This document shows positions 1 to 64,000 of a stretch of DNA of 64,000 bases, piece by piece. The notes beneath the pieces are model-generated. The model saw only the letters and a program-made list of their open reading frames with translations, had not been told where the DNA came from and searched no databases. Both the position numbers and the translations under genes were made by a program. Source of the DNA: Hyphomicrobiales bacterium (GTDB lineage Bacteria > Pseudomonadota > Alphaproteobacteria > Rhizobiales > Xanthobacteraceae); assembly GCA_017305715.1 (NCBI GenBank), contig JAFKKG010000018.1, forward strand, positions 1 through 64,000, written 5' to 3'. Within the stretch, counting starts at the first letter, position 1; each line of letters opens with the position of its first letter.

Positions 1-439
1 TCTCATGTGCGTCGTGCACAAAACAAAATGCACATGAGCATACAGGTCCAGCGGAGAACACCCGGCCTTCCCTGCGCAATGGCTTTACGGCTTATGGCGA
101 GCTCTCCCCGGAGAACGGCTCTTTTGCCTCCGTTGCGCCCTGGAAAGTCAAACGCCTCCAGGTGCATTGACGCCAGCAACGCGGCGTCGGGACCACACGC
201 TTTTGCCGTACGCCTCCGCCACGACCGTCTCCGTGACATCGACGTCCACCGCAACCCGCCCAACGTCCGTGACGACGGCCGACGCCCTTCTGACCAGGAC
301 GGGATGGATGTAGATGTAGCGCCGAGTCCGATTTCGGAAAAGCGAAATATTTTTCATTCCGGGGCTTGACATCGCTTACGGAAAACAGAAGGACTGATTT
401 GCCCGACGGGTTGAAATGTCGCACCTACTCTCGCCACAT
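1..439. other. No gene recognised at the left edge
   Basis: I see no convincing gene here. The open frames on both strands are short, arginine- or proline-rich and resemble no family. There is no credible ribosome binding site. It may be the downstream region of a gene outside the window. Confidence 0.5.
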
Positions 440-518
440 CGTCATTTGCGAGCGCAGCGAAGCAATCCATGCCTCGGCTTGGAGCAATATGGATTGCTTC
501 ACTCCGCGCGCAATGACG
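440..518. repeat. Imperfect palindromic repeat (REP-like)
   Basis: The two arms are near-perfect reverse complements. The left arm starts GTCATTTGCGAGCGCAGCGA and the right arm ends in CGCGCGCAATGACG, with GCAATCCAT and ATGGATTGC in the inner stems. This is the style of dispersed palindrome known from Bradyrhizobium and Rhodopseudomonas genomes. It lies 16 nt beyond the stop of the minus-strand DapA-like gene, so it may form a hairpin at that transcript's 3' end. Confidence 0.8.
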
Positions 519-534
519 GGAGACGGCGCCCCAA

Positions 535-1410
535 CTACCCGACATCCCTTAGCGCCGCTTCCACCACCTTGCGCTGGTCGGCCGTCAGCGCCGTTTGCGG
601 CGGGACGGGATCGCCGACGGGGTAGCCCTGGATTTCCAGTCCGGCCTTGATGCAGGCGGCGAGGTTGAAGCGCGCAAAGGCTTCGTTGATCCGCCACAGC
701 CTGCGCTGCAGCGTCATCGCCTCGTCCCAGCGCTTGGCCTTGCCGAGATTGTAGAGCTCGACGCTCTGGCGCGGGATGATGCAGGCCGGGCCCGCCATCC
801 AGCCTACCCCGCCGATCAGCATCACCGCGACAGGAATATGGGCGGAGGCCGAGAACACGCGGATCGAATCGCCGCAGCGGTTCATGATCGACAGCAGCCG
901 GCCGGTATTGGTCGAGGCGTCCTTGATATAGCCGATGCGCGGATGGGCGGCTAACCGCTCGATGACGTCGAGTGTCAGATCGGAGCGCTGGAATTGCGGG
1001 TTGGTGTAGATCACGACGGGGACATCGACCGCATCGGCAATGGCGCGGAAGTAGGATTCCACCTGCGCGTCCGAAATCGGAAAATACGCTTCGAGGATCG
1101 CGAGGATGCCGTCGGCGCCGAGCTTTTGATACGCCTTCGCCTGCGCCACCGCGTCGGCCGTCGAGGTCGAGGCGACCCCGGCAATGACAGGCACGCGGCC
1201 CCTCGCCGCCTCGATCGTGGTCTGCACCACCGCCGTACGCTGAGCCTGGTTGAGATAAGCGAACTCGCCGGTCGAACCGAGCGGTGTCAGCCCGTGGACG
1301 CCCGATGTGATGAGATCGTCGCAAAGCCGGCCAAGGACCTCGGTGCGGATGTCACCCTCGGGGTCAATCGGTGAAACCAGATAGGGAAAGACGCCGTGCA
1401 GATCAGCCAT
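535..1410 (-). CDS. DapA-like (dihydrodipicolinate synthase family) aldolase/lyase
   Basis: This is a 291-residue protein with the TIM-barrel fold of the DapA/N-acetylneuraminate lyase family, which makes or breaks C-C bonds through a Schiff base. The signature [14 protein letters not shown] is at about residues 38-50. The Schiff-base lysine is K163 in YIKDAS and the catalytic tyrosine is Y135 in IYTNP. I start at the ATG giving [10 protein letters not shown], because the longer frame adds 28 residues not seen in the family. No lysine-biosynthesis neighbours are present and the next gene is flagellin. A role in sugar-acid or hydroxy-acid catabolism is as likely as DapA itself. The substrate cannot be assigned. 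Confidence 0.85.
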
Positions 1411-1494
1411 GGGGAGAATGCCTTTGCGAGCCAGGAGCGGAACGAGCCGCGCTACCCCCTCTGGTACCACATGGAATCTGGTTAACAATCGCAT

Positions 1495-1526
1495 AAGAAA
1501 AAGCGGCAGGGTTGCCCCTGCCGCTT
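1495..1526 (-). terminator. Rho-independent terminator of flagellin gene
   Basis: An 11-bp perfect stem pairs AAGCGGCAGGG (1501-1511) with CCCTGCCGCTT (1516-1526) around a 4-nt loop. Read on the minus strand it is followed by a T-rich run. It starts 25 nt beyond the flagellin stop codon. Confidence 0.85.
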
Positions 1527-1550
1527 CATTCTCGATAGTGCCTGCCTCAA

Positions 1551-3143
1551 TTAGCGGAGCAGCTGGAGCACGCTCTGCTGGCTCTGGTTGGCCAGCGCCA
1601 GCGCGGACACCGCGATCGACTGGCGGGTCGACAGCGCCTGGCTGTTCGCCGCTTCCTCGTTGGTGTCGGCCAGCGTCAGGTTCGACGAGCCGGTCTGCAG
1701 CACGTTGATCAGATTCTTCGAGAAGTCCTGACGGATCTGCACGATCGACAGGTTCGAACCAAGGGTGGACGCCTGCGTGCGAAGGGTGCTCGAAGCGCTG
1801 TTGAGGGTCGAAATGGCCTTGCTCGCCGAAGAGTTGTCGAGGAAGTCCGTGCCAGCCGTCAACTTCGACAGGCCGAGGCCGACCGAATTGAACGTCACGC
1901 CCTGGATGTTCAGCGTCGACTTGCCTGTTTCGTTGAAGGTCAGCTTGAGCTGATCGCCATTGAGCAGGTTGACGCCGTTATACGAAGCGTCCTGGGAGGT
2001 CGACGTGATCTGGTCCAGAATGTTGTTGTACTGCGACACGAGGTTGGCACGGATCGAAAGTGCGGCCGGGTCCTGAACCGGAGCAGAGACCGTAGAGGAC
2101 GCGAAAGGAGAGCCGGCTGTCGAGACGGCCGTGCCACCAATTGCGCCAATCGTCGAAGACGCCGCGTCGTTGGTCGTCGAAATGGTGATCTTGCCGGTCG
2201 AGTCGATCGAAGCGAGCAGATTATTGGATGCGAGCTTGTTGTTGAGGTCGTTCAGGCTCTTGACGGTACCACCGGTGCCATCGCCGAAGGTGATGCTAGT
2301 GGCGGTGCCGTTACCGGTCGCGCCGATCGTCAGGGTCTTGCCGTCGAGAATGCCGGCAGCGGCGTTATTGATACCACGTGCGGTGGTGCCCGCGGTGAGA
2401 CCGACCTTCGCAAGCACCGTGCCGCCCAGGGTCAGGTCCGACGTCGTGCCGGTGTTGAGCGTAAGTTTGCCGCCCGAAACAGCCACGGACGCGCCGCCAG
2501 TGATCGAGTTGATCTTGGCGACCAGGGTGGATACGTCATCCGTGACGTTGAGCTGGTTGCCGGTTGCACCCGATGCCACGAAGGTGATCGCGGTACCATT
2601 GACGGTCAGCGTATCGGACGTGGTGACATTCGAGGCCAGGTTGTCCGACGCTGCGGCGGCGGTGCCAGACAGCTTGGTCGCGCCGGTGATAGACGTCGCG
2701 CCGGGAGTCGTGGTGTTGTCGTTGAAAATCTGAACACCGACGACCGCACTGCTCGTGCGGGCGAAACCGCGGAGATCGTCAGCGGAAGCGGTCGAATCGG
2801 CCGTTCCCGAGAAGGACGACTTGGCCGAGTAGCCAACCGATGCCTGCAGCGCCTGGTTGGCAACCGACTTCGCGGAATCGACCAGCTTCTGGATCGAGGT
2901 GATACCGGTGTTGGCAGCCTGCAGAACCTGCACGCCGTTGCCGATGCCATCGAGGAGGTTGTTGATGTCGCTGGCGCGGTTGTCGAGACCCTGGGCGGTG
3001 AAGAAGTTGGTCGGGTTGTCGAGAGCGGTGTTGACCTTCTTGCCCGTCGACAGGCGGCTCTGGGTGGTCGAGAGCAGGTCAGCGGTGGACTGCAGGGAGA
3101 GGAGGTTCTGACGAACCGATGCGGAGAGAACGATACCGGACAT
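1551..3143 (-). CDS. fliC: Flagellin
   Basis: This 530-residue flagellin polymerises into the flagellar filament after export through the flagellar type III system. The N-terminal D0/D1 region (about 1-140) includes [20 protein letters not shown] and [20 protein letters not shown]. The C-terminal D1/D0 region (about 430-530) ends [10 protein letters not shown]. The central part (about 145-400) is rich in Thr, Ser, Gly and Ala and is the variable surface-exposed portion. There is no cleaved signal, as expected. The start is supported by AAGGA just upstream of the ATG. A strong terminator follows, so the gene looks monocistronic. No other flagellar genes are in the window, which suggests a dispersed flagellin copy. 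Several paralogues are usual in Bradyrhizobium. Confidence 0.95.
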
Positions 3144-3392
3144 TGTCTTTTCCTTCTGGGTTGAAAGTCAATTCTTTGACCTTCGCAGCAATAGCCAGCA
3201 GACTTTAACAAGGCCTCAACACGCAGGCTTGCATTCTAGGCAAACGGCCAAAGCCCGTAGTACTACCGGGCAAGGATGCCGGGACTTGCTTAAGAAAGGA
3301 ATAAAGCCGTAACCGACCGCGTGACCAGGACGCCTGTCGTGGGCCTTGAGCGCTTGCGGACGACATGCGCCGATTCAGCTCGTCACGCCCTG

Positions 3393-3450
3393 GTTTTTTG
3401 ATTTGACGCGGTTTCTTTACGCGAACCGGCGTTCGCTTCGCCGGAAAACG
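3393..3450. repeat. Dispersed repeat, inverted copy of the one at 29541
   Basis: The reverse complement of this stretch closely matches the first part of the element at 29541-29604, sharing the blocks GCGTTTTC, CCGGTTCGCGT and CGCGTCAAATCAAAAA. It contains a short stem (CCGGCG...CGCCGG). It directly abuts the 3' end of the minus-strand outer-membrane protein gene and may act as its transcript end. Confidence 0.75.
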
Positions 3451-3452
3451 CG

Positions 3453-5162
3453 TTAGTTCAACCCGTCCAGCTTGTACGAGGCCTGGATGAATCCGCCGTA
3501 GCGTTCGGTGCGGACCGGCAGGGTCTGGCAGGGGCAATCGGTGCCGAAGATGTTGGTGGTTGCGCTCGGGGCCCACATCGCCCAGTAGCGGCCACCCGCG
3601 CCGACGCTGAAGGATTTTCCGATCGCATACGACAGGATCGCCTCGAGCTGCACGCCGTGCCCGGTGCCAGCTTCCGGGGAAACGGTATTGGCGACGTCGG
3701 TGCGCAGCACATGATTGTCGGTGCCGGCGAAATTCGCAAACGGCAGATAGGCGGCGTCCGCCGTCAGCGTCCATCCGTCAAGCACCTTGACCACGCCATT
3801 GATGCCGACCCTGAACGAATTCCATTTGGTGCTCTCGGTGATGGCAAGCGTGGAATTCGGGATCGAGGGGACGCAGTCGGAGAAACGGTTGGCGATCTGG
3901 ATGCAGCCGGATGCCGACTTGTCTTCCCTGAAATAATTGTAGCCGACGAAGCCGCCGATATTGGCGCTGGGTCCGCGGAACAGCGAGTAACCGACGTCGA
4001 TCGTGGCGTAGCCGATCTCGCCGGTCACGCTCGAGAGCGTGTTCGAATAGGGTACCGTTCCGTTGAACAGCAGCCAATCCTCGTCATGCATGCTGCCCGA
4101 CAGGGTCTTTCCGCCGCCGACAAAACCCTTCAGGAAGATGTTGGACGACGAGTCGATGCGGCCGAACACCTCGCCCGACGCGGCCGTGGTGTCGTAGGTG
4201 AGCCGCGAGACCAGCATGTTCTGCATGGCCTGATTGGTGGTTGCGCCGAGATCCTTCTGGAAACGGCCGGACGAGTACCAGGTGCGCCCGCCGATTTCGA
4301 CCTCGATGCCGGGAACGCCGCCTGTATCGGTCGTACCTCTCAGGCGATACTCCGATTCCGACGGCTGAAAGCTCGCCTCGCCATCGACACCGATCCTGTA
4401 ATTCAGGCCGACCTTGACGGTTTGCAGGTTCTGGCTGACCGAACTCGTGCCGCCCGCCGTTTGCAGATAGCCGTCGGGGAGCGGCGGCACAACCTGGCGG
4501 TAGCTTTGTGGCGTGGCCAGGTTGAGATCGCCGAAACGCGAATAGTCATATTCCAGCCTGAACGACCAGGCCGGCGTGATCGCCCGTTCCACACCGGCGC
4601 CGGCGGTCCATCCCCACCGCGTGCCGTCAAAACCGGTCGAGGGAAAAACCAGCGGGTTGGATGTGATGTCGATCCGCTCCTGCAACCAGGCGCCGCCGGC
4701 CTTGGCATAGATCAGCGTACGCCCCTGGCTACCGGCCGCCCAGCCGGCACGGCCGGTCAGGCTGCCGCCGAGACCCGGATGAACACGGCAGTTGGCGGAG
4801 ATGAAGAAGCCCGATGATGCAAGGCAGGTTGCGCTGCCGTCGCTGACAAAACCGGAGACATCCGCCTCGGCGCCGAGAACGAATTTCGAGTTTGGAATTT
4901 GCCAGTTGTAACCAGCCTGCCCTCCGCCCAGAAACGCCGGGCCCCTGACTGTCCCGCCGTAGATCGGCGCGCCGGCGGGATCGGAAAACTGCGAACTGGC
5001 GGAGCCCGCGCCGAGATGCGCGCCGGCATAGAGCCCGGTCCACGACCACGCCGGCGCATAGGCCGGAATGACGTCAGGCATGTCTGCCGCATTGGCGGGA
5101 TTGGCACCCGGGAGACTGGAACCCACCAGCAGACCAAGAACCGCAACCAAAACTGTTTTCAT
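3453..5162 (-). CDS. Outer-membrane beta-barrel protein, apparently two barrels in tandem
   Basis: This is 569 residues from the chosen ATG, which begins MKTVLVAVLG and leaves a clean signal peptide (cleavage near PANA-AD, about residue 26). Residues ~27-260 look like a complete Omp25/RopB-type eight-stranded barrel: PAWSWTGLYAGAHLGAGS opens it, GGGQAGYNWQ follows, and it ends LQTVKVGLNYRIG, which resembles a normal C-terminal strand. Residues ~290-569 form a second beta-rich region (EVGRIDSS-like strands, DVGYSLF, GGFVGYNYF, FIQASYKLDGLN) without obvious relation to the first. Family proteins are usually 200-280 residues, so this one is about double. No partner genes adjoin it. The function is unknown; a structural or surface-interaction role is possible. 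Confidence 0.75.
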   Translation of the reverse strand: MKTVLVAVLGLLVGSSLPGANPANAADMPDVIPAYAPAWSWTGLYAGAHLGAGSASSQFSDPAGAPIYGGTVRGPAFLGGGQAGYNWQIPNSKFVLGAEADVSGFVSDGSATCLASSGFFISANCRVHPGLGGSLTGRAGWAAGSQGRTLIYAKAGGAWLQERIDITSNPLVFPSTGFDGTRWGWTAGAGVERAITPAWSFRLEYDYSRFGDLNLATPQSYRQVVPPLPDGYLQTAGGTSSVSQNLQTVKVGLNYRIGVDGEASFQPSESEYRLRGTTDTGGVPGIEVEIGGRTWYSSGRFQKDLGATTNQAMQNMLVSRLTYDTTAASGEVFGRIDSSSNIFLKGFVGGGKTLSGSMHDEDWLLFNGTVPYSNTLSSVTGEIGYATIDVGYSLFRGPSANIGGFVGYNYFREDKSASGCIQIANRFSDCVPSIPNSTLAITESTKWNSFRVGINGVVKVLDGWTLTADAAYLPFANFAGTDNHVLRTDVANTVSPEAGTGHGVQLEAILSYAIGKSFSVGAGGRYWAMWAPSATTNIFGTDCPCQTLPVRTERYGGFIQASYKLDGLN

Positions 5163-5309
5163 CGACGCAACCCAAAACTGTTGCCGGCTACTTCCGGCAA
5201 TCAAGGTCGGTCGAAATACTTAAGAAACCATATGCGTTGACGATTGGGTAACCCTAATATTTGGTTTCGAATTGAGTTCCGCGTCTCGCTGCACATCTCA
5301 CGCTTGCTA

Positions 5310-5396
5310 GTCATGCCCAGCCTTGTGCCGGGCACCCACGTCTTGCAGTCTGACAGCAAGAAGGACGTGGATGGCCGGGACAAGCCCGGCCATGAC
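5310..5396. repeat. Palindromic repeat (REP-like)
   Basis: The arms GTCATGCCCAGCCTTGTGCC and GGCCGGGACAAGCCCGGCCA are approximately inverted, with inner arms CCACGTCTTGC and AAGGACGTGG. It is a second, different dispersed palindrome type known in Bradyrhizobium-like genomes. It lies between the outer-membrane protein gene and the 3' end of the aminopeptidase gene, about 50 nt from the aminopeptidase stop. Confidence 0.8.
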
Positions 5397-5445
5397 GGAA
5401 AATGAAACTCGATCCAATCTCTTTGCGCCAGATGCCGCTACTGCG

Positions 5446-8073
5446 CTATTTCCGGGCGCTGATCCATGCATCCACCGCCGGCAGCGCGCGGGCCGTGAGG
5501 TCGGCCGAGATCGCAATGGTTTCCACCGCCCTCGCCGTCGTCACGCGGCCGCCGGAAGTGGCCTGCGCCGGCGCGAAGGCGAGGAGTTCGGCGGCATGGG
5601 CCTCGTCGCTGAAATTGGTCATGAAGCTGGCGACGAACTGATCGCGGAACGAAGGTCCCTGCCGCGCCAGCAGCGTATCGAAGTTCGCCTTCACGAAATC
5701 CCAGGCCAGATCAGGCTGCTCGCCGGAACCGGCAACCGTGCCGATCACGCCGCTGACGATCGTGCCCGGCATCTCATCGGTCAGGGTCAGCGCCAGCGTG
5801 GCGCGGGCCAGGGCGGCGTCGCGCGCGCTGGCGGCGGCGAAATAGTAGCGCAGGCGTTCGTTGGTCACGGTACTCTTGCGCGCCAGCGCCAGCAGCGTGT
5901 CGTAAGTGGCAGCATCGGCAGTGAGGCCGACCAGATGGGTGACGGAATCGCGCAGCGCGTTCGGCAGCGACTTTGGATCCTGCAGGAAGGAAGCGAAACG
6001 CCGTTTTGCCTCGGCGATCATTTCCTCGTCGCCGAATTCGCCGAGGGTGCGGATCAGGCTGCCGCGAAGCAGGCTGGCATCGTCGTCGCCCGAGCCGCTG
6101 CCATCCCAGCCGAGCCTGTCGAACACGGTGCGCAACCTGGCGCGGGCATAGGCCTGCAGCGCCGGACGTTCGGCGCGGCCGCGCGACAGGCGGTTGAGCG
6201 CACCCATCGTGCCGATCACCTGGTCCCACACCGGACGGCGGTCATCGGCGCGGAGCGTCTCGACCAGCGCGAGATAGGACGGCGGTTCGGCGCGGCCGGC
6301 CTGCACCATCGCCCAGCTATCGGCGAGAAAATTGACGCGGTCTTCCGGCGCGAGCTGCGTCAGCGATTTCGCCAGCGCGGCGCGGCTCGCCGGGCCGTAT
6401 TCGACCCGGTAATAGCCGATGTCGCCGAGATTGACCTTGATCGCCTCGCCGCAGGATCCAGCGGGAATTTCAGTGCTGCCTTGCAGCAGCACGACCTCTG
6501 GTGCCTTGGCGCCCGGCGGCCCGAATGCGACCGGCACCTGCCATTGGCGCGGCGGCAACGGCGCCGTCTTCAGCGGTGCCACGACAAAGCGGTCCTGCCG
6601 CAGCGTCAGGCGCTGCGCTGCGCCACTGCAGGATGTCTCGGCTACTATCAGCGGCACGCCGTCCTGCTCGGTAAAGGATGCGGCGATGCCGGTCACCGGC
6701 TTGTGGGCGACGCTCTCCAGCGCCTGCCAGAGATCGGCGGTCGTGGTGTTGCCGTAGGCGTGATCCGCCATGTATTTGCGGATGCCGTCGCGAAACATTT
6801 TCTCGCCGAGATAATTCTCCAGCATCCGGATCAGCGCCTGACCCTTGTTGTAGGTGATGGCGTCGAACGCCACCATCGCCTCGCTCTCGCTCGCCACCGC
6901 TTGCTGGATCGGATGCGAGGTGCGCCGCGCATCGAGCGCCAGCGCGAACTGCTTCTGGCCGTAGCCGTTCAGCCAGCTCTGCCATTGCGGATAAAACTGC
7001 TCCGACGCCTTGGTCGCCATCCAGGTGGCAAAGCCCTCGTTGAGCCACAGATTGTCCCACCACGCCATGGTGACGAGATCGCCGAACCATTGATGCGCCA
7101 TCTCATGGGCGATGATGTTAAAGATCGGGCGGCGCGCGGTGTCCGCGTTGGTGGCGGGATCGAACAGCAACCGGCTCTCGAAGAAGGTGATGCCGCCCCA
7201 GTTCTCCATCGCGCCGCCAAAACCGCCGGGCACCGCGATCAGATCGAGCTTGGGTAGTGGATATCTGACGCCGAAATAATCGTTGAACCAGGCCAGCAGT
7301 TTGACGGCGCTGTCGAGCGCGAACTGCCCCTTCGCGGCCTTGCCCATGGTGGCGACGATGCCGACCGTGACGCCGTCGATCTCGGCGGTGATCCGTTCGA
7401 GTTCGCCAACGGTCAGCACGAACAGATAGGTCGACATTTTCGGTGTCGGCGCGAAGGTGACCTGCTTGAGGTCTTGCCCGAACGCCTCTTCACGCACGAC
7501 GGGCATGTTGCCGACCGCGAGAAGATTGCGCGGCACCGTCACTTGCAGGGCAAAGATCGCCTTGAACGCCGGCTCGTCCCAGCACGGAAAAATCCGCCGC
7601 GCGTCCGACGGTTCGAGCTTGCTCGACAGCATGCGCCTGGTACCGGCGTCGGTCGGATAGTCGACCGTGAAAAGGCCGGTGCCGAACTTGTTGATCTGCG
7701 ACGTGAAGGCGATGCGCAGCTTGTGCCGGCCGATGGCGATGCTTTGCGGAAATGTGAAGGTCGCGGTTTCGGCAGTGGCATCCTGCGCGACCTCCGCGCG
7801 CTGCGCGTCGCCGTCGATGGTGACGGCGTCGAATGTGGTGCCGACGGCATTGAGCACGATCCGCGCGGTGGCCTCGCGCACCTCGATCTCGACGCTCTCG
7901 ACGCCCGATAGCGTCAAGCCCACCATGTCGGGCTTGAGCTCGATCGCGTAATTGATCGGAACGACGTTCTTCGGCAGCTTGCCGGGCGTGGCGTCGAAGG
8001 AGAACACCTGCTCGGCCAACGCCGCGCCGGATATCGACACCATCAGTGCGAGTGTTGCGGCGAGCCGGCGCAT
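5446..8073 (-). CDS. Exported M1-family zinc aminopeptidase
   Basis: This 875-residue M1 (PepN/ERAP-like) metallopeptidase removes N-terminal residues from peptides. The exopeptidase motif GAMEN is at residues 287-291. The zinc motif HEMAH gives H323, E324 and H327, and the distal ligand is E346 in NEGFA. The C-terminal half (about 530-875) is the helical ERAP1-C-like domain. The chosen ATG begins MRRLAATLALMVSISGAALA, a signal peptide ending at about residue 20. The longer frame adds 59 basic residues that would hide it. Secretion to the periplasm is therefore likely, unlike cytoplasmic E. coli PepN. It lies 19 nt downstream of pgm and may be co-transcribed with it. Confidence 0.93.
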   Translation of the reverse strand: MRRLAATLALMVSISGAALAEQVFSFDATPGKLPKNVVPINYAIELKPDMVGLTLSGVESVEIEVREATARIVLNAVGTTFDAVTIDGDAQRAEVAQDATAETATFTFPQSIAIGRHKLRIAFTSQINKFGTGLFTVDYPTDAGTRRMLSSKLEPSDARRIFPCWDEPAFKAIFALQVTVPRNLLAVGNMPVVREEAFGQDLKQVTFAPTPKMSTYLFVLTVGELERITAEIDGVTVGIVATMGKAAKGQFALDSAVKLLAWFNDYFGVRYPLPKLDLIAVPGGFGGAMENWGGITFFESRLLFDPATNADTARRPIFNIIAHEMAHQWFGDLVTMAWWDNLWLNEGFATWMATKASEQFYPQWQSWLNGYGQKQFALALDARRTSHPIQQAVASESEAMVAFDAITYNKGQALIRMLENYLGEKMFRDGIRKYMADHAYGNTTTADLWQALESVAHKPVTGIAASFTEQDGVPLIVAETSCSGAAQRLTLRQDRFVVAPLKTAPLPPRQWQVPVAFGPPGAKAPEVVLLQGSTEIPAGSCGEAIKVNLGDIGYYRVEYGPASRAALAKSLTQLAPEDRVNFLADSWAMVQAGRAEPPSYLALVETLRADDRRPVWDQVIGTMGALNRLSRGRAERPALQAYARARLRTVFDRLGWDGSGSGDDDASLLRGSLIRTLGEFGDEEMIAEAKRRFASFLQDPKSLPNALRDSVTHLVGLTADAATYDTLLALARKSTVTNERLRYYFAAASARDAALARATLALTLTDEMPGTIVSGVIGTVAGSGEQPDLAWDFVKANFDTLLARQGPSFRDQFVASFMTNFSDEAHAAELLAFAPAQATSGGRVTTARAVETIAISADLTARALPAVDAWISARK

Positions 8074-8092
8074 GGTCGGAGCGCCTTTCAAG

Positions 8093-9733
8093 TCAAAAGG
8101 CCTTGGCAATCGCGGCTTTGGCGTCATCCTGGATACGGCCCAGATGATCCCCGTCGCGAAAACTCTCGGCGTAAATCTTGTAGACGTCTTCGGTGCCGGA
8201 CGGCCGCGCGGCGAACCAGCCCTGAGCGGTCTCGACCTTGATGCCGCCAAAGGCTTGATCGTTGCCGGGCGCCCTGGTGCGGATCGCCGTCACCTTCTCG
8301 CCGGCGAGCTCCTTCAGGCCGAGTTGCTCCGGCCCGAGCGCCTTCAGCGCATTCTTCTGCGCGGGCGTCGCCGGCACATCGATCCGCGCATAGAAGGGCG
8401 TGCCGAGCTCGGCCGTCAGGCCTGCGAACAACTGGCTGGGATCGCGCCCGGTTTTGGCGAGGATTTCGGCGGCCAGCAGCCCCATCACGACGCCGTCCTT
8501 GTCGGTGGTCCACACCGATCCGTCCCGCTTGAGGAACGAGGCGCCGGCGCTTTCCTCGCCGGCAAAGCCGAAGCCGCCGGAGCCGAGACCCTCGACAAAC
8601 CATTTGAAGCCGACGGGCGTTTCGACCAGCCTGCGGTTCAGTTTCTTCGCGACGCGATCGATGATCGAGGAGGAGACGATGGTCTTGCCGATCGCGGCAT
8701 TGGCCCCCCATTGCGGCCGGTGCGCGAACAGATAGGCGATCGCAGCCGCAAGGTAATGGTTCGGGTTCATCAACCCGCCGGTGCGCGTCACGATGCCATG
8801 GCGATCGGCATCGGTATCGTTGGCAAAGGCGACGTCGAATTTGTCGCGCATCTGGATCAGGCTCGCCATCGCATAGGGCGAAGAGCAATCCATGCGGATC
8901 TTGCCGTCCCAGTCCGCGGTCATGAAGCGGAAGGTGGGATCGACGGCATCGTTCACGACCGTGGCGTTGATGCCGTAATGGTCGATGACCGGCTGCCAGT
9001 AATGCACGGCGGCGCCGCCCAGCGGATCGATGCCGATTTTCACACCCGATGATTTGACCAGCGCCAGGTCCACGGTGTTGCCGAGATCGGCGACATAGGG
9101 GCGGACGTAATCGTACAGATGCGTCGTCGATGCCTTGCGGGCCCGCTCGTAAGGCATCCGCGTCACGCCCTTCATGTCGGCTTGCATGAAGGCGTTGGCG
9201 GCTTTCTCGACTTTGGCCGTGACATCCGTGTCAGCCGGGCCGCCATGCGGCGGATTGTATTTGTAGCCGCCGTCCTCCGGCGGGTTATGTGACGGCGTGA
9301 TGACGACGCCATCGGCAAGGCCGGAGGTGCGTCCCTTGTTGTAGCTCAGGATCGCGTGCGAGATGACGGGCGTTGGCGTGTAGCCACCGTGCTCGTCGAT
9401 CATGATCTCGACACCGTTGGCGGCAAATACTTCCACCGCGCTCGCCAGCGCCGGTTCCGCCAGCGCGTGGGTGTCGATGCCAATGAACAGCGGGCCGGTC
9501 AGGCCGGTCTCGCGGCGGTAATCGCAGATCGCCTGCGTCGTCGCCAGGATGTGGTTTTCGTTGAAGGAGTTTTTCAGCGACGAGCCGCGGTGGCCCGAGG
9601 TGCCGAAAGCGACGCGCTGGGCGGGATCGGCCGGATCGGGCTTACCGGAAAAATAAGCCGTCACCAGACGCGGAACATTGACGAGATCAGCGGAATCGAC
9701 CGGTTTACCCGCGGCAGGATTGGATGCAGTCAC
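8093..9733 (-). CDS. pgm: Phosphoglucomutase (alpha-D-glucose phosphate-specific)
   Basis: It interconverts glucose 1-phosphate and glucose 6-phosphate, feeding glycogen, trehalose and exopolysaccharide synthesis. The catalytic phosphoserine is S148 in TPSHNPPEDGG. AFGTSGHRG at about 42-50 and the C-terminal phosphate-binding RPSGTED are present. I chose the GTG start, which gives 546 residues, the length of E. coli Pgm. GAGAGG lies just upstream of it, whereas the upstream in-frame starts add a non-family extension. The gene precedes the exported aminopeptidase on the same strand. Confidence 0.95.
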   Translation of the reverse strand: MTASNPAAGKPVDSADLVNVPRLVTAYFSGKPDPADPAQRVAFGTSGHRGSSLKNSFNENHILATTQAICDYRRETGLTGPLFIGIDTHALAEPALASAVEVFAANGVEIMIDEHGGYTPTPVISHAILSYNKGRTSGLADGVVITPSHNPPEDGGYKYNPPHGGPADTDVTAKVEKAANAFMQADMKGVTRMPYERARKASTTHLYDYVRPYVADLGNTVDLALVKSSGVKIGIDPLGGAAVHYWQPVIDHYGINATVVNDAVDPTFRFMTADWDGKIRMDCSSPYAMASLIQMRDKFDVAFANDTDADRHGIVTRTGGLMNPNHYLAAAIAYLFAHRPQWGANAAIGKTIVSSSIIDRVAKKLNRRLVETPVGFKWFVEGLGSGGFGFAGEESAGASFLKRDGSVWTTDKDGVVMGLLAAEILAKTGRDPSQLFAGLTAELGTPFYARIDVPATPAQKNALKALGPEQLGLKELAGEKVTAIRTRAPGNDQAFGGIKVETAQGWFAARPSGTEDVYKIYAESFRDGDHLGRIQDDAKAAIAKAF

Positions 9734-9835
9734 ATGGCCTCTCAAGACAGATGGTGTCCTGCCAAACATACGCGAAAGCGTGGCCTCCGGCAAAAGGATG
9801 GCGCGCTCAAATCGAAGGCGGCCCGGCCCGATCGC

Positions 9836-10798
9836 TCAGCCGCCCTTCAGGTCCGTGGCCTTGATGATCGGCCCCCATTTGGCCCGCTCCTGCTTCTCGA
9901 ACTGGGCCAATTCCGCGGGCGTTCCGCCGGCCGGATCGAAGCCCAGTTCCAGCAGTCGCTTCCTCGTCTCCGGCAGGGCCAGCGCCTTTGCCAGCTCGGC
10001 GTTCAGGAGGTCGATGACGGGCTGCGGCGTGTCGCGCGGCGCGTAGAACGCGTTCCAGGCGGTTACCTCGAAGCCGGTCACGCCCTGCTCGGCGATCGAC
10101 TTCACGCCCGGCATCAGTTCCGTCGATTTGAGCGACGTGATGCCGAGCGCCTTCAGCTTGCCGTCAGCGATCTGGCTGCGCAGCGCCGTCACGGTGTCGA
10201 CAATCAGCGGTACCTGCCCGCCAAGGACGTCCGTCAAGGCCGTCGCGGAACCCTTGTAGGGCACAGAGAACAAGGGCGCTCCGGTCTTCTCCTTCAGGAA
10301 TTCGAACACGATGCGCGCCGTCGTGCTGGGCAGCGCCATATCGACCTTGTCCGGCGTTGCCTTGGCTGCCGCAACCAGTTCAGCGACCGAGTTTGCCTTG
10401 AATGACGGACTGGCCGAGATCAGCATCGGCAACTTGCCGACCAGGATGATCGGGGCGAAATCCTTGTCCGGCGCGAAGCCGAGCGACGTGTACATGAACT
10501 CGTTCATGGTCTGGGTGGCATTGGTGCCCATCAGGATCGTGTATCCGTCCGCCTCCGAATGCGCCGCCATCTCGGTGCCGATATTGCCGCCGGCGCCGGG
10601 CTTGTTTTCGATATAGAAGCGCTGGCCCGTGGTCCGCGACAGATGATCGGCGAAGTAGCGCGCCACGACGTCGGTGCCCTGCCCTGCCTGGTAGGGGACG
10701 ATGATCCGCACCGGCTTGGACGGATAATTTTGCGCAAAGCTCGCGCAACTCCAGACCAAGGCGAGAAGGCCTACGGCCCATTTTGCAGACTTCAGCAT
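9836..10798 (-). CDS. Bug-family (TctC-like) periplasmic solute-binding protein
   Basis: This 320-residue receptor of the tripartite tricarboxylate transporter type probably binds a carboxylate in the periplasm. The signal peptide spans residues 1 to about 22 (ASFAQ). The mature start YPSKPVRIIVPYQAGQGTD and the ENKPGAGGNIG loop at about 65-76 are the family signature. GAGAGGA precedes the ATG. It is the last gene of the acyl-CoA ligase/hydratase/CoA-transferase operon (gap 30 nt), so the ligand may be the acid activated by that operon. No TctA/TctB membrane genes are near; such orphan receptors are common in this group. Confidence 0.9.
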   Translation of the reverse strand: MLKSAKWAVGLLALVWSCASFAQNYPSKPVRIIVPYQAGQGTDVVARYFADHLSRTTGQRFYIENKPGAGGNIGTEMAAHSEADGYTILMGTNATQTMNEFMYTSLGFAPDKDFAPIILVGKLPMLISASPSFKANSVAELVAAAKATPDKVDMALPSTTARIVFEFLKEKTGAPLFSVPYKGSATALTDVLGGQVPLIVDTVTALRSQIADGKLKALGITSLKSTELMPGVKSIAEQGVTGFEVTAWNAFYAPRDTPQPVIDLLNAELAKALALPETRKRLLELGFDPAGGTPAELAQFEKQERAKWGPIIKATDLKGG

Positions 10799-10828
10799 GA
10801 TGTTTCCTCTCCCGATCTATTGCTTTTG

Positions 10829-12043
10829 TTATGAACGCGTGTGGTCGCTGGTTGCGACGACGCCGGTCTCGATCAACCCGTCGATTGCGGCCCGATCGAA
10901 TCCGGCTTCGGTCAATATTTCGTGGGCATGTTCGCCGAAGCGCGGCGGTCGCCGTCCCGCGCCGCCCGGCGTTTGCATCAGCTTGACGGGAATGCCGGGC
11001 GCGCGGTGGCCTTCGCTCTCGACCAGCATGCCGCGATGGGCGACGTGCGGCTGCGCGAAGGCCTGCGCCACATTGTTGACCGGTCCTGCCGGCACGCCTG
11101 ATCGCATCAATTCGCGGCAGAGATCGTCGGACTTGAAGCCGGCCAGCGTGCGCTCGAGCTCGGCGCGGAGGGCGGCGACATGTTTCAGCCGGTCGGCGTT
11201 GCTGCGGAAGCGTGGATCGTCGAGCAGATCGCTGCGTTCCACCTTCTGGCAGAAGCGGCGGAACTGGCCGTCATTGAGAATCCCGAGGAATATCTCGCCA
11301 TCGCTGGCGGCGAACTTGTCATAAGGCGCGATGTTGGGATGGGCGCTGCCGAGCCGGCCCGGCACGTTGCCCGAACAGAGCCAGTTGGCCGCATGCGGAA
11401 CGAGAAGAGCAAGGCCGGTGTCGAACAGCGTCACCTCGACGCGCTGCCCGATGCCGGAGCGCTCGCGCGCCGCCAACGCGAGCAAGACGCCGGTAAGCGC
11501 GTTGTAGCCCGTGAGATAGTCGACGATGGGAACGCCGACGCGGGTGGGGCCGGAATCCTGCGCGCCGTTGATGCTCATCAGGCCGCACATCGCCTGCAGC
11601 ACCGCATCATAGCCGGGCAGCCCGCCGAGCGGCCCGTCGGCGCCGAAGCCGGAGATCGCGCAATAGATCAGCCGCGGAAAGCGCGCCGACAAGGCATCAA
11701 AGCCGAGACCCCAACGCTCCATGGTGCCGGGCAGGAAGTTCTCCACCAGCACATCGGCGTCCCCCAGCAAGGCTTCGAGCACGGCGCGACCCTCGCTGCG
11801 CGACAGGTCGAGCGCCATGCCGCGCTTGCCGCGGTTGACGGCGCTGAAATACGCCGCCTGCCCCGCCGCATCGAACGGCGGGCCGAGACCGCGGGTCTCG
11901 TCGCCCGCCGGCGGTTCGATCTTGACGACGTCGGCGCCGTGATCGGCCAGCATCTGCGTGCACAGCGGACCTGCGAGCACGCGCGACAGATCAACGACCT
12001 TGAGGCCGGTCATCGCTCCGCGCGTGAGCTCGTTTGCAGGCAT
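10829..12043 (-). CDS. Family III CoA transferase (CaiB/BaiF type)
   Basis: This 404-residue family III CoA transferase moves CoA between carboxylic acids. The start region has the hallmark LKVVDLSRVLAGPLCTQMLA, and ADVVKIEPPAGDETRG follows. The Asp nucleophile region is consistent with GLPGYDAVLQAMCGLMS. I use the ATG giving MPANELTRG; an ATG ten codons further (MTGLKVVDLS) is also possible. It sits between the hydratase and Bug receptor genes, 29-30 nt from each. Its place suggests it activates or exchanges CoA on the acid or an intermediate handled by the operon. The substrate is unknown. Confidence 0.9.
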   Translation of the reverse strand: MPANELTRGAMTGLKVVDLSRVLAGPLCTQMLADHGADVVKIEPPAGDETRGLGPPFDAAGQAAYFSAVNRGKRGMALDLSRSEGRAVLEALLGDADVLVENFLPGTMERWGLGFDALSARFPRLIYCAISGFGADGPLGGLPGYDAVLQAMCGLMSINGAQDSGPTRVGVPIVDYLTGYNALTGVLLALAARERSGIGQRVEVTLFDTGLALLVPHAANWLCSGNVPGRLGSAHPNIAPYDKFAASDGEIFLGILNDGQFRRFCQKVERSDLLDDPRFRSNADRLKHVAALRAELERTLAGFKSDDLCRELMRSGVPAGPVNNVAQAFAQPHVAHRGMLVESEGHRAPGIPVKLMQTPGGAGRRPPRFGEHAHEILTEAGFDRAAIDGLIETGVVATSDHTRS

Positions 12044-12072
12044 GGTCAAGCGACCGTTCGGTTGTCGGCGAC

Positions 12073-13212
12073 TCAGGAGCGGCTTGGCAGTTCGACGGTG
12101 CCGCTTCCCAGCACCGACACTTCATTGTCCTGGTTGTGGGCTTCCTGCTCGATCTCGACGAGGTGGCGTCCGTTTTCGACGTACTTGCGTTTCACCTTGC
12201 CCCGGATGAACAGCAGGTCGCCTTCCGGATTGTGCCGGCGGATCTTGCAGGTCGCACGGCGCAGGAAACCGTCATCGCCCATCCAGTTGGTGAGGTGATG
12301 GGTCAGCCAGGAGCAGCGCTCCGGACCGTAATCATAGGCGCCGGGCGCGCCGACCTCGAGCGCGAACTCCTCTTCCCAGTGCACCCGCTCGGGACAGTCA
12401 GGGATATTGAAGCGGTTCGGGATGCCGAGACCGCGATGGGCGTCCTGCAGCTTCCAGGCCAGCTTGTTGGCGCGGATATAGAGGCCGCCCCAACCCTGCG
12501 CATAGGCGATGAAGCCGGTGACCGTCATTGGCCCCTTGAACATCACGGGCAGCGCTTCGCCTTCGGTGACGTCCTGCCAGTAGCGCTTGCGCGCGCCCTG
12601 AATGCGCTCCTCGGCATAGAGCTTGTAGGCGTCAGCCAGCTCCTGCTCGCTGTAACGGCGCGGCGCGCGGGCCTTGACTTCCTTGTATTTGGTGCCCTGC
12701 TCGCGCGCGTGGTCGCGCTCGGTGCGAAAACACCAGCTATCCGCCTCGGCGACGAGATCGCCCTGCTGGTTGAAGAAGTCGACATGATAGGTCTGCTGGA
12801 TCGCGCGGCCGGCAAAGCGCGTCTGGTGCTCGACGAGATCCTTCAGCTTGGCTTCGGTGGAAATCACGTCGTTGCGCCGCACCGCCTTGTGCCAGGTCCA
12901 GTCGGCGCCCGACCACATCGCGTGAACGCCGGGCAGGCCGCCGACATAGCCGGACACGATGCGGCTGGTGGAGAACAGGAAGCTCGGCAGCGCGACGATG
13001 CCGCCGTAACTGGTCTTGGCGGCGTAATCGGGATCGCACCAGAGCGGATTGTCGTCGCCGATGCCGTGCGCGTAATGACGGATATTGTCGCGCGTCGCCT
13101 CGTAGCACCAGGGCTCCGCGGTCACGCCGATCGAGACGCCGATGCGCTTGCGCAAATCATCGAGGCCTTCTTCGGTGATTTTGGGAAACCTGGTTTCGAC
13201 GGTATCGAGCAT
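12073..13212 (-). CDS. MaoC-like double-hotdog hydratase/dehydratase
   Basis: This 379-residue protein has two hotdog domains. The N-terminal FAS1-like dehydratase half is about 10-165 and includes NIRHYAHGIGDDNPLWCDP and a GGIVALPSFL segment. The C-terminal MaoC-like half is about 210-375. Such proteins hydrate enoyl-CoA type substrates, for example in C4/C5 dicarboxylate or branched acyl-CoA breakdown. GGAAGGA lies 8 nt before the ATG. It is co-directional with the acyl-CoA ligase upstream (30 nt) and CoA transferase downstream, matching a beta-oxidation-like or mesaconyl/itaconyl-CoA type route. The actual substrate is not visible. Confidence 0.85.
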   Translation of the reverse strand: MLDTVETRFPKITEEGLDDLRKRIGVSIGVTAEPWCYEATRDNIRHYAHGIGDDNPLWCDPDYAAKTSYGGIVALPSFLFSTSRIVSGYVGGLPGVHAMWSGADWTWHKAVRRNDVISTEAKLKDLVEHQTRFAGRAIQQTYHVDFFNQQGDLVAEADSWCFRTERDHAREQGTKYKEVKARAPRRYSEQELADAYKLYAEERIQGARKRYWQDVTEGEALPVMFKGPMTVTGFIAYAQGWGGLYIRANKLAWKLQDAHRGLGIPNRFNIPDCPERVHWEEEFALEVGAPGAYDYGPERCSWLTHHLTNWMGDDGFLRRATCKIRRHNPEGDLLFIRGKVKRKYVENGRHLVEIEQEAHNQDNEVSVLGSGTVELPSRS

Positions 13213-13242
13213 AGTGACGTTCCTTCCTTTAGGGCTATTGCC

Positions 13243-14802
13243 TTATCTCGCTTCTGATTTCGTGATGGCTTGTTCGCGCTCGCGCAGCACCTTGCGGTTG
13301 ACCTTGCCGGCCGGTGTCTTGGGCAGTTCGGTGACGAAGCTGACGACGCGCGGATATTCGTGATGGCTGAGGCGCTGGCGCACGACGTCCTGGATCTCGT
13401 GCTGGAACGCCTCGTCGCCGGCCCGGTCGGTGACGACGAACGCCTTCACCACCTGCCCGCGCAACGCATCGGCGACGCCGATCGCCGCGGCTTCGCGGAC
13501 CTGCGGATGCTTGAGGATCGCATCCTCGATTTCGACAGCGCTCATGGTCCAGCCGGCGGAGATGATGACATCGTCGGCGCGGCCGCCGTGATAGAAATAG
13601 CCGTCATCGTCGGTGCGGCCGAGATCCTTGGTCGCGATCCAGTTGCCGTGGCGCCAGACTTTTAGCTCGCCTGCGACGCCGGGCGCACAGGGCCGGCCTT
13701 CGGCATCATGAACCTCGACGCGCCCGCCCGGGATCGGTTTTCCGAGCGAACCCGGCTTGACGACAAAATCAGTTGCGCCGGGATAGCTCACCAGGATCAC
13801 GCCGATCTCGGTGGTGCCGTACATGCTGCAAGCCGGCCGTCCGAAGGTTTCCTCGACGAAGGAAGCGGTTTCGCTGTCGATCGGCTCGCCGGTAAAGGAC
13901 AGTTTCTCGATCGCGTAACGATAGCGCGGCGCGGCGCCCGAATTGCGCATCATGCGATAATGCGTGGCGGCCGCGGAAATGTTGGTGAACGCATGTTTTT
14001 CGAGCGCCGCCAGCAGCCGCTCCGGATTGAACTTGCCGGCATAGGCGCCGATGGTGATGCCAAGCGCCAGCGGCGCCAGCGTGCCGTGCCAGAGGCCATG
14101 CCCCCAGGCCGGCGACGATGGGCAGATGAAGCGATCGCCGGGACGCAAACCCGTTCCGTACAGCGCCGCCACCATCAGCGTCACGATCGCGCGGTGGGTG
14201 TGCTTGACCGCTTCGGGCAATTCCCGCGTCGTGCCCGACGTATATTGAAACAGCGCCAGCGCGTCGGCTGCCGTGTTCGGTGTGAAATTGGTGGCGAAGC
14301 GGTCGAGCCCATTCAGGAAGGCATCGTCGGCGACCACGGTCTTCGCGTCGATGCCGGCGAGTTGCGGCGCCTTTTCGGCGTTGGTCACGATCAGGCGCGG
14401 CTTGCAATCGTCGACGCGCAGCTTGACCCCGTCGGGACCGAACAGGGTGAACAGCGGCACCGCGACGGCGCCGGCCTTCATGGTGCCGAACACCGCCACA
14501 TAGAACGCCCGCGACGGCTCCAGCATGATCGCAACGCGATCGCCGGCCTTGACGCCCTCGCCCTGCAGATAATGCGCGAAGCGCGACGAAGCCTCGGCGA
14601 TCTCGCGAAAGCTCAGCACCTCGTCCGGCCCGTCGGCATGAACGACGATCACGGCCGGATTGCTGCGGTCCGCATGTCGGTCGATGCATTCATGCGCGAT
14701 GTTCAGCCGTTCGCGGTTGCCCTCGAACAATTCCCAGAGCTTTGCCGGGGCGAAGTTCGCCTGCGCGTCCTTGTAGCTCGTGTAGTCGGTCAGCTTCATC
14801 AT
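13243..14802 (-). CDS. AMP-forming acyl-CoA synthetase (benzoate-CoA-ligase-like)
   Basis: This 519-residue ANL-superfamily ligase makes an acyl-adenylate and then the CoA thioester. The ATP-binding loop YTSGTTRELPEAVKHTHRA is at about 190-208, SMYGTTEIG is the A5 motif, and the C-terminal catalytic lysine is in TPAGKVNRK. It heads the operon and lies divergent from the IclR gene, with paired palindromes between them that probably control it. The start is taken at the first of two adjacent ATGs. The upstream TTG is also open and no strong ribosome binding site is visible. It may activate an aromatic or short-chain acid. Confidence 0.92.
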   Translation of the reverse strand: MMKLTDYTSYKDAQANFAPAKLWELFEGNRERLNIAHECIDRHADRSNPAVIVVHADGPDEVLSFREIAEASSRFAHYLQGEGVKAGDRVAIMLEPSRAFYVAVFGTMKAGAVAVPLFTLFGPDGVKLRVDDCKPRLIVTNAEKAPQLAGIDAKTVVADDAFLNGLDRFATNFTPNTAADALALFQYTSGTTRELPEAVKHTHRAIVTLMVAALYGTGLRPGDRFICPSSPAWGHGLWHGTLAPLALGITIGAYAGKFNPERLLAALEKHAFTNISAAATHYRMMRNSGAAPRYRYAIEKLSFTGEPIDSETASFVEETFGRPACSMYGTTEIGVILVSYPGATDFVVKPGSLGKPIPGGRVEVHDAEGRPCAPGVAGELKVWRHGNWIATKDLGRTDDDGYFYHGGRADDVIISAGWTMSAVEIEDAILKHPQVREAAAIGVADALRGQVVKAFVVTDRAGDEAFQHEIQDVVRQRLSHHEYPRVVSFVTELPKTPAGKVNRKVLREREQAITKSEAR

Positions 14803-14849
14803 GGCCGGCAAAATACCGAAGCGAAGCTAATTGTCAAATAGCGTTTATA

Positions 14850-14865
14850 ATTGTATATGTACAAT
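14850..14865. promoter_or_regulatory. Probable IclR operator, distal copy
   Basis: A perfect palindrome, ATTGTA-TATG-TACAAT, lies in the 111-bp gap between the divergent ligase and IclR genes. The same core, TTGTA-N4-TACAA, recurs 47 bp away at 14898-14911, a spacing of about 4.5 helical turns. A TATAAT hexamer overlaps its left edge at 14846-14851. Binding by the adjacent IclR protein is inferred from position and symmetry. Confidence 0.65.
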
Positions 14866-14897
14866 CATGTCGCTTCGTTGTTGCAATGCGATGATTG

Positions 14898-14911
14898 TTG
14901 TACGGATACAA
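14898..14911. promoter_or_regulatory. Probable IclR operator, proximal copy
   Basis: TTGTA-CGGA-TACAA is the second copy of the palindrome centred at 14857. It ends two bases before the ATG of the IclR gene, so a bound protein would block either transcription or access to the start. Both copies are followed by TCATG, so the duplicated unit is slightly larger than the palindrome. Confidence 0.65.
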
Positions 14912-14913
14912 TC

Positions 14914-15690
14914 ATGCCGAATCCGAAATCACCCCGCGTCCGCGCGGTCCCCGCCGTTACCCGCGCCATCGCCATTCTCCGTCTGCTCAGCCGCAGCCGT
15001 GAGCCGCAAAGCCTGAAATCGATCGCGGAGAGTCTCGATCTGGTGCCGAGCACCGCCCTGCACATCGCGCGCGCGCTCGTTGCGGAAGATTTGCTGCGGG
15101 CCGACCCGCTGACCAAGCGCTACAGCCTCGGCACCGGCATGCTGCCCTTGGCGCGCGCGGTGCTGGAGAATGCCGACTTTCCAAGCCTGGTGCGGCCCAA
15201 GCTCGATGATCTCGCGAGCCGCTACGGCGTCATGGCCATCGGTGTCGAGGTGCCGGATCTCGACCACATGATCGTGGTCACGCTGTCGCGCAGCCAGGCG
15301 CCGGTGCGCCTCCATGTCGATGTCGGCAGCCGGTTTCCCGCGCTCATCAGCGCCACCGGACGATGCGTTGCCGCCTTTACCGGACAACCCTGGAAGGAAA
15401 TCGAGAGGCGTTTTCGCCTGCTGCGCTGGCACAACGCGCCGACTTACGATGCATGGCGCAAGGAAGTCGACCAGGTCCGCCGCCAGGGCTTCAGCATCGA
15501 TCGCGGCAATTACATCGACGGCGTCACCATCGTGGCGGTGCCGGTCCTGAACAGCCAGGGCACCATCTCGCATACGCTCGCGGCCGTCGGCCTCGGCAGC
15601 CAGCTCGACCGCGCCAAGTCGCTGGCGCTGGCGCGCGACATGGACATCGTCGCGCGCGAGATTACCGCGCAGTTGGCGCCGCTCGCCTGA
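14914..15690 (+). CDS. IclR-family transcriptional regulator
   Basis: This is a 258-residue regulator. The N-terminal winged helix covers about 10-75 (AVTRAIAILRLLS, then LKSIAESLDLVPSTALHIAR as the recognition region). The C-terminal effector-binding domain covers about 85-255 (HVDVGSRFPALISATGRCVA, and DGVTIVAVPVLN near the end). The ATG giving MPNPKSPRV is preferred because it starts just before the helix-turn-helix. A longer frame runs into the upstream palindrome and encodes a Cys-rich stretch with no family support. No ribosome binding site is present. It faces the ligase/hydratase/CoA-transferase operon and probably controls that operon and itself. Confidence 0.92.
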   Translation: MPNPKSPRVRAVPAVTRAIAILRLLSRSREPQSLKSIAESLDLVPSTALHIARALVAEDLLRADPLTKRYSLGTGMLPLARAVLENADFPSLVRPKLDDLASRYGVMAIGVEVPDLDHMIVVTLSRSQAPVRLHVDVGSRFPALISATGRCVAAFTGQPWKEIERRFRLLRWHNAPTYDAWRKEVDQVRRQGFSIDRGNYIDGVTIVAVPVLNSQGTISHTLAAVGLGSQLDRAKSLALARDMDIVAREITAQLAPLA

Positions 15691-15720
15691 CCTCGCGACC
15701 GGGGCAAGCCACAGACGCAC

Positions 15721-15816
15721 GGCCCCCAGACTTATCGTCGTTCCAGCCGAGGTCCGCGAACCCGGCCGCGCGCAGAGGGCCTCTTCGGCGGCGAGTAACT
15801 TGTCGAGCTGCGGCGG
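15721..15816 (-). pseudogene. Fragment of a DinB-family gene 3' end
   Basis: About 96 bp match the 3' end of the intact DinB gene at 23259-23357, in the same orientation and at clearly high similarity. The shared blocks include GGCCGCGCGCAGAG, CCTCTTCGGCGGCGA and GTCGAGCTGCGGCGG. One G of a GGGG run is missing relative to the intact gene, which shifts the frame. The decoded piece reads QLDKLLAAEEA before the shift, against QLDEFFAAEEA in the intact protein. No upstream part of the gene remains. It marks the left edge of the catabolic island. Confidence 0.75.
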
Positions 15817-15879
15817 ACGAATGCCGGGCGCGCCTGCGTGCTCCTGGACGAGATGATGAATCCGACGTGAGGAATACGG

Positions 15880-16383
15880 CTAACAAACCGGCTGCACGGC
15901 GCAGAACTCACGATTGAAATGAACGAGCGGCTTCCTGCTCGGCTGAAGCCGGACATTCTTAACTTCGCAGAAGAATACGGAATGTTGTCCGACCGTCATC
16001 TCCTGGATGACTTCGCAATCGAGAACGGCGAGTGCATCGATGAGGGCGGGGACACCACTTGCCATTTCAAGCCACCTTTCATTGTCGAACCTCTGCGGTC
16101 CCTTTATGTTGGACGACGAAAACAACTCGGCGAGATCCGTATGATCGCGCGTCAAGACATTGACGCTGATTCGCTTGGTTGCGCTCATGGTGCCATGGGC
16201 ACCGGCGTCGCGATTCACACATGCGATGAGCGACGGCGGGTCCATGGTCAACGAACAAACGGCCGTCATGGTCAGACCATGCCATTCGCCATTACTATTC
16301 GTCGCCACAATGCATACGCCTCCGGCGAGAAGACGCATGCTTTGCTTGAACATTTCGGACGAAATCGGTGTCTCGGTGATCAC
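15880..16383 (-). CDS. Flavin reductase (reductase component of a two-component monooxygenase)
   Basis: This 167-residue flavin reductase-like protein (HpaC/HsaB type split barrel) would reduce FMN or FAD with NAD(P)H for the neighbouring oxygenase. Recognisable segments are MRLLAGGVCIVATNSNGEWH, GLTMTAVCSLTMDPPSLIAC and the C-terminal PLVHFNREF. The GTG start is chosen because GGAAGG lies 7 nt upstream. The longer frame to 16512 starts with TTG and adds 43 residues without family similarity. It follows the oxygenase gene by 132 nt on the same strand. Confidence 0.88.
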   Translation of the reverse strand: MITETPISSEMFKQSMRLLAGGVCIVATNSNGEWHGLTMTAVCSLTMDPPSLIACVNRDAGAHGTMSATKRISVNVLTRDHTDLAELFSSSNIKGPQRFDNERWLEMASGVPALIDALAVLDCEVIQEMTVGQHSVFFCEVKNVRLQPSRKPLVHFNREFCAVQPVC

Positions 16384-16515
16384 GCCTCTACCTTCCGACT
16401 TGTTCGATAGGTCGTGGATGACAACTGGAGGAGTTGGCTGCATTCCGGGCGATGCCGGCTGTCCCAAGCGGGAGTTCCGCAAAGTCGCGATTTTCCACGT
16501 CCTGAAAGGCAATGA

Positions 16516-17736
16516 TCAGGCGAAGGGCGCTGCTCTGGGATTTTCGCCGAGGTCACCCGTCAATCTGAACTGGCCCATCAGGTTGGAGACGGTATCGAAG
16601 TCGATCACCGCATGGTGGCACGCCGTGTTGATGTCACGGAAGGCACGATAGACCGCGTTGCCCTCGTAGAGGCCGTGGGCGCCCGCCGCAGCGAACAGAC
16701 GCTCGATCGCCCGGCGGCTCAGCTCGACGACAAACGCGGCATCCCAGCGCATCTGGATGCGGTCTTGCGCCGACATTGGCGCCTGATCGATTTCCATCAA
16801 GGCATCGAAGCGGTCGCACATGTCCTCGAGAAGCCGCCGTGCTGCGGCGACTTCCGCGGTGGATTCCGCTACCCGCTTTTGCATGATGGGGTTCTTGCCT
16901 TTGGCCACGCCATACGCCGTCGTGCGCGTTGACGTTGCATCCACGAAAGCCTTCAGGCCGGCTTCAGCCATGCCGAGGACGGAGCCGGACAGCATGGCCG
17001 GCAGGCCCGAGTAGACCGAAAGCCGGTAGGTCGGCGCCGTCGCGTGCGGGCTGAGACCAAGGAAGGTCGGGGTGGTCGGCATCACGCGATGCTCCGGGAC
17101 GAAGGCGTTGTTCACCACGAGATCCTTCGATCCCGTACCCCGCATGCCCAGGGTATGCCAGGTGTCGTCGAGGATGACATCTGCGCGCGGAACCATGACA
17201 TGATGAATGATATAATCGTCCGGTCCGGGATTGGCAGCTCGGGCCCCGAGGATGAACCAGGGAGAATGATCGCACCCGCTGCCGAACTGCCATCGCCCCG
17301 TGAAGCGCCAGCCCCCTTCCACCCGCTCAATCGTGCCTTGCGGCGCCAAGGAGCCCGCCACGAGATTGTCGGCGTCGCCTTCGTAGACTTCCCGTTGGCA
17401 CTCTTCCGGAAAGCGGCCGATGATGTAGTCATGCGCCACGCAAACCATCAACACCCAGCTTGCCGCCGAGCAAACGTTGGCGATGTCGGCGCAAGCCCTG
17501 ATGTGAGCGCTGGGCGAGAGCTCGTACCCGCCGAACCGCTTCGGCGTGATCATGCGCGCCAGTCCGGACTCCCGCAGGGCATTGGCGGCATCGTCGCTGA
17601 GGCGGCGAAGCTTGTCGCTCTCGTGCGTGGTGGCGGCGAGCCGGGGAAGGATGGAGCGCACCGCGCTCTTGTAGTCGAAGTCGGAAGCGGACGCGCCTTC
17701 CGAATGAACCTTGCTTGCGGCGACAGCGCTATTCAT
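16516..17736 (-). CDS. Acyl-CoA-dehydrogenase-fold flavin monooxygenase (group D)
   Basis: This 406-residue protein has the acyl-CoA dehydrogenase fold used by two-component hydroxylases such as HsaA and HpaH/C2. Helical N-terminal domain: about 20-125, with PKRFGGYELS. Beta domain: about 130-235, with GGWRFTGRWQFGSGCDHS and GMRGTGSKDLVV. C-terminal helices: about 250-395, with AAAGAHGLYEGNAVYRAFRD. The ATG is preceded by GGGAG. With the flavin reductase 132 nt downstream it probably hydroxylates an aromatic or heteroaromatic substrate. Transcription likely starts from the promoter at 17859-17887 next to lysR. A desulfurising or N-hydroxylating role cannot be excluded. Confidence 0.88.
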   Translation of the reverse strand: MNSAVAASKVHSEGASASDFDYKSAVRSILPRLAATTHESDKLRRLSDDAANALRESGLARMITPKRFGGYELSPSAHIRACADIANVCSAASWVLMVCVAHDYIIGRFPEECQREVYEGDADNLVAGSLAPQGTIERVEGGWRFTGRWQFGSGCDHSPWFILGARAANPGPDDYIIHHVMVPRADVILDDTWHTLGMRGTGSKDLVVNNAFVPEHRVMPTTPTFLGLSPHATAPTYRLSVYSGLPAMLSGSVLGMAEAGLKAFVDATSTRTTAYGVAKGKNPIMQKRVAESTAEVAAARRLLEDMCDRFDALMEIDQAPMSAQDRIQMRWDAAFVVELSRRAIERLFAAAGAHGLYEGNAVYRAFRDINTACHHAVIDFDTVSNLMGQFRLTGDLGENPRAAPFA

Positions 17737-17858
17737 TCCACATCTCCCTGATAAGCACGGCCCGAGACCATCTTCGCTCGTCGGCTGCGACCCTTCAGCT
17801 CCAGCCTCGTCGAACGCTATCTCGAGTTCTGCAACAACAACGGCGTTCTGTTGCAGCA

Positions 17859-17887
17859 ACGATGTCGCTCGGCTTGAACTAAGTCAA
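17859..17887 (-). promoter_or_regulatory. Predicted promoter of the monooxygenase operon
   Basis: On the minus strand TTGACT (17882-17887) is followed after 17 bp by CATCGT (17859-17864). The same arrangement, TTGACT-N17-CATCTT, occurs upstream of the amidohydrolase/importer operon at 22955-22983. The -35 box is good and the -10 box is weak, as expected for an activator-dependent promoter. The conserved 38-bp operator overlaps the -35 element. Confidence 0.55.
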
Positions 17888-17902
17888 ATTCATAGTTATA
17901 AT
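17874..17902 (+). promoter_or_regulatory. Predicted lysR promoter giving a leaderless mRNA
   Basis: TTGAAC (17874-17879), a 17-bp spacer and a consensus TATAAT (17897-17902) lie directly before the lysR ATG at 17910. Only 7 nt separate the -10 box from the ATG, so the transcript should start at or next to the initiation codon. No Shine-Dalgarno sequence is present. The promoter overlaps the divergent minus-strand promoter. Confidence 0.55.
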
Positions 17903-17913
17903 TCTTTGCATGA
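17876..17913. promoter_or_regulatory. Operator copy A of the island LysR regulon
   Basis: This 38-bp stretch is identical at 35 of 38 positions to 22972-23009. Conserved blocks are GAACTAAGTCAAATTCAT and ATAATTCTTTGCATGA. It is AT-rich against a GC-rich background and imperfectly inverted (TCAAA...TTTGCATGA). It lies between lysR and the divergent monooxygenase gene, the classic place for a LysR-type binding site. Binding is inferred. Confidence 0.65.
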
Positions 17914-18824
17914 GCCAGGCTAATAGCTATCTCGACCTCAACCTGTTGCGCGTGTTCTTCGCGATCTGGGATCTTCGCAGCCTCACCGCCGCCGGCGAGC
18001 GTCTGGGCCTGACCCAGCCGGCTATCAGCCATGCCCTGCGGCGATTGAGAGAGCGCTTCGGCGACCCGTTGTTCGTCAGGGTGGCGAACCGCATGCTGCC
18101 GACGGATGCGGCCGTGCGTTTGCACGAGCCACTCGATCAGGCTTTCGAGCTGCTGAACCGCGCCTTGCAAAGCGGCATCGTATTCGATCCGCGCGCGACC
18201 GAGCGAACTTTTCGGGTGGCGATGTCCGACATCGCCGAGGTCTACATTTTACCCCGACTCATAAACGAGCTGGCGCGCATCTCGCCGTTCATCCGCGTCG
18301 ACATCGTCCCTCTGGAGCCAGATAGCGTGGTGAGCTCGATGCGTTCGGGCGAGATCGACCTCGCGATGGGTGCCGTCAACATGTCGGACAAGGATCTCGT
18401 CAGTATCGACACGTTCAAGGACCGATACATCTGCCTGGTGCGCGCCAATCACCCGATCGCAAAGTCCAGACTTACGCGTTCGAATTTTTCAAAGCTGCGC
18501 TTCTTCTTCGCGCGAACCACGTCTTCGGTCTACCAGCTCGCCGAGCAATGGCTCGCGGATGAAAACGTTCGGCCGCGGATCGCAGTTCGCGGACACTTTA
18601 CCGCGGCACCGGAGATCGTCCGCAATTCGGATCTCGCCGCTATTTTCCCAAGGCTGCTGGCGCTGGAACTGCACCGCGCCAAGGATTTCCGGCTGCTCGA
18701 TCTTCCGTTCGAGCTACCACCGATGGAGATCAAGATTCACAGCCACTCCCGCTTTGCCAACGACACCGGCATCAAGTGGATATGCCAGACCAGCACGGCC
18801 ATCCTGAGCAAGATCGGCGGCTAG
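17910..18824 (+). CDS. LysR-family transcriptional regulator (NahR/NodD-like)
   Basis: This is a 304-residue LysR regulator. The DNA-binding domain covers about 8-70, with LDLNLLRVFFAIWDLRSLTA and the recognition helix QPAISHALRRLRERFGDPLF. The effector domain covers about 95-300 (FRVAMSDIAEVYILPRLINE, then IDLAMGAVNM). It is divergent from the monooxygenase operon and convergent with the importer operon. Operator copies occur upstream of both operons, so it is the likely activator of the whole island in response to the pathway substrate. It appears to be translated from a leaderless mRNA. Confidence 0.93.
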   Translation: MSQANSYLDLNLLRVFFAIWDLRSLTAAGERLGLTQPAISHALRRLRERFGDPLFVRVANRMLPTDAAVRLHEPLDQAFELLNRALQSGIVFDPRATERTFRVAMSDIAEVYILPRLINELARISPFIRVDIVPLEPDSVVSSMRSGEIDLAMGAVNMSDKDLVSIDTFKDRYICLVRANHPIAKSRLTRSNFSKLRFFFARTTSSVYQLAEQWLADENVRPRIAVRGHFTAAPEIVRNSDLAAIFPRLLALELHRAKDFRLLDLPFELPPMEIKIHSHSRFANDTGIKWICQTSTAILSKIGG

Positions 18825-18845
18825 CGCGGATCTCGACGGCGCGCT

Positions 18846-19817
18846 TCACTTCCGGGGATCGAAACGGGTTGAGAAGGCCTCGGCAGGGACCGTGTCGAGA
18901 TAGCCGCCGCCCATGACTTCGTTTGCCAATCCACCGAAACGCCGCAGGGACGCGATGGTGGCTTCATTCCAAGTCGTCGTGTAGTCGGCGAGCACGCGCT
19001 CGCGCAGCAGCGCAATGGCGGCGGGTTCGAGCCCGTATTTCTTGCCGTAGGCTTCGAATACCTCGGGATGAGCCTTGATGTAGTCCAGCGCTTCGAGCCA
19101 TGCCTTCGTGAAATTTTTCAACGCTTCCGGCTCGGCCTTCATGAAGTCGTCGTTGGTCGAGTAGCCGATCCAGAGAAAATCGTCACCGGTACCGGCCTTG
19201 TAGGCGTCGGCGAGATTGCCGATGGACCTGTACTTGCCGGAGCCCTCGAGCTTGGCCGCGAGCGGATCGAACATAACGGCAGCGTCAATCTCGCCCTTGT
19301 CGAGCAAAGCGGGGAGCAGGCCGGGCCCGGCAAACTGCAGGTCCCCTGTCTTGCCCGGATCGAACCCGTGGAACTTTGACGCAATTACGCGAAACAGCAC
19401 GGTCGCGGTGCCGGCCGCTCCTGCGAAGGAGCCGACCTTCTTGCCCTTGAGGTCGGCGATACTCTTGATTGGCGAGGCAGTCGGCACGATGACGTCAACC
19501 GTCACTCCGCGCCCGACCGGGAATATCATCGTGACCGGCAAGCCCTTGCCCCGGAATTGAGCGATGGCGGTCCAGCCGCCGAAGCCTACATCGACATCCT
19601 TGCCGCGGATGGCCGTGAAGAGCCCATCGAGAGTCGGGTAGGCTCGGTACTCGGCCGCGATGCCATATTTCTTGTCGATGCCCTGGTCGATCATGACGCG
19701 TGACCCGATCTCGTTCAGGGATTGCGCAAGATCCCCGATCCGTACCTTGACCTGCGCAGTGGCAGTACCGGACGTGGCGAGCAGGACAGCGGCGAAAATA
19801 CCAAGACGGAACAGCAT
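18846..19817 (-). CDS. ABC importer substrate-binding protein (nitrate/sulfonate/taurine type)
   Basis: This 323-residue periplasmic receptor of the SsuA/TauA/ThiY-like group has a signal peptide to about residue 22 (SGTATAQ). The mature part has KVRIGDLAQSLNEIGSRVMI, a DVDVGFGGWTAIAQF segment and GKKVGSFAGAAGTATVLF, typical of the two-lobed NMT1-like fold. GGGAGAGAG precedes the ATG. It is the last gene of the amidohydrolase-permease-ATPase-receptor operon, 24 nt after the ATPase gene. The ligand is unknown. Co-regulation with a monooxygenase suggests an aromatic, heteroaromatic or organosulfur compound. Confidence 0.92.
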   Translation of the reverse strand: MLFRLGIFAAVLLATSGTATAQVKVRIGDLAQSLNEIGSRVMIDQGIDKKYGIAAEYRAYPTLDGLFTAIRGKDVDVGFGGWTAIAQFRGKGLPVTMIFPVGRGVTVDVIVPTASPIKSIADLKGKKVGSFAGAAGTATVLFRVIASKFHGFDPGKTGDLQFAGPGLLPALLDKGEIDAAVMFDPLAAKLEGSGKYRSIGNLADAYKAGTGDDFLWIGYSTNDDFMKAEPEALKNFTKAWLEALDYIKAHPEVFEAYGKKYGLEPAAIALLRERVLADYTTTWNEATIASLRRFGGLANEVMGGGYLDTVPAEAFSTRFDPRK

Positions 19818-19841
19818 ACTCTCTCTCCCAGATGCCAAAGG

Positions 19842-20660
19842 TCAGATGTTCATTCGGGCCGCGGCGTGGCGGTCGAGATCATCGACCAGGCTCGGTTCAT
19901 TTGCCGGGATTGCGGACGGGACAGGTTCGCGGCCGATCTCGGCGTCGAACGCCTTAATAAGGTCCCGGCTCAGCTCGAAAATGGCTGGATCGTCGTAGCT
20001 TCGCGGGCGGGCGATCGGGACGCGCATTTCGTGCCGGAACGCGCCGCCCAACATCACCAGGATCCGGTCAGCTAGAAAGCAGGCCTCGTAAGCATTGTGC
20101 GTGACGAAGACGATCGTCTTGCGCGTTTCTCGCCAGATCGAAAGAAGATCGGTGCGGATGCGGCGTGCCGTGATCTCGTCGAGCCCCGAGAAGGGCTCGT
20201 CCATCAGGAGAATGCCGGGTTCGACGCACAAAGCCCGCACGAGGGCGAGGCGCTGGGCCATGCCGCCCGAGATCTGGTGGGGATAGTAGTCGCGATATTC
20301 CGACAGGCCCGTCATGGCGAGATAGCGGGATTTCAGCTCGTCCCAGCGCGAGGCCGGCACCTTGCAGCCGGTGAGCGCGAAATCGAGATTCTGTTCGGCG
20401 GTCAGCCATGGCAGCAGGCGCGGCTCCTGAAATAAATAGCCGACGCGGCCGGCACTCACGCGAGCCTGCCCCTCGTAGACCTTGTCCAGTCCGGCGAGGA
20501 CATTGAGCAACGTCGATTTGCCGCAGCCCGACGGTCCGAGGATGCACAGGAATTCCCCCGCGCCGACCGATAGATCGAGGTCTTTCAAGACGGCACGGGA
20601 CGTGCCGTCGCGGCCCTTGAAGGTCTTCCGAAGTGACGCGACTTCAATTGCCGGATTCAT
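19842..20660 (-). CDS. ABC importer ATP-binding protein (SsuB/TauB type)
   Basis: This 272-residue ATPase energises the importer. Walker A is GPSGCGKSTLL at about 42-52, the Q-loop is in LFQEPRLLPWL, the signature ISGGMAQRLALVRAL is at about 130-144, and Walker B is ILLMDEPFSGLD. The start ATG overlaps the stop of the permease gene by 4 bases (ATGA), showing translational coupling. The C-terminal tail (about 235-272) is longer than the ATPase core needs and has no recognised domain. Confidence 0.93.
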   Translation of the reverse strand: MNPAIEVASLRKTFKGRDGTSRAVLKDLDLSVGAGEFLCILGPSGCGKSTLLNVLAGLDKVYEGQARVSAGRVGYLFQEPRLLPWLTAEQNLDFALTGCKVPASRWDELKSRYLAMTGLSEYRDYYPHQISGGMAQRLALVRALCVEPGILLMDEPFSGLDEITARRIRTDLLSIWRETRKTIVFVTHNAYEACFLADRILVMLGGAFRHEMRVPIARPRSYDDPAIFELSRDLIKAFDAEIGREPVPSAIPANEPSLVDDLDRHAAARMNI

Positions 20661-21397
20661 ACCGCTACCTGCGGGCGCCATGCGAAGATGCGCCGTTCAA
20701 TCGGTTTCAAGATGACGAGCTCGATCAAGAGCATGATGATGGTGAAGAGCAGCGTCCAGGCCAGCACCTGGCGCATGTCGGCAAGCTGGTACCAGTAGAA
20801 CAGCTTGAACCCGACGCCGTTTGGACGGCCGATCAATTCCACCAGGACCGTGATCTTCCAGATGATGCCGAGCCCGAAGCGCGCGGATGCCATCACATAG
20901 GGAAAGATCTGCGGCATGAGCACGCGGCGCACGATGGCCGGCCGTGAGGCCTCGAACACGCGGGCCATCGCGACGAGCTTGGTGTCGACGTTCTTCACGC
21001 CTTCCCAGATGTTGATCGTGATCGAAGGCGCGGCGGTAACGGCGATGGCGAGGATGGCGGCGCTCTCGTTCAGCCCGAACCACATGAAGGCCATGATGGC
21101 GTAACAGAGACTTGGCACCGTCAGTCCGATCATCACCCACACGTCGAGCACGGCCTCGGCGCGCCGGTTGAGTCCCATCAGGACGCCGACCGGAACGCCC
21201 AGTATCAGCGCGAGCAGGAGGCCGGCCACGACGCGCAACATCGTCATGGCGAGGTCGGTCCACAGGTCCCCTTTGACAATCTCGCCCCACAGGGTGCGCG
21301 CGGTCTCGATCGGACCGGGGAAGATTTCGGGCGGCAGCGTCAGGGACAGCAGCCCCCAAATAATGACCGCTGACACAAAGGAGACCAACTTAAGCAT
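20657..21397 (-). CDS. ABC importer permease (SsuC/TauC type)
   Basis: This 246-residue inner-membrane permease has about six hydrophobic segments, the first being LKLVSFVSAVIIWGLLSLTL. The ATPase-docking EAA loop is represented by EASRPAIVRRVLMPQIFPYV (about 150-170). The chosen ATG begins MLKLVSF and overlaps the end of the amidohydrolase gene by 8 bases, which ties the enzyme and importer into one operon. The longer frame adds 13 polar basic residues. Confidence 0.92.
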   Translation of the reverse strand: MLKLVSFVSAVIIWGLLSLTLPPEIFPGPIETARTLWGEIVKGDLWTDLAMTMLRVVAGLLLALILGVPVGVLMGLNRRAEAVLDVWVMIGLTVPSLCYAIMAFMWFGLNESAAILAIAVTAAPSITINIWEGVKNVDTKLVAMARVFEASRPAIVRRVLMPQIFPYVMASARFGLGIIWKITVLVELIGRPNGVGFKLFYWYQLADMRQVLAWTLLFTIIMLLIELVILKPIERRIFAWRPQVAV

Positions 21398-22781
21398 GGT
21401 TTTGACCCTGCATGACCTGCGCTGCCGGAAGAACAATGCCCGCGCGCGCCGCGCAGCGGCGTGCCACCCGCTCGGCCTCCACGAGAAGAGCGTCCTCGTC
21501 GACCGTCAGGACCTTGCGACCCCGCATGACGACGCGCCCATCGATCACGGCATCCCGGACGTCGCCGCCCCGCGCGCTGTAGACCAGCGCCTTCTCCGGA
21601 TCGAAGAGCGGCGCGAGATGGGGCTGCCTTGCCTCCACCGTGATCAGGTCGGCTCGCTTTCCGACCTCAATGGATCCCGCCTCAGGCCGCCCGATCGCGC
21701 GCGCGCCTTCTGCCGTCGCCATCCGCAGCGCGCGCGCGGCGGTGAGCGCGCGGGGATCGTTCGCAGCCGTCTTGGCGGTGGCGCAGGCGTATTTCATGCT
21801 CTCAAAAAGGTCCTGCCCGCAATTGGCCGCGGCGCCATTGGTGGCGACACCGCAGGTGATGCCCGCCGTCAGAAAATCCCCGATCGGCGGGAAACCGGTG
21901 CCCCAGAACAGACGCGTCTGGGGATCGAAAAGCACAGCGGTGCCGCTTGCGGCAAGCAGCTCGATTTCGCGCGGCGAAACGTCCGAGCAGGCAACGGCCT
22001 GGACGTCGGGACCCAGGCAACCGACCTCTTCGAGCAACTCGACCTGCCGGATCTCGCGGCCGAAATGGCGAGCGATCATCAGGTTGAACTCGGGCGACTC
22101 GGCCACGTGCATGTGGAGCGAAAGGCCGTTGTCGCGCGCAACCCGGCGCGTTTCACGGAACCCTTGCTCGTCCATGACCCAGGGCAGAAGCGGTCCGATC
22201 GACAGGCTGAGGCGGCCGCCCTCGGATCCGTGCCAACGTCCCGCGAGGCGTCCGACCCGCTCCGCCTGCTCTCTCGCGGTCTCGCAGAATCGCGGATCGA
22301 AATGACGCGCCTCGGTGGCGCGCGCGACAGTGCCCCGAAGTCCACTGTCGCGAAGAGCGCGGAACGCCGCGTCCTCGACATCCGCGGTAGCGTGCGGCGG
22401 CATGAAGATATTCTCGACCAGGCTCGTGTTGCCGTTCTTGATGTTCTCGACGCAACCGAGCAATTCAGCGACGTAGAGCGCCTCGTCGTCCATCGCGGCC
22501 ATCATCGGCATCAGAAGATCGAGCCATTCGAGCAGCCGTCGCTCCGGACCGATCGTGCGGCCAAACACCATGCACAAATGCGTATGGGAATTCACAAGCC
22601 CCGGGAGCACGATCTTCCCGGTGGCGTCAATGACGAGATCGCAATTCGGCACGGGATCGGCGGTGGAATGCTCGACGGCGACGATGTCGCGTCCCTCGAC
22701 TACAACCCGCCCATCCTCGATGACCCGGCCTGCCCGGTCCATCGTGAGCACAAGCCCATGCTCGATCGCGATGCGCTTCAT
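21390..22781 (-). CDS. Amidohydrolase (AtzA/TrzN/SsnA subfamily) with altered active site
   Basis: This 463-residue amidohydrolase-superfamily protein has the HxH motif (H66, H68 in NSHTHL) and the next His/Glu pair (H225, E228 in HMHVAES). The canonical AHCVH segment reads VACSD, so Ala264 replaces a metal histidine. The canonical GTDGAAS reads ATNGAAA, so Asn315 replaces the catalytic aspartate. TrzN-like enzymes tolerate loss of the aspartate, but loss of both is unusual. I start at the ATG giving MKRIAIEHG; a GTG three codons upstream, five bases after GAGG, is an alternative. It heads the importer operon and would act in the cytoplasm on the imported compound, if it is active. Confidence 0.85.
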   Translation of the reverse strand: MKRIAIEHGLVLTMDRAGRVIEDGRVVVEGRDIVAVEHSTADPVPNCDLVIDATGKIVLPGLVNSHTHLCMVFGRTIGPERRLLEWLDLLMPMMAAMDDEALYVAELLGCVENIKNGNTSLVENIFMPPHATADVEDAAFRALRDSGLRGTVARATEARHFDPRFCETAREQAERVGRLAGRWHGSEGGRLSLSIGPLLPWVMDEQGFRETRRVARDNGLSLHMHVAESPEFNLMIARHFGREIRQVELLEEVGCLGPDVQAVACSDVSPREIELLAASGTAVLFDPQTRLFWGTGFPPIGDFLTAGITCGVATNGAAANCGQDLFESMKYACATAKTAANDPRALTAARALRMATAEGARAIGRPEAGSIEVGKRADLITVEARQPHLAPLFDPEKALVYSARGGDVRDAVIDGRVVMRGRKVLTVDEDALLVEAERVARRCAARAGIVLPAAQVMQGQNHA

Positions 22782-22954
22782 CAACAACACCAAAGCCTCA
22801 CGGCCGCTCCTTGAAAATCACTCACGGTGACCTCATCGTCAGACGTCCCGATCCGGGCGATGAGATCAGGGAAAGTTCGACGTTCGATAACGCGCGGGAT
22901 TTGGTCTGCGCGCACGAATTGCCTGTTGCATCGAACCGGATACCCATTCCCGGA

Positions 22955-22983
22955 AAGATGTCCGCCTTCTCGAACTAAGTCAA
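22955..22983 (-). promoter_or_regulatory. Predicted promoter of the amidohydrolase/importer operon
   Basis: TTGACT (22978-22983) and CATCTT (22955-22960) on the minus strand are separated by 17 bp, exactly as at the monooxygenase promoter. It lies about 175 bp upstream of the amidohydrolase start. The -35 box falls inside operator copy B. Confidence 0.55.
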
Positions 22984-23009
22984 ATTCATGATAATAATTC
23001 TTTGCATGA
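22972..23009. promoter_or_regulatory. Operator copy B of the island LysR regulon
   Basis: It is 35/38 identical to copy A at 17876-17913, including an ATG in the same relative place (23006). Looser similarity continues for about 20 bp towards the amidohydrolase gene (GATGTC...GAAC). Its position indicates control of the importer operon by the LysR protein encoded at 17910. Confidence 0.65.
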
Positions 23010-23100
23010 ATTTGGATAATGAGATGGCCATCTCTGCTTGTTGTTTGGGCACCGCAAGCCTGCATTTGACCTTTCCTGAAACACGCGTCGTTCTGACGAT

Positions 23101-23220
23101 GAGTCCGTCAACCACCGCTCGCAGCCTGGCGTCCGCGCAGACGCCGATCCGGCTCATATCTGGCTGCGCGAGCATCTGTCGGAGATCGTCCGGGCGTTGC
23201 GCGGCGGCCTGCCGGGCGAG
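23101..23220 (+). pseudogene. C-terminal remnant of another LysR-family gene
   Basis: In one frame this encodes a tail ending ADADPAHIWLREHLSEIVRA, the typical C-terminal helix of NahR-like LysR proteins (DPAHxWLRE). The frame is not joined to the ATG at 23006 and nothing of the DNA-binding domain is seen. The intact island LysR ends differently (DTGIKWICQTSTAIL), so this is from a second regulator. It suggests a deletion at the right edge of the island. Confidence 0.55.
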
Positions 23221-23258
23221 GGCCAAGGGTGCCGCGCCGATTGCCGCGGGGTCCTAAG

Positions 23259-23816
23259 TCACCGCCCCCACACTTTGTCCTCACTCCAACCGAGTTCCGC
23301 GAACTCGGCCGCGCGCAGAGGGGCCTCTTCGGCGGCGAAGAACTCGTCGAGCTGCGGCGGGCTGACAGCGGTCGCGCTCAGCATCGCGTGCGCCTGACCG
23401 CGGTGATGGACCTGATGCTGGAACAGATGCAGCAGCAAGCGATCCGCCCGCTCCCGTTGAATGCGGCTGCCACGATGCACGTTGACGATGCGATCGAGAT
23501 CGGCGGTGCCGAGCCCCTCGACCAAGGCAATCAGCCGCCGGTCCATCTCGCCTTGCGCATCGCGAAGCAGGGGCACGGTTTCGCAGGGCTCCCGGTTGGC
23601 CCAGGCCGCCGGGCCCAGCGTGCCGCCTTCCATTGCGTCGATGTAGAAGCGGTCGATGATCAGGATGTGATTGAGCGTCGCGCGCAGGCTTGGAAAGAAA
23701 CCGGTGCGCGATGCGGTGAATTCGGCCTGCGACAGTGCGGCGCAGGCCGTCAGCAGGCGATGGTTGGCCCAGCCATTGTTGTAGGCCATCGAACGGTATG
23801 GAAGCATCGCATCCAT
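23259..23816 (-). CDS. DinB-family protein
   Basis: This 185-residue four-helix-bundle protein of the DinB/YfiT superfamily has putative metal ligands H50 (TLNHIL), H134 and H138 (HQVHHRGQ). Members include mycothiol- or bacillithiol-dependent transferases and many proteins of unknown role. The ATG giving MDAMLPYRS is chosen for its spacing of 9 nt from GGAG; a GTG two codons earlier is possible. It precedes no obvious partner; the VOC protein gene ends 20 nt upstream on the same strand and may be co-transcribed. A broken copy of its 3' end lies at 15721. Confidence 0.88.
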   Translation of the reverse strand: MDAMLPYRSMAYNNGWANHRLLTACAALSQAEFTASRTGFFPSLRATLNHILIIDRFYIDAMEGGTLGPAAWANREPCETVPLLRDAQGEMDRRLIALVEGLGTADLDRIVNVHRGSRIQRERADRLLLHLFQHQVHHRGQAHAMLSATAVSPPQLDEFFAAEEAPLRAAEFAELGWSEDKVWGR

Positions 23817-23836
23817 CGGCACTTTCTCCCACCGCC

Positions 23837-24799
23837 TCAGACCTTGACGAGGCGGACGCGCGTGCCCCAGGGGTCGGCGGCCTCCAGGCCATCAGCGAGA
23901 GCGGCGACCTGGACGCCAGCCTGGCGCAGGCGTTCTTCCCTTGCCGCAAGCAGATCCGGCTTTTCGATCTCCAGCGAAAACCAGGCAAGGCCGGTGGCCG
24001 CCTCGTCGCGGCGGCCGGCGCCGGCGCTTTGCCAGGTGTTGACGGCCAGATGGTGATGGTAGCGGCCGGAGGACAGGAAGGCGGCGCCGTTACGTGAGCG
24101 CGTCGGATCGAAGCCGAGGGTTTCGCGGTAGAAATGATCAGCCTTGGCGAGATCGCCGACGCGCAGATGCACGTGGCCGATGCGCAAGCCATCTGGCGCC
24201 CTGGCATAGTCGCTGACGCTTGTATTGGTGAGCGCGACGAGACTGTCGATGTCGAGTTGGTCGGTCGCCATCGTCACGGTGCCCGCGTCCCATTGCCACA
24301 GCGACGGATCGCGATCGGCATAGACCTCGATGCCATTGCCTTCGGGGTCGTCGAGATAGACGGATTCGCTGACGCGGTGATCGGCAAAGCCCGACAGCGG
24401 CACGCGGTGGATCGCGGCGTTGACCAGCCAGCGCGCGAGGTCCTTGCGCGTCGGCATCAGGAACGCGGTGTGATAGAGACCCGCCGCGTTGCGGGCTTCG
24501 GTCACCGCATCGGGACGGGCCTCGAGCGCCAGCAGTTTCACCCCGCCCGCGCCAAGCACGGCGCTGGTGGCGGAGCGCTCCATCACGGCAAGCCCGAGCA
24601 CGTCGCGATAGTAATCTGCCACGACATCGAGCTTGCGGACCCGGATCGTCACCATGCCGATCCGCATCGGCGTGCGGTTGGCGAAAGTTGGTCCGCCACC
24701 GCCCACCTCGGCCCGCGCCGCCGCAGCGGCAGCCGCCGCCAAGGAGGAGGCGCCGGCGAGATACAGCAAGGTGCGACGGGTCAGATCAGGGTTCATCAT
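23837..24799 (-). CDS. Tat-exported VOC (glyoxalase/dioxygenase-fold) protein
   Basis: This protein of about 320 residues carries a twin-arginine signal (DLTRRTLLYLAGASSLAAAA) and two VOC domains arranged as in CatE-like dioxygenases. Domain 1 (about 45-170) lacks the usual first His (GMVTIRV instead of GHVxLxV) but has DPEGNGIEVY. Domain 2 (about 200-318) has IGHVHLRV and YHHHLAVNTW, but its last ligand motif reads DPWGTRVRL, without the usual Glu. Export of such a protein by Tat fits a metal-loaded fold. Enzymatic activity is uncertain given the missing ligands. It shares a strand with the DinB gene, 20 nt away. Confidence 0.82.
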   Translation of the reverse strand: MMNPDLTRRTLLYLAGASSLAAAAAAAARAEVGGGGPTFANRTPMRIGMVTIRVRKLDVVADYYRDVLGLAVMERSATSAVLGAGGVKLLALEARPDAVTEARNAAGLYHTAFLMPTRKDLARWLVNAAIHRVPLSGFADHRVSESVYLDDPEGNGIEVYADRDPSLWQWDAGTVTMATDQLDIDSLVALTNTSVSDYARAPDGLRIGHVHLRVGDLAKADHFYRETLGFDPTRSRNGAAFLSSGRYHHHLAVNTWQSAGAGRRDEAATGLAWFSLEIEKPDLLAAREERLRQAGVQVAALADGLEAADPWGTRVRLVKV

Positions 24800-24875
24800 G
24801 CGTAGGGTGTCCGGGTTCAAAGAATTGACAGTCTATCATATTTGGCTGAGCCGCCCGCCTCTGCGCATTCGCGGA

Positions 24876-27800
24876 CTAGCCGCCCTCGCCCACCAGCACG
24901 AACGGGGCCCAAACCGATGGATCGGCATTGCGCTCCGACGACCGGTCGGCGATCAGGGCCTGCATCGAACGGCGCAGCGCTTCGGCCCGGCCGATCGCCG
25001 GGTTCCTTTTCAACTCACCGAAAGCACCCGTCGTGAGTTTCACCGCGGCGGCGGAATCGACCGGCCAGTGCGACACCAGCAACGAGCGGGCCCCGGCATA
25101 AAAGAAGGCCCGCGCAAGTCCCGACAGGCCTTCGGCGCCGGGCTTGTCGCCGGCCGCCGTATTGCAGGCCGACAGCACGGCCCAATCCGCGTCGAGGCGG
25201 AGCCTGGCGATCCGGCTTGCGGTGAGCAGGCCGTCGTCTTCCGCGGTGGGACGATCCGGCAAGGTGAGCACGAGCGCGGGTTCGCTCAAGCCGCCCACCT
25301 CGCCGGCCACCAGGCCGTGCGTGGCGAAGTCGACGACGCGATACTGATCCAGCGGCATGCTCTTGACGGCGGTCACGGTCGCCGCCGGGCCGAGATTGAC
25401 GTCGCGGTCGGAGGCCCCGAGATCCCGCGCCACCGCGCGCAGTTCGTTGGCCGTTTCAGGCAAGGCGGGCAGCCCGCTGCGCAACCGGTCGATGTCGACC
25501 GTCGTGCCGGTGTAATAGGATTGATAGGGTTGCACGCTGCGCGCGGGTTTGACCGGGGCGCCCGGCCGCTGCAATTGGGGGTCGCCAAAACCGATGAACG
25601 GCCTGGTCGCGCGCGACGTCCTGGCGAAAACGCGCAGCGCACGAAGGCTGCTCACCGTCGGCAGCACCGTGATCGCCCTGTCGTTGAGCAGCCACGCGGC
25701 CTGCCGATAACGATCGGAAGGATCGCTCGCGGGATCGGGCCGTTTGGTCACGAGCACATGGAACGGCAGGCTGGTCAACGCGCCGGTCGGCACCACCAGC
25801 AACTTCGCCTTGCCGGCGATGGCCGCCTCGACCGGACCGATCAACGCCGCATAGAGATCGTAGGACGCTGCAAGATCGAACACCTTGGCGGCCGCATCCG
25901 ACGCCGGGTCGAACAGACCAAGACGCAGCCGGCCGACCTGGTCGCTGATGCCTTTGCTGCCGAGCGGGATCTCGCGCCAGACGGCCGCCTCGCGCGTGAC
26001 CGCGAACACGTAGCTCTTGTCGCGCATGCTCAGAAATGAAAGCAGCGCCTCATCCGGTTTGAGCAAGGCCTTGGCCTGGCCGAGCGACAATGGCGCCGGG
26101 CTCGACAACTCCGTATACCCGGGAAAATCGCGCGCGATTTGCGCCGATATCTGCTCGAACGACTGGCGGGCCCGGCTGCTCTCCGCACGAAGCCTCGCGA
26201 TCAGATCGTCGTTGCGTTTGCCGTCGGCCGTGCCGAGTTCGGTGGTAATGCGCTTGTCGAGGCTGTCGAGCGTGGCTTTGAGGTCTTGCTGCCGGCGAAC
26301 CGCGGCGGCGATCGCATCGTCGCCGGCGCCGAAGCGCGCGGCCATCTGGGCCAGTGCCGCGCCTGCCTGGGTCTCATGCACGCGCTGCGCGGCGGCGAAT
26401 GCCTCGCCGATATGAGATTCGTCCGGACTCCCGCCCGCGGTGTGCCAGATGGCTTCGACCAGCGCGGTATCCAGATCGGTAAAGCGCTTGAATTGAGCCT
26501 TGTCGCTGCCGCCGCTCTGCTGCCCTTCCATGGCCGCCGATGCCTCGCGCAACTTCGCCACCGCATCCGGCCATTTGTTCTCGCGGCCATCGACGTCGGC
26601 GAGGTTGATCAGCGTTGCGATCGTATCGTGATGATGCGCGCCCAACCGGGCCTGCGCGATCCGCAAGGCACGCTCCAGTTGGGCTCTGGCGTCGGAAAGA
26701 TTGCCGCTTCGCAGGTCGAGAAGCGCGATGCCGCGAAGATCGTTCACGATTTGCGGGTGCTCCGGACCGAGCACGCGCTCGTCGATTTTCAGGGCGCGAT
26801 CGAGATATTCCGCCGCCTCGGCGAAGCGGCCGCTGTCCTGCAACGCCCGCCCCATGGTGCCGAACGCGAGCGCGACCGGCCCGCCATCGCGGCCAAATTT
26901 GTCCTGCATGATGCGCTGCGCGCGTTCATAAAGCGGAATCGCCTCGTCTCTCCGGCCGAGTTCACGATAGGAGTTGGCGAGATTGTTCAGCGCGCGGGCG
27001 ACCTCGGGGCTATCGGGACCGGCGGCTTTTTCCTGGATCGCGACGACGCGCTGCTGCAGGCCCGCGGCGTCCTGGGTCCGGCTTTGATCGGCATAGACAT
27101 TCGCGAGGTTGTTGAGGCCGATCGCGGTGAGCGCATGGCTGGAGCCAAACAGACGCTCATAGACCGCCAGAGCCTTCTTGTAGAGATCTTCGGCTTCGGA
27201 AAACCGCGACTGGCCTTCCAGGACGGTGGCAAGGTTGCCCATGGTCGCCGCGACGTTCGGATGGTCGTCGCCATGCCTCATGCGTCCTGCCGCGAGTGCG
27301 CGCTGGAGCGCCTTCTCGGCATCGGCGAAGCGGCCGGCATCCTTGTAGAGGTTGCCGAGATCATTCAGCATCTTGTCGTAATTCGGGGCGGCCATGGCGT
27401 CGGCGCCGTAGGTCTGCTCAAGCAGGGCCAGGCCCTGCTTGAGCAACCGTTCGCCATCATCGAAGCGGCCTTCCAACCCGTAGAGATCGCCGAGATCGTC
27501 CATCGAGGAAGCAATCTCGTACGGCGCAGACAGCGTCGACTTCTGCCGCCCGGCCAGCGCGCGTTCGAAGTAACGCTCGGCCTCCCTGTAATTCTCCTGG
27601 TCGCGGGCAAGTCCACCGAGCGCAGCCAGCGTGCCGGTCAGCCGGACATCATCCGGGCCGAACGCCCGGGTGCCGATCGCCAGCGCCCGTTCCGCAACGG
27701 CCGATGCCTCGGCGCGGCGGTTGAGCATGCCGAGCGACGCAATCAGGATATTCGAGGTGCGCAGCGTCGATGCCGCGTCGTTATTGCGCAGCTTGATCGC

Positions 27801-28097
27801 CAGCGCTGCATTCAGCTTTGCCACCGCCTCCGGGTAGCGACCGAGGTTTTGCAGGAACATGCCTTCATTGTGCAGCACACCGGCATAGTTCATATTGCCG
27901 GCGCCCTGCTGCCGGCGGACAAGGCCTTCCAGTTTCTGCGCCAGCGCCAGCCCCTCGGCCTGGCGTCCGCTCCGCGCGGCTTCGTTCATCTGTGCGGCCA
28001 GCGCATCGATGTCATTGGCGCGCTGGGCTACCGCGTTCTGGCAGGCCCAGGGAAACACGATGGCAAGGATCAAAACGATCGCGCGCGCGGGGCTCAT
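24876..28097 (-). CDS. Secreted TPR-CHAT protein (caspase-like protease domain)
   Basis: The protein has 1073 residues from the ATG beginning MSPARAIVLILAIVFPWACQ, a signal peptide or membrane anchor (residues ~1-25). About a dozen tetratricopeptide repeats follow (about 60-560; for example GRYPEAVAKLNAALAI and GRFADAEKALQRALAAGR). A helical linker covers about 560-670. A CHAT domain occupies about 670-1073, with the catalytic pair H927 (FATHG) and C978 (LSACNT). CHAT proteins are caspase/separase-related peptidases. No gasdermin, CRISPR or other known partner adjoins it. The export signal makes a cytoplasmic defence role less likely. The partner and substrate are unknown. Confidence 0.9.
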   Translation of the reverse strand: MSPARAIVLILAIVFPWACQNAVAQRANDIDALAAQMNEAARSGRQAEGLALAQKLEGLVRRQQGAGNMNYAGVLHNEGMFLQNLGRYPEAVAKLNAALAIKLRNNDAASTLRTSNILIASLGMLNRRAEASAVAERALAIGTRAFGPDDVRLTGTLAALGGLARDQENYREAERYFERALAGRQKSTLSAPYEIASSMDDLGDLYGLEGRFDDGERLLKQGLALLEQTYGADAMAAPNYDKMLNDLGNLYKDAGRFADAEKALQRALAAGRMRHGDDHPNVAATMGNLATVLEGQSRFSEAEDLYKKALAVYERLFGSSHALTAIGLNNLANVYADQSRTQDAAGLQQRVVAIQEKAAGPDSPEVARALNNLANSYRELGRRDEAIPLYERAQRIMQDKFGRDGGPVALAFGTMGRALQDSGRFAEAAEYLDRALKIDERVLGPEHPQIVNDLRGIALLDLRSGNLSDARAQLERALRIAQARLGAHHHDTIATLINLADVDGRENKWPDAVAKLREASAAMEGQQSGGSDKAQFKRFTDLDTALVEAIWHTAGGSPDESHIGEAFAAAQRVHETQAGAALAQMAARFGAGDDAIAAAVRRQQDLKATLDSLDKRITTELGTADGKRNDDLIARLRAESSRARQSFEQISAQIARDFPGYTELSSPAPLSLGQAKALLKPDEALLSFLSMRDKSYVFAVTREAAVWREIPLGSKGISDQVGRLRLGLFDPASDAAAKVFDLAASYDLYAALIGPVEAAIAGKAKLLVVPTGALTSLPFHVLVTKRPDPASDPSDRYRQAAWLLNDRAITVLPTVSSLRALRVFARTSRATRPFIGFGDPQLQRPGAPVKPARSVQPYQSYYTGTTVDIDRLRSGLPALPETANELRAVARDLGASDRDVNLGPAATVTAVKSMPLDQYRVVDFATHGLVAGEVGGLSEPALVLTLPDRPTAEDDGLLTASRIARLRLDADWAVLSACNTAAGDKPGAEGLSGLARAFFYAGARSLLVSHWPVDSAAAVKLTTGAFGELKRNPAIGRAEALRRSMQALIADRSSERNADPSVWAPFVLVGEGG

Positions 28098-28245
28098 GCA
28101 ATATCCATCAAAAATATGCACCGATCATACGTTGGTACGGCTATTGGCGCATGGCCGGAGTCGCTCAAATAACGAAGATTTGCGTCAGGCCGGCACTTCG
28201 AAGGGCCGCTTCAATCGGATGCGAAGGCCGATCAAGACTGCGCCC

Positions 28246-29505
28246 CTACGCCGCCCCAAGTGCGTGATAAATCCCGCGCTCGAACTGCCGGTAGGCCGCC
28301 AGCGCCGGTTTGTCGGCAAAGGGGAGGATCTGCATCATGAACACGCCCGCGATCCGCTTCTTCGGGTCGATCCAGTAATAGGTGTTGTACAGGCCGGCCC
28401 AGGTGCCGCTGCCGGCGGCGCGACCCTCCCGGACCGGATCGAGGTTGATCATATGGCCAAGCCCCCAGCGCAGGTGAACGCCCGGGAAGAAATCCACGTC
28501 GTTTGAGAGCCCGGGATTGGCGGTCTTGAGCACGCCCGCTTCGATGTTGCCGATCTGGTTGGTCGTCATCGACGCAACGCTATCCGCCCGCAGAATGTTT
28601 GCGCGGCCAAGACGTCCGCCGTTCAGCAGCGCCTGCAGCAGGATGAGATAGTCCGGCGCGGTCGAATAGATGCCGCCACCGCCGGAAAAGCTGGCGGGTG
28701 CCGCGAGTTTCTCGAACGGTTTTGCAACCAGCTTTCCGTTCGTCTCGCGCACATGCAGGCTGGCCTGGCGCGCGCGCTGTGTTTCGGTGATGACAAAGCC
28801 GGTGTCGTTCATGCCGAGCGGACCGGTAATGTTCTCGCTGAAGTAGCGGTCGATGCCTTGCCCGCCGGCGATTTCGACGAGCTGGCCGACATTGTCGATG
28901 CTGCCGCCATAAGCCCATCTGGTCCCCGGCTCGAACATCAGCGGCCTTCGCGGCAACGCCGGATTGCCCCTGAGGGCCTTGAGGTAACGGACGACGTTCG
29001 GATCCCACAGCGGGTAGCTGAAGCCGGACGTGTGCGTCAGCAGGTGTCGCAGCGTGATCGGCTTTTGCGCCGGCCGCAGTTGCGGTGTGCCTTTGGCATC
29101 GAACCCCGTAAGGACCTGCGGCGCAGCGAGCGTTGGATCGAGATTGGCCGCCGGCTCATCCAGTTTCAGTTTGCCGCGCTCGACCAGTTGCAGCGCAGCC
29201 ACCGAGGTCAGCAGCTTGACCATCGAGGCGACGCGGAAGACCGTATCGGTCGACATCGGCGTTGCGGCCGAGATGTTGCGCACGCCGAACGCGCCCTGAT
29301 AGGCGATCGAGCTTTCGTTCGCCGCCATCGCGACGACGCCGGGTATTTCCTTTGCCGCGATCTTCGCCTGCAAGGCGGCGTCGATGGCATCGCCCTGAAC
29401 CGGCTTGCGCGCGGGCGCGGCAAAGCCGTCAGCAGGAATCAGGCTCGCCGCCGCGAGCCCGGCGCTTCGCAACAATGCCTCACGCCGCGTGAGTACCCCT
29501 GCCAT
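28246..29505 (-). CDS. Tat-exported serine hydrolase (class C beta-lactamase/esterase family)
   Basis: This is a 419-residue penicillin-binding-protein-like hydrolase. The nucleophile motif SMVK is at S94-K97, the second motif tyrosine is in RWAYGGS (about 192-198), and HTSGFSYPLWD is typical of the family. The N-terminus LTRREALLRSAGLAAASLIP fits a twin-arginine or lipoprotein-like export signal. Relatives are esterases, D-aminopeptidases and AmpC-like lactamases. A true beta-lactamase role is not implied by the motifs alone. It is followed by the TPR-CHAT gene 148 nt further on the same strand. Confidence 0.9.
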   Translation of the reverse strand: MAGVLTRREALLRSAGLAAASLIPADGFAAPARKPVQGDAIDAALQAKIAAKEIPGVVAMAANESSIAYQGAFGVRNISAATPMSTDTVFRVASMVKLLTSVAALQLVERGKLKLDEPAANLDPTLAAPQVLTGFDAKGTPQLRPAQKPITLRHLLTHTSGFSYPLWDPNVVRYLKALRGNPALPRRPLMFEPGTRWAYGGSIDNVGQLVEIAGGQGIDRYFSENITGPLGMNDTGFVITETQRARQASLHVRETNGKLVAKPFEKLAAPASFSGGGGIYSTAPDYLILLQALLNGGRLGRANILRADSVASMTTNQIGNIEAGVLKTANPGLSNDVDFFPGVHLRWGLGHMINLDPVREGRAAGSGTWAGLYNTYYWIDPKKRIAGVFMMQILPFADKPALAAYRQFERGIYHALGAA

Positions 29506-29540
29506 TCCTGGTCCCGAATCCCGTGCCGAGGTTCGAATAT

Positions 29541-29644
29541 TCTAGAGCGTTTTCGAGCGAAGTGGATACCGGTTCGCGTCAAGAAAACGCGTCAAATCAA
29601 AAATCTAGAGCCCCGTTCCGATTCCATCGGAACGGGGCTCTAGA
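29541..29644. repeat. Dispersed repeat ending in a strong palindrome
   Basis: The element runs from TCTAGAGCGTTTTCGAGCGA to TCTAGA. Its first half is shared, inverted, with 3393-3450. Its second half is a long perfect hairpin (29605-29643). This is a known style of intergenic element in Bradyrhizobium-like genomes. Confidence 0.8.
29605..29643 (-). terminator. Hairpin terminator after the peptide-binding protein gene
   Basis: A 17-bp perfect stem starts CTAGAGCCCCGTTCCGA, with a 5-nt loop. Read on the minus strand it is followed by a T-rich stretch (ATTTTTGATTT). It lies about 70 nt beyond the stop of the substrate-binding protein gene and belongs to the dispersed repeat. Confidence 0.6.
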
Positions 29645-29711
29645 CGCTTCGGAAGCGGTTGACACCGGGGCTACCGACCGGCGCGGAGATCCCGCGCCGG
29701 TCCGGCCCGCC

Positions 29712-31235
29712 CTATTTCCACTTCGCCAGGTAGAAGCGCGGCAGTTCGTCCGAATAGGGCGTAAAGTCGAGCTGCTTGGAGTAGCCGTAGGTCGTCACGT
29801 AGGTGTGCAGCGGCGCGAAATAGGCCTGCTGCGTGACGCGCTGGATCGCGGCCGAATAGGCCTTGTTGCGCACTTCGGTGTCGTTGGACGATCCGCCCTC
29901 GATCAGCCATTTCTGCACGTCCGGATCGCGCGCATAATCGTCGGCGCCGCCGTCGAGGAAGTTCGGCATGAAGGCCGACACGTCGTTGATCGAATAGCTG
30001 CCCCAGCTGCCGATATAGGCGCGCAGCTCACCGGCTTTCGCGCGCTGGATCAACGCCGCCGTCTGCAACTGGTTGAGTTTGGCGCGGATGCCGACCGCGA
30101 TCAGATAGTTCTGCACCGCCGAGCCCCATTGCGGCAGCACGTAGCTCGCCACTTCGAGGTCGAAGCCATCGGGATAGCCGGCCTCGCTGAGCAGTTGCTT
30201 GGCCTTGGCGGGATTGTAGTCGTACAGCGTCGCGGCTTCGCCGTTGCAGCCGAACTGGGTCGGGAAGCAGGGCGCCGCCGGAACACGGCTGCCGCCGGTG
30301 ACGAGCTTGTCGGCCATCGCCTGCCGATCGATCGCGTGCCAGATCGCCTGGCGCACCTTGAGCTTGGTGATCGGATTGTCGGCTCCGGTGCGGCCGGCGG
30401 CGTCGAGCGAGAGATAGCCGACCCGCATCGATTCCTTGCGCACGGCCATGATGTGCGGGAGCTTGTTGATATTTTCGAACTGGTCGGGATTGAGATTCCA
30501 GATCCAGTCCGCACGGTTGGCCAGCAATTCGGTCATTTCGGTCGTCGCGTCCGGCACGAAGCGCACGGCCAGCTTCTTGATCGCCGGCTTGCCCTTGGGA
30601 CTGCCGGCCCAGTAATCCTCGAAGCGTTCGAAATCGATGGAAACGCCGGGCTCGACCTTGGTGATCTTGTAGGGGCCGGTGCCGATCGGCGCCTTGGCAT
30701 AGCCTTCCGCGCCGACCTTTTCGCGGTAGGCCTTGGGGTAGATCGGCCCGACCATGGCGAAATATTCCAGTGCTGCCGGCGTCGGCCGTTTCAGCTTGAC
30801 GCGCACCGACAGCTCGCCGGTCTTCTCCACCTTTTCGATCCAGTTGTAGTTGGCCGGCGTCGATACCTTGGCGGCGGGATCGGACACGAGGTTGAAGGTG
30901 TAGACCACGTCATCGGCGGTGAACGGGCTGCCGTCGTGGAATTTCACGCCCGGCCGCAGCGTGAAGTCGATCGTGGTCGTGTCCGGCATCTTCCATTCGG
31001 TCGCGAGCAACGGCTCGTTCTTGAAGGTTTCCGGATTGCGGTACACCAGCCCGTCCCAGGCCTGATGGTGCATCACCACGCCGGTGCGCAGGTTGTTGTA
31101 ATAGGGATCGACGTTCGGCAGCGCATCGCGCATCGTGATCCGCAACGTATCGGCGGATTTCTGCGCCGCCACGGGAGAAGCGCCGAGCAGTGCCGCCGCG
31201 AAAATCGCAGCACCCAGCTTGTTTTGCAGACGCAT
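29712..31235 (-). CDS. Dipeptide/oligopeptide-type ABC substrate-binding protein (family 5)
   Basis: This 507-residue periplasmic receptor has a signal peptide to about residue 24 (SPVAAQ). The family-5 marks are DTLRITMRDALPNVDPYYNN, FTLRPGVKFHDGSPFTADDV (about 92-111) and KLKVRQAIWHAIDRQAMADK. It is the last gene of a dppB-dppC-dppD-dppF-receptor cluster, 45 nt after the last ATPase gene. An amidase and a molybdoenzyme lie just upstream of the cluster. The ligand could be a peptide or an amide- or N-containing compound rather than a dipeptide. Confidence 0.93.
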   Translation of the reverse strand: MRLQNKLGAAIFAAALLGASPVAAQKSADTLRITMRDALPNVDPYYNNLRTGVVMHHQAWDGLVYRNPETFKNEPLLATEWKMPDTTTIDFTLRPGVKFHDGSPFTADDVVYTFNLVSDPAAKVSTPANYNWIEKVEKTGELSVRVKLKRPTPAALEYFAMVGPIYPKAYREKVGAEGYAKAPIGTGPYKITKVEPGVSIDFERFEDYWAGSPKGKPAIKKLAVRFVPDATTEMTELLANRADWIWNLNPDQFENINKLPHIMAVRKESMRVGYLSLDAAGRTGADNPITKLKVRQAIWHAIDRQAMADKLVTGGSRVPAAPCFPTQFGCNGEAATLYDYNPAKAKQLLSEAGYPDGFDLEVASYVLPQWGSAVQNYLIAVGIRAKLNQLQTAALIQRAKAGELRAYIGSWGSYSINDVSAFMPNFLDGGADDYARDPDVQKWLIEGGSSNDTEVRNKAYSAAIQRVTQQAYFAPLHTYVTTYGYSKQLDFTPYSDELPRFYLAKWK

Positions 31236-31280
31236 ATTGCTCTCCTTTTTGGTGATTTCCGAACCGCTTTAATGCATGCC

Positions 31281-32231
31281 CTATGCCAGATGGCACTCTA
31301 CCATTCCCTGGGGCGGACGGGCCATGGGCGATGGTGCCACAGTGCGGCAACGTTCGACCGCGATTCGGCAGCGCGGGTTGAACCGGCAGCCCGGGGGAAT
31401 GTTGGACGGATCCGGCATCGCATCGCCGAGGCCGATATCGGGCACGCCGCGTCCCGGCTCCGGCGTCAGCACGCTTTGCAGCAACGCCTGCGTGTAGGGG
31501 TGGCCGGGCGCACGGAACAACGCGTCGGTTTCGTTGCGCTCGACGATGCGGCCAAGATACATCACCGCGACCTCGCTCGCGACATGTTCGACCACCGCAA
31601 GATTGTGGCTGATGAAAAGATAGGTCAGTCCGAGATCGCGGCGCAGATCGGCCAGGAGATTCAGGATCTGCGCCTGCACGGAAACGTCGAGCGCGCTGGT
31701 CGGTTCGTCGCAGATCACGATCCGCGGCTCCAGCACCAGCGCTCGCGCGATCGCCGCGCGCTGGCGTTGCCCGCCGGAGAGTTGCGCCGGCATCCGCTCG
31801 CCCATCGCCGCCGAGAGCCCGACCCGTTCGAGAATTTGCGCGACCCGGCGCTCGATCTCGGCGCGTGAGAAGGTGCCTTGCGCAGTCAATGGCAGCGCGA
31901 CGATGTCCTTGATGCGGTGGCGTGGATTGAGCGAGGCGAACGGATCCTGGAACACCGGCTGGATCAGCCGCGCCCGCGCCTTGCGGTCGAGGTCGAACAG
32001 GCGCTTGCCGTCGACCAGCACGGTGCCCGCCGTCGGCTTGAGCAGTCCGAGGATCAACCGCGCCAGGGTGGATTTTCCGCAGCCGGACTCGCCGACAATG
32101 CCGAGCACGCTGCCGGCCGGCACGCGGAAGGTGACGTCGTCGACCGCGATCACGCGCTTTTCCGCGGCGAACCAGCCGCCGTTGACCCGGAACTCGCACC
32201 GCAGATTCCTGACTTCGATCGCGGATGTCAT
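31281..32231 (-). CDS. Peptide-type ABC importer ATPase 2 (DppF/OppF)
   Basis: This is a 316-residue ATPase. Walker A is [15 protein letters not shown], the signature LSGGQRQRAAIARAL, and Walker B IVICDEPTSALD. The C-terminal oligopeptide-transporter tail contains the Cys-rich CRFNPRC...CRTVAP segment. The ATG ([10 protein letters not shown]) overlaps the stop of the first ATPase gene as ATGA; the longer frame adds 30 residues read through the neighbour. Confidence 0.94.
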   Translation of the reverse strand: MTSAIEVRNLRCEFRVNGGWFAAEKRVIAVDDVTFRVPAGSVLGIVGESGCGKSTLARLILGLLKPTAGTVLVDGKRLFDLDRKARARLIQPVFQDPFASLNPRHRIKDIVALPLTAQGTFSRAEIERRVAQILERVGLSAAMGERMPAQLSGGQRQRAAIARALVLEPRIVICDEPTSALDVSVQAQILNLLADLRRDLGLTYLFISHNLAVVEHVASEVAVMYLGRIVERNETDALFRAPGHPYTQALLQSVLTPEPGRGVPDIGLGDAMPDPSNIPPGCRFNPRCRIAVERCRTVAPSPMARPPQGMVECHLA

Positions 32232-33208
32232 GCGGGTTGCGGCTCGCTGACTTGCGGCGCCAGCCGGCAAAGATAGTCGTGCGTGCCACCCGCCTGCCGG
32301 CGCGGGATTTCGTGTTCGCACGTCGCGTCCGCCTGCGAACAGCGCGAACGAAACGCGCAGCCCGCAAAGCCCGGGCCGATCGCCGGCACCACCCCCGGGA
32401 TCGAGCCGAGCGGCCGGTCGCGCTGTACCCGGCCCGGCACCGGCACGCAGGACAGCAAGCCGCGGGTGTAGGGATGTTGCGGGCTGCGGAACAATTCCGC
32501 CGTCGGCGCCCGCTCGACCACCTCGCCGGCATACATCACCGAGACGCGGTCGGCGACGCGCGCGACGATACCGAGGTCATGGGTGATCAGGAGGATGGCG
32601 AGGCCGAGTTCGCGCTTCAGCGTGGCGAGCAGCCGCAGGATCTGCGCCTGCACGGTGACGTCGAGCGCGGTGGTCGGCTCGTCGGCGACCAGCAATTGCG
32701 GATCGCACATCAGCGCCATCGCGATCATGACGCGCTGGCGCAGGCCGCCCGAGAGCTGATGCGGGAACTGGCCGAGCCGCATTTCCGGCGCGGTGATGCC
32801 GACGCGGCCCATCAATTCGACCGAGCGTTCGAGCGCGGCCGCGCGCGTACCGCCCTTGTGGCGGGTCAGTACCTCGGCCATTTGTGAGCCGACCGTAAAG
32901 GCCGGGTTGAGGCTGGTCATCGGCTCCTGGAAGATCATCGAGATCCTGTTGCCGCGCAGCCGCGCCATCTCGCGGTCCGAGAGCGACAACAGATCCGTGC
33001 CGGCGAAACTCATCCGTTTCGCCGAGCGCTGACCGCCGCGGGCCAGCAAATTCATGATCGACAATGCCGTGACCGACTTGCCGCAGCCGGATTCGCCGAC
33101 CAGGCAATGGGTCTCGCCCTTCTCGACCCGAAACGAAGCGCCGCGCACCGCCGCGCTGCGGCCGCCGAACGTCACCACGAGATCCTCGACCTCCAGCAGC
33201 GCGCTCAT
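32228..33208 (-). CDS. Peptide-type ABC importer ATPase 1 (DppD/OppD)
   Basis: This 326-residue ATPase begins [20 protein letters not shown]. Walker A is [15 protein letters not shown], the signature [15 protein letters not shown], and Walker [13 protein letters not shown]. The tail has CAFRSRC...C, which in this family can hold an iron-sulfur cluster. The ATG overlaps the permease stop by 4 bases. It pairs with the second ATPase as a heterodimer. Confidence 0.94.
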
Positions 33209-34083
33209 CGCAGCCGCTCCGAGCCGAGCAGATTGCGCAGGCCGTCGCCGACCAGATTGATGCCGAGCACCAGGACGAACAGCGCGACGCCGGGGATCAT
33301 GATCACCCAGGCCGAGAAGAACATGTAGTCCTTGCCCTCGGCGATCATCAGGCCCCATGACGGCAGCGGCGGCGGCACGCCGAGGCCGAGGAACGACAGC
33401 GCGGCCTCGAGCAGGATGGCGAGCGCCATTTCCAGCGTCGCCACCACGGCAAGATGGCTGGCGATGTTCGGGACGATCTCCTTGACGAGCAGATGCATCG
33501 TCGAAGCGCCGGCGCAGCGCGCGGCGTTGACGTAATCGAGGTTGCGGATCTGCATCGTGGTCGCGCGCGCGACCACGGCGAAGCGGTCCCACAACAAAAG
33601 CCCAAGCGTGGCGACCACGAGGCCGAGCCCCGACCCCATCAGCCCGACCACGGCGAGCGCGACCAGCACGACGGGGATCGACAGCCGCGTCGTGATCGCG
33701 AACAGCACGGCGTCATCGACCCGGCCGCCGAAGAACCCGCCGAGCACGCCGAGCGTGATGCCGATTACCCCTGACGTGATCACGGTCATGATGCCGATCA
33801 ACAGCGAAATGCGCGCGCCATAGACCAGCCGCGCCAGATAATCGCGGCCGAGCTGATCAGTGCCGAGCAGATGGCCGGCCTGCGTGCCCTCCATCCAGAA
33901 CGGCGGCTTGAGGCGATTGCCGAGATCCTGCGTGAACGGGTCATGGGGCACGAACTGGTTGCCGATGAGCGCGGCCACCGCGATGATGCCGACGATCGCG
34001 ATCCCGATCGCAAAGCCGGTCATGCCGACGCGCGACGTCAGGGGCGCTTGCAAGGGTCCTTGAATGGCAATCGGCTCGCTCAT
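33205..34083 (-). CDS. Peptide-type ABC importer permease (DppC)
   Basis: This 292-residue inner-membrane permease has an N-terminal segment FAIGIAIVGIIAVAALIG and the DppC signature GTDQLGRDYLARLVYGARIS at about 74-93. The EAA-type loop is LDYVNAARCAGASTMHLLVK. ATGA overlaps join it to DppB upstream and the first ATPase downstream. Confidence 0.94.
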   Translation of the reverse strand: MSEPIAIQGPLQAPLTSRVGMTGFAIGIAIVGIIAVAALIGNQFVPHDPFTQDLGNRLKPPFWMEGTQAGHLLGTDQLGRDYLARLVYGARISLLIGIMTVITSGVIGITLGVLGGFFGGRVDDAVLFAITTRLSIPVVLVALAVVGLMGSGLGLVVATLGLLLWDRFAVVARATTMQIRNLDYVNAARCAGASTMHLLVKEIVPNIASHLAVVATLEMALAILLEAALSFLGLGVPPPLPSWGLMIAEGKDYMFFSAWVIMIPGVALFVLVLGINLVGDGLRNLLGSERLR

Positions 34084-34997
34084 CCGGTGCGAAGCCTCGG
34101 ATCAAGCAGCGCATTGAGGATGTCGGACAGCAGCGTGAGGCCGATATAGATCGAGGCCAGCACCAGCACCACCGCCTGCACGACGGGAAAATCGTTCTTG
34201 GCAATGCTCTCCCAGCCGAGATAGCCGACGCCATGCAGCGCGAAGACGGTTTCGATGACGATGGAACCGCCGAGCATGAAGCCGAGTTGGACCGCGGCAA
34301 TCGACACGACCGGGATCGCGGCGTTGCGCAGCGCGTGCTTGAAGATGATGCGCGCCCGCGACAGGCCTTTTGCGCGCGCGGTGCGGATATAGTCGGACGC
34401 CATCGCCTCGATCATGCCGGAGCGCGTCAGCCGCGTCAGGGCCGGGATCGCCGTAAAGGCGAGCACAATGCCCGGCATCACGAAATGCTGCCAGGTCCCG
34501 GTGCCCGAGATCGGCAGGATGCCGAGATTGAGACCGAGCACGATCATCAGGATCAGGGCCAGCCAGAAACTCGGGATCGCCTGCCCCACCATCGTGAACA
34601 TGGTGACGCCGCGGTCGATCCAGGTGTTCTCGCGGACCGCCGCCAGAATGCCGAGCGGGATCGAAATGATCAGAGCGAGGCTCAAGCCGGTCAGCCCGAG
34701 CGTCAGCGTGATGGGCAGGCGCCGCGCGATCAGGTTAGCGACGCTGTCCTTGAAGAAGTAGCTCTGGCCGAAATCGCCGACCATGGCGCGACCGACCCAA
34801 CTGAAGAACTGGACATAAAGCGGACGATCGAGGCCGTAAGCCTTGCGGATGATTTCGACGTCGGCCTGCGTCGCGGCAGGGCCGGCAATTGAAATCGCAA
34901 GATCGCCCGACAGCCGCGTCAGCATGAACGCAAGCGTCATCACGGTGAGCGCGACCAGAAGGCCGAGACCGAGACGCCGGGCAATCAGCAGGAGCAT
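34080..34997 (-). CDS. Peptide-type ABC importer permease (DppB)
   Basis: This 305-residue permease opens the importer cluster. It begins MLLLIARRLGLGLLVALTVM, carries the DppB extracytoplasmic loop (VEIIRKAYGLDRPLYVQFFS) and the EAA loop DYIRTARAKGLSRARIIFKH. A 130-bp gap separates it from the amidase gene upstream on the same strand. The transcript may continue from that gene or start in the gap, in which I see no clear promoter. Confidence 0.94.
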   Translation of the reverse strand: MLLLIARRLGLGLLVALTVMTLAFMLTRLSGDLAISIAGPAATQADVEIIRKAYGLDRPLYVQFFSWVGRAMVGDFGQSYFFKDSVANLIARRLPITLTLGLTGLSLALIISIPLGILAAVRENTWIDRGVTMFTMVGQAIPSFWLALILMIVLGLNLGILPISGTGTWQHFVMPGIVLAFTAIPALTRLTRSGMIEAMASDYIRTARAKGLSRARIIFKHALRNAAIPVVSIAAVQLGFMLGGSIVIETVFALHGVGYLGWESIAKNDFPVVQAVVLVLASIYIGLTLLSDILNALLDPRLRTG

Positions 34998-35127
34998 CTA
35001 AAAAGTCCAATAGCAAGACGCAACGAGAGTTTTCAGGTGTCCCCCACCCGAAGCGACCGCACGGTGTCATCAAACCGGCCCTTCGTGCAAGAGCACGGCT
35101 GGTCGCATGCAAGAGCCGGGCCTTTTG

Positions 35128-36540
35128 TCAGGCAATCGGTGGTCGCTTTGAGGCCCACGGCCGCACGGCCTCGAACGCTGCGGACATTTGCAGCACCCCG
35201 AGATCGTCGCAACGCCGGCCGACGATCTGAAGCCCGACCGGCAGGCCGGCGGAAGTGAATCCGCAGGGAACCGACGCCGCCGGATTCTGTGCCAGGTTGA
35301 ACGGATACGAAAATTCCGCCCACGACAACCAGTCCCAGGGATGCTGCGGCCAGTGGTCGGGCTGGAGTTGCGTCGCGGGGAATGCCGCCACCGACACCGC
35401 CGGGGTCAGCAGGAAATCCCAATCCTCGAAGAAATGGTGGATGTCCGCGCAATAAGCTGATTTGACGACCTTCATTTTCAGGTAGTCGGCGAGCGTGATG
35501 TGCAGTCCCGCCTCCATGCAGGCGAGAAAGCCGGGATCCATCCGGTCGCGGAATTCGGGGACGCGATCGGCGTAACGGCTGTAATGCGCCGGCCAGAAAA
35601 AGCGCGCCAGTTCCGGCCCCCTCGGTCCCCAGGGCGTCTTGACCTGTTCGACGCGCCAGCCGAGATCGGTTTCGAACGTCGCCACGGCCTTGCGCACCAG
35701 ATCAGCCACCTCGGGGTCGACGCGGGCATGGCCGAGGTCGGGACTGAACGCGATGCGCGGCATACGCGGCCGGTTGGACAACTGTCCGGTATAGTCGGCT
35801 GCGGGCCCTTCGAGGCTCGACTGGTCGTCGGGATGACGGCCGGCCATCACCTTGAGCATCAGCGCGGCGTCGGCGACGGTGCGCGTCAACGGGCCGAGAT
35901 GCACGGTGTTGTCGCTCGGCGCCATCGGCGATTGCGGCACGCGGCCGTAGGTCGGCTTTAGCCCATAGACGCCGCAGAAATGCGCGGGCATGCGGATCGA
36001 GCCGGCGCCGTCGCTGCCCTGATGCAGCGGGCCATAGCCCGCCGCGGCGCCGACACCCGCGCCGGAAGAAGACGCACCGGCGTTCAGGCCGAGCTTCCAC
36101 GGGTTATGCGTCACACCGGTCAGAGGGCTCTGGCTGACGCCCTTCCAGCCGAATTCAGGCGTGGTGGTCTTGCCGAGAATAATGGCGCCGGCATCGCGCA
36201 GCCGCGCGACCACGACATTATCGACCGACGCGATGTCGCCGCGAAACAAATATGTCCCGCGCTCGAACGGCATGCCGCGCGCGGGTTCGAGATCCTTGAT
36301 GGTCACGGGAACGCCGTGCAGGGGTCCGAGCGAATCCCCCCTGGCGAGCGCACGGTCGGCGCTTTCCGCCGCCTCCATCGCCTCCTGCGCGGCCAGATGC
36401 GAAAAGGCGTTCAGCCTGGGCTCGAGCGTGACGACGCGCTCCAGCACCGTGGATGTGATTTCGACCGAGGACAGCTTTTTGCCGCGGATCGCGGCTACCA
36501 GTTCCGTTGCCGGCGCGAAGCAGAGGTTGACCTTGTCCAT
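35128..36540 (-). CDS. Amidase signature family hydrolase
   Basis: This 470-residue amidase uses the Ser-cisSer-Lys triad: K82 in VTIKDL, the cis-Ser in GASSSGAG (about 157-158), and the nucleophile S181 in GSDGAGSIRMPAHF. GatA-like length and motifs are present, but no gatB or gatC is near, so a catabolic amide hydrolase is more likely. It follows the molybdoenzyme gene after 3 nt, so the two are co-transcribed. A dipeptide-type importer follows it. It could release an acid and an amine or ammonia from an imported amide. Confidence 0.92.
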   Translation of the reverse strand: MDKVNLCFAPATELVAAIRGKKLSSVEITSTVLERVVTLEPRLNAFSHLAAQEAMEAAESADRALARGDSLGPLHGVPVTIKDLEPARGMPFERGTYLFRGDIASVDNVVVARLRDAGAIILGKTTTPEFGWKGVSQSPLTGVTHNPWKLGLNAGASSSGAGVGAAAGYGPLHQGSDGAGSIRMPAHFCGVYGLKPTYGRVPQSPMAPSDNTVHLGPLTRTVADAALMLKVMAGRHPDDQSSLEGPAADYTGQLSNRPRMPRIAFSPDLGHARVDPEVADLVRKAVATFETDLGWRVEQVKTPWGPRGPELARFFWPAHYSRYADRVPEFRDRMDPGFLACMEAGLHITLADYLKMKVVKSAYCADIHHFFEDWDFLLTPAVSVAAFPATQLQPDHWPQHPWDWLSWAEFSYPFNLAQNPAASVPCGFTSAGLPVGLQIVGRRCDDLGVLQMSAAFEAVRPWASKRPPIA

Positions 36541-36543
36541 GGC

Positions 36544-38904
36544 TCAGCTACCGCGATTTGCAGTCGCACTGGACGTCGAAACGACCGGCGGATCGTAGGC
36601 CTGGATCGGCGGCAGATTGCCGGTGAAGCGCTCGACCTGCGTGGTCGTCAATTGCCCGGTGCAGCCCTGCGCCAGCGAGGAGGTGCCGACGTCACGGGTG
36701 AGGACGTTCGGATTGCCATGCACGCACAGCGGGGCATCCTCCTGGGGATCGACAGGGTCGTACCAGGCGCCGGTGGCGAGCTGGATCACACCCTGCCGGA
36801 TGTCCTCGGTGACGCGCACGCCTGCGAGACATGCCCCGCGCTCGTTGAACAGGCGAATGATATCGCCGTCGCTGATCCCGCGCGCGGCGGCATCGGCGGG
36901 ATGCATGCGCGCAACCTCGCGCCCGCGATGCTTGGAAGCCGCGCTGTGGCCGCCGAAATCGAGCTGGCTGTGCAGACGCGTCGCCGGCTGGTTCGAGACC
37001 AGGATCAGTGGCGCTGCCGGCGTCGGCACCTGCACCCGCTCAAGCCAGGCCGGATGACCGGGGCAATCCGGCTCACCAAAGCCCGCGATGGTTTCCGAGA
37101 AAATCTCGAGCTTGCCGCTCGGTGTCGGCAGCCTCGCGCCATCAGGATCTTCGCGGAAACGACGCATCTGCCCGCCATCGTCGGGATGCTGCGGCATGAT
37201 CAGGCCATCGCCTCGCCAGAATTCGTCGAAGCTGGGCGCCGGCAAATTGCGCTCCGCAAGTCCCTTCCTGGTCGGCTCGTACAGATGCTCCAGCCATTGG
37301 CGAACATTGCGGCCTTCGGTGAATTCGGCAGCCTTGCCGAGGCGCGAGGCCAGACCGGAGAAGATCGCGTAATCGTCGCGCGCTTCGCCATAAGGCGGCG
37401 CAATCTGCTGCATCGGCACCAGCATGGGATCATTGGCGCTGGCGCCGATATCCTCGCGCTCCAGCGTCATGGTCGCGGGCAGAACGAAATCGGCATGCCG
37501 GGCGGTGGCGGTCCAACCCAGTTCATGCACCACCAGGGTGTCGACCTGCGCGAAAGCCTTGCGCAGCCGGTTGATGTCCTGGTGATGATGGAAGGGATTG
37601 CCGCCGGCCCAATAGACCAGGCGGATGTCGGGATAGGTCTTGGTCCTGCCGTTGTAGCGATAGGTGCCGCCGGGATTGAGCAGCATGTCGGCGATGCGGG
37701 CGACCGGGATGAATTCGCTCACGCCGTTGCGCGCTTGCGACAAGGTCGGCGTCGGCACGGCGTTGTAGCGGCGCCCGTAATACGCGATGGCGCCGAGCGC
37801 GTAGGCATAACCGCCGCCGGGTAAACCGATCTGTCCGAGGGCTGCGGCCAGCACCGCGCCCATCCAGACCGGCTGCTCGCCATGTTCGGCGCGTTGCAGC
37901 GAATGCGACACCACGATTAGCGCGCGGCGGCCGTGCAGCTTTCTGGCGAGCGCCACGATGGAGCCCGCTGCCACGCCGGTGATGGCGGCAGCCCATGCCG
38001 CGTCCTTGGGCTGGCCGTCCGATTCTCCGAGAACGTAGCGCTCGAACACCGGCCAGCCGACGGTATAGCGATCGAGAAAAGCGCGGTCATGCAGGCCTTC
38101 GACCACCAGCGTGTGCACCAGCGCCAGCATCAGGGCGACATCGGTGCCGGGGATATTGCTGATCCATTGCGAGCGGACTTCGTCAGGCAAATCGCCGCGC
38201 AGCGGGCTGACATGGACGAACTGGCAGCCGCGCGCGACGGCGCGTGCCATGGCGCCGCGCTCGACATGCTTGCTGGTGCCGCCGCCGGCCACCATGCTGT
38301 TCTTCAACGCCATGCCGCCGAAAGCGAGCACGATTTCGCTGTGCGCGGCGACCTGCTCCCAGGACACGTTGCGTTTGGTGAAATCCTCGTAGTCGCCGAT
38401 GATATGCGGCACCACGACGGTGGCGGCTCCCGAACTATAGGAGTTGACCGACTTGACGTAGCCGCCCATAGCGATGTTCAGGAAGCGGTGGACCTGACTC
38501 TGCGCGTGGTGAAAGCGGCCCGCGCTCGACCAGCCGTAGGAGCCGCCGAACACCGCGCCCGGACCATGATTGTCGCGCACCCGGGCGAGTTCGGCGCCGA
38601 GCAGGTCCAGTGCCGCGTCCCAGGACATCGGAACGAACTCATCGCGGCCGCGGCGCGCGTCCGGCCCGCGCTTTCCCTCGAGCCAGCCGCGCCGCACCAT
38701 CGGCTGGGCGACTCGGGCGCGATGGCGCAAGGCGCCCGGAAAATTGTCGATGATCCGGTTCGGATCGGGATCGTCCGGATGCGGCCGGACCTCGAGCCCA
38801 TCGCCCTGCAAGCGCGCCGAAAACACGCCCCAGTGCGAGGAATGCGGCTTGAAAGGGGCGTCGGTTGCGGGAGCGAAAGGGGCTTTTTCGGTCACATCGG
38901 TCAT
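36544..38904 (-). CDS. Molybdopterin oxidoreductase of the DMSO/TMAO/biotin-sulfoxide reductase type
   Basis: This is a 786-residue bis-MGD enzyme. GSYGWSSAGRFHHAQSQVHR and NSYSSGAATVVVPHIIG match the DMSO reductase active-site region, where the serine in YSSG would ligate molybdenum. There is no N-terminal Cys cluster motif, so it should lack a 4Fe-4S centre. No twin-arginine signal is visible, which makes it cytoplasmic like BisC rather than periplasmic like TorA. The molybdopterin-binding C-terminal domain is at about 660-780. It probably reduces an S- or N-oxide. The amidase gene is 3 nt downstream. Confidence 0.92.
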   Translation of the reverse strand: MTDVTEKAPFAPATDAPFKPHSSHWGVFSARLQGDGLEVRPHPDDPDPNRIIDNFPGALRHRARVAQPMVRRGWLEGKRGPDARRGRDEFVPMSWDAALDLLGAELARVRDNHGPGAVFGGSYGWSSAGRFHHAQSQVHRFLNIAMGGYVKSVNSYSSGAATVVVPHIIGDYEDFTKRNVSWEQVAAHSEIVLAFGGMALKNSMVAGGGTSKHVERGAMARAVARGCQFVHVSPLRGDLPDEVRSQWISNIPGTDVALMLALVHTLVVEGLHDRAFLDRYTVGWPVFERYVLGESDGQPKDAAWAAAITGVAAGSIVALARKLHGRRALIVVSHSLQRAEHGEQPVWMGAVLAAALGQIGLPGGGYAYALGAIAYYGRRYNAVPTPTLSQARNGVSEFIPVARIADMLLNPGGTYRYNGRTKTYPDIRLVYWAGGNPFHHHQDINRLRKAFAQVDTLVVHELGWTATARHADFVLPATMTLEREDIGASANDPMLVPMQQIAPPYGEARDDYAIFSGLASRLGKAAEFTEGRNVRQWLEHLYEPTRKGLAERNLPAPSFDEFWRGDGLIMPQHPDDGGQMRRFREDPDGARLPTPSGKLEIFSETIAGFGEPDCPGHPAWLERVQVPTPAAPLILVSNQPATRLHSQLDFGGHSAASKHRGREVARMHPADAAARGISDGDIIRLFNERGACLAGVRVTEDIRQGVIQLATGAWYDPVDPQEDAPLCVHGNPNVLTRDVGTSSLAQGCTGQLTTTQVERFTGNLPPIQAYDPPVVSTSSATANRGS

Positions 38905-39015
38905 TCGCAAGCTCTCGTCGCCAATGGGTGCGCACGCCGGCGCACCTCTGCTACCGGCAGTCTAGACCGATCGGACGCCGATAGTATTGCGAAATTAGGG
39001 AGAGAGGCCCGACCG

Positions 39016-39891
39016 TCAATCGTGAAAGCGAAACAACTCGGCCGGATTGGTCACCAGAATTTTCCGCAGTTCCGCCTCGTCGGGCGCATAACGGTAGAGC
39101 AATTCCAGCAAATCCGCATCGTTGGGCGGTTGCACGACCGAAACCGGATGTGGCCAGTCGCTGGCCCAGACGCAGCGGTCGGGCGCCGCCTCGATATAGG
39201 CGCGGGCGATCGGAATGACGTCATCCCATGGCGGGCCCGCTTTCGAGGTCTTTTCGCCCAGCGACAGCATCACCCAGAAATTTCCTTTCGCGAGCAGGTC
39301 GAGCACCGCGCGCAAATTCGGATCGTCCTTGCCGCGCTTGGGGTCCGGCCGGCCCATGTGATCGATCAGGACCGGCACGTCGAGCGACCGGATCTTGTCG
39401 AGATTGACGGCGATGCCGTCCTTCTCGGGCTGGAACTTGGCGTACCAGCCGAGTTCGCGAATCCGCGCGATGGCGCGTTCGAAGTCCTTGTCCGACAACA
39501 CCGCACCGAGTTCTTTTCGGAAACTGAAGCGCGCGCCGCCGACGCCTGCGGCGTCGAGCCTGGCAAGATAGGAATCATCGGCTTCGGCAAAGACCAGCGC
39601 GTTGGCGCAGGCCTTGTAGTTCGGCCCCATCGCCGCCAGGCCGTCGAGCACCACGGAATGATCGGCGCCATAGGTCGTGGTCTGCACGATGATGCCGCGC
39701 TCGATGCCGAGCGCCTTGTGGACGCGCAATGCCGCTTCCCAGGTCGCCGATGGCATCTGGTAGGCCGCCCCTGCCCGGATCGGATATTTCTCCAGCGGCC
39801 CCAGCACGTGGAACTGGCTGTCGATGCTCTTCGGCGGCGGCAGTTTTGACGGACGGCGCGGGTTAGGATCGAACGGGAGATAATCCGGCAT
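39016..39891 (-). CDS. TIM-barrel amidohydrolase family 2 (PF04909-type)
   Basis: This 291-residue metal-dependent hydrolase resembles 2-pyrone-4,6-dicarboxylate lactonase and related decarboxylases. The family DxHxH motif near the start reads DSQFH (residues 24-28), so Gln26 replaces the first metal His. The later VLIDHMGRPD and CVWASDWPHP, with its conserved Asp, are intact. LigI-type lactonases can work without a bound metal. The ATG giving MPDYLPFDPN fits the family start; the longer frame runs into the RidA gene. It ends the hydratase/FAH/RidA operon. Confidence 0.88.
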   Translation of the reverse strand: MPDYLPFDPNPRRPSKLPPPKSIDSQFHVLGPLEKYPIRAGAAYQMPSATWEAALRVHKALGIERGIIVQTTTYGADHSVVLDGLAAMGPNYKACANALVFAEADDSYLARLDAAGVGGARFSFRKELGAVLSDKDFERAIARIRELGWYAKFQPEKDGIAVNLDKIRSLDVPVLIDHMGRPDPKRGKDDPNLRAVLDLLAKGNFWVMLSLGEKTSKAGPPWDDVIPIARAYIEAAPDRCVWASDWPHPVSVVQPPNDADLLELLYRYAPDEAELRKILVTNPAELFRFHD

Positions 39892-39911
39892 GTGCTTCTC
39901 TCTTTTCGGGC

Positions 39912-40295
39912 TCAGCCGATCACGGCGGTGAAATCGCATTGCACCAGCGCGCCGCCATCCATGTCCATCTGCAGCGCATGGCGGGCGGGACGCGAATGTT
40001 CGTCCGGAAACATCTTCAGCCATTCGACATTGACCGGCGCGCGCTGGGTGCGGTCCTGCAGCCATACCGTCATCTTGATGATGTCGTCGGTGGACCCGCC
40101 GCCGGCTTCGACGATGGCCTTCATGTGGGCGAACATGTTGGCGCACTGGTCCTCGATGCGTTCGGGCATGGCGCCGGTCGCGGGATCGCGGCCGAGGATG
40201 ACGCCGGACATCAGGAGATTGCCGATCCGGGACGCGTTCGGAATCGGATTGGCATGCCTGAACTCGCCGATATGGATGCTCTTGCGTCGCGTCAT
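39912..40295 (-). CDS. RidA/YjgF-family enamine/imine deaminase
   Basis: This is a 127-residue RidA-family protein. The substrate-carboxylate-binding arginine is R105 in SRPARHAL, the same number as in E. coli RidA. PNASRIGNLLMSGVILGRDP is the N-terminal family pattern. Trimeric members hydrolyse reactive enamines or imines. In catabolic operons they often deaminate a ring-cleavage intermediate, so a nitrogen-containing aromatic may be degraded here. It lies between the hydratase and amidohydrolase genes with gaps of 20-23 nt. Confidence 0.9.
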   Translation of the reverse strand: MTRRKSIHIGEFRHANPIPNASRIGNLLMSGVILGRDPATGAMPERIEDQCANMFAHMKAIVEAGGGSTDDIIKMTVWLQDRTQRAPVNVEWLKMFPDEHSRPARHALQMDMDGGALVQCDFTAVIG

Positions 40296-40318
40296 GGGTG
40301 CACCTCTTTCAGATTGAA

Positions 40319-41122
40319 CTAGACGAACTGGCAGGAGACCGAGCCGAACGGCCCGTAATCGGCATGAAACGTATCGCCCCTGCCGATCTCGACCGGACGC
40401 GTAAAGGAACCCGCCAGCACCACTTCGCCCGCGGCCAGATGCTCGTCATGCAGCGCCAGCCGGTTGGCGAGCCACGCCACGCCATTGGCCGGGTGGTTGA
40501 GCACGCCGGCCGCAATCCCGGTCTCCTCGATCTGTCCGTTGCGAAACAGCAAGGCACCGATCCAGCGCAGGTCGGCCTCCAGCGGGCGGAACGGCCGGCC
40601 CCCGACGACCAGCGCGGCGTTGGCCGCATTGTCGGAGATTGTGTCCATGACCTTGCGCGGCGCCTTGGTCACGGGATCGACCCGATGCATGCGGGTTTCC
40701 AGGATTTCCAGCGCCGGCGTGACGTAATCGGTGGCGTTGAGCACGTCGAACAGCGTGCAGTCCGGTCCCTTCAGCGGCGCCTTCAGGACGAACGCCAGTT
40801 CGACCTCGATGCGCGGGGCGTGAAAGCGGTCGAACGGAATCGGCGCGGCATCGGAATAGAACATGTCCGCGAACAGCACGCCGAAATCCGGCTCGGAGAT
40901 CCCCACCGCGTTCTGCATCGCCTTCGACGTCAGGCCGATCTTGTGGCCCTTGATGATCCGCCCGCGGGAAAGCTGCAGCCTGGTCCACGCCCGCTGGATC
41001 GCATAGGCGTCCTCGATCGTCAGCTCCGGATATTCCGACGTGAAAGCTGGGATCAGCGATTTGCTGCGTTCGGCCTCGTCGAGGCGCTGGGCCAGGCGGT
41101 CGATGGTTTGCGGGTCCAGCAT
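40319..41122 (-). CDS. hpaH: 2-oxo-hept-4-ene-1,7-dioate hydratase (HpaH/HpcG type)
   Basis: This 267-residue hydratase closely follows the enterobacterial HpaH pattern along its length: [44 protein letters not shown] with the metal-binding Glu residues, [22 protein letters not shown] and [18 protein letters not shown]. In the homoprotocatechuate meta pathway it adds water to 2-oxohept-4-ene-1,7-dioate. The ring-cleaving dioxygenase, dehydrogenase and aldolase of that pathway are not in the window. It may therefore serve a related substrate. Confidence 0.88.
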
Positions 41123-41125
41123 GAT

Positions 41126-41986
41126 CTAGGCTTCCGCGGCAACGGTGTTGCGGAGGATACCGATGCGCGAGGATTCCACCTCGACCACATCGCCGGGTTT
41201 CAGCCAGCGCGGCGGATCGAACCGCGCGCCCGCGCCGGTCGGGGTGCCGGTGGCGATCATGTCGCCCGGCTTCAGGGTCGCGAAGGTCGAGAGATAGGCG
41301 ATCAGGAAATCGAACGGAAACATCAGCCGCTCGGTGGAATCATTCTGGCGCACCTCGCCATTGACGCGGGTGACGATGTCATGCGGCCCGCGCGGATCGC
41401 ATTGGTCTGGTGTGACGATCCACGGCCCGATGCTGCCGGAGCGATCGAAGTTCTTGCCCTGGGTGACGTTGAACTTGCCGTGGTGCAGCCAGTCGCGCAC
41501 GCTGCCTTCGTTGCATAGTGTCATGCCGAAGATGTGGTCGAAGGCGCGCTCGCGCGGAATATGGCGGCCTTCCTTGCCGATCACGATAACGAGTTCGCCC
41601 TCGTAATCCAGCTGCTCGGATATTTTCGGCTTCTCGATCGGCTGGCCGGAGCCGACCACCGACGAGGGATTGCGGACGAACAAGCTCGGATATTTCGGCA
41701 GGTCGGAATTGTCTTTATACTCCGCGTTGCGATCGCGATAGTTGACGCCGATGCACCACAATTTTTCCGGCGCGGGGATTGGCGAAAGCAGCACGAGATC
41801 GTCGAGGGCATGGTCCGGCGCCTGCCCGGCGACGGCGGCGCGTGCGGCCCCGAGGCCATCGCCGGCAATCAAGGCCCGCAAGTCGGGAAACTGCGAACCG
41901 ATCCGTCTGGTCAGATCGACGACACCGCCGGCAATGGCGGCACCGAAGCACGGCCGTCCGTTCGCGTGATAGCTCAGAAGACGCAT
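41126..41986 (-). CDS. Fumarylacetoacetate hydrolase (FAH) family protein
   Basis: This 286-residue FAH-fold enzyme has a small N-terminal region (1-70) and the catalytic domain. Metal ligands are in LDYEGELVIVIGKEGR (about 126-141) and in FGMTLCNEGSVRDW. GTPTGAGARFDPPRWLKPGD is the conserved C-terminal motif. Relatives isomerise or decarboxylate 2-hydroxyhepta-2,4-diene-1,7-dioate, the step just before HpaH, which lies 3 nt downstream. It is likely a pathway partner of the hydratase. Gentisate-type fumarylpyruvate hydrolysis is an alternative. Confidence 0.9.
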   Translation of the reverse strand: MRLLSYHANGRPCFGAAIAGGVVDLTRRIGSQFPDLRALIAGDGLGAARAAVAGQAPDHALDDLVLLSPIPAPEKLWCIGVNYRDRNAEYKDNSDLPKYPSLFVRNPSSVVGSGQPIEKPKISEQLDYEGELVIVIGKEGRHIPRERAFDHIFGMTLCNEGSVRDWLHHGKFNVTQGKNFDRSGSIGPWIVTPDQCDPRGPHDIVTRVNGEVRQNDSTERLMFPFDFLIAYLSTFATLKPGDMIATGTPTGAGARFDPPRWLKPGDVVEVESSRIGILRNTVAAEA

Positions 41987-41996
41987 AGGGCTTCCC

Positions 41997-42614
41997 TCAG
42001 GATTCGGATTTCGAGGTTTGAAACACGGATTTCAACGTGACGATCTCGCCGAGCCGCGCATAGCGCGGACCGCCGATACGGGCGATCGGATCGAGCGCCT
42101 CGGTCTCGATCTTGCCGTTCTGCAACAGCCCGTCGCGGCAATGGAACACCAGCACTTCGCCGACGATCAGCCGGCTGCGGGTCTCGCCGAACTCGAGGCA
42201 TTGCCGGAACCGGCACTCCATCGCGATCGGCGCCGCGGCAAGGCGCGGCACCTTGATACGTTCGCTCGGCAGCGTCTCGAGCTGCAACTGCTCGACCTCG
42301 CTCACATCGGGCGGGTGCTCGGTCGAGCTTTCATGCACCGCCGTCATCAGGCTGGAATCGGCGATGTGGACCACATATTCCTCATTGTTGAGGATGTTGT
42401 GCGCAGTGTCCTTGTAGATCCCGGCCTTGCGGCCGACGCTGATCGCCAGCATCGGCGGTTTCGGCGAGACAAAGGTGAAGGCGCTGAACGGCGCCAGATT
42501 GACGGTGCCGCCGCCCGACAGGCTTGTGACCCAGGCGATCGGACGCGGCACCACGATGCCGGTGATCAGCCGGTAGGCCCGCTCGGCATCGAGGTCTGAC
42601 GGATCGATCCGCAT
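41997..42614 (-). CDS. Flavin reductase-like FMN-binding split-barrel protein
   Basis: This is a 205-residue protein of the DIM6/flavin-reductase group: RLITGIVVPRPIAWVTSLSG opens it, AFTFVSPKPPMLAISVG follows, and ECRFRQCLEFGE and GEVLVFHCRDG come later. It may supply reduced flavin or act as an oxidase or reductase itself, but no oxygenase partner is in this operon. It is placed between the Bug receptor and FAH genes with gaps of 6 and 10 nt. Confidence 0.87.
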   Translation of the reverse strand: MRIDPSDLDAERAYRLITGIVVPRPIAWVTSLSGGGTVNLAPFSAFTFVSPKPPMLAISVGRKAGIYKDTAHNILNNEEYVVHIADSSLMTAVHESSTEHPPDVSEVEQLQLETLPSERIKVPRLAAAPIAMECRFRQCLEFGETRSRLIVGEVLVFHCRDGLLQNGKIETEALDPIARIGGPRYARLGEIVTLKSVFQTSKSES

Positions 42615-42620
42615 GGTGCT

Positions 42621-43598
42621 TCAATCGCTCTTGATATTCGCCTTGCGGACAACGGGAATCCATTTGGCGTCCTCGGCGGTGAGATAGGCCGTGAACTCCG
42701 CCGGCGTCATCGTGATGGCCTCCGCGCCGAGCGCATTGAACTTCTCGACGACCGCGGGATCCTTGAGGATCGTCGCCATCGTGTCGTGCAGCCTGCTCAC
42801 GATCTCGGCCGGCGTACCCGTTGGCGCGAACAGGCCGGTAAAGGTCTGGCCGTCGAATTCCTTGTAGCCGAGTTCGGCGAAAGTCGGCACCTCGGGTATC
42901 CACGAGGCGCGGTGACTGCCGGTGACGGCGAGCGCGCGCACATTGCCGTTCTTGATGAAGGGCAGGCCGACCGAGATCTGGTCGAAGGCGAATTGCACCT
43001 GGCCACCGATCAGATCGTTGATCGCGGGCGCGTTGCCGCGGTAATGCGCCGTCACCCATTGCAGGCCGAGCGTCGATTGCACGAGTTCGCTGAGCAGATG
43101 ATTGGTGGTGCCGGCGCCCGGCGAGGCCATCGTCAGCTTGCCGGGCTCGCGGCGTGCGAGATCGAAAAACTCCTTCAAGTCCTTTGCCGCGACCGACGGA
43201 TGCACTTCGAGCACCAAAGGCGTCATCGAGATCGAGGTGATGGGAAGGAAGTCCCGCTTCCAATTGTAGGCGTCGCGCTTGGCGATTTCCGGGGCGAACA
43301 GCACCGGCCCGTTGGCGCCGACGAACAGGGTGTAGCCGTCGGGCGTGGATTTCGCGAATGCCTCGCCGGCAATCAGGCCGCCGGCACCGGCCTTGTTTTC
43401 CACGATGAATGGCTGGCCCAGCGCCGTCTGAAGCTTGTCGGCGATGATGCGCGCCGCGCCGTCGACATTGCCGCCGGCCGGATAGGGCACGATGAGCTTC
43501 ACCGATCGCGCCGGCCATTGCTGGGCGCCGGCCGGAATGCTCGACAGGGCCGTGAGCAATGCCGTGACCGCGACACCTGCGATAGCCAACAATTTCAT
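42621..43598 (-). CDS. Bug-family (TctC-like) periplasmic solute-binding protein
   Basis: This 325-residue receptor has a signal peptide to about residue 25 (SIPAGAQQ), the mature start RSVKLIVPYPAGGNVDG and ENKAGAGGLIAGEAFA. GGGAGG lies just before the ATG, which settles the start; the longer frame is spurious. It is the first gene of the FAH/hydratase/RidA/amidohydrolase operon and is divergent from the IclR gene. It probably captures the acid degraded by that operon. Confidence 0.92.
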   Translation of the reverse strand: MKLLAIAGVAVTALLTALSSIPAGAQQWPARSVKLIVPYPAGGNVDGAARIIADKLQTALGQPFIVENKAGAGGLIAGEAFAKSTPDGYTLFVGANGPVLFAPEIAKRDAYNWKRDFLPITSISMTPLVLEVHPSVAAKDLKEFFDLARREPGKLTMASPGAGTTNHLLSELVQSTLGLQWVTAHYRGNAPAINDLIGGQVQFAFDQISVGLPFIKNGNVRALAVTGSHRASWIPEVPTFAELGYKEFDGQTFTGLFAPTGTPAEIVSRLHDTMATILKDPAVVEKFNALGAEAITMTPAEFTAYLTAEDAKWIPVVRKANIKSD

Positions 43599-43747
43599 TC
43601 CATCCTCCCGAAAGGCCTGAGCAGCTGGAGCCATCCGCCGCTCTCGTTGTTGTGAGGCGAGCCGCGGCTCGCCTGGCGCCATTTGCATGGGGCCAGCGAT
43701 CCGATCTTGCTCTCCGGCCTTCCCATGTCGATGGAATTGTGATGTTT

Positions 43748-43766
43748 TTGTCCACATTATGGACAA
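43748..43766. promoter_or_regulatory. Probable IclR operator
   Basis: A perfect inverted repeat, TTGTCC-N7-GGACAA, lies 12 bp before the ATG of the IclR gene, in the 180-bp gap shared with the divergent Bug-receptor operon. The arms resemble the core of the operators near the other IclR gene (TTGTA...TACAA) without being identical. Confidence 0.6.
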
Positions 43767-43778
43767 GGACGAGCCCGG

Positions 43779-44579
43779 ATGAAGGACGGTCGACGGCGCG
43801 ACAGGCAGGAACCGCAGCAGGGCGGACAGGCGATCCGCCGCGCGCTGACCGTGCTGCGGATTCTCGCCGCCGGCCGGGAAACCGGCGTGCCCTTGTCGGA
43901 GGTTGTTCGGGCGACGTCCCTCACCCGCCCCACCGTGCACCGCATCGCGCAGGTACTGATCGAGGAAGGCCTGGTCGAGCGCAGCGCCCAGACCGGACGC
44001 TACGCGATCGGCCGCCAGGTGCCTGAATTGGCGCTGGCGCGGCAATCGCGCTCGCCGCTGCTGGTCGCGGCTGAACCTTATCTTGCGGAGGCTTCCGCGC
44101 AGCTCGGCGACACCCTGTTCCTGACGGTACGCACCGGGCTCGATACGCTGTGTGTCGCGCGGCGCATCGGCTCATATCCGATCCAGGTGTTATCGATCGA
44201 GGTCGGCGCGCGGCGGCCGCTTGGAGTCTCCAGCGCCGGCGTGGCGATACTGGCCGCGATGCCCGCACCGGAAGCACGCGAGATCGTCCTCGCCAACGAG
44301 GCCAGGTTCATGGCCTATCGCACCGACCTGACGACGGTGCTGGGGCAGATGCGGTTGGCGCGGCGCCGGGGATATAATTTGCGCGACGTCGGCCTCGTGC
44401 AGGGAACCAAGTCGCTCTCGGTCTGGATCAGGAGTCCCGACGGTCAGCCCGCGGCGGCGATTACGCTGTCCGCCGTCAGGAACCGGCTCAGTCCGCGCCG
44501 TGCCATCGAAGTGTCTGACGTGCTCATCGCCGCGGCAGGAGGGATCGAACGGACGATAGCGAAATCGGCACGAGGCTAG
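43779..44579 (+). CDS. IclR-family transcriptional regulator
   Basis: This is a 266-residue regulator. The winged helix is at about 15-75 (AIRRALTVLRILAAGRE, then SEVVRATSLTRPTVHRIAQV), and the effector domain at about 85-260 (EVGARRPLGVSSAGVAILA, and VSIRSPDGQP-like segments). It is divergent from the Bug-receptor/FAH/hydratase operon and probably controls it. Its stop codon overlaps that of the convergent dehydrogenase gene through a shared CTAG. Confidence 0.93.
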   Translation: MKDGRRRDRQEPQQGGQAIRRALTVLRILAAGRETGVPLSEVVRATSLTRPTVHRIAQVLIEEGLVERSAQTGRYAIGRQVPELALARQSRSPLLVAAEPYLAEASAQLGDTLFLTVRTGLDTLCVARRIGSYPIQVLSIEVGARRPLGVSSAGVAILAAMPAPEAREIVLANEARFMAYRTDLTTVLGQMRLARRRGYNLRDVGLVQGTKSLSVWIRSPDGQPAAAITLSAVRNRLSPRRAIEVSDVLIAAAGGIERTIAKSARG

Positions 44580-45343
44580 AGACTGGTCGTGATCCCGCCA
44601 TCGACATACAGCGTGTGTCCGTTGACAAAGGACGATGCCTTGCCGGACAGGAACACGGCGGCGCCCACCAGCTCCTCGACATTGCCCCAGCGGCCGGCCG
44701 GTGTGCGCTTTTCGAGCCAGCCTGAAAACTCCGGATTGTCGACCAGCGCCTGGTTGAGCGGGGTCTTGAAATAGCCCGGCGCGATCGCATTGACTTGCAG
44801 ACCGTATTTCGCCCAATCGGTGCACATGCCGCGGGTCAGATTCTTGATCGCGCCCTTGGTCGCCGTGTAGGGCGCGATGCCCGGCCGCGCCAGCTCGCTC
44901 TGCACGGACGCGATGTTGATGATCTTGCCCCGGCCGCGGCGGATCATGTGACGCGCGACGGCCTGGCCGACATAGAACGCACTCGACACATTAGTGACGA
45001 GCAATTGATCCCATTTCTCGACTGGAAAATCCTCCAGCGGCGAGCGGAACTGCATGCCGGCATTGTTGATCAGGATATCGATCGCGCCGGAATTTTTCTC
45101 GATCGCTTCGACGCCCTCTGCAACGGCCTGCGCGCGCGTCACGTCGAATTCGGCCACCGACACCTTGTATCCGGCGGCCGACAGTTTCGCCGCGGCCGAA
45201 GCGAGCTTGCCGGCATCGCGGCCGTTGAGGACGATTTCGGCGCCGTGTTCGGCAAGGCCCTGGGCGAGTGCGAAGCCGATGCCCTGCGAAGAGCCCGTAA
45301 TGAGCGCCCGCTTGCCCGTCAGTGCAAACAGTTCAAATGCCAT
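44576..45343 (-). CDS. Short-chain dehydrogenase (gluconate 5-dehydrogenase-like)
   Basis: This 255-residue classical SDR has the cofactor motif TGSSQGIGFALAQGLAEHGA (about 16-35), NNAG at about 90, the catalytic Ser in IASVQSE and YTATKGA (Tyr/Lys). The opening FELFALTGKRALITGSSQGI is like IdnO gluconate 5-dehydrogenases. The ATG giving MAFELFALTG is chosen; the longer frame runs through bluB. It is 14 nt downstream of bluB on the same strand, probably co-transcribed but functionally unrelated. The substrate is uncertain. Confidence 0.9.
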   Translation of the reverse strand: MAFELFALTGKRALITGSSQGIGFALAQGLAEHGAEIVLNGRDAGKLASAAAKLSAAGYKVSVAEFDVTRAQAVAEGVEAIEKNSGAIDILINNAGMQFRSPLEDFPVEKWDQLLVTNVSSAFYVGQAVARHMIRRGRGKIINIASVQSELARPGIAPYTATKGAIKNLTRGMCTDWAKYGLQVNAIAPGYFKTPLNQALVDNPEFSGWLEKRTPAGRWGNVEELVGAAVFLSGKASSFVNGHTLYVDGGITTSL

Positions 45344-45357
45344 GTGACGGCCCCTGA

Positions 45358-46011
45358 TTATCGGCGAAAGATGAAATCCTTGACCGGTTGACGTTGCTCC
45401 CAGCCGGCGCGCTCCAGTTCCGGACTGTCGTCGGCGGCCTGCGGATAGCCAAGACAGAAATATCCGATCAAGCGCCAATCCGCCGGGACATCCAGAATTA
45501 TCGCGATCATGGCGGGGTCGAGGATGGATACCCAACCCATGCCGATGCCTTCGGCGCGCGCCGCCAGCCACATCGAAAAGATCGCGGTCACCACCGAATA
45601 ATCCGCCATCTCGGGCATGGTACGGCGGCCGAGGCCATGGCCAACGCTCGTCGAACGATCGGCAAACACAGCCAGATGACAAGGCGCCTCGCGCAGTCCC
45701 GCCAGCTTCAAGGCGGCGTATCGCGCGGACAAATCGCCGGTGTATTCGCCGCGCGCCTCGTTGTTGCAGGATTCGAAATTCGCGATCACGCCTTGCCGGC
45801 GGCCTGGATCATCCACGACGACAAACCGCCAGGGCTGGCTGAGCCCGACCGACGGCCCCCTGCAGGCGATCTCGATCAATCCTTCCAGCATGCCCGGCGG
45901 CAAAGGATCAGCGCGAAACCGGCGCACGTCGCGACGCCAGCAAAACAGATCGTGCAGGCGGGCGCGGAACGTCGCATCGAAACAGGGCGCGGCGGGACCA
46001 TCGTTGTTCAT
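45358..46011 (-). CDS. bluB: 5,6-dimethylbenzimidazole synthase
   Basis: This 217-residue nitroreductase-fold enzyme cannibalises reduced FMN to form the cobalamin lower ligand dimethylbenzimidazole. BluB features are CWRRDVRRFRADPLPPGMLE, CRGPSVGLSQPWRFVVVDD, EMADYSVVTAIFSMWLAARA and EGIGMGWVSILDP. The ATG giving MNNDGPAAP is preferred. It lies divergent from the cobalamin riboswitch and btuB, at the edge of the cobalamin gene cluster, which supports the assignment over a general nitroreductase. It is not itself behind a riboswitch. Confidence 0.93.
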   Translation of the reverse strand: MNNDGPAAPCFDATFRARLHDLFCWRRDVRRFRADPLPPGMLEGLIEIACRGPSVGLSQPWRFVVVDDPGRRQGVIANFESCNNEARGEYTGDLSARYAALKLAGLREAPCHLAVFADRSTSVGHGLGRRTMPEMADYSVVTAIFSMWLAARAEGIGMGWVSILDPAMIAIILDVPADWRLIGYFCLGYPQAADDSPELERAGWEQRQPVKDFIFRR

Positions 46012-46159
46012 GCTTGCCGTCGCCTCTGCTTGCCAAGGAACGGGAATCACCGATTTGGCAAGAATCCGGAAGGGTGGAGAGCCATATCAGCGGACAGGAT
46101 AATGCGCCATCGCGCGCTCGCGCGGGTTTGAAGTGCCGATCGTATTGTGCTTATTAGCA

Positions 46160-46330
46160 GACGTCATCGGTGCCCTCAAAGAGGGTGAAACGGGAATGCG
46201 GTGCGGGCCATCTGGCCCCATTCCGCAGCTGCCCCCGCAACTGTAAGCGGCCATTTTCGATCCAAACAGCCACTGGACTCGTCCGGGAAGGCGGATCGGG
46301 AGACGACCGCGAGCCAGGAGACCGGCCGAT
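46160..46330 (+). ncRNA. Cobalamin riboswitch upstream of btuB
   Basis: The B12-riboswitch landmarks occur in order: CGGTGCCC, GGGTGAAACGGGAA, GCTGCCCCCGCAACTGTAAG (about 46230-46249), the GCCACTGG B12-box region (about 46269), GGGAAGGCGG and GAGCCAGGAGACC (46311-46323). It lies in the leader of the btuB-btuC-btuD genes and should reduce their expression when adenosylcobalamin is plentiful. A short hairpin and the GGAAGG ribosome site follow, suggesting translational control. Confidence 0.95.
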
Positions 46331-46376
46331 GACGGGTCATCAACTCGTTCGACGGTGGGTCGACGGAAGGGGCGTT

Positions 46377-48482
46377 ATGGGTTTGCTAAAGTATGCTGCC
46401 GGCTCGGCAGCCATCGTTGCGTTGGCGTGTTGTCACAGCGCGGCGCGCGCGCAGTCGAATTCGGGTCAACTGCCCGCTGTCGTGGTCAGTCCGGAAGCTC
46501 CGCCCAAGCCGGTCCGTCAAATCAGAAGGGATCGCGATCGTCGCACCGCCGGCCCGGTGCGGCAGGCCACCGATACGCCCACGGCGCCGCCCTCGCCGCC
46601 CGCCGAAGTCGTCGTCACCGCTGACAGGGAGGCTGAACCGATCAGCCGCACCGGCAGTTCGATCCGCGTGGTCAAGGGCGAAACACTGGCGACCAGCAAT
46701 CCCGGTTCGCTGGTCGACGCCTTGCGAACCGTTCCCGGCCTCGACATTTCCGAAAGCGGCGGCCCCGGCTCGACCACCAACATCCGGCTGCGCGGCGCCA
46801 ACACCGGCCAGACGCTGGTGATGATCGACGGCATCCGGATCAACGATCCGACCGCGGCAAGCGGCGATTTCGATTTCGCGATGTTCGCGCCGAGCGCGAT
46901 CGAGCGGATCGAAGTGCTGAAGGGCCCGCAAAGCGCGCTCTATGGTTCGGACGCGATGGGCGGTGTCGTCAACATCATCACCACAAAGGGTTCAGGCCCG
47001 GCGCAATTCAACGTGCGCACCGAGGGCGGAAGCTACGGCACCGCGGTCACCAACGGATCGGTGACGGGCTCGCAGGGCCCGTGGTCCTATGCGGTCACCG
47101 GCGGCGGGCAGCACAGCAACGGTTTTTCGCGTTATGGCTATCGCATCCCCGCGCTCGAAGCCAAATACGGCCCGCTGGAGCGCGACGGCTTCGACCGTGT
47201 CGGCGGCTCCGCCCGCTTCGGCTATGATGCCGGTGAAGGCGTAAGGCTGGAAACCGGCATGCTGTCCACATTCACGCGCTCCGCCTATGATCAGTCGACC
47301 GGCGCTTTCCCGGACACGCCTTCAAGCGCCACACGGCAACTGGACCAGGTCTGGGGACGCGCCTCGGTGGATACGTTCGGTGGCATCCTCACCCATAGCC
47401 TCAACGTCTTCGACACCCACATCGACCGCCAGTTCAACGACGTGACCTACAAGACCAACACGCTGCCACAGAACACTACCTCGATCGTTTCGGGTTTCGT
47501 CGGCAACAGCACGGGTGCCGAATACCAGGGCAATCTGAAGCTCGGGCCGCTCGGCTCGCTCATTATTGGCTCCAGGACCCAGCACGAGACCGCCAACACC
47601 TACGCGACCAGCGTGCTGCCAAAGCCCGGACCGACCATGCCGCTGATCGGAAAGGCGCAGGACACCAATTCGCTGTTTGCGTTGTGGCAGTTGCCGATCG
47701 GCGAGCGGCTCAACATCACGCTCGGTGGCCGGGTCGACGACGTGGTCGACGTCGCGCGCTTCGAAACCTGGCGCGCGACCGCGGCCTACACGATTGCCGA
47801 GACCGGCACCAAATTCCACACCAGCGCCGGCACCGGCGCCAAGGCGCCGACGCTGTTCCAGCTCTATGATGTGGCAAACGGCACGCCGACGCTCAAGCCC
47901 GAGCAAAGCTTCGGCTACGATGCGGGCATCGACCAATCGCTGTTTGACGGCCGCGTGGTCGTTTCGCTCACGGGTTTCTCGAACGACTTCAGCAATCTCA
48001 TCAATTTCGTGTCGTCGACGCCGACGGCCAATCCGTGCACGGGGATCCAGATCGGCTGCTACGTCAACGTGGCGCGCGCCGAGACCAGCGGGCTGGAGGT
48101 CGGCACGACGATCAATATTCTGCCCGGCCTCGTGAAATTCAACGCGGCCTACACTTATCTGCACGCGATCGACCTTGCCACCGGGCTGGTGCTGGCGCGG
48201 CGGCCGAAGAATCTGGCGCGATTCACCCTGACCATCACGCCGACGGACAGATGGCTGATCGAACCCCGCGTGCTCACCGTCTCAAAACGCTTCAGCAGCG
48301 CCGGCCAGACCAGCCAGGTCGACGCCTATACCCGCGTCGATCTCTATACCGAATACAGACTCGACAAGAACTGGAAGGTGTTCGCGCGCGGCGAAAATAT
48401 ACTCAACGAACACTATCAGGAGGTTTTCAACTTCGGCACCACAGGTCCTGCCGCCTATGCGGGGTTCAACGCCACATGGTGA
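46377..48482 (+). CDS. btuB: TonB-dependent outer-membrane cobalamin receptor
   Basis: This is a 701-residue TonB-dependent receptor. It has a signal peptide (VALACCHSAARAQ), a proline-rich stretch, and a TonB-box-like EVVVTADREAEPIS. The plug domain (about 90-200) includes GSTTNIRLRGANTGQTLVMI and ALYGSDAMGGVVNIITTKG. The 22-strand barrel ends in a C-terminal Trp (AYAGFNATW). I start at the ATG after GGAAGG. An upstream in-frame ATG at 46329 lies at the riboswitch edge. The riboswitch and the overlapping btuC gene identify the substrate as a corrinoid. Confidence 0.95.
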   Translation: MGLLKYAAGSAAIVALACCHSAARAQSNSGQLPAVVVSPEAPPKPVRQIRRDRDRRTAGPVRQATDTPTAPPSPPAEVVVTADREAEPISRTGSSIRVVKGETLATSNPGSLVDALRTVPGLDISESGGPGSTTNIRLRGANTGQTLVMIDGIRINDPTAASGDFDFAMFAPSAIERIEVLKGPQSALYGSDAMGGVVNIITTKGSGPAQFNVRTEGGSYGTAVTNGSVTGSQGPWSYAVTGGGQHSNGFSRYGYRIPALEAKYGPLERDGFDRVGGSARFGYDAGEGVRLETGMLSTFTRSAYDQSTGAFPDTPSSATRQLDQVWGRASVDTFGGILTHSLNVFDTHIDRQFNDVTYKTNTLPQNTTSIVSGFVGNSTGAEYQGNLKLGPLGSLIIGSRTQHETANTYATSVLPKPGPTMPLIGKAQDTNSLFALWQLPIGERLNITLGGRVDDVVDVARFETWRATAAYTIAETGTKFHTSAGTGAKAPTLFQLYDVANGTPTLKPEQSFGYDAGIDQSLFDGRVVVSLTGFSNDFSNLINFVSSTPTANPCTGIQIGCYVNVARAETSGLEVGTTINILPGLVKFNAAYTYLHAIDLATGLVLARRPKNLARFTLTITPTDRWLIEPRVLTVSKRFSSAGQTSQVDAYTRVDLYTEYRLDKNWKVFARGENILNEHYQEVFNFGTTGPAAYAGFNATW

Positions 48483-49498
48483 CGGCGAATTCCAGCAAGC
48501 GCCTGTTGATCGTGACCGCGGGGTTCGCCGCGCTGGTGGCCCTGCTGGCGCTCGCTTCGCTCGGCGTCGGCCCGGTCAAATTGTCGCCGCTGACCGTGAT
48601 CGATGCGCTGTTCGGCGCCGGAACCGACGTCCAGCAAACCATCGTGCGGGAAATCCGCCTGCCGCGCATGATCCTGGGATTGGCGATCGGCGCCATCCTC
48701 GGCCTGTCGGGCGCGGCATTGCAGGGCCTGCTGCGCAACCCGCTGGCGTCGCCCTCCCTGTTCGGCGCGCCGCAATCGGCGGCGTTCGGCGCGGTCTTGA
48801 TGATTGCGCTCGGCTGGGCCGACGTGCGGTCCTATGCGCTGCCGGTGGCCGGCATCGTCATGGCGTTCGTGTCGGTCTTCGTCCTGCTCGGGATCGCCGG
48901 CCGCAATGCCGGCTTGCTGTTGCTCATCCTCTCGGGGTTGGCGATTTCGAGTCTGGCGGGCGCCGCAACCGCGCTGGTCATGAACCTCTCGCCGAATCCG
49001 TTCGCCGCGCTTGAAATCGCGTTCTGGCTGCTCGGTTCGCTGGAGGACCGCAGTTTTCGCCATGTGATGCTGGCGCTGCCTTTCATCATCGCCGGCGCCG
49101 CCGTGTTGCTGAGCCAGCGCAGCGCCTTTCGCGCGCTCAGCCTTGGCGAGGAGACCGCGCAGAGTCTCGGCGTCGATGTCGGCCGGTTGCGGCTGCTGGT
49201 CATAACAGGCGTGGCGCTCGGGGTCGGCGGTGCGGTCTCCGTTACCGGAACGATCGGCTTTATCGGCCTGGTCGCCCCGCACCTGGTACGGCCGCTGATC
49301 GGCCACGATCCCGCGCGGCTGTTGGTGCCGAGTGCACTGACCGGCGCCGCGCTGCTGCTGGCCGCCGACATCGCGGTGCGGATCATTCCGTCCACCAGCG
49401 ATATCAAGGTCGGCGTATTGACCTCGATCATCGGCGTGCCGTTCTTCCTCTACCTGATTGCGCGCGAGCGCCGGAGCCTCGGCGGAGGTGTCGCATGA
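48476..49498 (+). CDS. btuC: Cobalamin ABC importer permease (FecCD family)
   Basis: This 340-residue polytopic permease has around nine or ten hydrophobic segments. Family motifs are REIRLPRMILGLAIGAILGL, SGAALQGLLRNPLASPSLFG and GTIGFIGLVAPHLVRPLIGH, the last being the ATPase-contacting loop. It overlaps the end of btuB by 7 nt and btuD by 4 nt. The iron-siderophore FecD family is the alternative, but the context favours vitamin B12. Confidence 0.92.
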   Translation: MVTANSSKRLLIVTAGFAALVALLALASLGVGPVKLSPLTVIDALFGAGTDVQQTIVREIRLPRMILGLAIGAILGLSGAALQGLLRNPLASPSLFGAPQSAAFGAVLMIALGWADVRSYALPVAGIVMAFVSVFVLLGIAGRNAGLLLLILSGLAISSLAGAATALVMNLSPNPFAALEIAFWLLGSLEDRSFRHVMLALPFIIAGAAVLLSQRSAFRALSLGEETAQSLGVDVGRLRLLVITGVALGVGGAVSVTGTIGFIGLVAPHLVRPLIGHDPARLLVPSALTGAALLLAADIAVRIIPSTSDIKVGVLTSIIGVPFFLYLIARERRSLGGGVA

Positions 49499-50277
49499 GT
49501 GACCAGCCCATGCTCATCGCGAAGGACGTCGGCGTCACGCTGTCGGGCCGCAAGGTTCTTGACGGCATCTCCTTGTCCTTGTCATCCGGGCATCTCGTGG
49601 CGCTGGTCGGCCCGAACGGCGCCGGGAAAACCACGCTGCTCCGGGCGCTGGCGGGCCTGATCCCCTCGACCGGATCGATCGCGGTCGGCGGTGACCGCCT
49701 GTCTTCTCTCGCGCTGCGCGAGCGCGCCCGGCGTTTTGGTTACCTGCCGCAAGGCCATGTCGTGCATTGGCCGTTGCCGGTCCGGGATGTCGTCGCGCTC
49801 GGGCGCTATCCGCATGGCGCGACCGATCCGGCGCGGCTGTCGCCGCGCGACGAGCAGGCCGTATTGCGGGCGATGCAAGCGACCAATGTGGTCGAATTCG
49901 CCGAGCGCCCCGTCACGGAACTCTCCGGAGGCGAGCGCAGCCGCGTCGCACTGGCGCGGGTGCTGGCCGTCGAGGCGCCGGTCGTGCTGGCGGACGAGCC
50001 GACCGCATCGCTCGACCCGCGCTATCAGATCGACGTCATGCTCAACCTGCGCCATGCGGCGGACCGCGGCGTGCTGGTGCTGGTGGTGACCCATGATCTC
50101 GGGCTGGCCGCGCGCTTTGCCGACACCGTGATCGTGATGTCGGGCGGCCGTCTTGCGGCGCAGGGAAAACCCGGCGAAGCGCTGTCCGACCAGATCATGG
50201 CCGACGTGTTCCGGATCAGCGCCTATCGCGCCGATTACCGGGACGAGGCCGTGATCCTGCCATGGGCGGGAGTCTGA
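49495..50277 (+). CDS. btuD: Cobalamin ABC importer ATP-binding protein
   Basis: This is a 260-residue ATPase. Walker A is GPNGAGKTTLLRALAG (about 39-54), the signature LSGGERSRVALARVLA (about 143-158), and Walker B PVVLADEPTASLDPRY. The ATG overlaps the btuC stop (ATGA). It completes the importer with btuC and btuF; btuF lies about 1 kb further on, after the oppositely oriented cobC. Confidence 0.92.
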   Translation: MSDQPMLIAKDVGVTLSGRKVLDGISLSLSSGHLVALVGPNGAGKTTLLRALAGLIPSTGSIAVGGDRLSSLALRERARRFGYLPQGHVVHWPLPVRDVVALGRYPHGATDPARLSPRDEQAVLRAMQATNVVEFAERPVTELSGGERSRVALARVLAVEAPVVLADEPTASLDPRYQIDVMLNLRHAADRGVLVLVVTHDLGLAARFADTVIVMSGGRLAAQGKPGEALSDQIMADVFRISAYRADYRDEAVILPWAGV

Positions 50278-50290
50278 TCCGATGGTTCGC

Positions 50291-51277
50291 CTAGTCCTTC
50301 AGCGCGGCTGCGAGACGGTGCAGGCCGGCGGCGTCGGGCGGCAGGCCGAAGCGCAGGAGATCATCGGCCCAATCGAAACTTCGGCACCAGATGTGTTGCT
50401 TCGCCAGCGCGGCATGCAACTTCAACGCCTGGGGATGCCGGGCGAGCCGGAACAAGGACGTACCCCCGGCAATCGAAAACCCTGCCTTCACCAAGACCTC
50501 GTCGAGCGCGCGGGCCTGTTGCTCCAGCGCGCGGCGCGTGCGGTCCGCCCATGGCTGATCTGCGAGGGCGGCGGCCCCGATCAACAGCGCCGGCCCGGAA
50601 ACCGCCCATGGCCCGAGCGCCGCAGCGATCTGCGCGATCATCTCGGGCGCGCCAACTGCAAATCCCAATCGCAGTCCGGCAAGCCCATAGAATTTTCCGA
50701 ACGAGCGCAGGATCAGCACCGGCAAATCAGCGCACAGTGCGACCGCGCTGACGGCTGGATCGACATCCCCAAAGGCTTCGTCGACGATGAGCCAGCCGCC
50801 ACGCGCCTTCAACCGCGTCGCGGCCCGCGCGAGCACGGCGCGATCGGTGACCCGCCCATCGGGGTTGTTGGGATTGACGACGACCGCATGAACCGCGCTG
50901 TCGGGGCAACCGTCAAGATGATCGATTGCGATGACCGCACGGCCGGCGTTGCGCCAGGCGGCTGCGTATTCGCCATAGGTCGGCCCGACGATCGCGACCG
51001 GACCCGGTGCAGCGAGATGAGGAGCCCACTGGATCAGCGCCTCGGTGCCGGCGGCAGCCAGGATGTCGACGCCATCGGGCACGCGATAGGTTTTGCGCGC
51101 GGCATCCAGCAACGCATCGGTCTCGGCGCGCGACGGCAATCGCTGCCACGCGCTTTCCGGCAGGGCTTGCGGCATTGGCCACGGCCGGGGGTTGATCCCG
51201 GTCGACAAATCCAGCCAATTTGCAACCGTGCCGCCATATCGCGCGATTGCTTCGGTAAGGTCACCGCCATGCTTCAT
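50291..51277 (-). CDS. cobC: L-threonine-O-3-phosphate decarboxylase
   Basis: This 328-residue PLP enzyme of the aminotransferase fold makes (R)-1-amino-2-propanol phosphate, the linker of the cobalamin nucleotide loop. LDLSTGINPRPWPMP is the N-terminal hallmark, NPNNPDGR the substrate loop, and the PLP lysine is K195 in RSFGKFYGLAGLRLGF. Its ATG lies inside the start region of the divergent btuF gene, overlapping it by 9 nt. The next step is catalysed by CobD, encoded nearby on the other strand. Confidence 0.93.
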   Translation of the reverse strand: MKHGGDLTEAIARYGGTVANWLDLSTGINPRPWPMPQALPESAWQRLPSRAETDALLDAARKTYRVPDGVDILAAAGTEALIQWAPHLAAPGPVAIVGPTYGEYAAAWRNAGRAVIAIDHLDGCPDSAVHAVVVNPNNPDGRVTDRAVLARAATRLKARGGWLIVDEAFGDVDPAVSAVALCADLPVLILRSFGKFYGLAGLRLGFAVGAPEMIAQIAAALGPWAVSGPALLIGAAALADQPWADRTRRALEQQARALDEVLVKAGFSIAGGTSLFRLARHPQALKLHAALAKQHIWCRSFDWADDLLRFGLPPDAAGLHRLAAALKD

Positions 51278-52153
51278 GCGGGCTTCTTGCCATCATCGGC
51301 ACCAAAACGCGAGAGGCGGCGAAACGCTTTTGTGGCGATGGCATTTTTGACCTGCATCGGCTTGCGCAGCACGGCGGACGCCGCCGAACTGCCGCGCGTG
51401 GCCTCGATCAATCTATGCACGGACCAGTTGCTGGTGACGCTGGCCGACCCGGCGCAAATTCTCGGCCTCAGCCCCTACTCCCGCGACCCCGCGCGTTCCT
51501 GGGATCCGGTCAAGGCGGCGCAATTCCCAAAACTCTCCGGCGAGGCGGAGGATGTGCTGGTGCTCAAGCCGGATGTCGTCGTCGCCGGCCGATTCACCAA
51601 ACGCGCGACGCGGGAGCTGCTGAAACAGAAGGGACTGCGTGTTGCCGAATTCGACGCCGCGCGCTCGCTGGATGACGTGAAGCAGCAGATTCGGCAGATG
51701 GGCAACCTCGTGCAGCATCCGGATCGCGCCGATGCGGAGATCAAACGGCTGGACGCGGCGATGGCGCATGCGCGCGAAATCGTCTCGCGAAAACGCTATC
51801 GCGTGCTGGCGCTGTCGCGGCGCGGCTGGGTTTCCGGCGGCGACAGCCTGATAAGCTCGCTGCTGGCAACCGCGGGCCTCAACAATGCCGCGGCCGAGCT
51901 CGGCTACAAGCTCGGCGGCTTTTCTTCACTGGAAGCCATCGTCAGCCTGAAGCCGGATTTCCTGCTGGTTTCCGAGGCCAGCGACTTTGCCGAGGACGAA
52001 GGCCGAGCGTTCATCCTTCATCCGGCGCTGGAGCGATTCTATCCGGCTTCGAAGCGCCTCGTGATTCCGGAAAAGCTCACCGTGTGCGGCGGTCCGCGGC
52101 TGTCGGAAGCGCTCGATCGTCTCGCCTCGGAACTCGAGCGCGTGGCGCATTGA
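51269..52153 (+). CDS. btuF: Cobalamin-binding periplasmic protein
   Basis: This is a 294-residue class III substrate-binding protein. The N-terminus has a basic stretch (KRERRRNAFVAMAFLTCIG) and a hydrophobic signal ending near DAAELPR. The mature part has RVASINLCTDQLLVTLADPA and KPDVVVAGRFTKRATRELL (about 110-128), typical of BtuF/FecB. The ATG at 51269 retains the whole signal peptide; the next Met (51338) would not. The gene overlaps the divergent cobC start and is followed at once by cobD. Its job is to hand corrinoid from BtuB to BtuCD. Confidence 0.88.
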   Translation: MLHAGFLPSSAPKRERRRNAFVAMAFLTCIGLRSTADAAELPRVASINLCTDQLLVTLADPAQILGLSPYSRDPARSWDPVKAAQFPKLSGEAEDVLVLKPDVVVAGRFTKRATRELLKQKGLRVAEFDAARSLDDVKQQIRQMGNLVQHPDRADAEIKRLDAAMAHAREIVSRKRYRVLALSRRGWVSGGDSLISSLLATAGLNNAAAELGYKLGGFSSLEAIVSLKPDFLLVSEASDFAEDEGRAFILHPALERFYPASKRLVIPEKLTVCGGPRLSEALDRLASELERVAH

Positions 52154-52154
52154 C

Positions 52155-53126
52155 GTGCTGACCTGGAGCGACACGCTGTTTGTCGTCGTCGTTGCGCTGG
52201 CGTTCGACGCCCTGATCGGCGATCCCGATTGGCTGTGGCGGCGGCTGCCGCACCCGGTGGCCATGATGGGATCGTTGATCGGATGGCTTGATCGCACGTT
52301 CAACGTGGAAGCGCGGTCGCCTGCGCAACGCAAGCTCGCAGGCATCGGCGTGGTCATCCTGCTACTGACCATTTCCGCATTGTCGGGATGGTTGATTGAA
52401 ATAGCGTTGCGGCAACTCGCCCTCGGCAATCTGCTGATCGCGCTCGTTGCTTCAACGCTGATCGCGCAGCGAAGCCTCTATCAGCATGTCGCGCGGGTAC
52501 GCGATGCCTTCGCCGCCGGCGGGCTCGCCGAGGCACGCCGCGCCGTTTCCATGATCGTCGGCCGCGACCCGGATCAGCTCGACGAAGCCGGCGTGAGCCG
52601 GGCAGCGATCGAATCCTGCGCCGAGAATTTTTCCGACGGCGTGGTGGCGCCGGTGTTCTGGCTGGCGCTGCTCGGACTGCCCGGCCTGATCGCCTACAAG
52701 GCCATCAACACAGCCGACTCCATGATCGGTCATCTCAGCCCGCGCTACCAATCCTTTGGCTGGGCCGCCGCGCGGCTGGACGATCTCGTCAATCTGATCC
52801 CGGCGCGGTTATCAGGCCTGCTCGTTGCGCTCGTTGCACCGGCCGCGGGCGGCACGATCGCCGCCGCGCTGAGGGTAATGTGGCGCGATGCCGCAAAGCA
52901 CCGCTCGCCCAATGCGGGCTGGCCGGAAAGCGCCACCGCCGGCGCGCTTGGTCTCGCGCTGGCGGGGCCGCGCCGCTATGGCGAACGTGTCGTCGACGAT
53001 GTCTTTCTCAATGCCGAAGCGCGCAAGGACGCGACACCCGATGATATCGGTCGCGCGCTCAATCTGCTGACAGCAGCATGTTTGCTGCAAGCCGCGGTCT
53101 ACGCCGCACTGGCGCTGGTGGTCTGA
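52155..53126 (+). CDS. cobD: Adenosylcobinamide-phosphate synthase (CobD/CbiB)
   Basis: This 323-residue inner-membrane enzyme joins aminopropanol phosphate to adenosylcobyric acid. [20 protein letters not shown] (about 15-34) and [15 protein letters not shown] are the CbiB signature. [20 protein letters not shown] and [18 protein letters not shown] follow. Several membrane segments are visible. The start is GTG, one base after the btuF stop. Its 3' end overlaps the convergent cobQ gene by 28 nt. It is named cobD in the Pseudomonas system and cbiB in Salmonella. Confidence 0.94.
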
Positions 53127-54586
53127 CGGCTGCGTGCGATTGTGAGGATTTGCTCGATATCGAGATGGGCTTCGAGGTGGTCGGCCAGCGCATCCAGCGC
53201 CGATTCGATACGGGCCTCGTAGGCCAGTGACGACGCAATGCCGAATTGCGCCAGCCAGGCCCTGCGAAAGGCGTCGCCGGTAAACAGGCCGTGGACATAG
53301 GTGCCCTGCACGCGGCCATCGACCGAGCTGGCGCCATCGGGACGGCCTGCAATCGTCAGGAAAGGCCGCGCGCAGTCGTTGCCTTCGCTGCGGCCGAGAT
53401 GAATCTCATAACCTTCGATGGCGGCGCCCGACGCGCCATGCGTGCCGGTGACCAGCGTGGTGGATTTGTCCGATGTCATGACGGTTGCGATATCGAGCAG
53501 ACCCAGACCTTCGACCGTGCCGGCGCGGCCGTCGACGCCATCGGGATCGGCGATGGTCTTGCCCAGCATCTGATAGCCGCCGCAGAGCCCCAGCACATGA
53601 CCGCCGCGGCGGACATGGGCCTTGATATCGACGTCCCAGCCCTGCGCACGCAAAAAGGCGAGATCGCCGATGGTGGATTTGCTGCCGGGAAGAATGATGA
53701 TTTCGGCCCCGGCGGGAATTGGCTCGCCCGGCGGGACGAAGACCAGCTTGACGCCGGGCTCCATGCCGAGCGGATCGAGGTCGTCGAAATTGGCGATGCG
53801 GGCGAGAACCGGCACCGCGATCACGCGCGTCGCCGATGATTGCGCGGAACGATCGAGATCGACCGCATCCTCCGCCGGCAGCCACGCCGCCTGCGGCAGC
53901 CACGGCACGACGCCGAGCGAGGGCCATCCGGTGAGCCGGGTGATCGCGGTCAATCCCTGGTCGAACAACCCGACATCGCCGCGAAACTTGTTGACGATGA
54001 AGCCGTGAATTCGCGCTGCCTCATCCGGCTCCAGCACCAGATGCGTACCGGCAAGGCTTGCGATGACGCCGCCGCGGTCGATGTCGCCGAGCATCACGAC
54101 CGGCACATTGGCGGCCGCCGCGAATCCCATATTGGCGATGTCGCCGGCGCGCAGATTGATCTCGGCCGGGCTGCCGGCGCCTTCGACCAGCACGATATCG
54201 GCATCGCGCGCGAGATGCGCAAAACTGTCCAGCACCGCCGGCAGCAGCGCCGCCTTCTTGTCGAGATAGTTCCTCGCGCGCAAGGTGCCCCAGCGCTTGC
54301 CCTGCACGATGATCTGCGCGCCGGTATCGGTTTCGGGCTTCAGCAGCACCGGGTTCATGTGCACGCTGGGCGCCAGCCGCGCCGCCCGCGCCTGCACGGC
54401 CTGGGCGCGGCCGATCTCGCCGCCATCGACCGCGACGGCCGCGTTGTTCGACATGTTCTGCGGCTTGAAGGGCGCCACCTTCAGACCGCGCCGCAGCAGC
54501 GCGCGCGCAAGCCCGGCGACGATCGTCGACTTGCCGGCATTGGAGCCGGTTGCCTGGATCATCAGCGCGGGTGTCGGCCGCTGCAT
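53099..54586 (-). CDS. cobQ: Cobyric acid synthase
   Basis: This 495-residue glutamine-dependent amidotransferase amidates four side chains of adenosylcobyrinic acid a,c-diamide. The ATP-binding N-terminal domain has [20 protein letters not shown] (about 11-30) and [11 protein letters not shown]. The triad-type glutaminase domain has C335 ([11 protein letters not shown]) and H432 (GTYVHGLF). The start overlaps the cobO stop by one base (TGATG). The 3' end overlaps cobD by 28 nt on the other strand. Confidence 0.96.
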
Positions 54587-55215
54587 CAGAATTCGATGCC
54601 CTTCTGGCCCTTCACACCGGCGCGGAACGGATGCTTGACCAGCGTCATCTCGGTGACGAGGTCCGCCATCTCGATCAGCTCCGGTTTTGCGTTCCGCCCG
54701 GTGATGACGACGTGCTTGTCGGCCGGCTTTTCCTCGCGCAGGAACGTCAGGACGTCGTTGATATCAAGATAGTCGTACCGCAGCACGATGTTGAGTTCGT
54801 CGAGCAGCACCATGCGGTGGCGGTCGTCGCGGATCAGTTCCTTGGCCCGCTCCCAGCCCTTGGTGGCGGCGGCGATATCGCGTTCGCGGTCCTGGGTCTC
54901 CCAGGTAAAGCCTTCGCCCATGATGTGCAGCGTCACCAGATCAGGAAATTTCGCCAGCAGCTTTGCCTCGCCGGTGTCCCAGGCCGGTGATTTGGTGAAC
55001 TGCACCACGGCCACGGGATAGCCATGCCCGATATGGCGGAACACCATGCCGAGCGCGGCTGAGGTCTTGCCCTTGCCGGTGCCGGTGTTGACGATCAGGA
55101 GCCCCTTCTCGCCGATCTTGGTCGCCATGATCTTGTCGCGCGCCGCCTTGTGTTTTCGCGCTTTCTCCCGGTGCCGTTCGTTCTCGGCTTGGTCTGATTC
55201 AGGAGTTCCGGTCAT
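54586..55215 (-). CDS. cobO: Cob(I)yrinic acid a,c-diamide adenosyltransferase
   Basis: This is a 209-residue CobA/CobO-type corrinoid adenosyltransferase. The nucleotide loop [15 protein letters not shown] is at about 42-56, with [18 protein letters not shown] and [17 protein letters not shown] after it. It attaches the 5'-deoxyadenosyl group to cobalt. It is coupled to cobN by an ATGA overlap and to cobQ by TGATG. The charged N-terminal 20 residues are a usual extension. Confidence 0.96.
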
Positions 55216-58200
55216 GCGATTTCCTTTGGCGCGTTCGGCAACAATTCGGCGATCAAATCGGCGGCGCGGTTAGAGCGCGGGGTCCAGAGCCCGCGCCGGA
55301 TCGCCTCGGCAAAGCGGTCGGCGGTTTCGCGCAGCGCCGCCGGGTTGGCGGTGTCCATAAAGTCTCGTACGCGCTCGTCTTCCAGATAGGAAGCGAACAG
55401 TTGATCGAAATGATGATTCGAGACCGCGTCGGTCGAGGCCGCAAAGCCGAACAGATAATCCACGGTCGCCGCGATCTCGAAGGCGCCTTTATAACCGTGG
55501 CGCATCATGCCCGCGATCCATTTCGGATTGGCTGCACGGCCGCGCACCACGCGCGAGATTTCGTGGGCAAGCGACCGCGCCAGCGGCGCCTCGGGGCGCG
55601 AAGTGTCGATATGGGCAATGCGCGGCGCACGGCCGCGCAGGGTTTGCACGGTCGCAGCGAGGCCGCCGATGAACTGGTAATAGTCGTCGGAATCCAGAAT
55701 ATCGTGTTCGCGATTGTCCTGGGCCTGCGCGACCAGATCAGTGTCCTTCAGACGTTCAGCGAAATCACCCCGGGTGCCCTCTCCCTCCTTGCCGCCGCCA
55801 TAGGCGTAGCCGCCCCAATCGAGATAGACGTCGGCCAGATCGCCGCGATTGTTCCAACCGCCCTCGTCCATCAGGGCCTGCAGGCCCGCGCCATAGGCGC
55901 CCGGCTTCGATCCGAACACGCGATAGGCCGCCCGGCGTTGTGCGGCCTCACCCTCCATACCCTCGGCTTCAAGCGCCTTGCGCCGCGCGCGCACATTGGC
56001 GGCGATGGGATTGGCTTCGTCGGGCTCGTCGAGCATCGCGATGGCGTTCACGGCGCTGCCGATAATGTCCATCTGGGTCGGAAAGGCGTCGCGGAACAAC
56101 CCGGAGACTCGAAAGGTAACGTCCACGCGTGGACGCTTCAGTTCGCTTAAGGGCGTGATCGCAAAGCCGGTGACCCGACCCGAGGTCTCTTCCCATAGCG
56201 GACGGGCGCCGATCAGCGCCAGCGCCTGGGCGACGTCGTCGCCGCCGGTGCGCATGTTGGCGGTGCCCCAGGCCGACAGCGCAATCGCGCGCGGCCATTC
56301 GCCGGCTTCCTGCCAATAGGCCTCGACCAGACGTTCCGCCGCAAGTTGCCCGATCCGCCAGGCCGACGGCGTCGGCACCGCGCGCACATCGACCGCGAAG
56401 AAATTGCGTCCCGTCGGGAGCACATCCGGCCGTCCCCGCGTCGGCGCGCCGGAGGGGCCGGGCCGCACGAAGCGGCCATCGAGCCCACGGAGAAAGGCGC
56501 TGATCTCGGCCGCGCCGCAGGCATCAATCACGGGACGGAGTTTTGCAGTGATCCAGTCCATCACCGCGCGCGTCCGCGTCCAGGCGCGGTCGCAAGGCTG
56601 CGTGCCGGCGACCAGTTGCAGCGCCAGCCACTCGATCCGCTCGACGGTGTCGCCCGAAGTGCGCCATGCCGCGGTGCTGGCTTTTGCAAGGATCGCGGGG
56701 CGCGGTCCGCCAAAATCCGCGGCGAGATCGCGCGTCAGCGGATCGAATTCGCCAAGGCCGAGATCGAGCGCCAGGGCCCGATGCAAGGAGGCGTCCTGCG
56801 CCTTCAAATCCGAACGCGGCAGCCGCGCGATCGAGACGATGAGATCGTTGCGCATGCTGTCGGCAGGCACACGGCCGAAGATATGCAGGCCATCGCGGAT
56901 TTGCATTTCCTTGAGGTCGCACAAATGGGCATCGAGCGCCCGCAACGCCTCATTGGTCGGCGTGTCGCGCGTCACGTTGACGTCGGCATCGAGGCGCTGC
57001 GCCCGGGCGAGTGATAAAATGTCTTCGGCGAGCATCGTCGCCCGCTTCGGGTCGAGGTCGGCCGCCAGCGCATATTCGTCGACCAGCGTTTCCAGCCGCG
57101 CGAGGTCGTCGTGCAATTTGGCGCGGGTCATCGGCGGCGTCAGGTGATCGATGATCACGGCGCTGGCGCGGCGCTTGGCCTGAATGCCCTCGCCGGGGTC
57201 GTTGACGATGAAGGGATAGAGATGCGGCAGCGGCCCCAGTACCGCGTCCGGCAGGCAATCGGCCGACAGGCCGGTGCTCTTGCCGGGCAGCCATTCGAGA
57301 TTGCCGTGCTTGCCGAGATGGACGATCGCATGCAGGCCGAATTCATGCCGGAGCCAGAGATAGAAGGCGAGATAATGATGCGGCGGCACCAGATCGGGAT
57401 CGTGATAGGTGCTCTTGGGATCGATGTTGTAACCGCGCGCCGGCTGCACGCCGACCACGACATGGCCGAACCGATGCAGGCCGAGGCGGAATACGCCGGC
57501 CGTTGCATGCGGGTCCTGCTCCGGTTTTCCCCAGCGGGACTCCACGGCGCGCTGCACATTCGCCGGCAGGCCTGCAAATGCAGCGTTGTAATCCGAAAGC
57601 GGCCAAGCCACGCCGCCGATGCGCGATACACGCCCGATGCGCGCGTTGGTCGGACCTTGCTGAAGAAGGTCCATCATCGCGGCCGCATCATGAGGCGCTT
57701 CGCCGACAAGATAGCCTTCGCCGCGCATCGCGGCCAGCACATCGATCAGGCTTTGCGGCGTATCGAGGCCGACACCGTTGGCAAGCCGTCCGTCGCGGTT
57801 GGGATAATTGGCCAGCACCAGCGCGACCCGGCGCGAGGGCGGTTCCGCGCGGCGCAACCGCACCCAGGCCATCGCGAGATCGGCCGTTGCATCGACGCGG
57901 TCGGGCACGGGCCGGAATGTGGTCGGCGCGAACCCGGCCAAACTCTCGCCGCGCTCCTTGAAGGCGATGGCATTGGCAAAGATACGGCCGTCGACTTCCG
58001 GCAGCACCACGTGCATGGCGAGGTCGCGCGGGTTGAGCCCACGCGACGAGGCCTCCCAGCGCGCCCGTGAAATGCCGGCCTGCGCGACTTGCAGGATCGG
58101 GCAATCCGATGCTGCGAGGATGCCGGCGTCGTCATCGGCGGTTGCCGTGGCGAACGCGGTGGCGTTGACGATGATGTCGGGCGGATAGGCCAGCAGCGCC

Positions 58201-58922
58201 GCGCGCAGGAACGCCGCCGAGCGTTGATCCTTCAGGCTGGTGACGAACAGGCACACCGCATTGAGGCCACGCGCCAGCAGCGCGGTCCGCAGTGCATCGA
58301 TCCCGGCGGTATCGCCGCCCGCGACCAGGGCACGGTAGAAGATGACGATCGCATTGGAACGCTCGTCATTTTTGGGTTCACCGCGCCAGAAGCCGGCCGA
58401 CGGCATCGGCCGGGCCCGCGGCGGCGCCTCGCCATACCCGATCAGGTGCGCGGCGAAGCGCAGCGCGAGTTCGGCATTCTCAACACCGCCTTCGCTGCAA
58501 TAGCGCCACAGCGCATGGGTCGCCTCGTTGCCGAGCGTACCGCGCGCCGCCAATGCGGCGTTCCAGTCCATCTCGCCGGGGATGCAGGCAAACAGCGATC
58601 CACGCCGCAGCGCATCGCTGCGCAGGCTTTCGACGCCGTGCGGCCAGTAGCCTTCGCCGCCGAGCATCCGCAGCACGACGATCTTGGCCTTGCGGAGCGT
58701 TCGCTCGACATAGAGATCGACCGACGCCGGATGCCCGAGCGCGAGCAGGTTCGTCAATCGTACGCTCGGAAAATGATCGGCCAGGATTGCATGGGCTGCG
58801 CCGAATGTGGCCAGATCACTGTCGGCCGCCGACAATACGACGATGTCGGCCGGCTCCTGCCCGAGATCGCGGGCAACATCGCCATCGTCGATCGTGCCGC
58901 TGCTGTCGAGCTTCAGATGCAT
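55212..58922 (-). CDS. cobN: Cobaltochelatase large subunit
   Basis: This 1236-residue CobN inserts cobalt into hydrogenobyrinic acid a,c-diamide in the aerobic pathway, together with CobS and CobT, which are not in this window. Its length is close to other CobN proteins. Typical stretches are HLGKHGNLEWLPGKSTGLS, SAWGTANMRTGGDDVAQALA and ARPRFDVT-like PRVDVTFRVSGLFRDAFPTQ. The C-terminal part has EISRVVRGRAANPKWIAGMM. It sits between cobW (17 nt) and cobO (4-nt overlap). Confidence 0.97.
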   Translation of the reverse strand: MHLKLDSSGTIDDGDVARDLGQEPADIVVLSAADSDLATFGAAHAILADHFPSVRLTNLLALGHPASVDLYVERTLRKAKIVVLRMLGGEGYWPHGVESLRSDALRRGSLFACIPGEMDWNAALAARGTLGNEATHALWRYCSEGGVENAELALRFAAHLIGYGEAPPRARPMPSAGFWRGEPKNDERSNAIVIFYRALVAGGDTAGIDALRTALLARGLNAVCLFVTSLKDQRSAAFLRAALLAYPPDIIVNATAFATATADDDAGILAASDCPILQVAQAGISRARWEASSRGLNPRDLAMHVVLPEVDGRIFANAIAFKERGESLAGFAPTTFRPVPDRVDATADLAMAWVRLRRAEPPSRRVALVLANYPNRDGRLANGVGLDTPQSLIDVLAAMRGEGYLVGEAPHDAAAMMDLLQQGPTNARIGRVSRIGGVAWPLSDYNAAFAGLPANVQRAVESRWGKPEQDPHATAGVFRLGLHRFGHVVVGVQPARGYNIDPKSTYHDPDLVPPHHYLAFYLWLRHEFGLHAIVHLGKHGNLEWLPGKSTGLSADCLPDAVLGPLPHLYPFIVNDPGEGIQAKRRASAVIIDHLTPPMTRAKLHDDLARLETLVDEYALAADLDPKRATMLAEDILSLARAQRLDADVNVTRDTPTNEALRALDAHLCDLKEMQIRDGLHIFGRVPADSMRNDLIVSIARLPRSDLKAQDASLHRALALDLGLGEFDPLTRDLAADFGGPRPAILAKASTAAWRTSGDTVERIEWLALQLVAGTQPCDRAWTRTRAVMDWITAKLRPVIDACGAAEISAFLRGLDGRFVRPGPSGAPTRGRPDVLPTGRNFFAVDVRAVPTPSAWRIGQLAAERLVEAYWQEAGEWPRAIALSAWGTANMRTGGDDVAQALALIGARPLWEETSGRVTGFAITPLSELKRPRVDVTFRVSGLFRDAFPTQMDIIGSAVNAIAMLDEPDEANPIAANVRARRKALEAEGMEGEAAQRRAAYRVFGSKPGAYGAGLQALMDEGGWNNRGDLADVYLDWGGYAYGGGKEGEGTRGDFAERLKDTDLVAQAQDNREHDILDSDDYYQFIGGLAATVQTLRGRAPRIAHIDTSRPEAPLARSLAHEISRVVRGRAANPKWIAGMMRHGYKGAFEIAATVDYLFGFAASTDAVSNHHFDQLFASYLEDERVRDFMDTANPAALRETADRFAEAIRRGLWTPRSNRAADLIAELLPNAPKEIA

Positions 58923-58939
58923 CCGCGCAGGCGTCCTTG

Positions 58940-59950
<1,011 letters not shown>

Positions 59951-59962
59951 CCAAGATTCTCC

Positions 59963-60487
59963 TTAAAGAGCGCGCTTCAGCCAAAGCGGGAGCCCGGCTG
60001 CGATGAACACGACATTGGGAACGGTGGCGGCGACGATCTGGTTGAGGCGTCCCTGCGCATCGCGAAAGCTGCGGCCGAGCGGCGTTTCCGGTACGAGGCC
60101 AAGGCCCACCTCGTTCGACACAAATATGACGGGATATTTGGCGACACCGAGAAACCGCGTCAGCCGACGCGCCTCCACTTCGGGATCGCGGCCCGCGAGC
60201 ATCAGGTTCGACAGCCATAGCGTCAGGCAATCCACTAGCACGGCGCGGCCGCGGGTCGCCTCCCGCGTCAAGGCGTCGACCAGCGCCAGCGGCTCCTCGA
60301 CGGTGAGCCAGCCCTCGCCGCGCCGCGTACGATGATGGGCGATGCGCGACCGCATCTCGTCATCGCCCGCGGTGGCCGTGGCGAGGTAGACCCGCGAAAG
60401 TCCGCTGTCGCCGACCAGTTGCTCGGCAAAGGCGGATTTGCCGGAGCGTGCCCCGCCCAGCACCAGCGTGGTCGCAAGGGTCGTCAT
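59963..60487 (-). CDS. cobP: Adenosylcobinamide kinase/guanylyltransferase
   Basis: This is a 174-residue bifunctional CobP/CobU. The P-loop is GGARSGKSAFAEQL (about 11-24). HHRTRRGEGWLTVEEPLAL carries the family HxxxRxxxW pattern for the guanylylated His. LVDCLTLWLSNLML and VSNEVGLGLVPETPLGRSF follow. It phosphorylates adenosylcobinamide and makes the GDP derivative. The ATG overlaps the DUF1636 stop (ATGA); the longer upstream frame is a shadow of that gene. Confidence 0.95.
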   Translation of the reverse strand: MTTLATTLVLGGARSGKSAFAEQLVGDSGLSRVYLATATAGDDEMRSRIAHHRTRRGEGWLTVEEPLALVDALTREATRGRAVLVDCLTLWLSNLMLAGRDPEVEARRLTRFLGVAKYPVIFVSNEVGLGLVPETPLGRSFRDAQGRLNQIVAATVPNVVFIAAGLPLWLKRAL

Positions 60488-60936
60488 TTCGGCGCGCCTC
60501 CATCGTCCGGCGACCAGCGCATCGGCGGCACCCGCGCCACCATGCCCTTGCGCAAGACCTCCGCACGCTCGCGCCACGGCACCAGGCCGTAACCGGAGTT
60601 TTGATAGGATTTGACGAATGACACCAGCGCCGCCGTACCGCTTTCGGTCTGCAGGTCGCCAAACAAAAAAGTGTAACCGTCCGCGCTGGTTACCGCGACG
60701 GTCGCGGGCCGCTTGCAGACGCTGAGGCATTGCACCGGCCGCACCTGCACGCGATCGGACGAACCAAGCGCGGCCTTGACCGATTCGAACATGTCGGGAC
60801 CGACCACGGCGCCGCCATCGGCGCTCTTGCAGGTGATGCATACGCTCACGAGCGTCAGGCCGCTCGGCGCGTGAACGCGCGCAGCCTCGACCAACGCCAT
60901 ATCGGCGGATTCTCGACCAGCGTTCTCGCGATCCAT
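60484..60936 (-). CDS. DUF1636-family Cys-rich metal/cluster-binding protein
   Basis: This is a protein of about 150 residues with a ferredoxin-like or metal-binding Cys set: C33 and C36 in SVCITCKS, C70 and C74 in QCLSVCKRP. Such proteins are often found first in riboswitch-controlled alphaproteobacterial cob operons, where their role is unproven; handling cobalt or electrons for corrin ring reduction is possible. The start is the ATG directly after an in-frame GTG. It follows the riboswitch by about 130 nt and overlaps cobP by 4 nt. Confidence 0.85.
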   Translation of the reverse strand: MDRENAGRESADMALVEAARVHAPSGLTLVSVCITCKSADGGAVVGPDMFESVKAALGSSDRVQVRPVQCLSVCKRPATVAVTSADGYTFLFGDLQTESGTAALVSFVKSYQNSGYGLVPWRERAEVLRKGMVARVPPMRWSPDDGGAPK

Positions 60937-61063
60937 CACGTGCTCATACCAAGGCCGTCACGGCCGCGAGCTTTGTTGGGTCGCGCCGATGGCCCATGGC
61001 CATCAGGCTCGCTCCCGTCCGGTGCACCCCGCCCCGACGACGCCTCCAAAGCACAGTTCGTGA

Positions 61064-61230
61064 TGGCAGGTCTCCTGGCTCGCGGGTCGTTGCCATCAGC
61101 CGCCTTCCCGGGGAATTCCCAGTGGCACCGGCTTGGGGCTCGTCGCTTACAGTTGCGGGGGCAGCGCCGGCGTTGAGCGAACTCGCACCGGCTTCCCTTT
61201 TCACCTCCCATGCGGGAGGACCATCGGGGA
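61064..61230 (-). ncRNA. Cobalamin riboswitch upstream of the cob operon
   Basis: On the minus strand the B12-riboswitch landmarks appear in order: GGAGGTGAAAAGGGAA, GCTGCCCCCGCAACTGTAAG (about 61151-61170), GTGCCACTGGGAA, CGGGAAGGCGG and GCGAGCCAGGAGACCTGCC (ending near 61064). It controls DUF1636-cobP-cobW-cobN-cobO-cobQ. A short palindrome (GATGGCC-CAT-GGCCATC, 60988-61004) lies between it and the first gene. There is no U-run, so control at translation initiation seems more likely than termination. Confidence 0.95.
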
Positions 61231-61359
61231 TGACGCTAGCCGCCGGGGTGGCCTGGGTCAACCGGCGTTGCCCTGGCTTCAACCGGTATGGGCCACTGGC
61301 ACGGAGAATTGCCGACGCACCTCAGCAAGACCGCCTCTCCGGGGCGGCATTCCACGCTT

Positions 61360-62793
61360 CTACTGTCCGGATGGCGTCCGGATGCCATGCCAGGCATCTC
61401 GCACCTGATGGTAGTGGATGTCCGGCAAATAATCCGGCGTGTTCAGATTGAGGGTGCGGACGTCGAGGTACCCCACAGCACTCAGGAGCGTGTAGGAGGC
61501 AATGATGCGGTCGCGCTGTGCCAGGATTTGCCGTGATCGGGCATTGGTGAGTTCCTGCTGGGCGTTGAGCACGTCAAGCGTCGTGCGCTGGCCGCCGGCC
61601 GCCTCGCGCCGTACGCCCTGCAGCGCAATGTCGGCGGCGCGAACTTCGGACTCTGCGGCTTTCAGCGCGACCTTGGTTCCTTCGTTGCTCACCCATGCGC
61701 TGGAAACGGCGGTCCGCACCTGATTGCGAACCTGCTCCAGCACCAGGCGGCTTTGCGATGAAGCCTCCTTGGCCTGCCGGGTCTGCGAGGCGGCGGTGCC
61801 GCCATCGTAGATCGGCACATTGACCTGGCCGACAATGGAAGCCTGGTCCGTACCGGACGTGCCAAGCGTTGAATCGGACTGCACCGAACGGCTGGCGCTC
61901 GCTTGCGCCGAAACGGTGGGCAGCAGGCTGCCTTCGGCAATCCTGATCGTGGTTAGCGCGACATCGACATCATAACCGGCTGCGAGAATCGTCGGATGCT
62001 GATGCGATGCAAGTTCATTCGCGGCGGCAAGGGTGCCCGGCGAAAACCGGTCAACCGGCGAGGCCGGCACGAGCTGACGGGGCGTGTCCCCGATCACTTG
62101 CGTGTAGGTGGCCTGGCTGATGGCAAGGGCCACTTCAGCAGCATTCAGATCGGCAAGGCCGCGGCTGAGCCGTGCATCCGCCTGCGCCGTATCGGTAGGG
62201 GTTACGTCGCCGGCATCGAGGCGTTTCCGCGTCGTGCTCTGGATCTCGCGGAGCACGGCCACGTTGCTGCGCTGTGCCTCGACCAGGGCCTGGTTGGCAA
62301 GAACGTTCATGTAGGCGGTGACGGCATCGAGCAGCACGCCTTGCCCGACATTGCGGAGCGCTTCCCGGCCGGAGCGAACCTGAAGTTCAGCCGCGCGAAC
62401 GCTATTGGCGGTGCGGTATCCGTTGAAGAGCACCTGCGTCACGGTGACCCCGATGGTCCAGGGGCGGAGCGTCGCTCCCTGAACGGTGTTGTCGGGAAGG
62501 AGATTGCGCACCACCTGAAGGCCCGCGCTCAGGCTCGCGACGATCTGCGGGCGGTAACCTGCCAGCGCCTGGGGCACGTTCTCGTCTGCGGCCCGCTGCC
62601 GTGCCCGATCGGCGTTGATCTGCGGATTGGTCTGATAAGCCTTCGCCAGCGCGTCTTCGAGCGAAGCCGCGGCCGCGCCCTGCGACCCGGCAAGGAAATG
62701 TGCGCCGGCTATCCAGACCGCCATTAAAAAGTGTTTGGATGCACCGTGACCAGCGAGCCATCGGCCACGGATCAACGCGACACAGCCCTTCAT
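61360..62793 (-). CDS. TolC-family outer-membrane efflux protein
   Basis: This is a 477-residue outer-membrane channel subunit. A long N-region and signal peptide end near AAAASLEDAL (about 44). TolC-type repeats are SLEDALAKAYQTNPQINADR, RPQIVASLSAG, VTQVLFNGYRTANSVRAAE, NVPIYDGGTAASQTRQAKE and the C-terminal RTTLDVLNAQQELTNARSR. The ATG overlaps the stop of the RND pump gene (ATGA), so it is the exit duct of that pump. No periplasmic adaptor gene is visible; it may lie beyond the right edge. Confidence 0.94.
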   Translation of the reverse strand: MKGCVALIRGRWLAGHGASKHFLMAVWIAGAHFLAGSQGAAAASLEDALAKAYQTNPQINADRARQRAADENVPQALAGYRPQIVASLSAGLQVVRNLLPDNTVQGATLRPWTIGVTVTQVLFNGYRTANSVRAAELQVRSGREALRNVGQGVLLDAVTAYMNVLANQALVEAQRSNVAVLREIQSTTRKRLDAGDVTPTDTAQADARLSRGLADLNAAEVALAISQATYTQVIGDTPRQLVPASPVDRFSPGTLAAANELASHQHPTILAAGYDVDVALTTIRIAEGSLLPTVSAQASASRSVQSDSTLGTSGTDQASIVGQVNVPIYDGGTAASQTRQAKEASSQSRLVLEQVRNQVRTAVSSAWVSNEGTKVALKAAESEVRAADIALQGVRREAAGGQRTTLDVLNAQQELTNARSRQILAQRDRIIASYTLLSAVGYLDVRTLNLNTPDYLPDIHYHQVRDAWHGIRTPSGQ

Positions 62794-64000
62794 TCTGCGA
62801 ACCTGACCCGGCCATGATCGACAGGGGCCTGCCGCCCGCGGCGCGAGAAAATGCCGACGAGCACCGGGAACACCAGAAGGATCAACGACGGAGCGAGCAG
62901 GATTCCGCCAACGAGGACCAGGGCCAGCGGGCGCTGGACCTGCGATCCGACGGCGGTCGACAGAGCTGCCGGCAACAGGCCCACGCAAGCCGCATTGCAG
63001 GTCATCATCACGGGCCTGAACCGGGTTCGGCACGCTTCCGAGAGCGCCGTGATCCGGTCGACCCCTGTTTCCACGAGCTGGTTGAAATAGGAAAGCAGAA
63101 TGATGCCCTCCATGACCGAGATGCCGAACAGGGCGATGAACCCGATAGCGGCCGAGACGCTGAAGGGCGTTCCCGTGAGAAGGAGCGCGAAAATACCGCC
63201 GATGAGCGCCATTGGAATGACGCTCAAGGTGAGCAGCGTATCGGCAAGGGATGCAAAATTGAAGTAAAGCAGGATGCTGATCAGAAGGATCGTGAGCGGC
63301 ACGATGATCTTGAGGCGCGCGATCGCATCCTGGAGATTGCCGAATTCACCGACCCATTCGAGCCGGTAGCCGGACGGCAGCTTGACTTCCTCGGCGATGC
63401 GGCGCTGGGCTTCAAGGACGGTGCCACCGAGGTCGCGTCCGCGCACGCTGAACTTGATCGGCAAATAGCGCTGCTGCTGCTCGCGATAGATGAAGGATGC
63501 GCCGGAGACGAGGCTGACCGTCGCGACTTCCTTCAACGGAACCTGCGTCACGCTGTTGGTCGCGGGGTTCTGCGCGCCGATCGTCAGGCGGTCGATGGAC
63601 TCGACGCTCTGCCGGTAACGCTCCGCCAGGCGGACAATGATGGGAAAATGCCTGTCGCTGCCGTCTTCATAGACATCGCCGGCGGCCTGCCCGCCGATTG
63701 CGGTCTGGACGGCGGCGTTGATGTCGCCGGGCGCAAGGCCATAACGGCCGGCTGCAACGCGGTCGACATCGATGCGGATGGTCGGCTGTCCGACCGAATT
63801 GAACACCGCCAGGTCGGCGATCCCGGGTACGGTCTGGAGGACCGCTTTGATTTCGTTGGCTGTCCGCGTCAGGGCGCCGAGATCGTTGCCGAACAGCTTG
63901 ATCGAATTCTCGCCCTTTACGCCCGAGACCGCCTCCTGGACGTTGTCCTGAATGTACTGGGAAAAGTTGAATTCGATGCCCGGAAACGCCTCCGTCAACT
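62790..64000 (-). CDS. RND-family efflux pump subunit (CzcA/CusA-like), 5' part outside window
   Basis: The C-terminal 400 or so residues of an inner-membrane RND pump run off the window edge. It starts within PGIEFNFSQYIQDNVQEAVS, a porter-domain motif. The docking region, RLKIIVPLTILLISILLYFN and the later membrane helices (AAIGFIALFGISVMEGIILL, AALSTAVGSQVQRPLALVLV) fit the heavy-metal/HAE1-like class. The order pump then TolC fits a tripartite exporter. A metal substrate (Co, Zn, Ni, Cu, Ag) is possible, but the residues that would settle it are upstream of the window. Confidence 0.92.
   Translation of the reverse strand, partial: LTEAFPGIEFNFSQYIQDNVQEAVSGVKGENSIKLFGNDLGALTRTANEIKAVLQTVPGIADLAVFNSVGQPTIRIDVDRVAAGRYGLAPGDINAAVQTAIGGQAAGDVYEDGSDRHFPIIVRLAERYRQSVESIDRLTIGAQNPATNSVTQVPLKEVATVSLVSGASFIYREQQQRYLPIKFSVRGRDLGGTVLEAQRRIAEEVKLPSGYRLEWVGEFGNLQDAIARLKIIVPLTILLISILLYFNFASLADTLLTLSVIPMALIGGIFALLLTGTPFSVSAAIGFIALFGISVMEGIILLSYFNQLVETGVDRITALSEACRTRFRPVMMTCNAACVGLLPAALSTAVGSQVQRPLALVLVGGILLAPSLILLVFPVLVGIFSRRGRQAPVDHGRVRFAE

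Follow-up and report, generated by a model that had tools for sequence, protein, structure and literature searches.

The 64,000-nucleotide stretch of DNA analysed here (the window) holds two nearly identical sites, operator 1 at 17876-17913 and operator 2 at 22972-23009, which, together with the mechanism proposed below, are best explained as predicted operators of a LysR-type regulator whose gene lies at 17910-18824, a reading that we regard as likely. As the twin sites are found at corresponding positions in related soil bacteria, a single regulator probably acts on its own gene as well as on two sets of genes nearby. Such a regulon is a known and ordinary kind of bacterial gene control, and its prediction is well supported; what had been a two-copy repeat becomes a regulon of three promoters that can be tested, for which the boxes are defined, the start sites predicted and the regulator linked. 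The preliminary description had proposed one LysR regulon for the import, hydrolysis and oxygenation of one compound. The operator behaviour that it assumed is upheld by the conserved places, the box distances and the restriction to two copies, whereas the proposal has to be amended in that copy 1 doubles as the predicted promoter and start of lysR, the operator extends over about 70 bp, the operons lie next to each other, and hydrolysis is in doubt.

The two 38-bp copies, whose coordinates were reproduced from the sequence, are identical at 35 of 38 positions and lie in the same orientation. Under independent bases, such a pair is expected about 2e-7 times in the window and 0.003 times in the genome. 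A genome-wide search for the 38-bp sequence had been suggested together with the pair, and dispersal at many unrelated loci had been named as the outcome that would speak against an operator. At up to 3 mismatches the search found exactly two copies and no third in the organism's own genome (7.45 Mb), while the control, the same pattern read backwards, gave 0 matches; among 296 genomes searched at the same threshold, a third copy was found in only one further genome, where it adjoins a lysR orthologue. A dispersed repeat or mobile element might be suspected from two copies lying 5.1 kb apart in a cluster that is itself an insertion, but these copy counts led us to reject it, and its probability is negligible.

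Together the genes make up a 7-kb module that sits as an insertion between iclR and dinB, so that the two operons, formerly called distant, are in fact neighbours within one cluster. At lower coordinates than operator 1 and on the minus strand are the oxygenase component of a two-component flavin monooxygenase, with the fold of acyl-CoA dehydrogenases (16516-17739), and its flavin reductase component (15880-16512); operator 1 occupies the divergent region between these genes and lysR. Operator 2 precedes a second minus-strand operon, identified like the first by sequence matches, which encodes an amidohydrolase of the TRZ/ATZ type (21390-22793) and the permease (20657-21436), ATPase (19842-20681) and NMT1/SsuA-like binding protein (18846-19838) of an ABC importer. 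The amidohydrolase matches AtzA (4v1x) and 8-oxoguanine deaminase (7ww2) over the full length and keeps the HxH motif and the beta-5 His; in contrast to them, it has Ala268 for the beta-6 His and Asn319 for the beta-8 Asp, which we take to be catalytic positions of this family. The His and Asp are present in all four displayed solved relatives, and Ala and Asn are invariant in 8 of 8 orthologues. Because both catalytic positions are replaced throughout the orthologues, the hydrolysis step is doubtful, and the enzyme is flagged as conserved but changed at its catalytic positions. Our literature search found no paper on this gene cluster that combined five of the six features sought and none on inactive amidohydrolases, and a search for plasmid carriage gave no match at E 1e-60.

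The regulator itself, a plus-strand product of 304 amino acids, carries an N-terminal helix-turn-helix domain (PF00126, E 5e-19) and a substrate-binding domain (PF03466, E 1.5e-24), and its best solved relatives, among them 2uyf, 1uth and 2y7k, place it as NahR/DntR-like; 2y7k is DntR according to passages of PMC4730206. Both sites were found in place in all eight fetched loci in which lysR is accompanied by the amidohydrolase and the region upstream of it, and their positions and core sequence are kept across the Bradyrhizobium and Rhodopseudomonas clusters. In an alignment of 22 sites (13 rows for site 1 and 9 for site 2), the core TAAGTCAAATTCAT is nearly invariant and the flanks diverge. 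The conserved stretch reaches about 70 bp and includes three LysR boxes of the form T-N11-A, so the 38-bp match is real, though too short as the extent of the element.

The question then arises whether this LysR or another regulator, a LysR paralogue or a global one, binds the sites. T-N11-A is common to LysR-type regulators generally, and among 15 genomes with matches to the site model (G385 and G569 being left out and G401, G410 and G541 covered by BLAST only) five have weak matches with a similar core just before a different LysR-like gene; the core is therefore not unique to the linked LysR. However, the site travels with this lysR: it adjoins orthologues that are 79-88% identical and, within the set of loci L001-L033, occurs only in L001-L007, and the organism's own genome has no other copy. 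Control by another regulator is accordingly judged unlikely, and the linked LysR remains the preferred candidate. In the distant LysR loci L008-L033 no site was found within 9 mismatches, and in L009, L010 and L056 none within 10; L008-L033 and L056 (29-45% identity), L045 (33%, partial) and the duplicate fetches L054, L055 and L058-L061 of contigs already included were dropped from the footprint. In two loci, L043 and L040, the fetched stretch contains lysR and the monooxygenase but no amidohydrolase or ABC genes, which shows that linkage of the two targets is not universal; in L040 no copy lies within 10 mismatches and the site was placed by position only. In G301, a genome outside the model training, the copy-2 operator is retained in a relic of the cluster. 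Gene conversion between the copies need not be invoked, as identity within a genome averages 29.9 of 38 against 28.9 across genomes and the type-specific columns 19-20 persist.

The internal structure of the sites resembles that of a LysR-type operator. T-N11-A is a loose motif, yet of its 118 possible starts exactly three hold in at least 20 of the 22 rows, and each of these three holds in all 22; two of the three boxes are in inverted orientation. Measured from the minus-strand promoter, whose start sites were estimated from the hexamers at about 17852 and 22948, the box centres lie near -34, near -43 and at -65 at both copies. These unstranded boxes are at 17880-17892, 17889-17901 (positioned from the column numbering) and 17911-17923 in operator 1, and at 22976-22988, 22985-22997 and 23007-23019 in operator 2, where the last is inverted relative to the first. 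In operator 1 the -34 box spans the -35 hexamer of the predicted monooxygenase promoter. The spacings are fixed at 22 and 31 bp, the -34 and -43 boxes being offset by 9 bases. With the start site so estimated, the -65 box (T36 to A48) is a recognition-type box with a partial dyad, and columns 5-17 and 14-26, both kept in 22/22 rows, provide activation-type boxes near -35 within a span of 50-60 bp. Comparable box distances are described for LysR-type layouts in passages of PMC8407307 and PMC4730206. The complementarity of the arms peaks at the expected register in both sites, with a mean of 10.5 of 14 pairs for site 2, where no other offset exceeds 6.25, and of 7.75 for site 1, where no other exceeds 6.75. 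The symmetry score of site 2 is reached by 5e-5 of shuffles; that of site 1 is modest (11 of 23 pairs, reached by 3.6% of shuffles).

The sequences of the predicted minus-strand promoters reported before are present at both copies: TTGACT-N17-CATCGT before the monooxygenase genes (17859-17887; -35 at 17882-17887, -10 at 17859-17864) and TTGACT-N17-CATCTT before the amidohydrolase/ABC genes (22955-22983; -35 at 22978-22983, -10 at 22955-22960). What the preliminary description had missed is a plus-strand TTGAAC-N17-TATAAT (17874-17902), the predicted promoter of lysR, with 10 of 12 consensus bases and 7 nt before the ATG. One could suppose that only this promoter is conserved and that the minus-strand ones are coincidental: it is the better sigma-70 match, and a promoter scan reported none on the minus strand in this region. 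Nevertheless, A2 of the minus-strand -10 is kept in 22/22 sites and T6 in 21/22, at both copies, and the operator persists at copy 2 where no lysR follows, which makes this supposition most improbable. A2 of the lysR -10 is kept in 13/13 site-1 rows but only in 4/9 site-2 rows; judging from the alignment, the plus-strand promoter at copy 2 is decaying while the operator is retained.

On the preferred reading, each operator of about 70 bp would drive a weak minus-strand promoter, copy 1 that of the flavin monooxygenase genes and copy 2 that of the amidohydrolase and ABC importer genes. One dimer of a LysR tetramer would hold the -65 box; without inducer the other would sit on the -34 box and hide the -35 hexamer, and with inducer it would slide to the -43 box and free the hexamer. 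Such a sliding-dimer model has been proposed for DntR and BenM, and BenM/CbnR operators have, according to passages of PMC4730206, two overlapping activation-type boxes besides a single recognition box; the same box set is seen here from sequence alone, with the activation-type boxes near -34 and -43, 9 bases apart. Since ABS sites are placed near -10 and -35 in those passages, about ten bases nearer the start, the assignment to sliding is a loose one.

The start of lysR (ATG at 17910) forms the final four bases of copy 1, and lysR is probably leaderless. As the -65 box overlaps the first lysR codons, autorepression is likely: the same LysR complex would cover the start site and first codons. 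Regulators of the DntR/NahR type share the divergent layout of regulator and target, the recognition box near -65 and the activation boxes downstream; they differ from the present case, in which one module has two operators, the lysR ATG lies beside the -65 box with the first codons inside it, and lysR is probably leaderless. The LysG-lysE region of M. tuberculosis likewise combines a LysR-type regulator, divergent promoters and a leaderless transcript, as part of PMC5648196 describes, but there the transcript is the target's and here it is predicted to be the regulator's own. According to passages of PMC4730206, the DntR sites had still to be determined, and for LTTRs a conserved ABS'' motif had not been deduced; an operator duplicated in nature and retained in two genera offers a handle on this.

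As for its origin, copy 2 may have arisen long ago by duplication of the lysR regulatory region, the gene then being lost and the operator kept. It ends in an ATG with a LysR-like start (MNL-AN) that opens no gene shared by relatives, as a remnant without function, left from a duplication of the 5' region of lysR, would; yet it is conserved in 9 aligned rows with unconserved flanks, has a better palindrome than copy 1, and keeps the minus-strand -10 while the plus-strand -10 decays, so that a mere leftover is very unlikely. With copy 2 taken as a retained operator, a wider joint reading can be put forward tentatively, as possible rather than probable. A mobile catabolic module would carry a compact, self-copying control unit, in which the start and first codons of leaderless lysR are its own recognition half-site; the gene-free second copy would have escaped coding constraint, improved its symmetry and recruited a second operon; the 22- and 31-bp spacings would record, in evolutionary terms, that dimers slide in the NahR/DntR branch; and the amidohydrolase would be active even though it lacks the usual His/Asp pair.

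That copy 2 starts a second lysR was considered and rejected: in the window, the reading frame that follows its ATG ends after 81 codons, the sequences that follow are unlike each other in the 9 rows, and none of the gene families shared between loci begins there. A suspected remnant of a LysR C-terminus near 23108-23270 gave no Pfam match. In one relative (L035), the frame after the copy-2 ATG stays open much longer and resembles none of the other rows.

The preliminary description proposed one LysR regulon from two 38-bp sequences, copy 1 (17876-17913), between the monooxygenase genes and lysR (17910-18824, plus strand), and copy 2 (22972-23009), upstream of the amidohydrolase and ABC importer genes. 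Direct comparison bears out their match at 35 of 38 positions, and about 2e-7 such pairs are expected in the window by chance. The genome-wide search it proposed, run as a pattern search of the source genome (7,452,781 bases) with up to 3 mismatches, found these two places only, and among 296 family genomes (own included) just one besides the source carries a copy. A sequence-only operator model, built from 18 aligned sites, returned the same two places with E-values of 2e-19 and 6e-19, both being training sites; its third match (E 0.036) is copy 2 on the opposite strand, since copy 2 is palindromic.

A scan of genome contigs gave 12 related loci, and more came from genome searches. The order flavin reductase, monooxygenase, site 1, lysR, binding protein, ATPase, permease, amidohydrolase, site 2 is shared by B. 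lablabi SZCCT0009 (L034), a Bradyrhizobium MAG (L035, with no flavin reductase match at 1e-15), a Hyphomicrobiales MAG (L036), R. infernalis HC1 (L037), R. palustris 2.1.18 (L041), an R. palustris MAG (L042) and locus L057; with the window, both sites are present in 8/8 module loci. Four loci cut by contig ends (L038, L039, L044 and L062) hold one site each. At two further loci with lysR and the monooxygenase, L043 and L040, amidohydrolase and ABC matches of this kind were not found nearby; in L043 site 1 is present but differs at 8 positions, and at L040, whose row was aligned by the ATG only, no site was found within 10 mismatches. In L043 (Bradyrhizobium sp. Rc3b, 8683-9839) the monooxygenase match is split into two overlapping parts, suggesting a frameshift, alongside an intact lysR. 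The orthologues are patchily distributed: a close lysR orthologue (85-88%) was detected in 4 relatives out of 149, the source genome counted among them. For the amidohydrolase, 8 of the 296 family genomes have an orthologue, but when 297 genomes were sampled evenly across the order, the source genome was the only one.

We aligned 13 site-1 and 9 site-2 rows (n=22), with column 1 at 17876 or 22972. Columns 5-18 (TAAGTCAAATTCAT), T24, A26-T27, ATGA at 35-38 and A48-T49 each hold in at least 21 of the 22 rows and T46 in 19, and comparable conservation was not found in the columns flanking the footprint. The LysR-type motif T-N11-A occurs in at least 20 rows at just three starts, columns 5, 14 and 36, each in 22/22, and the boxes at 5-17 and 36-48 are oriented toward each other. 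Pairing between these two arms averages 10.5/14 at site 2, where no other offset exceeds 6.25, and 7.75 at site 1, where the best of the others reaches 6.75. As single sequences, window copy 2 has 16/23 symmetric pairs, reached by 5e-5 of shuffles, and copy 1 has 11/23, reached by 3.6%. The looseness of T-N11-A is a weak point of this box assignment. Weak operator-model matches, with the core TATGTCAAATTCAT and then ATGA, also lie immediately 5' of another LysR-like gene, so identified by eye, in L084, L085, L086, L087 and L088.

For the minus-strand promoters of the preliminary description, A2 of the -10 is kept in 22/22 sites and T6 in 21/22. With starts estimated from the sequence at 17852 and 22948, 7 bases past the -10, the box centres would fall 65 and 34 bases upstream, with the middle box near 43. 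PMC8407307 describes a LysR-type operator of 50-60 bp in which a T-N11-A recognition box lies near -65 and the activation sites lie at -35 and -10; PMC4730206 gives the same layout, describes sliding between two activation sites and names the DntR structure 2y7k, DntR being among the closest solved relatives of the window LysR. The predicted activation boxes here, however, lie about ten bases further upstream than the published ones.

Copy 1 also carries a feature absent from the preliminary description, a plus-strand lysR promoter, TTGAAC-N17-TATAAT at 17874-17902, 7 bases 5' of the ATG at 17910; the final four bases of the copy are the start of lysR. A promoter scan of 15600-24200 gave this and one weaker plus-strand site, a count which is not significant because 1.6 are expected in shuffles, so that conservation is the evidence for the promoter: the ATG is kept in 13/13 site-1 rows, and A2 of the lysR -10 in 13/13 site-1 and 4/9 site-2 rows. 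A start 7 or 8 bases past this -10 would fall on or beside the ATG, a distance which suggests that the lysR transcript is probably leaderless. No gene common to the relatives was found to start after copy 2; together with the decaying lysR -10 in site-2 rows, this argues that it is the minus-strand direction for which copy 2 has been maintained.

Two conserved sites bearing T-N11-A are thus linked with one lysR and two target units, and the one-regulon prediction stands more strongly than claimed, with lysR as a putative third target. LysR would bind both sites, inducer would release the -35 at the minus-strand promoters, and the -65 box overlying the lysR start would permit autorepression. 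A duplicated lysR 5' region is the putative origin of copy 2 (first codons MSQANS versus MNLDNE/MNLANE). The scheme is weakest in the loose T-N11-A, the estimated starts and the activation boxes, placed about ten bases upstream of the published ones.

As to the single compound proposed for import, hydrolysis and oxygenation, the monooxygenase is similar to HsaA and p-hydroxyphenylacetate hydroxylase C2, the binding protein to the SsuA/taurine group, and the amidohydrolase (21390-22793) to AtzA and the MTA/SAH and 8-oxoguanine deaminases; we name no substrate, since the NCBIfam scores of all three are below cut-off. In four displayed alignments the amidohydrolase has Ala268 for His and Asn319 for Asp of its relatives, both invariant in 8/8 orthologues of an otherwise well-conserved protein. 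The usual residues are those we take to be catalytic, and the hydrolysis step is therefore in doubt.

The module separates iclR from dinB. In genome G372 these two genes are adjacent, CaiB-MaoC-ligase-iclR being followed 0.75 kb on by dinB-glyoxalase-beta-lactamase-like genes (L110); this arrangement is the site without the module, and in G306 (L109) the corresponding position holds about 8 kb of different DNA. The block in common with B. lablabi spans 15875-23025, beginning just beyond the flavin reductase and stopping where operator 2 ends, and to the left of the module a diverged dinB 3' fragment (15732-15865) repeats the end (23255-23388) of the intact dinB (23259-23822). A decayed module is found in G301, where a copy-2 operator (E 3e-15, outside the training set) lies 5' of amidohydrolase and flavin-reductase fragments. 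In this relic (L083:9744-10244) the operator is followed by the two fragments fused, with an apparent ABC-ATPase start, seen by eye, between them. A second insertion may account for a large TPR/CHAT-like gene (24876-28121, labelled by eye), as L109 and L110 have no counterpart of it between their glyoxalase and beta-lactamase-like genes.
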